Virus record (IMG/VR): IMGVR_UViG_3300005731_000051
Span: 1 to 31,639 of that record
Direction: 5' to 3' (one strand)
From: a virus
DNA: 31,639 bases
The notes under the pieces were generated by a model. It was not told the DNA's origin and did not search any database. It saw only the letters and a program-made list of their open reading frames with translations. Of this stretch, positions 1 to 31,639 are shown piece by piece; the first letter of the stretch is position 1; the number at the start of each line of letters is the position of its first letter. A program made the translations under genes and the position numbers.

Positions 1-368
1 TGTAAACCTATAGCTATAGCCCCAGTAGTTCTGGCGTAGGCTAAGCGACCCATAGTAATACTGTCCTGCCCTATGTCTAGAGTACCTAGATTGGTTTGGT
101 AACCTATATTAATAGCATAAGCCCCTTGAGTGCCTGTTGCAGCACCAGCTTGACGCCCTAAAGATACAGCACCAGTATTTCCTGCAGAAGCATTAGAACC
201 TATAGCCACTGTATCAACACCGCCTGTAGTCAGTGTACCGCTACCTATAGCTAACCTGGATACAGTAGGGTTTATAGCAAAGACATCATTTGTATCCCTT
301 AGTGAGATTAAGGCTGTGTCAGCACCATCGTGCATTCTTACATCTACATAAAAATTCTTTTCAGCCAT
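1..368 (-). CDS. Tail fibre/adhesin with YadA-like head repeats (3' end cut off)
   Basis: I read this frame by hand: it starts at ATG 368-366 and stays open to the window edge (122 codons, C-terminus missing). The N-terminus reads MAEKNFYVDVRMHDG. After about residue 35 come short repeats such as LAIGSGTLTTGG, VAIGSNASAGN, AVSLGRQAGAA and AINIGYQT. These follow the AIG/SxG-x-xA spacing of the left-handed beta-roll head domain of YadA-type trimeric adhesins. Phage fibres that carry such repeats are trimeric and act at the virion surface in host binding. The gene is last in a run of fibre-like genes and follows a strong terminator at 402-431, so it may need its own promoter or read-through. Its N-terminus resembles those of three neighbouring fibre genes. 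The repeats are clear; the receptor and any C-terminal chaperone domain are out of view. Confidence 0.75.
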   Translation of the reverse strand, partial: MAEKNFYVDVRMHDGADTALISLRDTNDVFAINPTVSRLAIGSGTLTTGGVDTVAIGSNASAGNTGAVSLGRQAGAATGTQGAYAINIGYQTNLGTLDIGQDSITMGRLAYARTTGAIAIGL

Positions 369-401
369 CTATATAATTTTATTAATTTCGTTCTTTACCA
401 C

Positions 402-431
402 CAAAAGGCCGTACCCCGAAGAGCACGACCT
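402..431 (-). terminator. Rho-independent terminator with UUCG tetraloop
   Basis: Read on the minus strand, an 11-bp stem (arms 421-431 and 406-416, with a few G-U pairs) closes a TTCG loop at 417-420 flanked by C and G. This is the very stable cUUCGg tetraloop. A short run of T follows (403-406). It lies just after the stop codon of the 248-aa fibre gene and before the YadA-like gene. Confidence 0.8.
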
Positions 432-451
432 GTTTGGAAGTATTATAGAAA

Positions 452-1198
452 TTACTCTCCTAAGATTGTAATAGTAACGGATGCAACAGCAACGTTAGCC
501 TCTACCTCTTGAGCAGTCCAGTCAATTCTTAAACCTGAAGTTATATCTTCACCAGTAGCGTCTTCAATCACTTGAACGCTTCTGATAGTAGTCATAGCAA
601 CAGGAACTGCAGCAGCCATTTCAGCGGCAAATGATAAAGGCGTTGCAGCAACTAAAGCAGCTGTTTTAGTAACAGCAAATACCCCACTCCCTCCACCAGA
701 ACCTAAGCTAAGGTCGTTAACATTCATTTGGATACCAATCCAGTCAGATGCAGTAGTCGAACCATCGACAGTACACATTAAAAGATCTCCAACATGTAGA
801 GTATCATTACCTTGAATACCAGCAATAACACCCGCTACAGATACAATCCAGAAATCTCCTTTTTGTAATGAAGCAGCTGTAGTTAAAGGAACCCCTAACT
901 CATCTACACCAGAACCAATTTGACCAGCAGTAGTTCCATCAGGAATACCTGCAGTAGCATCTACGGTTCCAATTAAAGCACCAAACTTATTTAATTCAGA
1001 TGAGTTAACTAACGTTCTCCATGCAGTTCCATCATAATGAACTACTTTGTTCTTGTCTGTGTCATAGGCAAATCTACCTTCATAAAGGTCAGCACCAGCT
1101 AATGCTGCCAAGGCTGCGGTTGTGAACGGTTCCATAGCCCAGTTCTGTAACTGTTGGCCGTTACCGTCTAAATGTACATAAATGTCTTTAGTTGCCAT
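452..1198 (-). CDS. Tail fibre/virion-surface protein (248 aa)
   Basis: The protein starts MATKDIYVHLDGNG and has around residues 38-62 a short module (LYEGRFAYDTDKNKVVHYDG, then TAW) that is common in phage fibre and appendage proteins, where it often links an attachment end to a receptor-binding end. The middle is Ala/Thr/Val/Gly-rich with a GSGGGSG linker near residue 170. The C-terminus (about 175-248) looks all-beta, with no catalytic motif. It lies between the 181-aa and YadA-like genes and ends at a strong terminator, so it is probably the last gene of its transcript. I recognise no named family. The YEG module is shared with the 181-aa and 512-aa proteins. Role at the tail tip is inferred from context and composition. 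Confidence 0.65.
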   Translation of the reverse strand: MATKDIYVHLDGNGQQLQNWAMEPFTTAALAALAGADLYEGRFAYDTDKNKVVHYDGTAWRTLVNSSELNKFGALIGTVDATAGIPDGTTAGQIGSGVDELGVPLTTAASLQKGDFWIVSVAGVIAGIQGNDTLHVGDLLMCTVDGSTTASDWIGIQMNVNDLSLGSGGGSGVFAVTKTAALVAATPLSFAAEMAAAVPVAMTTIRSVQVIEDATGEDITSGLRIDWTAQEVEANVAVASVTITILGE

Positions 1199-1236
1199 TT
1201 TTGTTCTTTTATTATTAATCGATTAATCGTACTACC

Positions 1237-1782
1237 TTATGGGGCTATGTACAATATTTTTATTTGAACTCCAAATAGATCTATATTTGAAGAAAGTGTA
1301 ACTGTATCAGCAGCCACCGTTCTTTCTACATGTATTGCGTCTGATATATCAACATCAGCAGCATCGTACACCGAAATATCTATTATATCCACGGACGCTG
1401 ATATAGTTTTGACAAGCGGTGTTAATGCCAAAATGTCCCCTGAGGATGTATAGACAGAAGGGAAGACTGCAGCTACATACCCAGTTTCAACAAAGTTAAA
1501 AGTCCTGGAACTGTAATCTATACCGCGAGCATTAGTGCCAGCTGCGTAAGTGAAACCGCCAGTTATTAAACCACTAACAGACTCTTGCCAAACATATTCT
1601 TTATTTACATCCAAACACCAAATACGCATACCCTCATAATAACGGTATGCCTCAGCGTCTCCTATACCTAGATCTATAGCTTCCGCTGTAGTTTTAAACA
1701 CTAAACGATCATCTAAAGGCGCTTGAGAGCCTAAATGATAACCATTGGTTAATATTTTAGGGTTTGTTATAGAGCTAGGCAT
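1237..1782 (-). CDS. Small tail fibre/appendage protein (181 aa)
   Basis: It starts MPSSITNPKILTNGYHLG. Residues 23-68 contain LDDRLVFKTTAEA, then YYEGMRIWCLDVNKEYVW, a pattern also seen at the start of the 512-aa protein (LDERLVSVSTASS, then YEGAIAYVVDENAHYRC). The rest, including SVDIIDISVYDAADVDI, looks like short beta-strands ending FGVQIKILYIAP. No enzyme motif is visible. It sits four bases downstream of the 231-aa gene in the fibre cluster. I infer a receptor-binding or adaptor protein that shares an attachment module with its neighbours; the exact function is not recognisable. Confidence 0.6.
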   Translation of the reverse strand: MPSSITNPKILTNGYHLGSQAPLDDRLVFKTTAEAIDLGIGDAEAYRYYEGMRIWCLDVNKEYVWQESVSGLITGGFTYAAGTNARGIDYSSRTFNFVETGYVAAVFPSVYTSSGDILALTPLVKTISASVDIIDISVYDAADVDISDAIHVERTVAADTVTLSSNIDLFGVQIKILYIAP

Positions 1783-1785
1783 ATA

Positions 1786-2481
1786 TTAGAATATTACTTT
1801 AAACTCATAAGTAGCAGGTGTGTAAGCAGCGTTACTTACATAAATAGTCCTGTTGTTTATTGTATCAGTTACTGTGTTAAAGTCGCTAAGTGCAGAATCA
1901 TCATTTTGGTCAGCTATATCAGTGACAGAACCAAACGCTGTAGGCACTACTATAACTACATAACCATTAGGTACTTCAGTCGCTACAATACTGTTCAACA
2001 CAGCAATCTCTGCCATAGTCTTCTCTGTTAAGGTAGCCTCTATAGCTGGTGTAAGATCCCCAGAAGTAGTTATAGTTACTCCGTTAGCTACCTGACCTAT
2101 TAAAGCAGGTGATGTTACATCTACTGTTTCTAATACAGTAAATGAGTAAGGTGTAGCTTGATTATTTGTGTAAGATACTTCTAATTTATATGTATAGGTT
2201 CCTGCCGTGGTAGGAGGAGAGCTTATAACATGGGAAGGAGTACTGCTAGAGCCTGAAGCTAATACATTATTATCTCCATCTTTTATCTGCCAAGATAAGT
2301 TGTTAGCGCTATTGAAATCAATAGCACCAGACAATGTAAGAGATGCTGGTATATTTGCTACATCATAGCTATCGTCGTCAGCTGTAAAAGTTGCTTGGGG
2401 TGGTATAAAAGTACCTGCCTCCCTACCTGAACCAATTTGGCTACTAGATAAAATATTATGTACTTGTTTTGCGCTAATCAT
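1786..2481 (-). CDS. Tail protein with Ig-like beta-sandwich region (231 aa)
   Basis: Residues 30-125 read like an Ig-type sandwich, with alternating strands such as LSWQIKDGDNNVLASG and GTYTYKLEVSYTNN. A linker leads to a C-terminal part with PNGYVVIVVPTAFGSV, an acidic segment and a final YEFKVIF. That C-terminal pattern (a hydrophobic VxPS/T stretch, an Asp-Phe pair, a Tyr-rich strand and an aromatic final strand) resembles the end of the 232-aa protein at 4070, which suggests paralogous modules. The start lies just after the 512-aa gene, with a 2-base gap. It is probably a structural protein at the tail tip; the fold assignment is from composition only. Confidence 0.6.
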   Translation of the reverse strand: MISAKQVHNILSSSQIGSGREAGTFIPPQATFTADDDSYDVANIPASLTLSGAIDFNSANNLSWQIKDGDNNVLASGSSSTPSHVISSPPTTAGTYTYKLEVSYTNNQATPYSFTVLETVDVTSPALIGQVANGVTITTSGDLTPAIEATLTEKTMAEIAVLNSIVATEVPNGYVVIVVPTAFGSVTDIADQNDDSALSDFNTVTDTINNRTIYVSNAAYTPATYEFKVIF

Positions 2482-2483
2482 AG

Positions 2484-4022
2484 TTATCTAATTTTTGTTA
2501 CTTGAATACTGCTTTCATTTTCTATAACAGTGTAAGTACTTAAATTTGTAGTACTACCGTCTGATTTGGCAAATGATGTAGTGAATCCTACAAATGGATT
2601 TGCAGCGTCACTACTATCTACCTCAAATGTACCAATAAGATCAAAAGATTGGTATCCTGTAGAAGTTCTAGCATCATATGATCCATAACCCTTTGACATG
2701 ACAGTAGCAAATGCTCCTGTACCTAATGGGTTTGAAGAAGATGCGTCACCAGTCACTTGCCATAAAGAGGCCTGTAAATTACACATATCCGATAAATCTG
2801 TAGTCAGTACAACTAAATGTATTTTTACTTCATATAAACCGTTTGGTAAGATCATAGCCTTAGCAGCTGTGCCCGGTGAACCTGCATCATATGAATGTGA
2901 CATCCAGTCTCCTACATAATCAGAGGTATGGTAAGTTACAAAATGTTGGTTAGATAGAACTAAATCTGCATCTAAACTTTGGTTACCGGGTTTGAAATAA
3001 GCATGTTTAACTTGACTAACACCTTCAGATAGTATTCTCCAATTACCTAAAACTGTAGGATCTTTCCTAGGTGGTAACATTAATGTAGGAGCCGCACGTT
3101 CTGAACGACCTACAATTCTATAATAGTTCTGTGCAGAAGTACCGAAAGGATTAGTAGACAGCCATATAAGGGCTGAATCTAAATCAGTAACCGTCGTCCC
3201 ATAAATAGTGGATACCCACTCCCATGGATCAGCTTGTATCTCCGTAGAGTTTGACCCCGGAATTAATGTAATGTTATCCCCAGCTGATAGTACTTGTTGT
3301 TTCTCGTCCATCATCTGAGCCAAGATATAACCTTGATTCGCAGATAAAGCAGAAGCACCATCTTGTGTAGTTAAGTTATCTACTACTAAACCTGTAGAAA
3401 TAGCTGTAAGCCATTCGCTAGCAGTTACAAACTGCACAGCATCCCATTGAGCGAAAGCTGTACCATGCGCCTTTAGCGTTAAAGTTTCGTTACCTATAAC
3501 TCTTCCTGTAAGAGTCATATCATAGCCATCTTCTATAACGATCTCGTTGGCTGTAGCTGTAGCGTAATCGTTGTGAACGAATGTTAATTGTTTACCATTC
3601 TCTACTTTGAAAGTAAGTAATCTATCTGTACCTGAAGGAAAGTTTGTTATAGAACTGATTGCAGCACTAGTCTGACCTCCGCCTGTATCTGTAATAGAAA
3701 CTTCCACTGCATAACATTGGTCTACTGAAGGAGTAACTGCAGACAAGTCTAAAACGGTGTCTGTAGGTAGGATAGTCATGCTTCCCACTACTAGATCATT
3801 TGCTCCAGATCCCATCCAATATACCCAAGTAAGAACACTACTCACATCTTCGCATCTGTAATGTGCATTCTCATCAACGACATAAGCAATAGCTCCTTCA
3901 TAAATGAAGTTGCTAGCTACAGTAGGATCCGGTAAACTAGATGCAGTACTAACAGAAACTAACCTCTCATCTAAGTGAGAAGCTTTTTTGACGTCTAAGT
4001 TATCATATATTTCTACTGCCAT
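2484..4022 (-). CDS. Putative receptor-binding tail protein (512 aa)
   Basis: The N-terminus (MAVEIYDNLDVKKASHLDER) carries the module shared with the 181-aa protein. A middle segment (about 215-245, LTTQDGASALSANQGYIL) resembles the fibre motif in which TxDgxxALSAxQGxxL precedes a trimerising part. The last 150 residues are beta-rich: GLYEVKIHLVVL, a small-polar stretch, FDLIGTFEVDSS and SSIQVTKIR. This could be a jelly-roll of the C1q/TNF or carbohydrate-binding type, but I cannot distinguish them. It is the largest of the fibre genes and a good candidate for the main host-recognition protein. No protease or hydrolase motif was seen. Confidence 0.65.
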   Translation of the reverse strand: MAVEIYDNLDVKKASHLDERLVSVSTASSLPDPTVASNFIYEGAIAYVVDENAHYRCEDVSSVLTWVYWMGSGANDLVVGSMTILPTDTVLDLSAVTPSVDQCYAVEVSITDTGGGQTSAAISSITNFPSGTDRLLTFKVENGKQLTFVHNDYATATANEIVIEDGYDMTLTGRVIGNETLTLKAHGTAFAQWDAVQFVTASEWLTAISTGLVVDNLTTQDGASALSANQGYILAQMMDEKQQVLSAGDNITLIPGSNSTEIQADPWEWVSTIYGTTVTDLDSALIWLSTNPFGTSAQNYYRIVGRSERAAPTLMLPPRKDPTVLGNWRILSEGVSQVKHAYFKPGNQSLDADLVLSNQHFVTYHTSDYVGDWMSHSYDAGSPGTAAKAMILPNGLYEVKIHLVVLTTDLSDMCNLQASLWQVTGDASSSNPLGTGAFATVMSKGYGSYDARTSTGYQSFDLIGTFEVDSSDAANPFVGFTTSFAKSDGSTTNLSTYTVIENESSIQVTKIR

Positions 4023-4069
4023 ATTTTCAATTTTGTTGTGTTATCTATATAGTAAAAAATCACGAGATA

Positions 4070-4768
4070 CTAAGAGAAGTTTAACGTGAATAATTTTACA
4101 TTTGTACCAGTGAGTTGGGTATCGTAATTCAAAATGTAGTAGTTCAAACTACCCTGCATAATTAATGTGAAATCATTAGCTACAGTATAAGTTAAACCGT
4201 TCGGCCCTGAAACAGACAATAAAGCTGATAAAGTGGAAGGTAACACAATATACATACGCCCAACTACTGTAGACGTTAGGGAGAATTGGTTATTAGCACT
4301 ACTAATCTGGTCTAACCCTGTTGTAGTCGGAATTGCCTCTGCTGTTTTAACTCCGTAATAAATAGGTAAAACAGACGTAATAGTAAATGTATCACTCAAT
4401 ACAATATCCGGATCAGTTGCATGCTCTAAAGTAACAGTAGATGTGACTACAAATGTAGAACCTACAACACCCAAGATAACATTAGTGCTAGGTCCAGCCA
4501 TAGGAGAACTACTACTCACAGTATCAGGATCACCGTTAGGATAACTCATCACATGGCTACTCGCTTGTATAGAATAACCCGAAGGAATATTGTTAACTGT
4601 AGATGTGAATATAACATTCTCATTACTGTTTTCCGGTAATGTATCTCCAACTGCACTAGATAAAGTCAAAGAAGGTACGTTAGAGGATGTGCCTCCGCCT
4701 GTGCAGTCTGTGCATAATCTTAACAGTACTTCTGTTAAATGTAAATCGTATATATTATCTTTAGCCAT
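4070..4768 (-). CDS. Tail protein, Ig-like (232 aa; start moved inward)
   Basis: The longest frame begins at 4798, but that start overlaps the 1900-aa gene. I prefer ATG 4768-4766 (MAKDNIYDLHLTEVLLRL), which lies ten bases after the upstream stop and matches the MA-x-K-x-IY opening of other fibre genes here. A CTDCTGGG hinge follows near residue 20, then a Ser/Thr-rich beta-sandwich region with FVVTSTVTLEHATD. IYYGVKTAEAIPTT begins a C-terminal part that ends MYIVLPSTLSALLSV, a Tyr-rich strand and KLFTLNFS. The C-terminal layout parallels the 231-aa protein. I infer a virion tail-tip component. No catalytic residues are evident. Confidence 0.6.
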   Translation of the reverse strand: MAKDNIYDLHLTEVLLRLCTDCTGGGTSSNVPSLTLSSAVGDTLPENSNENVIFTSTVNNIPSGYSIQASSHVMSYPNGDPDTVSSSSPMAGPSTNVILGVVGSTFVVTSTVTLEHATDPDIVLSDTFTITSVLPIYYGVKTAEAIPTTTGLDQISSANNQFSLTSTVVGRMYIVLPSTLSALLSVSGPNGLTYTVANDFTLIMQGSLNYYILNYDTQLTGTNVKLFTLNFS

Positions 4769-4778
4769 CTTTAAAATT

Positions 4779-7700
4779 TTAGCCGAATGAATAAACAAAG
4801 TTTGATATTATAGCTTGAATAGTGTAATAGTTATATCCTTCATACATTACTCTTACTCTTATTGCCTTATCTCTTACACGAGATTGATCATCACCTTGAC
4901 CAACTTCTATATACAAATGATCTTCGTTATACTCCATATTCTGTTGGATTATACCGAAATCTACGCTATTGAAATCCCAAGTCGCGGGAAGTGCGCCTGC
5001 GATATTATTACCATTTTGATCCCAAACTTCATTGTAAAATACACCATTACTTTCAAAACTAGGCCCAATTATATAAATTACACCGTTCCAAGTCATGTAC
5101 CCCCCAACTATTCTTTCAGATTCTTCTTGGCTAATAGGGTCACCATTTGTAGCACTCATAGTGAACGCAGTTACCATAGTACCGTTATTATCTACAATAC
5201 CCGTCGTAACTGTGTCCCAAGCGTTGATATTACCATTTCCTAGTGGAGACATTGGATTAGGTTCTTGCCTTTGCTTAAGAAGCTCAGTATAACCGTTATC
5301 CTGCCCACCTAAACCGGAAGCAGTAGTTGCGTCAGTCAATTCGTAATCGAAATCATTTTCCAGTAAACCGTAAGTGATACGTCCTGGGAATTCTCTGTTA
5401 CAAATAAACATTAAATTGTTCAAAATCTTTTGCGCTGAAGAATTATCTACAATAACAAATTCAAACACAAATTTTTCTTGGTGACCGTAGAAATGGCAGT
5501 GAGGTACTTCTTGCGAGAAGTGTTCCCAAATAGTTTCCTGATCAGCCAAAGCGTTGAATGAGAATAATTTACTCTCTAAATTGAAAGTCCAAAGAGGATT
5601 CCAAGATAGACGAGATATCCACTTATTAAGCGTCTCATTCCAATATACAGTACCTAAATCATTTGATCGCCATAGTTGTGGTATATAGTTACCGTATGGG
5701 TCAGTTTCATTAATAGGAACTAGTTCTCCATCCTCATTCTCCACAGAAGGTGTGTCAATATCCGGATTATCGTCAGGGGATACCACAAGGTCATCTGCAG
5801 GAACTTCTTGGCCTACAGAATAATCTTTTACAGAAACGTAAGCTTTACGTTTAGCTGTTTCCTCAGCTGTTTCCCCATCTGCATTTCCATTAGCCTTAGC
5901 TACAGCATTATTTATACGAGCTGATAAGGCTACTTGCTCATCTGGATCTATAGTTGTACCTGTATCCTCCTCTACAGGGGGATTAGGATCTTCTACGAGC
6001 TGGTAGAAATCAGTCACGTAATTACCAAATAATTCGCTGTAGTAAGAGAATATAACGTTATTTCTTTCGCGATCATAGTTAGTCTTAACAGCATTGCTCA
6101 GTTGATTAGCTGTAAGTCTTTCTTTGTATACATTTAAAATAGATTGTATAGCAAAATCAGAAATCAATTCTAATCTATGCCCACCACCTTGCGATACAAT
6201 ACGCCATACTTTATTCTTATTGAAGTCTACACCATAAACATACTCATCTGTTTTGATAACAGAAAATTGTTGGTCAGAACCATACTCAGAAGAAATGATT
6301 TGCATCTTCTGCGCTAGTACTTCAGCATCATCTAGGAATACACCTCCAGTTTGCTGAGTAACCATTGTTCTCTGATTGATAGGGATAACTCCCACACCAG
6401 CTTCAAAGATACAATACGCATAATCACCGTGAGTGATGATGGCTGTAATCTCACCAAGTTGTTTGTTGTAGTCTCTGTAATTCAGCCCACTAAAATCGGT
6501 GTAACCATTAAAGAAGTTACCTGCAATAGCTGGAGCAGATACCATGACACGGTTTCCATAATTGATATTCAAAGATGGCGCCCTGTCATTCAAAGCAGCA
6601 AATACTCGATCAGAATCAACCCAAGTATATCCGTGATTATAACCATGTGATTCAGGTTGCTTAGAGCTTCTCAAAGCATCAATCTCATCTAGAGGGTAGA
6701 ATGATCTATCTTTACCGTATAATACTTTTTCTTCCGCGCTATAGAATTCATATGCTCTCAATGCAGTATTATAATTACATTCTTGCACCATAGGGAATAC
6801 AATACCGTGCGGTATAAGTCCAGGTGCTCGATTATGGTAATGATAAGCTTTCCAGTCTTGAGCTGTTTCAACCCCCGGTACACCTAGAGGCCTAGAAATT
6901 CTTTTATAAGTGTAGGTCATAAAACAATCCCCACCAAATATATTTACCCAGTTATCAAAATTAGGATCATCCCAACGGAATCTCTTAGTGATAGCGTGAT
7001 AAGTCTCATCTATGTTGGAATTACTGTATTTTAATTTCCATTCTGTTGGAGATATAACCCCAGAAGGGCTGTTATATACATTGACTTGTGCAGCTAAACG
7101 TACACCATCTACAGCAAACCTTTCCACAAAACTAGAAGCAGAACTATTGCTATCTAAGTTTAATGCCATACCATCCCAATCGTTGTGGAGAGCAAATAAG
7201 AATTGAGGCTCCCATATAGATAATCTAACACCTACATAATCCTCAAAATTAGCATTGTGTTGCCACATAATTGCCATACGACAATCAGTTGCAGTAGCAT
7301 CTTCCGGATCCCAATTATATACATCTGTAATAGTGTCATCCTGTAAACCTGTAGGACTAAATCCTAAGTCGAGGTTATGAGGAGTAAATAACACAGTAGG
7401 GTCGTAAGTATAACTAGCCCCACCAAGCGCCGCAGATACCGGATTGAAATAACTAGTACCCAAGCCGTAGAATAAATTACGATCTGAGCGAGATGCAAAT
7501 TGATCATTAGAAAAACCATCTTGACCACCTAATACATATGACATATATATCTTACGCTGGTCATCTTGTTGATCTGCGGGCAGAGTAGTCATAGTGGAAG
7601 GGTCAGTCATAGGTTCTGGGCAAAAAGTATGGCTCTCCAAATATAACTCTTTTACAGAATTTACATCAGCCGTACTATTTAAAGTCAAGTTAGCTACTTG

Positions 7701-10481
7701 CATATCCCAAGATGACTCTTCCCATCTTATATCCAAATCCTGTGTAAAGGTTGTAGCTGTAGCGTTATCGGTAACCTCTATGCCAACCATAGGATCCATC
7801 ACAAAAGTTCTCCATATCCAACTGAAACTACCATGATCTGCGTCTTGCCAATCAGATGGATTAGGTAGTGTATTACCAGGAACCATCGTACCCGTGGCTG
7901 CCCCACCTGCAGTTACACTAATACCCGTAGTCAGACCGGTAACAGTAGTATTCAGCGTCATAGTTACAGTAGGGGCTAATGTATTGGAAATGTCCACTTG
8001 CACAAATAACTCAGCTATAACTGATTGATCCAAAATAGAACCTGACTGCCCCAATATCTCTACCTGTAATGTGGTTTCTAAAATGTCTGGGTTACCTGTC
8101 TGTTCTACAAAATCATAAGCTTGATCATACATTTCACCAATCTGCTCCCCTATAGAACGTGGGTGAACTGATGGGTTAGGCTGTCTTAAGAAAATTACAA
8201 AATTATAACCGTTAGGGTTATAGAAGTCTTCTGGCGGAGAACCTGCAGGTATTGCATATGTGTATGGTGTCAATACTTGCTCGTAAGTATCAATCTTTCC
8301 TGAAGGCGGTGCTATATTTAAGCCTCCAAAAGGAGCTTTAGCTATGACAGGATTTTGATCCACCATCATACCCTTACTTTCATTGTTAAAAATAGAAGCA
8401 AATAATGGGGCATCCACTAGCATATCTGATGCGTAGAATGACCAATAATTAGCTATGTCAGACCCTTCAACAGTATCATTCACACCCCCTATACTTAAAC
8501 CATTCACGGCTCCTTGATAAGTTTTTTGTTGAGGTATAATTTCCTTGTTAAACTTAACGAAGTCTAACATACGGCCTGGAGCTGGCAATATCTTACAAGC
8601 ACCTATAGGGTATTTATCCCCAGCCGTAGTCCCAGCATAAACGCCGTTTAAAGATCCTTCGCCTAAACAGCCTATACCATTCCATATAGGTAATATAGTA
8701 CCATTAGATTCATGCCAGTCTACTCGTGTAGCACCCAGTGTAACATCTTCACCATCTTCACGAACATGCAGATTTCTTTCCCCTGTGGACAACTGATCTA
8801 CTTGACCGGCGTGACCAGCCATAATAGGTTCTCTAAAGGCATTACAAATATAGCCTTGTATAATAGCGTCTTTCTTTCTAGTTTTACGTACAAAGAAGAA
8901 ACCGTCAGTATTTTCTACTATATATGGGTGGTTACGTATAGAAGAGACATTCACTCTGAAGTATCTTACCATAGTATCTTCACCACCATTAGTTAATTTT
9001 GTTCTGCATTTATTGGTACGATATACACCTAACCTGTTTTCGGATGAAGTAGCGTCCTTATAACCATCATCTGTAGTGATAGGAGTTATACCTGTATAAC
9101 TGAAGTTATCTTCATAATTATCACCGCCTCGTATAGGCAATGCAGGTGTTGTACCTTGACCTTCCTTTAGTATAAATACTATACCAACTTCATAAGTCTC
9201 GCCGGCCCAATACCCTAAATTGTGATAAACATTATCTGGATCCGCATAACCAGTCCCTATCTCCTTAATAGGGATCTGCATATCTACCTCTTCAATCCTT
9301 AACCTCTGAGCTAACTCCTTAAGAGTCTCAAAATCATTATTCCTAGAAGTAATATTTCCGAACAACAATCTATCATTATACTGCGTCATTGTTTTAACAG
9401 TATGGATAGATGAGTAGTCAATATTCAAATTTGATGAGGTGATATCACTAGTAGATTCACTGCCGTAAATATTTATGAACATCTCGTCCTCATCTCCTAT
9501 ATCATATATATTAGATATTTCCTTGATTGTAGTAACAGTGCTAGTTTCTCCCTCAGCTTTAGAGTAATATACTCTCACACCGCTGAAAGTCTTATCCAAG
9601 TTAGACAACTTGAATTTTACCATCTTATCAGTGGTATCACCAGATTTTGTTCCGTGATCATTGTAAGCAACAGCAACCGTACGAGATTCCTCTATAAGAT
9701 CTGTTAAAGCTCCATCACTATCTGTGTATCTAAAGTAAAATTTGTAATCTCCACCATCTAGTATACCGCCAGTTTGTACACCCAAGAATTCCAGGTCAGG
9801 GATCTTATTGGCTTGGCGAATTAGACGAGTACCACCGAATCTTTGGTTAGAGTATGTGTTGGTGTCTCTATCTTGTCTACGATCAGCAATAGCAGCTTGC
9901 TTACCATTCTCACTTAAACGGAAACGGCTATTTACTAAACGTGGCGGATTATAATCATCCGTGAAAATAATATTAACAGACTCGTCATAAGACGGCTGTA
10001 CTTCAACTTCTATAAGTCTATCAGAAATAAAATTAAGTAATTGTGTTCTGAATGGATCAGTATAGTTAACATCGTCATCTAAAACTATATCAGAAGTCGA
10101 TGTAGAGAAGTTGTATAAAGGAGCATATTCGTCCTTGAGAGGTAAGTAGAAATTGGGGTCTATATTACTTTGGGCTAATAAACTATTCCAGTCTGGCGAA
10201 GGAAAAGTACCTATTTCACCCTCAAAGAATCCCCCATCTGTAGAATCAAATCTACCAGAAATAATATAGGCTATGTCATTAAACACTTCAACACCTAGAG
10301 GTTTAAACCCTTCAGTAAGAGTAGTCTTTACATGATTACCCTCCATGTTTTGCAGTATCAATTGGTTCTCCCCTTTAGTTGTGAGAGTGGCATTGATAGC
10401 ATCAGTCATCACATTAGGTTGTGTATTAACCGGATGTGAATCAGTATTTAATTCTGAAAATGTATTAACTGAGTTTGCCAT
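4779..10481 (-). CDS. Giant tail protein (1900 aa), crAss-like tail stabilisation/muzzle-type
   Basis: This is the largest gene in the window. The N-terminus (MANSVNTFSELNTDSHPVNT) and the following 350 residues contain many DGG/DGD turns and beta-strands (GGDYKFYFRYTDSDG). An acidic, proline-rich hinge lies at about residues 1490-1590. A conserved-looking segment, NKWISRLSWNPLWTFN, follows, and the protein ends IRVRVMYEGYNYYTIQAIIS. This architecture, its size and its place after the ring proteins and before the fibres match the long tail stabilisation proteins of crAss-like phages, which form the distal part of the short tail. It overlaps the preceding gene by 17 bases. There is no tape-measure-like coiled coil, which supports a short-tailed virion. 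The family assignment is by resemblance, not by search. Confidence 0.7.
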   Translation of the reverse strand: MANSVNTFSELNTDSHPVNTQPNVMTDAINATLTTKGENQLILQNMEGNHVKTTLTEGFKPLGVEVFNDIAYIISGRFDSTDGGFFEGEIGTFPSPDWNSLLAQSNIDPNFYLPLKDEYAPLYNFSTSTSDIVLDDDVNYTDPFRTQLLNFISDRLIEVEVQPSYDESVNIIFTDDYNPPRLVNSRFRLSENGKQAAIADRRQDRDTNTYSNQRFGGTRLIRQANKIPDLEFLGVQTGGILDGGDYKFYFRYTDSDGALTDLIEESRTVAVAYNDHGTKSGDTTDKMVKFKLSNLDKTFSGVRVYYSKAEGETSTVTTIKEISNIYDIGDEDEMFINIYGSESTSDITSSNLNIDYSSIHTVKTMTQYNDRLLFGNITSRNNDFETLKELAQRLRIEEVDMQIPIKEIGTGYADPDNVYHNLGYWAGETYEVGIVFILKEGQGTTPALPIRGGDNYEDNFSYTGITPITTDDGYKDATSSENRLGVYRTNKCRTKLTNGGEDTMVRYFRVNVSSIRNHPYIVENTDGFFFVRKTRKKDAIIQGYICNAFREPIMAGHAGQVDQLSTGERNLHVREDGEDVTLGATRVDWHESNGTILPIWNGIGCLGEGSLNGVYAGTTAGDKYPIGACKILPAPGRMLDFVKFNKEIIPQQKTYQGAVNGLSIGGVNDTVEGSDIANYWSFYASDMLVDAPLFASIFNNESKGMMVDQNPVIAKAPFGGLNIAPPSGKIDTYEQVLTPYTYAIPAGSPPEDFYNPNGYNFVIFLRQPNPSVHPRSIGEQIGEMYDQAYDFVEQTGNPDILETTLQVEILGQSGSILDQSVIAELFVQVDISNTLAPTVTMTLNTTVTGLTTGISVTAGGAATGTMVPGNTLPNPSDWQDADHGSFSWIWRTFVMDPMVGIEVTDNATATTFTQDLDIRWEESSWDMQVANLTLNSTADVNSVKELYLESHTFCPEPMTDPSTMTTLPADQQDDQRKIYMSYVLGGQDGFSNDQFASRSDRNLFYGLGTSYFNPVSAALGGASYTYDPTVLFTPHNLDLGFSPTGLQDDTITDVYNWDPEDATATDCRMAIMWQHNANFEDYVGVRLSIWEPQFLFALHNDWDGMALNLDSNSSASSFVERFAVDGVRLAAQVNVYNSPSGVISPTEWKLKYSNSNIDETYHAITKRFRWDDPNFDNWVNIFGGDCFMTYTYKRISRPLGVPGVETAQDWKAYHYHNRAPGLIPHGIVFPMVQECNYNTALRAYEFYSAEEKVLYGKDRSFYPLDEIDALRSSKQPESHGYNHGYTWVDSDRVFAALNDRAPSLNINYGNRVMVSAPAIAGNFFNGYTDFSGLNYRDYNKQLGEITAIITHGDYAYCIFEAGVGVIPINQRTMVTQQTGGVFLDDAEVLAQKMQIISSEYGSDQQFSVIKTDEYVYGVDFNKNKVWRIVSQGGGHRLELISDFAIQSILNVYKERLTANQLSNAVKTNYDRERNNVIFSYYSELFGNYVTDFYQLVEDPNPPVEEDTGTTIDPDEQVALSARINNAVAKANGNADGETAEETAKRKAYVSVKDYSVGQEVPADDLVVSPDDNPDIDTPSVENEDGELVPINETDPYGNYIPQLWRSNDLGTVYWNETLNKWISRLSWNPLWTFNLESKLFSFNALADQETIWEHFSQEVPHCHFYGHQEKFVFEFVIVDNSSAQKILNNLMFICNREFPGRITYGLLENDFDYELTDATTASGLGGQDNGYTELLKQRQEPNPMSPLGNGNINAWDTVTTGIVDNNGTMVTAFTMSATNGDPISQEESERIVGGYMTWNGVIYIIGPSFESNGVFYNEVWDQNGNNIAGALPATWDFNSVDFGIIQQNMEYNEDHLYIEVGQGDDQSRVRDKAIRVRVMYEGYNYYTIQAIISNFVYSFG

Positions 10482-11238
10482 ACTTTTTATTTCTTTCGCG
10501 AGACATGCGTTGTTTAACTACAGTCCTCATAACTTTATCATGCATACGACCTAAAGGGCGATAAAATCTTATCTCCCCATCTCCATCAATTATACGCACT
10601 TCTTCACCCCTGTTAAGATGGTAACGTAATCTTTTTACGCAGTATCTTATCAGCTGTGCTAATTTCTGCTCCTTAATATAAGAAAATTCCTCGTAAACCA
10701 CAGGCAAGAAATAATCAATGTCTCTGGGCAGATTACTGAAACCATTCCCGCTATTTGCGCGTTTTACCATTTCTGCGAATATCTTCTTATTAACATATAC
10801 ACCTAAATGTTGTTTACGGTCTTTAATCTTGTATTTCATCATTGGTATCTTATAATCTGTCATCATAAGATCAAATTGATGGTACTTGTTATTCTTACGG
10901 AAACCTTTAGCAGCCTTATCATTCATCCATCCCATATAAATTTCTGGTTTGTTCGGGCTGTTATTAGGCATTATAATCTTACCTTTACCCATAGCTACTT
11001 CATATAGAACAGCTTTGAGCCAAGTAACAAAGATCTTACGCACCAACGCACTGTTGTCCTTAGTATTGTAAATGTGCTGTAACTTCCCGGCTGGGCAGTC
11101 TTTGGTACGCACTAAATATCTTTTTGCTATCACAGGATCATTCGGTAAAACGTCCTTCAATGTGAGCATGAGGGTAGTATCGTAGTCAGCTACCTTTTTG
11201 CGTTTGCCTGTATGTGGATTGTAAACGTATCTTCCCAT
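10465..11238 (-). CDS. Basic tail-module protein with HU/IHF-like segments (257 aa)
   Basis: The protein is very basic (MGRYVYNPHTGKRKKVADYD at the start, RMSRERNKKYGKLS at the end). Two segments look like the helix-helix-beta start of HU/IHF proteins: about residues 65-95 (LVRKIFVTWLKAVLYEVAMG then KGKIIMP) and 190-230 (EQKLAQLIRYCVKRLRYHL then NRGEEVRIIDGDGEIRFY). The second is the better match, with the L-x-x-G-E-x-V pattern. IHF-like proteins are known in crAss-like structural blocks, where they occur among tail genes. It abuts the previous gene with a one-base overlap at 11238 and overlaps the 1900-aa gene. Whether it binds DNA or uses this fold as a tail ring is open. Confidence 0.5.
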   Translation of the reverse strand: MGRYVYNPHTGKRKKVADYDTTLMLTLKDVLPNDPVIAKRYLVRTKDCPAGKLQHIYNTKDNSALVRKIFVTWLKAVLYEVAMGKGKIIMPNNSPNKPEIYMGWMNDKAAKGFRKNNKYHQFDLMMTDYKIPMMKYKIKDRKQHLGVYVNKKIFAEMVKRANSGNGFSNLPRDIDYFLPVVYEEFSYIKEQKLAQLIRYCVKRLRYHLNRGEEVRIIDGDGEIRFYRPLGRMHDKVMRTVVKQRMSRERNKKYGKLS

Positions 11239-12005
11239 TACTGCATAGACTTATAACTAGACCAAAATACTTTACGGTCATGTCGTGTCATAGCAGATAA
11301 CATACGGTTAAGGTGATTCTGAGATACATATTCAGGAATCTTAGCTGCAGCCATCTTACGACCACTTTCCATCTTAATATACTCCAGCATATTCAAAGCC
11401 CCTTGATCGCCCATAAACGCTTTCTTTTGTGTATCTATGAACTTCATTTTGTAAGCTATGGCTTCCGCCTCTTTACGAGTAATAAGTGGATTACCATCAT
11501 TATCAACACATGTACCACGGTATATTACTACACCGGTACTACCTACCCAGTCTTCATCAAAGTGTAAAGTATAATTACCTAAAGTGCCCTGCAATTCGTA
11601 AGGGATGAATTCTCCTTTAGGGTGTAAACGGCTTTGCTGATCATCTATATTTACTCTGTAAGCATTAGGGTTAGTGATAGCATCAGCAAAGTGACTGTGG
11701 TTAGGCCTTACGATTTGCTCCGCATGAAATAAAATTACGCGGTCTCCATACTGATCTCTCCATTCCTGACCTGTACTAACAGCCTCAATAAACTCTACAT
11801 TACACGGTAATTGTACTGTACGAGAATTGTCTATCTCAAACTCAAATGCATGAATAGCTGTAGCAATATTTCCTATATCCCGCCATATATTGTATGCACG
11901 TTCTACATAATCATCTTCATGTAGGTACGTATCAAAAAGATCTTGTAAAAGATATTTCCCATACATAAAATCGTAAAACGGTTTAGCTGCTTGTTCCTGT
12001 GCCAT
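11238..12005 (-). CDS. Neck/tail ring protein (255 aa), P22 gp4-like candidate
   Basis: The N-terminal 70 residues are helical (DYVERAYNIWRDIGNIATAI), followed by a beta part (RTVQLPCNVEFIEAVSTG, then HFDEDWVGSTGVVIYRGTC) and a C-terminal helical part (ALNMLEYIKMESGRKMAAA). A helical adaptor with an inserted beta domain is typical of head-to-tail connector proteins of short-tailed phages, sometimes called tail tubular proteins. Its stop and start codons are fused to those of the neighbours (ferritin TAATG at 12005). By position it should lie in the portal-proximal rings. I do not recognise the family with certainty. Confidence 0.55.
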   Translation of the reverse strand: MAQEQAAKPFYDFMYGKYLLQDLFDTYLHEDDYVERAYNIWRDIGNIATAIHAFEFEIDNSRTVQLPCNVEFIEAVSTGQEWRDQYGDRVILFHAEQIVRPNHSHFADAITNPNAYRVNIDDQQSRLHPKGEFIPYELQGTLGNYTLHFDEDWVGSTGVVIYRGTCVDNDGNPLITRKEAEAIAYKMKFIDTQKKAFMGDQGALNMLEYIKMESGRKMAAAKIPEYVSQNHLNRMLSAMTRHDRKVFWSSYKSMQ

Positions 12006-12574
12006 TATAATACTTTTTTACCCATCTCAGTATCTAGTAATCTCAAAGCAGCTCCTTCAGTACCGAATGCTTTTAATTGGTCTTCCCAATCTAAGATTTT
12101 TGCAACTTCCTCATGCTGCTCTTTCATGTAGCGACTACTAAGCTCTAGAAGTAAAAAGTCTGCTTTTTGCATAGCTGTTTTAGAAAGATCATTGCATTGT
12201 TGTGTGATCTCTACTTCATGGGCTAAAGATTCTTTAATAATAGCTGGTAAAGAAGTATAAGTATTCTTTACTTCTGGTATAGTTTGATACTTAGGTTGCA
12301 CACCTAAACCTATAAGGTATCCCCTTGACCATTCAGCATGAGCCCATTCTTCTTTAGCATAATCCTTCCACAAAGCACCGGCTCCGAGATAACCATTATT
12401 ACATAGCCAAGCAGACATAGCGTCATATAAACGAGCGCTTTTCTCTTCTTCTATTATACGGTAATTTAAAGCGTCTACTACTTCTTGCGAGTATAGAGTA
12501 TCTATACTATTAATTTTAGCGGCAGTTGTTCTAGTGAAAGTTGCTGCGGTCGGGGTTGTTTTTCCTACTGACAT
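12005..12574 (-). CDS. Non-haem ferritin (ferroxidase) in the tail operon
   Basis: The 189-aa product aligns by eye with bacterial FtnA over its four helices. Residues matching the E. coli ferroxidase and third iron sites are all present: E43 (FtnA E17), Y50 (Y24), E75/E76 and H79 (E49/E50, H53), E120 (E94), and E152, Q153, E155, E156 (E126, Q127, E129, E130). Segments such as LYDAMSAW, YAKEEWAHAEW and KEQHEEVAKI are close to FtnA. Ferritins oxidise Fe(II) and store it as mineral in a 24-subunit shell. Here about 30 Ser/Thr/Ala-rich residues precede helix A, an extension that could dock to the virion. The gene is coupled on both sides to tail genes (TAATATG upstream, TAATG downstream), so it is co-translated with structural proteins. 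A role in the particle is inferred; the enzyme family is near certain. Confidence 0.92.
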   Translation of the reverse strand: MSVGKTTPTAATFTRTTAAKINSIDTLYSQEVVDALNYRIIEEEKSARLYDAMSAWLCNNGYLGAGALWKDYAKEEWAHAEWSRGYLIGLGVQPKYQTIPEVKNTYTSLPAIIKESLAHEVEITQQCNDLSKTAMQKADFLLLELSSRYMKEQHEEVAKILDWEDQLKAFGTEGAALRLLDTEMGKKVL

Positions 12575-12575
12575 A

Positions 12576-13280
12576 TTATGTTACTTTATCTTCTTGTGTA
12601 TTAGGCATCTTAGGTACCTGCAGTTGTCTGTAATATCTAATCCATTTTTCTGTTAGAGCGTCAATAATGGCCATTTGCATATGTTGAGGCGCTGGATATT
12701 CTTCGTTTAAGAAATTCGGATTGGTTGGGTCAATAAAACTAGGTTGCTCAAATATAGCTCTTACTTTTACAAATTGTAAAGGGTTGTAAGGGCTCATATT
12801 AAAGAACCACATATCTAATTTACCATTTTCATTAGGCGCTAAATCTACCCAAATAAAAGGTTTGTGTCTAGTTTTAATTCTGACTCTGTGGGTACGGATA
12901 TCATCCGGGTGATAGTATACTTTGAAACTCTCACGCATATTATTAAGACCAACATATTCAACTGGGTTTACCCCAAACAAAGGAGATATAGCTGGTATTT
13001 CTACACGCGGAATACTGGCGTCCGGATCTTTCAGTAAATCTTCTGTACAGTCTAATCCAGGTGTGAGGTTATCACATACCAACTTCTGTAGAGGTAATTC
13101 CTGCACCAAAAACTTAGGATTAAGTTTATTTGTGATTGCATATTTATGCGCAAAATCTGCACGCTGTAAATCTATCTCAGCATACAACTGCTCCAAGCTA
13201 AACGCCTGATCTGCTATGTTACCATCTAAGCCATCAGCAATGCGATTTCTACAGGCGCTGGCCATTTCTGAGTGAGTCAT
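12576..13280 (-). CDS. Neck/tail structural protein (234 aa)
   Basis: The first 60 residues look helical (AFSLEQLYAEIDLQRADFAH), then a mixed region with RVEIPAISPLFGVNPVEYVG, a beta part (HRVRIKTRHKPFIWVDLAP) and a C-terminal helix (MAIIDALTEKWIRYYRQLQV). No catalytic motif is seen. The gene starts directly after a perfect palindrome and a terminator, so it may begin a new transcript that includes ferritin and the tail genes downstream. It probably belongs to the ring or hub of the short tail. The family is not recognised. Confidence 0.6.
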   Translation of the reverse strand: MTHSEMASACRNRIADGLDGNIADQAFSLEQLYAEIDLQRADFAHKYAITNKLNPKFLVQELPLQKLVCDNLTPGLDCTEDLLKDPDASIPRVEIPAISPLFGVNPVEYVGLNNMRESFKVYYHPDDIRTHRVRIKTRHKPFIWVDLAPNENGKLDMWFFNMSPYNPLQFVKVRAIFEQPSFIDPTNPNFLNEEYPAPQHMQMAIIDALTEKWIRYYRQLQVPKMPNTQEDKVT

Positions 13281-13294
13281 AAAATTCGAATTTT
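13281..13294. repeat. 14-bp perfect palindrome before a tail gene
   Basis: AAAATTCGAATTTT lies immediately before the start codon of the 234-aa gene. It could be an operator or simply A/T-rich leader sequence with symmetry by chance. Confidence 0.4.
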
Positions 13295-13335
13295 GTACTC
13301 CTTATTAATAGAGAAAAATATTGGAGATATAAAGT

Positions 13336-13363
13336 AAAAAGGCCCGCCATATAGACGAGCCTT
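13336..13363 (-). terminator. Rho-independent terminator after the 351-aa gene
   Basis: On the minus strand AAGGCTCG (13363-13356) pairs with CGGGCCTT (13346-13339) around a nine-base loop, with one G-U pair, and a T run follows. It closes the transcript of the Ala-rich virion protein. Confidence 0.85.
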
Positions 13364-13388
13364 CTTTTTAATGGAAAGTGTTTTACGC

Positions 13389-14444
13389 TTATGCGATGAA
13401 TGCAGCGCTAGTGTCAACAGTTGATCCGTCAGCAATGATAAGACCTTCAGTAAGGTACTCAGCATTAGTTGGAGCAGCAACAACGTTAAGAGTAACGTTA
13501 GCAGACATTGGAGCAACAGCTTGGTTTGCAACCAATAGAGCAGCCAATTGATCGATAACATCATCCGCAGCAATCAAATTCTCATTGATGAACAATGTGA
13601 AAGAGTGCATAGAAGCAACTCCACCCACAGCTCCACCACCTACAGAAGTATTTCCGTAATCAGCAGCGTTAGTAGCCAAGTTAGCGTCGAAGTTAGAGAT
13701 GTAATCAAAAGTTACCTCTGTATAAGATCCACGTACATCTACTTGAGTAGAAGCGTTATCAACTCCGTAAGGGTCGTTGTTCAACGCAGTAGCCATTCTT
13801 ACAGACTCTTCTAGGAATTTCCCAGTACCGTGACCTTCAGAAGGCTCAGTAGTAACTGTTTCAACCATCAAAGCCCAGAAACCTGCAGATCCCGCAGAAC
13901 CTGGAGTATAAGAACGAATCTCGAAAGATTTGAAATCAATAGATCCTAGAGCATCACCTGTAACTGTTACAGAAGTACCACCGTCAGCCAAAGTCAACAA
14001 TGGAGTACCAACAGTAAAGCTAGCTAACCATGCATCATAAGCAGCAACAATCGCGTCAACGATGTCAGCAGCAGTAATATTAGCTAGAGGAGCAGTTTGT
14101 AGTATGAAAGAACGACCTGATCCAATTCCGTTCTGTGTAAGAACTTCTGATTGGTAACGCCCAGTTTCCAACTTAATAGCAACTTCAACAACATCACCTA
14201 CAGCAAGTCCAGTTGGAGCAACGATAGCGAAGTCAGAAACACCAGCAACAGCAGAGGCAGAACGACGCATTTTCATTTTTGCGATTCTAGCAGAATCAAA
14301 ATCTCCGAATCCTTCTACAAGAAGACGGTCTCCAGCAACTACAGCAGCAGAAGTAGCTCTTTGTGTAGCTGGGTTAGCAGGGTCTAAGATAAAGAAATCA
14401 GCAGCTGAATTTACAACTCTAATTTTATCTGATAATGTAAACAT
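13389..14444 (-). CDS. Ala/Thr/Ser-rich virion protein with its own terminator (351 aa)
   Basis: The product is strikingly poor in Cys and His and rich in Ala, Val, Thr, Ser and Gly, like abundant phage structural proteins. N-terminal beta segments (KIRVVNSAADFFILDPAN) lead to TAADIVDAIVAAYDAWLASF (about 130-145), then GSIDFKSFEIRSYTPGS and YTEVTFDYISNFD, and a C-terminal ASMHSFTLFINENL. The pattern suggests a beta-sandwich shell or tube protein rather than an enzyme. A strong terminator follows at once, as after the major capsid gene, which fits high, separately controlled expression. It could be a head decoration protein or a tail ring or tube component; I cannot choose. Confidence 0.65.
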   Translation of the reverse strand: MFTLSDKIRVVNSAADFFILDPANPATQRATSAAVVAGDRLLVEGFGDFDSARIAKMKMRRSASAVAGVSDFAIVAPTGLAVGDVVEVAIKLETGRYQSEVLTQNGIGSGRSFILQTAPLANITAADIVDAIVAAYDAWLASFTVGTPLLTLADGGTSVTVTGDALGSIDFKSFEIRSYTPGSAGSAGFWALMVETVTTEPSEGHGTGKFLEESVRMATALNNDPYGVDNASTQVDVRGSYTEVTFDYISNFDANLATNAADYGNTSVGGGAVGGVASMHSFTLFINENLIAADDVIDQLAALLVANQAVAPMSANVTLNVVAAPTNAEYLTEGLIIADGSTVDTSAAFIA

Positions 14445-14583
14445 AATTTAATGTTTTTGTGTAATACTTATACCAGTGTAGCATTACGGTTTTATAAAAT
14501 AAGGCCTGAGCTGGTATCCCACGCCTGATCATTTGATCTCCCCATAGATAACATTTTAAAGTATTATCACCAGGGTAAGTCAT
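14425..14583 (-). CDS. Small protein between two structural genes (52 aa)
   Basis: This frame is too short for ordinary ORF lists. It starts ATG 14583, seven bases after the stop of the 258-aa gene, and ends TAA 14427-14425 after overlapping the start of the 351-aa gene by 20 bases. The peptide begins MTYPGDNTLKCYLWGDQMI and ends with a Tyr-rich basic stretch (HWYKYYTKTLNY). It fills a 146-base gap in an otherwise tightly packed region and looks protein-like. No family is recognised. Translation would be coupled to that of its neighbours. Confidence 0.5.
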   Translation of the reverse strand: MTYPGDNTLKCYLWGDQMIRRGIPAQALFYKTVMLHWYKYYTKTLNYVYIIR

Positions 14584-14590
14584 GAAAATC

Positions 14591-15367
14591 TTATGGTTGT
14601 ATAGATTGGTTTACAGCAGGGTTAGTCTGTAGTCGAGGATCAGAACTAGCCTCTAAGACTAGTTTCACGATACGTTTGATGATTTCTCTGCAAGCGTATT
14701 CTGGCCACTCCATTTCTAGAGAAGTATCTAAAGGAAGGTCTCTTTGTTGCACAGTTAAATTAAGTGCTCTAGGCTCTTTCAAGTAATCGATATACACAGA
14801 ACCTATTGCGTACTGATTTAAATCCCCTGCAAAATAAATAAGATCTGTTACAGCGTTGTTAGATCCATCAATAAATTGGTGGTAAGGTCGCTTAAAATCT
14901 GGTTTGAGGAAAGAGTTATTAATAATCCCGTTTGCAATATCTCTAGTTAACCTTTTAGAAGGAGTACTAATTTCGTATCCTGCTGGGTAGCATCTATGAG
15001 GCCGTAAGTTTATAACACCTACATGAGAACCTAACATATGCCAATAATTGTCCGGTGCTTTAAACTGGTAGAAGCCAGAATCATATCTGTTACCTACTGC
15101 TATAGGAAGGTTGGTTTCAGCAACGCCGCCTGACCAATTTCCAACCAGAGACAAACCTGACGACGTAATTGCAAACGTCGCCGAGGTTGTCAATGGACTC
15201 AAATCATCTGATAACTGTTGCGTAGTTTCGAAAAGATTATAACGCTCATTAGAGTACTCTTGGATAGCCTTTGTACCCCAGTAGTTATAGTCGTCTAAGT
15301 GTAGAGAAGGAGCTTTAGCTTTTCTCAATTCTCTTAGCACATTTTCGTAAACCTGCTTTTCAGTCAT
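14591..15367 (-). CDS. Putative head-tail ring/adaptor protein (258 aa)
   Basis: An N-terminal helix (MTEKQVYENVLRELRKAKAP) is followed by DDYNYWGTKAIQEYSNERYN, a beta-rich centre (about 60-200, with YWHMLGSHVGVINLRP and SVYIDYLKEPRALN) and a C-terminal helix (WPEYACREIIKRIVKLVLEA) ending SSDPRLQTNPAVNQ. A long C-terminal helix ending in a D-P-R motif is a familiar look for ring/adaptor proteins of crAss-like and related phages. It follows the 298-aa gene by eight bases. I infer a place in the neck below the portal. No enzymatic motif was seen. Confidence 0.6.
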   Translation of the reverse strand: MTEKQVYENVLRELRKAKAPSLHLDDYNYWGTKAIQEYSNERYNLFETTQQLSDDLSPLTTSATFAITSSGLSLVGNWSGGVAETNLPIAVGNRYDSGFYQFKAPDNYWHMLGSHVGVINLRPHRCYPAGYEISTPSKRLTRDIANGIINNSFLKPDFKRPYHQFIDGSNNAVTDLIYFAGDLNQYAIGSVYIDYLKEPRALNLTVQQRDLPLDTSLEMEWPEYACREIIKRIVKLVLEASSDPRLQTNPAVNQSIQP

Positions 15368-15375
15368 CGTTTAGT

Positions 15376-16272
15376 TTATTTATTTTTCTTCTTAGCTGCA
15401 CGAGCTTTAGCTGCGCGTTCTGCTGGAGTCATAGCTTCCTCAGTCTCCGGCTCTTTCTCCAACTCTTCTACCACTTCATCAACAAAGTAGTTAGGGTTGA
15501 CTTCACGCTCTAATAGCATCATAACATCTTCGTTAGTCTGTAGATAAGCAATAGCTGCATCATCTGACATACCAAGAATGTTTACCCCGTACTTAACAAC
15601 GTTATCATGAGGATTAACCTCTACAATACCCATTTGCTTGGCCTTAACGTACAGAAGATTGATCTTCATAGTTTTGCTGCGGTATACAGAAAGAACTTTT
15701 TCAGGGTTCTTCTTACACTGCTCTAGCAAGAACTTCTTAACGTTAGCTGGGGTTTCTCCTGTCATATCCTGACCTAACAATAAAGCTCTGTTCTCGTAGT
15801 TAGTAGTAGGATCTTCCATAACATGCTTCAATGCTTCAAAAGCAAGTTCAGTCTTCTTGTTATCTTTTTCAGCTTCTCTACCTTCAATGTGCACATAAAA
15901 CAGCGCTTTACCTCTTTGTGCTTCTTCAAAAGACATAGCTATACAAGGGAGGTGTCTTACCCATGCCCAATTAATGCGATCTACTGTACTGTTTGCTAGA
16001 TCAAACTCCATCCCATCTTTCAATACTAACTTAGTATTCAAATGAGCCTTAGCCGGGTCGTTACTTACAGTTACAAAATATTCTAGATTCTTCTTCTCAT
16101 CTTCACTGATGCGATCTACTCCAGCAAACCAAGAGATAGAAGGATCATAAGCTGGTTGCACTGTGTGCTTACCATTTTTATACACTGATTTCAGCGTAAT
16201 TACTTTGTCGGTACTAGTACCATTTGCCAATTGATCAACTTCTGTGAAGCGATCATAACCTTTAACGTTCAT
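15376..16272 (-). CDS. Conserved-looking structural or assembly protein (298 aa)
   Basis: Residues 1-100 are mixed beta (VITLKSVYKNGKHTVQPAYD, then NTKLVLKDGMEFDLANSTVD). The rest is mainly helical and charged, with TELAFEALKHVMEDPTTNYE and AIAYLQTNEDVMMLLEREVN. It ends in an acidic then basic tail (VEELEKEPETEEAMTPAERA, KARAAKKKNK). I do not recognise it. It is the first gene downstream of the homing endonuclease and lies next to an inverted repeat in its leader, so it is likely the original neighbour of the capsid gene. A head-completion or neck role is suggested by position only. Confidence 0.55.
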   Translation of the reverse strand: MNVKGYDRFTEVDQLANGTSTDKVITLKSVYKNGKHTVQPAYDPSISWFAGVDRISEDEKKNLEYFVTVSNDPAKAHLNTKLVLKDGMEFDLANSTVDRINWAWVRHLPCIAMSFEEAQRGKALFYVHIEGREAEKDNKKTELAFEALKHVMEDPTTNYENRALLLGQDMTGETPANVKKFLLEQCKKNPEKVLSVYRSKTMKINLLYVKAKQMGIVEVNPHDNVVKYGVNILGMSDDAAIAYLQTNEDVMMLLEREVNPNYFVDEVVEELEKEPETEEAMTPAERAAKARAAKKKNK

Positions 16273-16299
16273 ATTTTTCTTATTTAGTTATTAAACATA

Positions 16300-16345
16300 T
16301 TGGTATTCTAACGACAATAATGCGAAACCTTTTACAGAATACCAA
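16300..16345. repeat. Inverted repeat in the leader of the 298-aa gene
   Basis: TTGGTATTCT (16300-16309) and AGAATACCAA (16336-16345) are perfect 10-bp inverted arms around a 26-base spacer. No T run follows on either strand, so it is not a usual terminator. It may be an operator, an RNA hairpin, or a mark of the endonuclease insertion next to it. Confidence 0.6.
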
Positions 16346-16356
16346 GGGAAAATAAA

Positions 16357-17544
16357 TTATGCTACTTCCTTGACAAAGTATTTCTTAGCTAATTTACTAC
16401 CGTATTTTATCGCAGACCGTAAGGTATCTTTATTGACGTTTAGTTCCTCCGCTATTTGACTATAAGTGCCCTCCATTATATAGGCTATACCGAGTTTTGG
16501 GTCTTCTATCTCTACCTTTAACTGTTTCTCTAAAGCTTTCCTTTTTACTTGTAGTCTCTCAGTCTCTAGCTCTACTATCTCATTTAAAGAAGGGAATCTA
16601 TTATATTTACGGTCCAATCTAAAAGTATCATCTGTGCTCATATAAAGGTAATCCCTGAGCCAATTAATTGCTTGATATTTAGTGTAATGAATATGCCATG
16701 TCGTGGATTTTGGGTTTATATTAGAATCAGCTTTAGGAGTCGCAGTACCTAAAGAATTTGTAACTGAGTTTAAATAAATAGCTAAAGCCTTAATAAAATT
16801 TTCATTGCCAGCAAAGCCGGCACACCAATATTCCTTCCCTGTTTTCGGTCTCTTCTTTTTAAATATAGTACCATCACCATCAAAATAACCTCTGATAAAA
16901 TGACGCATTAAATTGGGTTTATTAAGCAAGAATTTAGGAAAAACTAAAGTATGTGCCTTGGCTTTACCGCAACCCCATTTCTCTAAATCTTGACATAGTT
17001 GCTTGCTAGATATTTGTAGAGAACAAGTATCAGAGCCCTTCTCTTTATATATAGGCGGTGTTTGGCCAGTGGTAAGATAACCAGCAAACTTCTCTAAAAT
17101 ATACTTGTCCTCAGTTTTGAGCTTTAACTTTATTTGATTACGGTTAGAAGCATTATAACCATCCGCATACATAAAGCCTAGGAAATAAGCTTTATCCTCT
17201 GTGTCTATCCCTGAGAAATAATCGTGATTAACAGTGTATCTCTTTGTAGAAATATCTAATTTCTTCATCACTCTCTGCAAAGAGTGTACACTTATATTAT
17301 AGTGCTTGGCTATATCTTTCTGGTTAATCTTAGCCATAACCATAGTTTCAATATCTACCTTATCCTTCCAAGACAACTCTACTCCCTTAACCCTAGTTAA
17401 ACCATTCTCCTGTATAGTTCGTTCTATGACACTACGACTGTATCCTAGTTGTTCAGCTATATCAGTTGTTTTTATTTTTTGTTCTCTTAGTTGAGCTACT
17501 TGTTCTATTTCTTCTTCTGTTAGTATTATCTTTGTTCTTCCCAT
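16357..17544 (-). CDS. LAGLIDADG homing endonuclease with helix-turn-helix segments
   Basis: The 395-aa protein has two LAGLIDADG motifs, AYFLGFMYADGY (119-130, catalytic D128) and HFIRGYFDGDGT (215-226, catalytic D224), enough for a one-chain nuclease that cuts a long asymmetric site. Three regions read as helix-turn-helix units: about 10-50 (TTDIAEQLGYSRSVIERTI), 65-97 (NQKDIAKHYNISVHSLQRVM) and 355-385 (YSQIAEELNVNKDTLRSAIK). The nuclease core is therefore flanked by DNA-binding modules, as in some free-standing phage homing genes. It sits alone between the capsid-gene terminator and the 298-aa gene and interrupts a structural operon. No intron or intein boundary was seen. Its target is probably a nearby conserved sequence in related phages that lack the gene (inference). 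Confidence 0.88.
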   Translation of the reverse strand: MGRTKIILTEEEIEQVAQLREQKIKTTDIAEQLGYSRSVIERTIQENGLTRVKGVELSWKDKVDIETMVMAKINQKDIAKHYNISVHSLQRVMKKLDISTKRYTVNHDYFSGIDTEDKAYFLGFMYADGYNASNRNQIKLKLKTEDKYILEKFAGYLTTGQTPPIYKEKGSDTCSLQISSKQLCQDLEKWGCGKAKAHTLVFPKFLLNKPNLMRHFIRGYFDGDGTIFKKKRPKTGKEYWCAGFAGNENFIKALAIYLNSVTNSLGTATPKADSNINPKSTTWHIHYTKYQAINWLRDYLYMSTDDTFRLDRKYNRFPSLNEIVELETERLQVKRKALEKQLKVEIEDPKLGIAYIMEGTYSQIAEELNVNKDTLRSAIKYGSKLAKKYFVKEVA

Positions 17545-17556
17545 ATTATATTTATT

Positions 17557-17590
17557 AAAAAAAAAGCGCTGATCAAATGACCAACGCTTT
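17557..17590 (-). terminator. Strong terminator after the major capsid gene
   Basis: Minus-strand arms AAAGCGTTGGTC (17590-17579) and GATCAGCGCTTT (17574-17563) form a 12-bp stem with two G-U pairs around ATTT, followed by a nine-base T run. It isolates the capsid message from the homing endonuclease. Confidence 0.9.
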
Positions 17591-17634
17591 TAATATAGGA
17601 ATAAATTTAATTCCTCAAAGGTAAAAAACCTAAA

Positions 17635-19047
17635 TTAGAGAGTTCTTGCCTCTTCCAAAATAAAGCTCTTATAAGGGTTGAATACACAAACTCCTGAGTA
17701 ACCTAATAGGTGGTACTGAGAACCGTGTACTGATGTAGAAACATCTCCTGAAGACTTTCCGTCCATTCCACCCATACCTTTAAGGTTACCTGAAACAATT
17801 TCAGATCCTTTAAGAGTAAACATAGCAATGTTTGGACGCCCAGAAGCCAAGTCAGAACCTGTATCTAAGAAGATACCGTATCCGTGATCTGGGTACTCTT
17901 GAGAAAGAGCACGATCTGGCATGAAAGTAATAGTGTTTCCTGAGAAAGTGTAAGAGTTAAACTCTGCACCAACTTTTACTTTACCAGCAGCCTTAGACCA
18001 GAAGTATGCAGAATCTGCAGCTCCTTGGAATCTTACGTCATCACGTAGAGTTCTTTGGATTTGGTCGTATAGACGCTCGTTACAAACAACAGCGTACGAG
18101 TTTCCTGTAGGCATGTCTGACTTCTCACGCATAGCTGACATTACATCATCAAATACATAAGAGTTCAAGTAAGAGTAAGAGAACTTATCACAGTAACGCT
18201 CGATTTGAGGAATTACACCGTCTCCCATTGGGATATCACGACCGTGATCATCTTGATCAAGACACTTTCCGTTTACATCGTAGTTCGTTTCACCGAAGAT
18301 ACAAGCTTGCTCACGAGAAAGTAAGAATACATCCATACACTCTTTCTCTTTCTTAGTCATCTTGTAGTAAGAAGCTGTAGCTTTAGGATCTTTACCGATC
18401 TGAATGTACATTTCTTCCTTCATAGCGAAGTCAGCTGACCAGTCTACAGAAGCTCTGTGACGAGAAAGGTAGTTACGGTGAGTTTCACTGTTTGAGATCC
18501 ACTTAGTGTAACCTCTTTCAGAAAGCTCCGGGTGATAGTTACTTCTGTAACGAGTCTTACGACCAGCTGCAGCGTAATTTACATCGATCTCTTTGTTAGG
18601 GTCGTTACCAACTAATTTAACTTGGTATTCCCAACGCTTAGTAGAAACTTTACGTGGAGCAGCAGTAACAAATAGTTGTTGCTTATTATCAAGAGTGAAA
18701 GTATCATTCTTGTCATAGTAACGCTCTTCCAAGTGGATAGTCTCAACGTTCTTACGGAACCCAGTTCCAGAGATATCTCCAACAATTTTAACTGTCTTAA
18801 TGAAGTTAACATCGATGTTCCACTCAATTACCATTGAGTTAATTGGAGAGAAAGACCCAGAATCTCCCTTAGGATTGTAATAAACATTTTTAAGTGCGTC
18901 CGTCAATGTAGAGATAGCCAAATGCGGGTAAAGTGTTACCACTTGCCCTAATTTGTGAGGCTTATCACCTAGAAGACGTCCGAAGTTTTGTACAGTCTTA
19001 GTGTCAGAGATATTCTGAACGACCGTATTTCTGTCTACGATTTTCAT
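17635..19047 (-). CDS. Major capsid protein (470 aa)
   Basis: The assignment rests on position (after portal and scaffold-like genes), length close to crAss-like capsid proteins, strong terminator and overall composition. It starts MKIVDRNTVVQNISDTKTVQ. The centre contains TKWISNSETHRNYLSRHRAS and AMKEEMYIQIGKDP, typical of the mixed helical and beta HK97-fold capsids of this group. The end carries a Gly/Met-rich loop (GNLKGMGGMDGKSSGD) and YHLLGYSGVCVFNPYKSFIL, a plausible A-domain end. The leader is A-rich (AAACAAAGCAAAAG before ATG) with no Shine-Dalgarno sequence. It builds the icosahedral shell with portal and scaffold. I see no fused protease domain. The HK97 fold is inferred and could be tested by structure prediction. 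Confidence 0.78.
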   Translation of the reverse strand: MKIVDRNTVVQNISDTKTVQNFGRLLGDKPHKLGQVVTLYPHLAISTLTDALKNVYYNPKGDSGSFSPINSMVIEWNIDVNFIKTVKIVGDISGTGFRKNVETIHLEERYYDKNDTFTLDNKQQLFVTAAPRKVSTKRWEYQVKLVGNDPNKEIDVNYAAAGRKTRYRSNYHPELSERGYTKWISNSETHRNYLSRHRASVDWSADFAMKEEMYIQIGKDPKATASYYKMTKKEKECMDVFLLSREQACIFGETNYDVNGKCLDQDDHGRDIPMGDGVIPQIERYCDKFSYSYLNSYVFDDVMSAMREKSDMPTGNSYAVVCNERLYDQIQRTLRDDVRFQGAADSAYFWSKAAGKVKVGAEFNSYTFSGNTITFMPDRALSQEYPDHGYGIFLDTGSDLASGRPNIAMFTLKGSEIVSGNLKGMGGMDGKSSGDVSTSVHGSQYHLLGYSGVCVFNPYKSFILEEARTL

Positions 19048-19104
19048 CTTTTGCTTTGTTTTATGGATGGCATCCCACCCTTGGTTATTAAATAAATTAA
19101 ATCA

Positions 19105-19149
19105 ACTTCCCCATCTATGTTAAACTATTCTCTAATCATAAGGGGAAGT
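19105..19149. repeat. Inverted repeat upstream of the capsid gene
   Basis: ACTTCCCC (19105-19112) and GGGGAAGT (19142-19149) are perfect 8-bp arms with a 29-base spacer in the 112-base gap between the scaffold-like and capsid genes. On the minus strand a T/A-rich stretch follows, so this may be a weak terminator or part of the capsid-gene leader. I found no convincing Bacteroidota promoter here; TAGTTTAA, 22 bases after a TTG, is only a partial match. Confidence 0.45.
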
Positions 19150-19159
19150 CAATAAAATT

Positions 19160-20344
19160 TTATTCTTCGTTATCCCACAAATTACCTGTGGTAGTTACTT
19201 TTTCTTCACGAGGAGCTGTAGGCGTTGTAGGTTTCACCCCACCGCTTGTAGGGGCAGTATTTCCACTACCAATCGGCGTAGTAGGTAAACCGTTTATAGC
19301 CTGCTCTTTTCCTCTATGGAATGCGTTAGCTACTTCACGTTTATAGTGTTTCTCTAACTCATCTACATAAGATTCTGCGTTATGGTATAACCATGCTGCC
19401 TTAAATAGTCTTTGTGGATCAGAGAATACTTCAGCCATGAACTTAGAATCACCTTCCTCATTAGTCTCCAATAGCTCAGATAAGATTTCATTCTTCTGAT
19501 TGTTATCTACTTTCCAGCCTATAACACTATCAACCTCATTTACAGCCGTGGCGATAATACCTCTTTGCTCCTCTAATTCAGCTTCAAAATCTTTAGCTTC
19601 CTGCGCCTTAGCAGCTTCAGCTTCAGCAGCAGCGTTAGATTTATAAGCGTCACGGATAGAAGCTACATCTTTCTCAAAGAATTTACCTTCTTTACGGCGA
19701 GCAACTTCATCAGCAATCTCTTGTTCTGTAGCTTCCGGCTCTTGATCCTTAAGATACTTAGCCATCATAGCTTCATTATCCATAGCATCAAAATCTAATC
19801 CAGTAGCATTTTGGATCATTTGTAGTTGTTCCAAGCGTTCCATAGCCATATTATTCAAGATCTGATCAACATCTCCGCCGTTTTCACGTACAAAGTTAAC
19901 TAGACCAATCTCTTTCTCATCAAGACCATATTTTTCTTCTAATTTAGGCGCACCTGAATTAGCGAGATCTGAAAGTACATTGAATTGCTCTTCTTGAGAT
20001 AACTCATTGAAATGCTGAGTAGTAGGTTCTCCACCTTCTTCTCCAGCTTCAAAAGTAATCATACCATCTGTGATACCGTATTGAGCTAAGAATTGGTCTA
20101 CACCTGAAGCTTGAGGAAGTTCTGGTTCTGTAGGTTCCGCTGGCTCTGATCGCTCGGCAGGCTCTGTCGGCTCTGATGGCTCTACTGGTTCAGTAGGTTC
20201 TTCTGTAGATCCCCCTTCTCTAGGACTAGGAGCTGATGGAACCGGCTCTGTTGGCTTATTTCCTTCTTCTCCTTCTGTTCCGCCGTCTAGCGTGATGTCA
20301 TCATCGTCATGCAACGACGACATTGTGTGTTCGTTTTCTAACAT
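19160..20344 (-). CDS. Acidic scaffold-like protein (394 aa)
   Basis: The product is very acidic and lies directly before the capsid gene, the usual place of a scaffolding protein. The first 80 residues are low-complexity (DDDDITLDGGTEGEEG, then an EP-rich tract at 48-76). Residues 82-180 look globular (GVDQFLAQYGITDGMITFEA). Residues 180-300 are helical, probably coiled-coil (AAEAEAAKAQEAKDFEAELE). The C-terminal part (SYVDELEKHYKREVANAFHR) is basic, as expected for the end of a scaffold that contacts the capsid. It ends with a Thr/Pro-rich tail and NLWDNEE. The role is inferred; crAss-like phages are not always credited with a scaffold. Confidence 0.6.
   Translation of the reverse strand: MLENEHTMSSLHDDDDITLDGGTEGEEGNKPTEPVPSAPSPREGGSTEEPTEPVEPSEPTEPAERSEPAEPTEPELPQASGVDQFLAQYGITDGMITFEAGEEGGEPTTQHFNELSQEEQFNVLSDLANSGAPKLEEKYGLDEKEIGLVNFVRENGGDVDQILNNMAMERLEQLQMIQNATGLDFDAMDNEAMMAKYLKDQEPEATEQEIADEVARRKEGKFFEKDVASIRDAYKSNAAAEAEAAKAQEAKDFEAELEEQRGIIATAVNEVDSVIGWKVDNNQKNEILSELLETNEEGDSKFMAEVFSDPQRLFKAAWLYHNAESYVDELEKHYKREVANAFHRGKEQAINGLPTTPIGSGNTAPTSGGVKPTTPTAPREEKVTTTGNLWDNEE
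20117..20203 (-). repeat. EP/TEP tripeptide-repeat tract
   Basis: Residues 48-76 of the scaffold-like protein repeat the unit (T/S/V/A)EP about nine times (EEPTEPVEPSEPTEPAE and onward). The DNA repeats GGCTC/GGTTC blocks, a slippage-prone tract whose length probably varies between relatives. Confidence 0.75.
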
Positions 20345-20411
20345 ATTATTCTATTTACTTATTAAACATTTTGCCCTTTGGCAGGCTAGCCTTTAATATA
20401 AAGAAAAGTTT

Positions 20412-20858
20412 TTATATTGACAGGTCACTTTCTGAAGCAACTCGCAAATATAACTTACCGTCTACGTAAGCAGCAAACCACACGTATACTTCCCCAGACG
20501 GAACTGAATAAGTATTTGTAGTAAGAGTCGGGTCATCTAAGAATACGTAATCAGCCGAAAATACAAATGTTTTAGCTGATGTATTGTTAGAATTATCCAA
20601 TACGAACCAGTGTAAACCACGGTCTTCTGCGTTTAATGGGGCGTACCAATTCACTAACTGAGCATTTCCTGTAGGCACAATGTACTCATAACGAGTGTGA
20701 TCGTGCATAAAGTTAGGAGTTACTTCTGTAATTCCATTAGTTACTTTAACCAGTCTGCTGTCAGTATCTGGTGCATTCATATTCACCAGAGCATTAGGGT
20801 TAACAGTAGACTGCCCTAGTACATTGTTCGGTGCTTGGTTATTATAAATTTGTGGCAT
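20412..20858 (-). CDS. Small virion protein, possible head decoration (148 aa)
   Basis: A polar N-terminus rich in Asn and Pro (MPQIYNNQAPNNVLGQSTVN) precedes a beta-rich body with VPTGNAQLVNWYAPLNAEDR, TFVFSADYVFLDD and GEVYVWFAAYVDGKLYLRVA. The alternating hydrophobic strands suggest a compact beta-sandwich, as in head fibre or decoration proteins, which occupy this region in related phages. It starts five bases after the 141-aa gene. No family is recognised. Confidence 0.55.
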   Translation of the reverse strand: MPQIYNNQAPNNVLGQSTVNPNALVNMNAPDTDSRLVKVTNGITEVTPNFMHDHTRYEYIVPTGNAQLVNWYAPLNAEDRGLHWFVLDNSNNTSAKTFVFSADYVFLDDPTLTTNTYSVPSGEVYVWFAAYVDGKLYLRVASESDLSI

Positions 20859-20863
20859 ATTAT

Positions 20864-21289
20864 TTAATTTTGGTCTTGTTGATATTGTGAATTTCCGTCA
20901 ATATACGGTGTATCTTCTTCTATTTCTGCTTGCCCGGCCGGGATAACTGTGTTTACTACGCCGTCAGAAGTAAGTACTTGCACAGGCGTAGTTTGATGCA
21001 AATTACGAGTGTTCAATACTAATCTCTTACGAGGCGTGCAAATGTTCTTGTTTACCAGTTTACGTAAGCACAACAAAATGCTTTCATTGAAGCGTGGATC
21101 AGAATTATCATCATGCTCCAAATAATCTAATATAGCTGCTAGAGCTATAGAGTGCGCATACAAATCATCTAATGCAGGTGAATTACCCACATAAGGTTCT
21201 TTCAAACATAGTGTACTATGAATATCAGAGATTTTAGCCCCTGCAGCCTGAAATAATTCTACGTAACTATCTGTCCAATTTACTAGCAT
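20864..21289 (-). CDS. Small structural or assembly protein (141 aa)
   Basis: Residues 1-75 look helical (LVNWTDSYVELFQAAGAKIS, then LYAHSIALAAILDYLEHDDN). The second half is beta or extended (KRLVLNTRNLHQTTPVQVLT, then VVNTVIPAGQAEIEEDTPY) and ends in a Gln/Asp-rich tail. It overlaps the end of the 368-aa gene by seven bases, so translation is coupled. It is conserved in context only; the function is unknown to me, with a head role most likely. Confidence 0.55.
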   Translation of the reverse strand: MLVNWTDSYVELFQAAGAKISDIHSTLCLKEPYVGNSPALDDLYAHSIALAAILDYLEHDDNSDPRFNESILLCLRKLVNKNICTPRKRLVLNTRNLHQTTPVQVLTSDGVVNTVIPAGQAEIEEDTPYIDGNSQYQQDQN

Positions 21290-22389
21290 GAGCCTGGGCT
21301 TTTAGGTAAGCAGTGGTCGTGGTATAAACATTGGTAACATAATGCACGAGCATTTACAAGTATGCAAGCTGATTCGTGGAACATTCCCTCATTAAAGTTA
21401 TACCAAGCACCCAATCTCTTTTGGGAAAGTTTTTGGTAGTTCATGATTTTACTAACCCCAAACTTAGGAGACTCACAACAATCACACATTTTCTTAATCT
21501 CTTTTACCATAGCAGCATTCAAATCAACTGTAACTAGGTGTTGAGTTTCCGCGAAATAAATAGGATCATCTACCATAGCTGGACCTAAATTATTTCTCAT
21601 AAGAGCTTGCCATTCTTCGAAAGTAGGATCTTTCTTCCAGTTAGTCTCATCTGGATGAACTACACTACTTGTTCCATAAGGAACTAAAGTACCAATATTA
21701 CCTGTAAGATTGATGTAGAATGATTTAGTTGGAGCATAATAAACAATATCTCCAGTATCAGCACCTAAGGTACCACCTGAATTTTGTGTGGCCAACATAT
21801 CATAGTTTCTTACTACGCATACATAACTAGTATACCAACCATCAGTATAAATCTTATTACCTTCTACATTTGCAGGAATAAAAGAAGTGAGGTTAGGCGC
21901 ACGATAAAATGCTGTATATTCTACTTGATCAGACAAAAAGCTATTAGCTTCCGCCGTCAAAAATTGCTTAACTACGGTAAATCCTTCGCGGTAATCGTAA
22001 GGTTTATTGTAGTAATCAGCTGGGTTAGTCAATTCGCGAACCTCTGTAGGGTAAGTAAACTCACGAGGAGAATAACACCACTCATTAGAGTTATGGTATC
22101 CTGGAATTTGGTTTACATCATCTTCATCAGAAGACTCCATAACAACTGTTTCCAAGAATTGCCCAGTGTCACAACTCTTACCATTATAAGTCAAGAATAC
22201 TTTCTTAACACCTTCATTATACAACTGTATAGGAAGAATACTGTAATTCATATTGTAATCTACAACTGACAGTTTTCTATCCGTGTTATTCCAGTCTAGG
22301 GAGATATTTTCAATACCGCCGTCTATTCTAAACCCAGGATCATTTAATCCTCCGGTAGTTGCAACCGACTCTACTACTCTTATATCCAT
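21283..22389 (-). CDS. Head-module protein with C-terminal cysteine cluster (368 aa)
   Basis: The N-terminal 290 residues are beta-rich (MDIRVVESVATTGGLNDPGF, then SILPIQLYNEGVKKVFLTYN). The last 67 residues hold eight cysteines: CDCC (302, 304, 305), then C342, C351, C354, C360 and C368, with H357 and H359 nearby. CxxC and CxCC spacing plus helical segments (AAMVKEIKKMCDCCESP, HESACILVNARALCYQC) suggest a metal-binding or disulphide-stabilised end. It starts by TAATG overlap with a 49-aa gene downstream of the portal. The family is not recognised; a head-assembly or vertex role is inferred from context. Confidence 0.6.
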   Translation of the reverse strand: MDIRVVESVATTGGLNDPGFRIDGGIENISLDWNNTDRKLSVVDYNMNYSILPIQLYNEGVKKVFLTYNGKSCDTGQFLETVVMESSDEDDVNQIPGYHNSNEWCYSPREFTYPTEVRELTNPADYYNKPYDYREGFTVVKQFLTAEANSFLSDQVEYTAFYRAPNLTSFIPANVEGNKIYTDGWYTSYVCVVRNYDMLATQNSGGTLGADTGDIVYYAPTKSFYINLTGNIGTLVPYGTSSVVHPDETNWKKDPTFEEWQALMRNNLGPAMVDDPIYFAETQHLVTVDLNAAMVKEIKKMCDCCESPKFGVSKIMNYQKLSQKRLGAWYNFNEGMFHESACILVNARALCYQCLYHDHCLPKSPGSC

Positions 22390-22538
22390 TATTTCTCTTT
22401 ATCGTAGTTTTTAATAAATTCTTTTACTCCTTCAATGCCGCCGAAATACTTCAGCCATTTAGGCTTATATAACTGATGTTCGAATACAGTATACTCTGTA
22501 CGTCTATCTATCTTTATTTTAAACCTTCTGTCTGCCAT
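22389..22538 (-). CDS. 49-aa protein coupled to the portal gene
   Basis: This frame is too short for ordinary ORF lists. Its ATG (22538) shares a base with the portal stop, and its own TAA shares a base with the next start (22389), so TAATG junctions lie at both ends. The product starts MADRRFKIKIDRRTEYTVFE and continues with YKPKWLKYFGGIEGVKEF and a lysine-rich end. It is basic and compact. Exact coupling on both sides argues strongly that it is translated. Function unknown; a portal or head accessory role is suggested by position. Confidence 0.8.
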   Translation of the reverse strand: MADRRFKIKIDRRTEYTVFEHQLYKPKWLKYFGGIEGVKEFIKNYDKEK

Positions 22539-24910
22539 TAGATATTGTTTCTTACCTCCTTGGCATTACCTTGAACGTTCTCAGCGTATAATTGTTCACG
22601 CTCCAGAGCCACAATTTCCTGGTCTTTCTTAATCTCTTCTCTAACCTTGAAACGCTCGATGTCAATTTTCTCATCAGATTGACGTATACGAGCCGCGCTT
22701 TCTTCAGCTTGGTACTCTAGAGTACCTTGCTTGATTTGCATTTCTTGTTGATTAGCTGCCTCAAGTTGCTTGTTAGCTTGCTCCAATTGCTGAGTTTGCT
22801 CTTTAAGCTGTTGTTGCGTTTGCTCTACTTGCTGCTGTAGTTGGCCTGTCATCTCATTTTTCTCTTCCATTAGAGCCATACCTTCATCGATAATTTTCAA
22901 TATTTCAGTAGTAGACTCAGACATAGTCATCTTAATAATGACATCGTGAGGAATAACCCCGGCCGCAGCAAGCTCCGGAATAATGGCATTCAGTTTCTCT
23001 ATCTTCAGATTCTCTTTACTAGAGTTGACAATATGAATATTGTAATCTGTAAAACAGAAATTTTCTGGGAAAGCCTCAAACAGAACAGTACGATGTCCTA
23101 CAATATAGGACCCACGCTTACCTTTTCTATATGTAATCTTAGCTTGGTTTATCAAGTCTGTAAGCATGTGCTTACGAGAAGTATAAACTAACTCAAATAA
23201 ATCTTTTGTAATTAAACTAGTTTGCTGCTGCCCAACCCTAACGTTCGAAACAGCGTCTCTAACTTCAGCCGCCGCGTACATATATCGGTTGATTCCGGTA
23301 ACCACATCGGCTTGCCTCTCAATTGATTCCAAAACAGAATTAAGTGATTCCACGATCTGACCGTTGAGGGATCCGCGAAAATCTCCGTAGTGGTTAAATA
23401 GATGTGCTCCGTCTTCTGTAGGGTCATATAATTCGACACCCTGCTTACGGAAAGCCATAAACTTAAGAATACGTTCCATATAGTCTTGTCCAAGCACTTT
23501 CGGTATGGCTGCCAAATTAATACGCGAACCATCGACACCAGCATTTGCAATAAGATTATCACGGAAGAAATGTATAATATCATAGCTGTCTTGTAAGTCT
23601 TTAAGAGCTAAAGTAACGGAATATGGTGTTCCATTTCTATCATTATAAGCAACGCCGTTATAAGAGAGTGTAGTAGTCCAAGGTTGCCCAATAGAACGAG
23701 GAATCCAGCGACTCTTACCCATATTCAAGTAAGTGTCTTCACCAATACGAATGCCTTCATATCTATCTAATCTGTAGCCTTTTTTCTTAGCCATACCACT
23801 TCCAGCACCTTTACCATAGCTATCCTGACTCATCTTATCGATAGAGGACTTTTCTACGTTACGTAAATCATTTTTACGTTCGTCTGTAAGCTCCACCTCA
23901 TTATTAGCTAACCACTCTACGTGACAAATTGGTAATGTATCTAAGTCGTTATTAGTATGCTGATTGTGTATGTCATTGCCATGTAAATCTTGTCTGTAGA
24001 TATAATCTAACTGGCGAGGGTCATGTACAGTACGTGCTCCGGATCCTTCACTATAATCACCATATATTCTCTTTCTATCAACTTCATTCATCAAGTGGCC
24101 CCACTTATTTAGGATCTCTGAGCGCTTCATGTAGTAACGATGTACAACAGCATTTACATTTGGCTGTGTGCCTGATGAAAGGAATTGATGGTCTGTACGT
24201 TTAGAGAAGAATATATTCTCCGGCTTACATATTTCTATCTTCGGGTCTTCTCCTACCCTGTCTACATAAGTGCGGTAATAAGCTTCCCCGGAAATAAGTA
24301 AGTCTAAGAAGAATTGTTTAACCTTTTGTTTAAGGTCTATAGTGTTATCTTGTTCAAAGAATTGTAGTAGAGATTGACAAGCGATTTCAAACTGACTGAT
24401 AAACTCCTCGTTTACAGACTTCTCGACCTTCTTCAGGTATTGGTCCGTCACCATATCCATGGCAGGGGTCTCACCATTCTTCACTCTTTGGTTGTTCTTG
24501 TTGAACTGCTTGCGATACTGGGCTAGTATACGTCGAGCCTTTTCTGCGCTTTTATTATTTTCAATCTGAGTAAGAGTGTTTTCGTCATTTACGGATACTC
24601 TATATGTAAACACTTCATCAAGCAGAAGACCTAACAAGACATCGATACGTGTCTTAATTAGGGGAGTCATTTTAACAGCAATAGGAGTCTCTATACCAAA
24701 AGTTTCCTCTAAGTATCTAAACTCCTCTTTGTCTCTTACTCCCTCGTATAAATTACGCGCTTTCTTAATGCGGTCTTTCTCACCACTACTATATACTAAC
24801 GACGAAATATAATAATCCACGGATTTGCGTAAATAGTCAAAGCTACTCTTTTGCTTCTCCGTAGTGTAGAGATCCTCTACATTGTAGTAATTGTTTACAA
24901 ATACACTCAT
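22538..24910 (-). CDS. Portal protein (790 aa)
   Basis: Length, place after terminase and motifs fit a large crAss-like portal. Residues 55-104 (YEGVRDKEEFRYLEETFGIE, then PLIKTRIDVLLGLLLDEVFT) match the conserved opening of such portals, where a PL(I/V)-x-x-x-I-D-x-L-L-G segment is typical. The central part holds helices and the crown and stem regions. Residues 681-785 are a Gln/Glu-rich coiled coil (QQQVEQTQQQLKEQTQQLEQ), a usual portal tail of this group. Twelve copies form the channel at one vertex and bind terminase during packaging. The start is joined to the GroES-like stop at 24910. Confidence 0.82.
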   Translation of the reverse strand: MSVFVNNYYNVEDLYTTEKQKSSFDYLRKSVDYYISSLVYSSGEKDRIKKARNLYEGVRDKEEFRYLEETFGIETPIAVKMTPLIKTRIDVLLGLLLDEVFTYRVSVNDENTLTQIENNKSAEKARRILAQYRKQFNKNNQRVKNGETPAMDMVTDQYLKKVEKSVNEEFISQFEIACQSLLQFFEQDNTIDLKQKVKQFFLDLLISGEAYYRTYVDRVGEDPKIEICKPENIFFSKRTDHQFLSSGTQPNVNAVVHRYYMKRSEILNKWGHLMNEVDRKRIYGDYSEGSGARTVHDPRQLDYIYRQDLHGNDIHNQHTNNDLDTLPICHVEWLANNEVELTDERKNDLRNVEKSSIDKMSQDSYGKGAGSGMAKKKGYRLDRYEGIRIGEDTYLNMGKSRWIPRSIGQPWTTTLSYNGVAYNDRNGTPYSVTLALKDLQDSYDIIHFFRDNLIANAGVDGSRINLAAIPKVLGQDYMERILKFMAFRKQGVELYDPTEDGAHLFNHYGDFRGSLNGQIVESLNSVLESIERQADVVTGINRYMYAAAEVRDAVSNVRVGQQQTSLITKDLFELVYTSRKHMLTDLINQAKITYRKGKRGSYIVGHRTVLFEAFPENFCFTDYNIHIVNSSKENLKIEKLNAIIPELAAAGVIPHDVIIKMTMSESTTEILKIIDEGMALMEEKNEMTGQLQQQVEQTQQQLKEQTQQLEQANKQLEAANQQEMQIKQGTLEYQAEESAARIRQSDEKIDIERFKVREEIKKDQEIVALEREQLYAENVQGNAKEVRNNI

Positions 24911-25503
24911 TATTTATCTAATGAAAACAGTACATCAAAACTATTTATAGTCTTTAATTTTTTATTGGCTTCGTTGATAATAAGGTTACCACAATAAGGA
25001 TCGAAACATATAATTGTTCCCGGTTCGATCTGTGTTGCATTTTCAGCGCAAGAAATAACTACTCCTTGCTGAGTCGCTTTTTCTCTTGGATCATCATTAG
25101 TGTCATCATATACACCATCTTCATCTACCAAACCTTCCCCAATAATTCTAACTAAAATTCTGTCACCTGTCGGTTTAATTGTTTCCTCATTCATGTTCTC
25201 TAAGTCTTCTGCGATTGCTACTATATTATGTCCTCTTAGTACTTTACAATAACCGTCATCGGTCTTTACGTGTACACCTGCAAATTGATTCCAAATGATC
25301 CCCATACCCTCTTTAACTTCAGGGCATTGATCTTTGTCATTTGCGTTTTCACCTACTTTTAGAGCCTTACCGTAGTAAAATTCAGCGTCTACAGGCGTAC
25401 CTTCAGATGCATCTCCTACAATAACCCCATCTTGTTCAGTAGGTAAAATAGTAACTTCCGCCAAAACATTCATGTTATGAGGCGTAACTTTCATTTTTTC
25501 CAT
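24910..25503 (-). CDS. Tandem GroES-like co-chaperonin (two cpn10 domains)
   Basis: The 197-aa protein repeats the cpn10 pattern twice. Domain 1 (5-100) has TPHNMNVLAEVTILPTEQDG with a GVIV hydrophobic patch like the GroES IVL mobile loop, YYGKALKVG and GHNIVAIAED. Domain 2 (108-195) has KPTGDRILVRIIGEG, close to the GroES start PLHDRVIVKR, a longer acidic loop (VDEDGVYDDTNDDP), QQGVVISCA and IEPGTIICFDPYCG. GroES caps GroEL, and some phages encode their own cap (T4 gp31) to fold large capsid proteins. A fused double domain is known from chloroplast Cpn20, but I do not know it as common in phages. Its place between terminase and portal suggests a role in head folding. Confidence 0.8.
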   Translation of the reverse strand: MEKMKVTPHNMNVLAEVTILPTEQDGVIVGDASEGTPVDAEFYYGKALKVGENANDKDQCPEVKEGMGIIWNQFAGVHVKTDDGYCKVLRGHNIVAIAEDLENMNEETIKPTGDRILVRIIGEGLVDEDGVYDDTNDDPREKATQQGVVISCAENATQIEPGTIICFDPYCGNLIINEANKKLKTINSFDVLFSLDK

Positions 25504-25569
25504 ATTCTTATATTTACATATTACGTATTGCTGTAATAATAAGAAAAGAAAATCGATATATCAAGGGGA

Positions 25570-27855
25570 TTACTGGTAGTGAAGTTCAATATTATCCGGA
25601 TCAGTAGCGTCTATCCATCTAACTGAGCCTTGCGCCCTAAATGCAGCTGCTTCCTTAAGAGCTTCCATATCTTCTCCAGCTTTAGATTTACCTGGAATGA
25701 CTCCGTGCTTCTTGTACCCGGTCACAGGGTCTGTGTAGTAACCATACAATTCGAAACCTTCTGCGGCCTTAGACGGTGGTTTAGCGGCTTGCCCCATCAA
25801 ATCTTCATCAGACAACTCACATAGACCCATAGCAATAACAAGGTCAAACTTAGTTCTATCCTCTCTATTATAATCTTGCAGTTGTTGAAGCATATCAGGG
25901 AACCATATCTCATCGCTATAATCTTCTATATACGCCGCTATCTTTTGATCTTGATGATCAATAATAGGTCCGGCCGCAGTTGTACCAATGAGATGAGATG
26001 ACTTGTTTGGGTCTGCGTTAGTTAAGTTGATCGTAGGTCTCTTTTTAAGGAGGTGATAAGCGTTATTATCACGGAACCAACCTACAATGCCAATCTTTGT
26101 GTATTCTATATTGACCTCTGAGTTGTAGTACATGGCTAACTTGAGAGCATTATCCCAGTCACTACGGACATTAGGGGAACGTTTTACATACTTAGCTACA
26201 TAAATATTTGAAGTAGTACCAAAATAGTTTCCATCTACAACGCGTTTCTTTACGAGCATTGCAAGCTCTGAACCTTTCTTACTATCAGTTGCGTAAGATG
26301 AGTCCATTGTACCTTGGTCAATACTATCGATCCCAGACACATAAAGGTTCTTCAACGGAACTTTCTCATCTTCACGGCTCTGCTCTGTAAGCCAGTAAGG
26401 GTGTTCCAATATCTCTATATCACCAACACTAGATGGCTCCCATATAACACCAACCTTTTTGCCAGCTTCATTCTTTTCCCATTTAAGGAATCCACGCTCT
26501 GGCTTAGGCGCATCTTTCTCGTGTTCTATACGGATACGTTGAGCAGCAATACGTTCTTGGTTGAAGATGTTTACACCACGCCGAGTAAATACCTCACGAA
26601 TATTCATAGGATATTCTTGTAGAAGACCCATATAAGATTCAGTGTCTCCTTTAGCTCGCTCCCTTTCTTCCATCACTTCCTCAGTAGCTGTCTTAATATC
26701 AGGACAACCTGTTTTCTCCCACGTACCTGCTCGTTTGATATGAGTAGGGCAAAAGAAACCTGAACCTCTAGGAGAATCAGGGAAATCGTAAGTAGCTAAA
26801 ATATCGTGTGCATTTGGATTAGTAAATACATCCTCAGCTTCGTCATTCTCCACAGTACCACCTGTACCAGAATATAATACAGTACATTTCTTGATAGATC
26901 CCATTACCCACCATGAACCACGACTCTCACGCATACATGCTCTAAGAGATCCTTTTTGGTGTGAAGGAGGGAAGGCCGCGAACTCCTCAAACAATTGTTT
27001 TCTAGGACGCTTACCCCTTGTTTTACCGGCGTTCTTACCGTAGATAATCTTTTCGAATGAAGCAAGGTGACCTCTCTTTTCTGTAGTACCATCAGGTAAT
27101 TCTACAATTTCTCCGGCTACTTTTTCCTTAGATGAATCTGTTAACCTCTTGTATTTTAAGGCTCTATGCTTAGCTTCAATAGCTTCCAGTCCATCTTCAA
27201 TTTTAGCCCATGCCTCGTTAGTCGTGTCTTCATTTGTAGAAGAGACAACACTGACAGACTTAGGATGCAGACGATATTCACGATCTAATATACAATTATA
27301 CATGAAGGACTTACCAACACCACGACCACCCATAATAGCGCAGTCTTTACGCATCAATTCAGCTTTCCAACAATAATCAAAGAAGTATCTATCTATATTG
27401 CAGTAGGTTGCGTGTGATGTTTCGAAATCCTCAGTAGGGTTTCCATCCTCATCGTAAATAGGTACTGGGAATACAAAAATATTCAGCCAATACACAAAAT
27501 AAGGATTATAATATTCTCCATCTACCCAGACACCATCATAGCAGTAATCTACTAGAGGTTGATACCAGTTCTCCATATCTAGAGAATCCGGGTGGTAGTT
27601 GGGGATGTTTTGCCATGCGATTAGTTCCTTGGGAAGAGGTCGATGCACTAGATAATCAGTCAATTTGATTTCCTCTTCCCCGGTTGGTACACCGATTAAC
27701 TTTTCAGGTGCGTCCGTTACTTTGAACTCACCATTCCATATGTCCCCGTGTGCGTCTTTTTTAAGAAACGGTAGATCAAATGGATCGTATTCGTTTTTCA
27801 CCCCAAACAATGTGGGCTGTTTAGATATATCTATTTTCTTTTTCTTGATCGCCAT
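25570..27855 (-). CDS. Terminase large subunit (761 aa)
   Basis: The ATPase has Walker A GGRGVGKS (176-183), a Walker B-like KQLFEEF (286-292) with the catalytic Glu, and LLQEYPMNIREVF (411-423), a typical terminase segment between the ATPase and nuclease parts. The RNase H-like nuclease begins with YVSGIDSIDQG (about 506-515; D510) and continues with GIVGWFRDNN and FDLVIAMGLCELSD, where the later acidic residues are expected. It translocates DNA into the prohead and cuts the concatemer. It starts by TAATG overlap with the 201-aa gene. No intein or insertion was noticed. Confidence 0.93.
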   Translation of the reverse strand: MAIKKKKIDISKQPTLFGVKNEYDPFDLPFLKKDAHGDIWNGEFKVTDAPEKLIGVPTGEEEIKLTDYLVHRPLPKELIAWQNIPNYHPDSLDMENWYQPLVDYCYDGVWVDGEYYNPYFVYWLNIFVFPVPIYDEDGNPTEDFETSHATYCNIDRYFFDYCWKAELMRKDCAIMGGRGVGKSFMYNCILDREYRLHPKSVSVVSSTNEDTTNEAWAKIEDGLEAIEAKHRALKYKRLTDSSKEKVAGEIVELPDGTTEKRGHLASFEKIIYGKNAGKTRGKRPRKQLFEEFAAFPPSHQKGSLRACMRESRGSWWVMGSIKKCTVLYSGTGGTVENDEAEDVFTNPNAHDILATYDFPDSPRGSGFFCPTHIKRAGTWEKTGCPDIKTATEEVMEERERAKGDTESYMGLLQEYPMNIREVFTRRGVNIFNQERIAAQRIRIEHEKDAPKPERGFLKWEKNEAGKKVGVIWEPSSVGDIEILEHPYWLTEQSREDEKVPLKNLYVSGIDSIDQGTMDSSYATDSKKGSELAMLVKKRVVDGNYFGTTSNIYVAKYVKRSPNVRSDWDNALKLAMYYNSEVNIEYTKIGIVGWFRDNNAYHLLKKRPTINLTNADPNKSSHLIGTTAAGPIIDHQDQKIAAYIEDYSDEIWFPDMLQQLQDYNREDRTKFDLVIAMGLCELSDEDLMGQAAKPPSKAAEGFELYGYYTDPVTGYKKHGVIPGKSKAGEDMEALKEAAAFRAQGSVRWIDATDPDNIELHYQ

Positions 27856-28460
27856 TAGTCTTCTTCTCTACGTACAAGATTACCGCGTTCAATCAATGAT
27901 GAACCTTTACCACCACGTACTCTACCAGCGTTCTCTAATTTTTTAGCTGCATTAGTAATACTAACTTTCAAGGTCATCATTTCTCCAATCTGTTTTGCAA
28001 GATTGGACATAATGTTTTCATTGGATGCAAAAGATACAACCCCAGTATTCTCATTCACGTTACGGATCACTTCCACTTCCATCTCTGTTAGCTTTGTACG
28101 AGCCTCATCTATCTTAGCATCTATGGCTAACACAGCTCGTTCAGCAGATGTTTCATTGAAGAAGTTATAGGCATCGATAGCCTCATCTATAAGATCTCTT
28201 TCGCGTTTGTTGAAGCTTTTCTTACCGAGTTTACGAAAAGCGCGTATCATAGCCTGTTCTTCCTTCATACGATAATCCAAGTCACGCATAGGATTATCAT
28301 CTGAAAGGTCACAACAGTAAAATACGTAGAGCAACATACGCAGGCCTAACTCTTCATTCTCCATATTCCTACCGTAAGTAAGAATATTATTGAACTCCTC
28401 TATAACCGCGATGTTAGGATCTATGCACACGTTCTCATTTAATACAGTGAACTTTAGCAT
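27855..28460 (-). CDS. Helical protein in the small-terminase position (201 aa)
   Basis: The protein is nearly all helical: FNNILTYGRNMENEELGLRM, MKEEQAMIRAFRKLGKKSFN, KIDEARTKLTEMEVEVIRNV and a basic end with GGKGSSLIERGNLVRREED. It lies directly upstream of, and is coupled to, the large terminase. I do not see a clear helix-turn-helix. Small terminases are helical and usually occupy this place, so it is a candidate; it may instead be an unrelated packaging helper. The 75-aa gene ends just ahead of it. Confidence 0.5.
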   Translation of the reverse strand: MLKFTVLNENVCIDPNIAVIEEFNNILTYGRNMENEELGLRMLLYVFYCCDLSDDNPMRDLDYRMKEEQAMIRAFRKLGKKSFNKRERDLIDEAIDAYNFFNETSAERAVLAIDAKIDEARTKLTEMEVEVIRNVNENTGVVSFASNENIMSNLAKQIGEMMTLKVSITNAAKKLENAGRVRGGKGSSLIERGNLVRREED

Positions 28461-28461
28461 A

Positions 28462-28689
28462 CTAATCTAGTTTTTCGAGATCCTTAGAACTGAATGTCTG
28501 TTGTTGATATAGGCCGCCTTCTGTGAACCAGTAGCATGTTACACCTAATAAAACCGATTTGGAATCTTCCTCTTCTTCTCGCCCTACTCGCGCTTTTTGC
28601 ACTTTCTTTACGAGCATCTCAGGCTTGTTCTCGATGTCATGCTTGATCTGCACCTTATCGCCTGGATGGAAATAAATAAATTTACTCAT
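28462..28689 (-). CDS. DUF2158/YodC-like small protein (75 aa)
   Basis: The pattern F-x-x-GD-x-V with KPEMLVKKV and a later TCYWFTEGG and TFSSKDLEKL resembles YodC-type (DUF2158) proteins, which carry GD-x-V, P-x-M-x-V and C-x-WF at similar spacing. An extra acidic insert (REEEEDSKS) splits the middle. It ends with a TAG stop, which shows TAG is used as a stop here. Function is unknown; small proteins of this group are often expressed with structural or regulatory modules. Confidence 0.6.
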   Translation of the reverse strand: MSKFIYFHPGDKVQIKHDIENKPEMLVKKVQKARVGREEEEDSKSVLLGVTCYWFTEGGLYQQQTFSSKDLEKLD

Positions 28690-28741
28690 ATCTTCTTATT
28701 TAAATAATTTTCGTATTAACATAAGAATATATGAGTTTTAA

Positions 28742-28843
28742 TTAAAAGGACAAGGTTACTTGCTTTCTGGGAGGTTTCCATTCATCGAACGGAAGAATTT
28801 CCTCAATCTGACTATCCGCCTTTTCATGTCGTAATATTACAAC
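28742..28843 (-). pseudogene. Possible C-terminal gene remnant
   Basis: One minus-strand frame between an in-frame TAA (28846-28844) and TAA (28744-28742) reads EKADSQIEEILPFDEWKPPR and then KQVTLSF, which looks like a real protein end, but it has no ATG, GTG or TTG start. The ATG nearby opens another frame (23 codons, basic). I read it as a truncated gene whose 5' part was lost where the tRNA block now lies. It may also be chance. Confidence 0.3.
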
Positions 28844-28870
28844 TTAAAAAGTTGAAACTCAGGGGAAATA

Positions 28871-28902
28871 GAGGGGAGATGAGATTCTAACTCACACCTC
28901 GC
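28871..28902 (-). pseudogene. Possible 3' remnant of a tRNA
   Basis: On the minus strand AGGT, GTGAG-TTAGAAT-CTCAT (a five-pair T-arm with one G-U pair and a loop one base off TTCRANT) and CTCCCCT look like the variable loop, T-arm and 3' acceptor strand of a tRNA. No D-arm, anticodon arm or 5' acceptor strand is present, because tRNA-Met ends 15 bases upstream. A decayed tRNA is suggested but not proven. Confidence 0.35.
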
Positions 28903-28916
28903 ATATTATTTAATTG

Positions 28917-28990
28917 TGGTCTCAGCAGGACTCGAACCTGCGACCTCCGTGTTATGAGCACGGCACTCTAACCATCTGAGTTATAAGACC
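28917..28990 (-). tRNA. tRNA-Met (CAT anticodon)
   Basis: It folds as a full cloverleaf of 74 bases: acceptor GGTCTTA/TGAGACC, D-stem ACTC/GAGT, anticodon stem CCGTG/CACGG with loop CTCATAA, T-stem GCAGG/CCTGC with loop TTCGAGT, discriminator A. CCA is not encoded. The first pair is G-C, so it is not an initiator; it could be elongator Met or an Ile tRNA read after lysidine change of C34. Confidence 0.92.
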
Positions 28991-28994
28991 ATTG

Positions 28995-29068
28995 TGACCC
29001 CGACAGGATTCGAACCTGTGACCTAGGGCTTAGAAAACCCTTGCTCTATCCAACTGAGCTACGGGGCC
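28995..29068 (-). tRNA. tRNA-Arg (TCT anticodon)
   Basis: A 74-base cloverleaf: acceptor GGCCCCG/CGGGGTC (one G-U pair), D-stem GCTC/GAGC, anticodon stem AGGGT/GCCCT with loop TTTCTAA, T-stem ACAGG/CCTGT with loop TTCGAAT, discriminator A. It reads AGA/AGG. CCA is not encoded. It lies 19 bases after the metalloprotease stop and four bases before tRNA-Met. Confidence 0.94.
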
Positions 29069-29087
29069 ATTAAAATAAAAGCCCAGG

Positions 29088-29804
29088 TTAAATATTTAAA
29101 TTCTTTAAAAATCTTACTTGTTTACCTGTAAACTTCTCATCACCTTTACCTACTCGCTCCTTCATAATCCCTTTCCTTGTGTGGGTTAAACCAAATAAGT
29201 GACCTATCTCATGTGAGATTAAAAAACCTTGTTGAGCTATTGTACGAGGATCCTCTAAGTCAGCTACGATCATATTGTAACCTCTACGATATCCACCTAC
29301 TACAGCTAAGCCTATAGTTTCACCTTGATGACGACTGTTTACATATACAACAATGTCAGCGTCGAAATTGTGGTGCATTCTTATGATTTTCTTAAAGTTA
29401 GGTCCGTTATCTTTTGGGCAGTTTACGTAACCCTTGTACTTGAAGCGTATACCTGTACCAGCATAATCTTTATTAACCTCTTCTGTAATAAGAGCTAGTT
29501 CGAACGTATTCTCACAACTAGCATCTATAACGTACAAAACCTCTAGATAAGGTAAGGTATCTTCGTTTACAGTAGTTGAGATTTCCTTTTCCGGGCTATC
29601 ATACCACCAAGCATTAGTATCTACCTCTATATTCCTAACAGTAGTTGGTACTTCAATCTCATCATGTTGACAACACGCTGTATCTATTACCACCACTTCT
29701 TCCTCTTGAACAGGAAAGTTATCAGTAGATGGTCCAACAGTCCAATATAGGGCTATAGACACCACTAATAAACTTCCGATCAACACATCTTTAAATCTTT
29801 CCAT
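29088..29804 (-). CDS. Membrane-anchored metzincin metalloprotease (238 aa)
   Basis: Residues 7-24 (VLIGSLLVVSIALYWTVG) form a signal anchor or uncleaved signal. Residues 198-208 read HEIGHLFGLTH, the complete zinc-binding HExxHxxGxxH motif of metzincins, with E199 as base, and M214 (KGIM) fits the Met-turn. Upstream, YLEVLYVIDASCENTFELAL and DADIVVYVNSRHQG resemble the beta-strands of reprolysin or matrixin-type catalytic domains. The predicted enzyme is exported across the inner membrane and would cut proteins in the periplasm or outside. The 115-base leader holds the patatin-operon terminator. Such a protease could help release, entry or receptor cleavage; this is inferred. The motif is unambiguous. 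Confidence 0.88.
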   Translation of the reverse strand: MERFKDVLIGSLLVVSIALYWTVGPSTDNFPVQEEEVVVIDTACCQHDEIEVPTTVRNIEVDTNAWWYDSPEKEISTTVNEDTLPYLEVLYVIDASCENTFELALITEEVNKDYAGTGIRFKYKGYVNCPKDNGPNFKKIIRMHHNFDADIVVYVNSRHQGETIGLAVVGGYRRGYNMIVADLEDPRTIAQQGFLISHEIGHLFGLTHTRKGIMKERVGKGDEKFTGKQVRFLKNLNI

Positions 29805-29851
29805 GTATCTAAGATAATAATAAAAAGTTAAACCCCAAGAGGCTTAGGTAT

Positions 29852-29893
29852 AAAAACCGCAAAACCCGATAATCATCTAGGACTACCGGGTTT
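29852..29893 (-). terminator. Terminator after the patatin-like gene
   Basis: Minus-strand arms AAACCCGGTAGTC (29893-29881) and GATTATCGGGTTT (29874-29862) pair over about 13 bases, with two G-U pairs, around CTAGAT. The sequence TGCGGTTTTT follows. It separates the membrane/patatin operon from the metzincin gene. Confidence 0.85.
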
Positions 29894-29919
29894 CGAAACT
29901 GTTTCACCACATGGAGCGA

Positions 29920-30834
29920 TCAGCCCTTTAGTTTTTCAGCTATTTCCGAAATTTTCTTCTTATTCTTCTTCTCTAAGTACTTAGCAAACTCCAATAAATA
30001 TACCATATTAGCTGCCTGTGCGTTGCCCATATCATCATCGATAGTTAGAGGCAACTTACCTTGTATACGATAATAATTAGAAGTCTCATTGACAGACTGA
30101 TAAATCTTAACTAATTGATGATGTACAACACCGCCATCAGCAGCCATCGTAATGTCTAGTAATGGATTAACCCATTTAAACTTAAACCAGCTCTTTACGC
30201 TTGCATTACCTTGCAGTCTATTACCTGTACCCAAAGACAACATAAAAATATCCTCAGCTGGGAGATTGTAAAGACTCTTAATCTCAGCAAAGGCTGACAT
30301 AGCTGGGTTGCCTGCGAATAAACCACCATCTACGTATTCATGTCCTCCGAGAGTAACAGGATCGAAGTAAGTGGGAGCAGCAGCACTAGCAGCAATAATT
30401 CTACCCAAAGGCCAATCTCCTTCTTGTTGCTTACTGAAAAATCTAGGTCTTCCATCTGTCATATCATAAGAACAGCACAAAAATTCTGTCTTAAGGTGAT
30501 CATTTAAAGTACCTTCTCCGTAAGCTTCTTCTAGAATTCTGATTAGGTTGTGGACATCATGTTTACCGCCTTTCAAACCAAAAATAGATTTCCATTTAGT
30601 TTTAAAGTTCTTTTCAAAGATGCTAGGACCTTCATTAAAATAAAGTCCTAACACTTTTCCCATAGGGATGCCGGCTGAAACCCCAGCCCCAACAATAGCG
30701 CCAGTACTAGTACCAGCTACAAGATCAACATGGTTAGCCAGGTTGTCTTGCATTTCTTCTTCGATGCATTTTAAGATGTAAGCTGGTACAATACCTCGTA
30801 TACCGCCGCCATCTATAGCAATGACTTTCTTCAT
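29920..30834 (-). CDS. Patatin-like phospholipase (304 aa)
   Basis: The enzyme has the oxyanion motif DGGGIRG (8-14), nucleophile elbow GTSTG (41-45, S43) and catalytic D169 in DGG (169-171, VDGGLFAGNPA), with the family segment AASAAAPTYF (148-157). Patatin-like proteins hydrolyse acyl ester bonds of phospholipids and other lipids with a Ser-Asp dyad. No signal peptide is seen, so it acts in the cytoplasm or needs the neighbouring membrane proteins or lysis to reach the membrane. It overlaps the 121-aa membrane protein by ATGA, and a strong terminator follows. Length is usual for a minimal patatin. A role in membrane breakdown during release is possible; other uses (lipid signalling, anti-host activity) cannot be excluded. 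Confidence 0.93.
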   Translation of the reverse strand: MKKVIAIDGGGIRGIVPAYILKCIEEEMQDNLANHVDLVAGTSTGAIVGAGVSAGIPMGKVLGLYFNEGPSIFEKNFKTKWKSIFGLKGGKHDVHNLIRILEEAYGEGTLNDHLKTEFLCCSYDMTDGRPRFFSKQQEGDWPLGRIIAASAAAPTYFDPVTLGGHEYVDGGLFAGNPAMSAFAEIKSLYNLPAEDIFMLSLGTGNRLQGNASVKSWFKFKWVNPLLDITMAADGGVVHHQLVKIYQSVNETSNYYRIQGKLPLTIDDDMGNAQAANMVYLLEFAKYLEKKNKKKISEIAEKLKG

Positions 30835-31196
30835 TTCTTTAAAATATTATATACCGCAGTAAAAGCTAGCTTAAATAGAATAACGGCTAAAGTAGAATAT
30901 ATAGCACTTAGCCAAAAGCTTATACCGAGATGAGTTAATAAAAATGCGATGCCTAATGTCAGTGTTGTGGTTCTAATCATCTTCATTAGATGCCACCCGT
31001 CTGTTAGCCATACAAGTATAGTAGTAGAGAGGAAAAATCTTTCTCCCGCTATTGGGTTTCCAAACTTATATTTGTTAACCCAGGATAATTTTGGATTCCA
31101 GAACACATTGTGTTTATCATAATGAAACTGTAAGTGATCCATAACACCTTCAGCCCCACCAGACAGCAGGAAAAACAATATTGTCAATATAATCAT
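30831..31196 (-). CDS. Small membrane protein (121 aa)
   Basis: An N-terminal hydrophobic segment (MIILTILFFLLSGGAEG) is followed by a polar, aromatic stretch (HLQFHYDKHNVFWNPKLSWV, then TDGWHLMKMI) and two more hydrophobic segments (TLTLGIAFLLTHLGISFWLS and YSTLAVILFKLAFTAVYNIL). About three membrane helices are likely. The central segment resembles host-like Bacteroidota membrane proteins with FxNxxxSW and TDGWHL, but I cannot name a family. It is coupled by ATGA on both sides with a second membrane protein and a lipase, so it may be a holin-like or membrane-anchoring partner (inference). Confidence 0.6.
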   Translation of the reverse strand: MIILTILFFLLSGGAEGVMDHLQFHYDKHNVFWNPKLSWVNKYKFGNPIAGERFFLSTTILVWLTDGWHLMKMIRTTTLTLGIAFLLTHLGISFWLSAIYSTLAVILFKLAFTAVYNILKK

Positions 31197-31462
31197 TTTC
31201 TCTTACGATTAAAAATCCGTAATAGGAATCTGTTAAGCCAGCCAAAGCTTACTATTCCTTTTACATTTAAAACGTGTAATGTAAACATCGCAATACATAA
31301 CCAAGGGAAAATGTAAGCGATAAAGAATACGTATGGATAACCCTCTACATATCTCCCATAGAAGTTTGGTTCTGCATAAGTCCAAATAATAAGAGCCAAA
31401 GCAACAGCATAAGCTCCGACATAAGTCCAGAAGTTTAATCCTTCTGATTGTGTTCCTTTCAT
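31193..31462 (-). CDS. Small two-helix membrane protein, holin-like (89 aa)
   Basis: Two hydrophobic segments (YVGAYAVALALIIWTYAEPN, then YPYVFFIAYIFPWLCIAMFT) are followed by a basic C-terminus (LLRIFNRKRK). Two membrane helices with a basic cytoplasmic end are common in phage holins, but many other small proteins share this form. It begins 11 bases after the 42-aa gene and overlaps the next gene by ATGA. Confidence 0.55.
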   Translation of the reverse strand: MKGTQSEGLNFWTYVGAYAVALALIIWTYAEPNFYGRYVEGYPYVFFIAYIFPWLCIAMFTLHVLNVKGIVSFGWLNRFLLRIFNRKRK

Positions 31463-31473
31463 AGTAAAATCTT

Positions 31474-31602
31474 TTAATTAGTGAATATCTCCCAATATAA
31501 GTCATCAAACCATACCAGATCCAAAGTATACGTAACTTGTTTCTGATTGTATATCGCTATACACCATGGTTGCGCATGCCAAATTTGAGAGTCTTGAAAC
31601 AT
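31474..31602 (-). CDS. Possible 42-aa peptide
   Basis: The frame begins ATG 31602 and ends TAA 31476-31474. The peptide starts MFQDSQIWHAQPWCIAIYNQ and has four tryptophans and an acidic end (DDLYWEIFTN). It is too short for ordinary ORF lists. Eleven bases separate it from the 89-aa gene, operon-like spacing. A GGGAGG lies too far upstream to serve as its ribosome site. No family is recognised. Confidence 0.45.
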   Translation of the reverse strand: MFQDSQIWHAQPWCIAIYNQKQVTYTLDLVWFDDLYWEIFTN

Positions 31603-31614
31603 ATTATATGATAC

Positions 31615-31639
31615 AAAAAATCCTCCCAAGAATCAGGAG
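31615..31639 (-). terminator. Possible terminator cut by the window edge
   Basis: On the minus strand CTCC at the edge and GGAG (31626-31623), followed by GATTTTTT, look like the 3' part of a terminator stem and T run. The 5' arm continues out of the window, so the stem cannot be confirmed. Confidence 0.4.

Follow-up and report, generated by a model that had tools for sequence, protein, structure and literature searches.

An FtnA-type ferritin of a phage-only family, encoded between tail ring genes of a crassvirus and coupled to virion genes

Why should a phage keep a gene for an iron-storing protein in the midst of its tail genes? This question is raised by the window analyzed here, i.e., the whole 31,639-nt stretch of IMG/VR record IMGVR_UViG_3300005731_000051, in which a ferritin gene stands between the genes of two tail ring proteins. 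An earlier note, made from the letters of the sequence, had read the product as a probably active enzyme and as a possible component of the virion. The features needed for the argument are the following:

4779–10481, minus strand: muzzle protein, 1900 aa (PF25731, E = 2.6e-25)
11238–12005, minus strand: tail ring protein 1 (R1), 255 aa, directly downstream of ferritin (PF24228)
12005–12574, minus strand: FtnA-type ferritin gene, 189 aa, ATG start, stop codon included in the coordinates (PF00210, E = 1.4e-17)
12503–12574, minus strand: predicted disordered N-terminal extension of the ferritin, codons 1–24 (pLDDT < 50)
12576–13280, minus strand: tail ring protein 2 (R2), 234 aa, directly upstream of ferritin (PF25702, CrAss_Ring_2)
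14591–15367, minus strand: probable tail ring protein 3/4, 258 aa (weak hhalign match to crAss001 gp35/gp34, E = 0.001–0.002)
17635–19047, minus strand: major capsid protein, 470 aa (PF23898, Crass_capsid, E = 2.6e-20; phrog_11589, 4.7e-20)

The crass-type capsid protein, the muzzle protein and the paralogous rings, arranged in the same order as in crAss001, place the window phage, as judged from its genes, among the crassviruses (Crassvirales). PF25702 matches the window R2 at E = 0.0012 and is found in six of eight members of its family (best 2.9e-9), while PF24228 (CrAss_Ring_1) is found in two of the eight R1 family members (best 8.9e-7), and R1 aligns with crAss001 gp43 at E = 5e-5 in hhalign. 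The probable ring 3/4 protein matches the profile of a ring family (2.9e-5), one member of which, in L211, matches PF25710 at 5.8e-6. Downstream of R1 lies a gene for a 257-aa protein, with the muzzle gene next. The TAATATG and TAATG junctions with structural genes reported in the earlier note are both present, and the partners proved to be the tail-ring genes R2 and R1: the TAA stop of R2 is followed by T and then by the ATG of ferritin (1 nt between), and the TAA stop of ferritin overlaps the ATG of R1. Contamination or misassembly was rejected, since the same arrangement is seen in a second record (L009; 99.995% identical, 21.4 kb) and in seven more distant relatives.

The PF00210 (Ferritin) match in Pfam spans residues 34–166 of the window protein, and the closest solved structures by sequence are variants of E. 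coli FtnA (9bye, 2e-21; 1eum, 3e-19). The AlphaFold2 model (eight phage sequences; mean pLDDT 85.8) exhibits five helices in a ferritin fold, the fifth being predicted in the monomer at residues 174–188, and Foldseek superposes it on 3qz3 and 1eum with TMt 0.95 and an rmsd of 0.9–1.0. All ten FtnA iron-site residues, E17, Y24, E49, E50, H53, E94, E126, Q127, E129 and E130, have their counterparts in the window protein (E43, Y50, E75, E76, H79, E120, E152, Q153, E155 and E156, respectively), so that the complete ferroxidase centre and third iron site claimed earlier are borne out; together with an omega of 0.06–0.2, these residues also uphold the view of an intact rather than degraded fold. The comparisons confirm, at the level of sequence and predicted fold, a bacterial non-haem ferritin of the FtnA type, which would be active and would assemble as a 24-mer. 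A bacterioferritin was rejected, because E76-W77-A78-H79 stands where the haem-ligand Met is expected (Met52 of Bfr, the haem ligand adjoining the second diiron Glu). Dps, a 12-mer mini-ferritin that lacks a fifth helix and forms its ferroxidase site where subunits meet, was likewise rejected in view of the fifth helix, the intrasubunit FtnA ligands and the best-matching folds, which are classical ferritins. The Foldseek matches to "prohead protease" are poor superpositions (rmsd 3.5–14 Å, TMt 0.14–0.35) and were set aside. The window protein is like the E. coli FtnA and Vibrio cholerae ferritins (1eum, 3qz3) in fold, in the ten iron-site residues and in the predicted fifth helix. However, its identity to FtnA is only ~30%, it possesses an N-terminal extension and it is phage-encoded within a virion operon; its family further differs in the invariant R, H and K at FtnA positions 13, 93 and 133 and in a third site that is relaxed in many members.

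A scan with a broadened alignment gave 104 phage relatives, 80 of which were kept, forming 44 clusters at 90% identity. FtnA positions 17, 24, 50, 53, 94, 126, 127 and 130 (E17, Y24, E50, H53, E94, E126, Q127 and E130) are identical in all 80, and position 129 is E in 78, while at position 49 (third site) 46 members have E, 22 have G and 12 have D. Among 12 diverse phage ferritins, 9 of the 13 invariant columns are iron-site residues (hypergeometric 5.5e-11). This pattern shows strict selection on the ferroxidase centre but not on part of the third site, and it fits iron oxidation as the function that the phage family has kept.

The relatives of the window at the R2|R1 locus were found by a scan with the capsid protein, which gave 22 loci. 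The R2|R1 junction holds ferritin in L009, L010, L015, L016, L017, L021, L024 and L028, the first being the near-identical record from the same virus population as the window, and it is without ferritin in L007, L018, L019, L020 and L022. No PF00210 match was found in the L007 (67 kb), L018 (52 kb) and L026 (81 kb) records, which may be fragments. The closest relative, L007 (capsid 91%, R2 80% and R1 76% identical), is one of those without the gene, and in it TAATATG leads straight and seamlessly from R2 into R1. Conservation of the locus in relatives, proposed earlier as a check, is borne out by the seven more distant phages with the gene; it is missing from the five loci listed above. Because of such clean empty sites, an essential structural role of the ferritin was rejected. 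The core-gene tree requires two changes of ferritin presence at R2|R1, interpreted as a single gain, in the ancestor shared by the ferritin-bearing phages, followed by a loss in L007. Among the R2|R1 phages, the ferritin tree branches as the phage core tree does, so that ferritin has been inherited along with the tail genes while identity among the ferritins fell to about 40%. The omega values of these ferritins lie in the range of those of the ring genes or lower, although they are rough, as some of the synonymous distances are high; between L016 and L017, the ferritins are 90% identical and R1 and R2 72–73%. Substitution patterns of this kind show the ferritin to be under purifying selection.

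An active iron-oxidizing cage made together with virion proteins is well supported by the sequence comparisons, and its purpose we infer. On balance, we consider it probable that an active ferritin is co-made with the neck and tail proteins and oxidizes and stores iron in the infected cell during the late phase. A phage-specific FtnA-type ferritin would be translated along with the portal, neck and tail proteins, and this joint translation would probably make it abundant during particle building, assuming that the virion genes are expressed late. The subunits would assemble into a hollow cage, presumably a 24-mer, which would take in Fe(II), use O2 or H2O2 to oxidize it at the diiron centre, and store the ferric product inside. 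The likeliest benefit would be the buffering of iron, and of Fenton chemistry, freed as host metabolism is dismantled, whereby DNA and particles would be protected in the late phase. Protection inside the cell needs the fewest assumptions, and the loss in L007 shows that the gene is dispensable, which matches the expectation for an accessory enzyme. However, with an enzyme acting purely inside the cell, it would still have to be explained why nearly all relocations of the gene stay within virion blocks and why most members have disordered extensions.

Both features would be expected if the ferritin were virion cargo or a neck-associated internal protein, with the extension docking subunits or cages to portal, ring or cargo proteins, and with the effect of protecting packaged DNA or acting on iron as the next infection begins. 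We hold this as a tentative alternative, possible but not the likely one. Across the 80 loci, the portal gene lies directly upstream of ferritin in 28 (plus a few with one intervening gene), a ring 3/4 gene lies upstream in 29 (including L211, the source of the PF25710 match), R2 in those of the R2|R1 locus, an RNA-polymerase-like gene in five, two of which (L205 and L224) then have a gp49-like gene, and the muzzle gene (PF25731) in two, in one of which (L272) cargo C1 comes next. In crAss001, gp45, gp49 and gp50 were identified as virion cargo by mass spectrometry (PMC10172136). In L222 and L223, ferritin stands at the beginning of the structural block, and in L206 (8733–13753) and L208, which belong to a non-crass phage type, a NUDIX gene precedes ferritin, which is placed just ahead of the genes for the head maturation protease and the capsid protein; this ferritin is of the same clade, a transfer across phage groups. 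The 44 clusters fall into eight locus classes connected by nine moves on the tree, nearly all within virion-gene blocks, where the count of moves is approximate because the bootstrap of the tree had not settled and deep forks are open. In the distant relatives G004 and G008, ferritin is found elsewhere, following a protein of ~1.5 kaa, whose likeness to crAss001 gp49 is not significant, and in L041 it lies between a 3326-aa protein and a gp49 homologue (E = 4e-13). The former (L041 6–9986, plus strand) contains DNDGD, resembling the DxDGD of RNA polymerases, has no Pfam match and is possibly a divergent virion RNA polymerase. However, placement alone is weak evidence for cargo, as about half of the crAss001 genome consists of virion genes, and close relatives without the gene also speak against it. 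No cultured phage with this ferritin gene was found: 115 records of the phage collection match the crAss001 capsid, and the ferritin searches matched no named crass-type record.

The coupling to the upstream gene is unusually tight and, with the recurrence at several virion-gene loci, speaks for some link to the virion. An upstream gap between −4 and 8 nt was counted for 35 of the 44 ferritin clusters vs. 142 of 429 other same-strand pairs at the same loci (Fisher 2.6e-9), a p value that is indicative only and overstates independence, because the clusters share ancestry, ORF starts were set mechanically and small genes were omitted. Ferritin shares its strand with the upstream gene at 79 of the 80 loci, and at the last one the stretch contains no upstream gene. 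Downstream gaps are nearer the background (42% vs. 33%), so that it is the upstream gene to which ferritin is hitched in particular.

The N-terminal extension of roughly 30 residues described in the earlier note was found as well: it amounts to 29 residues relative to FtnA, of which residues 1–24 are predicted to be disordered, and the Bacteroidota ferritins examined begin just ahead of helix A. Counted as residues before FtnA residue 8, the N-terminus comprises 20–22 residues at the portal locus, 28–55 at ring-3, 25–33 at R2|R1 and 8–9 at the RNA-polymerase locus, whose members thus have no extra residues, a point against docking by the extension. In the ring-3 class, identity is 32% in the extension vs. 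68% in the core. Within this fast-changing stretch, L-K-R (or near) occurs among the first 16 residues in 13 of 19 ring-3 clusters (shuffled mean 0.76), with synonymous codon variation, and resembles a short linear motif for docking or targeting, although it was chosen post hoc and is shared by descent. The window protein itself lacks L-K-R, which again weakens the cargo interpretation. Two ferritins within the ring-3 clade that are located elsewhere (L212 and L222) both lack the motif as well, which would fit a motif linked to the ring-3 locus, though these are two cases only. The mean net charge of the extension is 0 at R2|R1, compared with about +2 for members at ring-3 and portal; a DNA-binding, Dps-like tail is possible but not favoured.

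An assembled ferritin 24-mer is about 12 nm wide, too wide for the tail barrel. The barrel of crAss001 has constrictions under 5 nm (50 Å), with a mean bore near 67 Å as estimated from its published volume and length (PMC10172136). Since a cage could not pass the barrel, it would need to remain inside the capsid, where the cargo zone is large enough, or exit as subunits. Packaging of ferritin in the virion is plausible and would account for the repeated choice of virion genes and for the extensions; that a dedicated, phage-evolved ferritin is packed in or on the virion by crass-like phages and some others via a short disordered N-terminal docking peptide, and there guards the genome or acts on the next host, seems rather doubtful to us.

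It is unlikely that the ferritin is an ordinary host-derived auxiliary metabolic gene which came by chance into insertion hot spots of these blocks and has no link to assembly. R2|R1 is indeed a general slot, which in crAss001 holds a homing endonuclease gene and an HU/IHF-like gene and in relatives holds DUF5872-like, KGG-type and glucosaminidase-like genes, and the loss from L007 is in keeping with this. However, the upstream coupling exceeds the local background, and no recent host source was found. A pattern-based scan of genome contigs with the phage alignment gave no confirmed homologue in 84,980 species genomes, and the best match among 395 Bacteroidota genomes reached 111 bits vs. 179 bits or more for the phage members at R2|R1, a rough comparison because different profiles were used. 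In trees whose bacterial sampling comprised Bacteroidota and E. coli FtnA, the phage ferritins form a single clade (support 100/100) separated from the bacterial ferritins by a branch of 2.0–2.3 changes per site. Recent acquisition from a host is not supported: the ferritin is not nested among the host homologues sampled but belongs to a phage-only clade on a long branch. Matches in Staphylococcus phages come from unannotated records with a ferritin ~25% identical and are probably host DNA.

A tail-displayed, iron-loaded ferritin exploiting host iron receptors (the "Ferrojan horse") is highly improbable: the neighbours are tail genes, but those adjoining ferritin encode barrel rings, portal or internal cargo and no receptor-binding protein, and a ferritin cage conceals its iron within a protein shell. 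The same lack of an adjoining receptor-binding protein, and a cage of ~12 nm vs. constrictions under 5 nm, speak against a tail-fibre mechanism and against the siderophore-receptor mechanism raised in the earlier note. The idea was proposed for the Vi01-like phage Sajous1, in whose virion a ferritin-like protein was detected by mass spectrometry, although TonB and FeoB mutants had no effect on Vi01-like phages (PMC10892097). No evidence was seen for a ring-like role of ferritin. A ferritin cage is octahedral, which is mismatched to 12-fold tail rings.

Phage genes of the ferritin superfamily have so far been noted singly and classed as host-support genes. "Gratiaviridae" and other gut phages encode Dps and Mn-catalase (PMC8008677) and Lactobacillus phages encode Dps (PMC6669764), proteins which also belong to this superfamily and were proposed to lessen oxidative damage. 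However, these are Dps or catalase and are described as host-supporting, whereas the window family is FtnA-type and virion-gene-coupled; moreover, the Lactobacillus phage Dps lies near replication genes (PMC6669764), unlike the window ferritin. Sajous1 gp217 is a predicted ferritin whose gene is proposed to share an operon with a tail completion gene, and the protein was detected in the virion by mass spectrometry (PMC10892097), but it comes from an unrelated phage type and is a ferritin by Phyre2 fold match only, at 22% identity; a tblastn search of the phage collection with the window ferritin found nothing in a Vi01-like phage. Both the window ferritin (4.4e-16) and a member from the portal locus (8.7e-22) match phrog_16594 of PHROGs v4, which probably represents this phage family or a sister of it, although it is listed as "unknown function" with no functional category and is not annotated as ferritin. 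Encapsulated ferritins are short two-helix proteins, and encapsulin shells have the HK97 fold. The likeness to this system would hold if a short disordered peptide docked the ferritin inside an HK97-type capsid, a hypothetical loading; the window ferritin is a full five-helix protein, unlike the two-helix cargo. Single phage ferritin annotations exist, e.g., BFVD A0A8D9C9X5. In a literature search falling short of preprints and most subscription papers, no paper linking Crassvirales with ferritin and no use of the phrase "phage-encoded ferritin" was found, and an earlier description is possible.

The window ferritin belongs to a phage-only family that is old, has kept its diiron site invariant and is present on ~100 viral contigs, tightly coupled to portal, ring, muzzle and virion-polymerase genes, by which the question of iron in phage particles becomes directly testable. 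If the ferritin is active only in the cell, the control of iron or oxidation during particle assembly would still be under lasting selection; if it is packaged, the particle would carry an iron-oxidizing nanocage or its subunits.

A second, divergent pair of phage ferritins (L033 1414–2055, minus strand; L034 1429–1992, plus strand) was observed after giant proteins, with all iron residues and a common C-terminal tail (KYKMGML/KHKIGDM). With an AU p of 0.28, they may represent a separate acquisition or fast-evolving kin.

Lysine-rich proteins (DUF5872-like or of the "LLYKKGG" type) adjoin ferritin in four relatives and are possible functional partners of it:

L015, 15695–16315: lysine-rich protein, a single fused protein
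L016, 15174–15530 and 16088–16342: lysine-rich proteins flanking ferritin on both sides
L024, 15667–15921: lysine-rich protein
L028, 13908–14162: lysine-rich protein

In L018, whose locus has no ferritin, a 587-aa protein with repeated "GG.LL[KR]KGQKG"-like motifs (14450–16213) is encoded just before R2. Within the window, a LAGLIDADG/HTH homing-endonuclease-like gene (16357–17544, minus strand; phrog_4645, 1.7e-47) directly follows the capsid gene and has no counterpart at this position in relatives, e.g., L007 and L010. The minus strand of the window also encodes a 197-aa protein with a GroES-like domain (24910–25503; PF00166, 2.4e-10), a reprolysin-like metalloprotease (29088–29804) and a patatin-like phospholipase (29920–30834).
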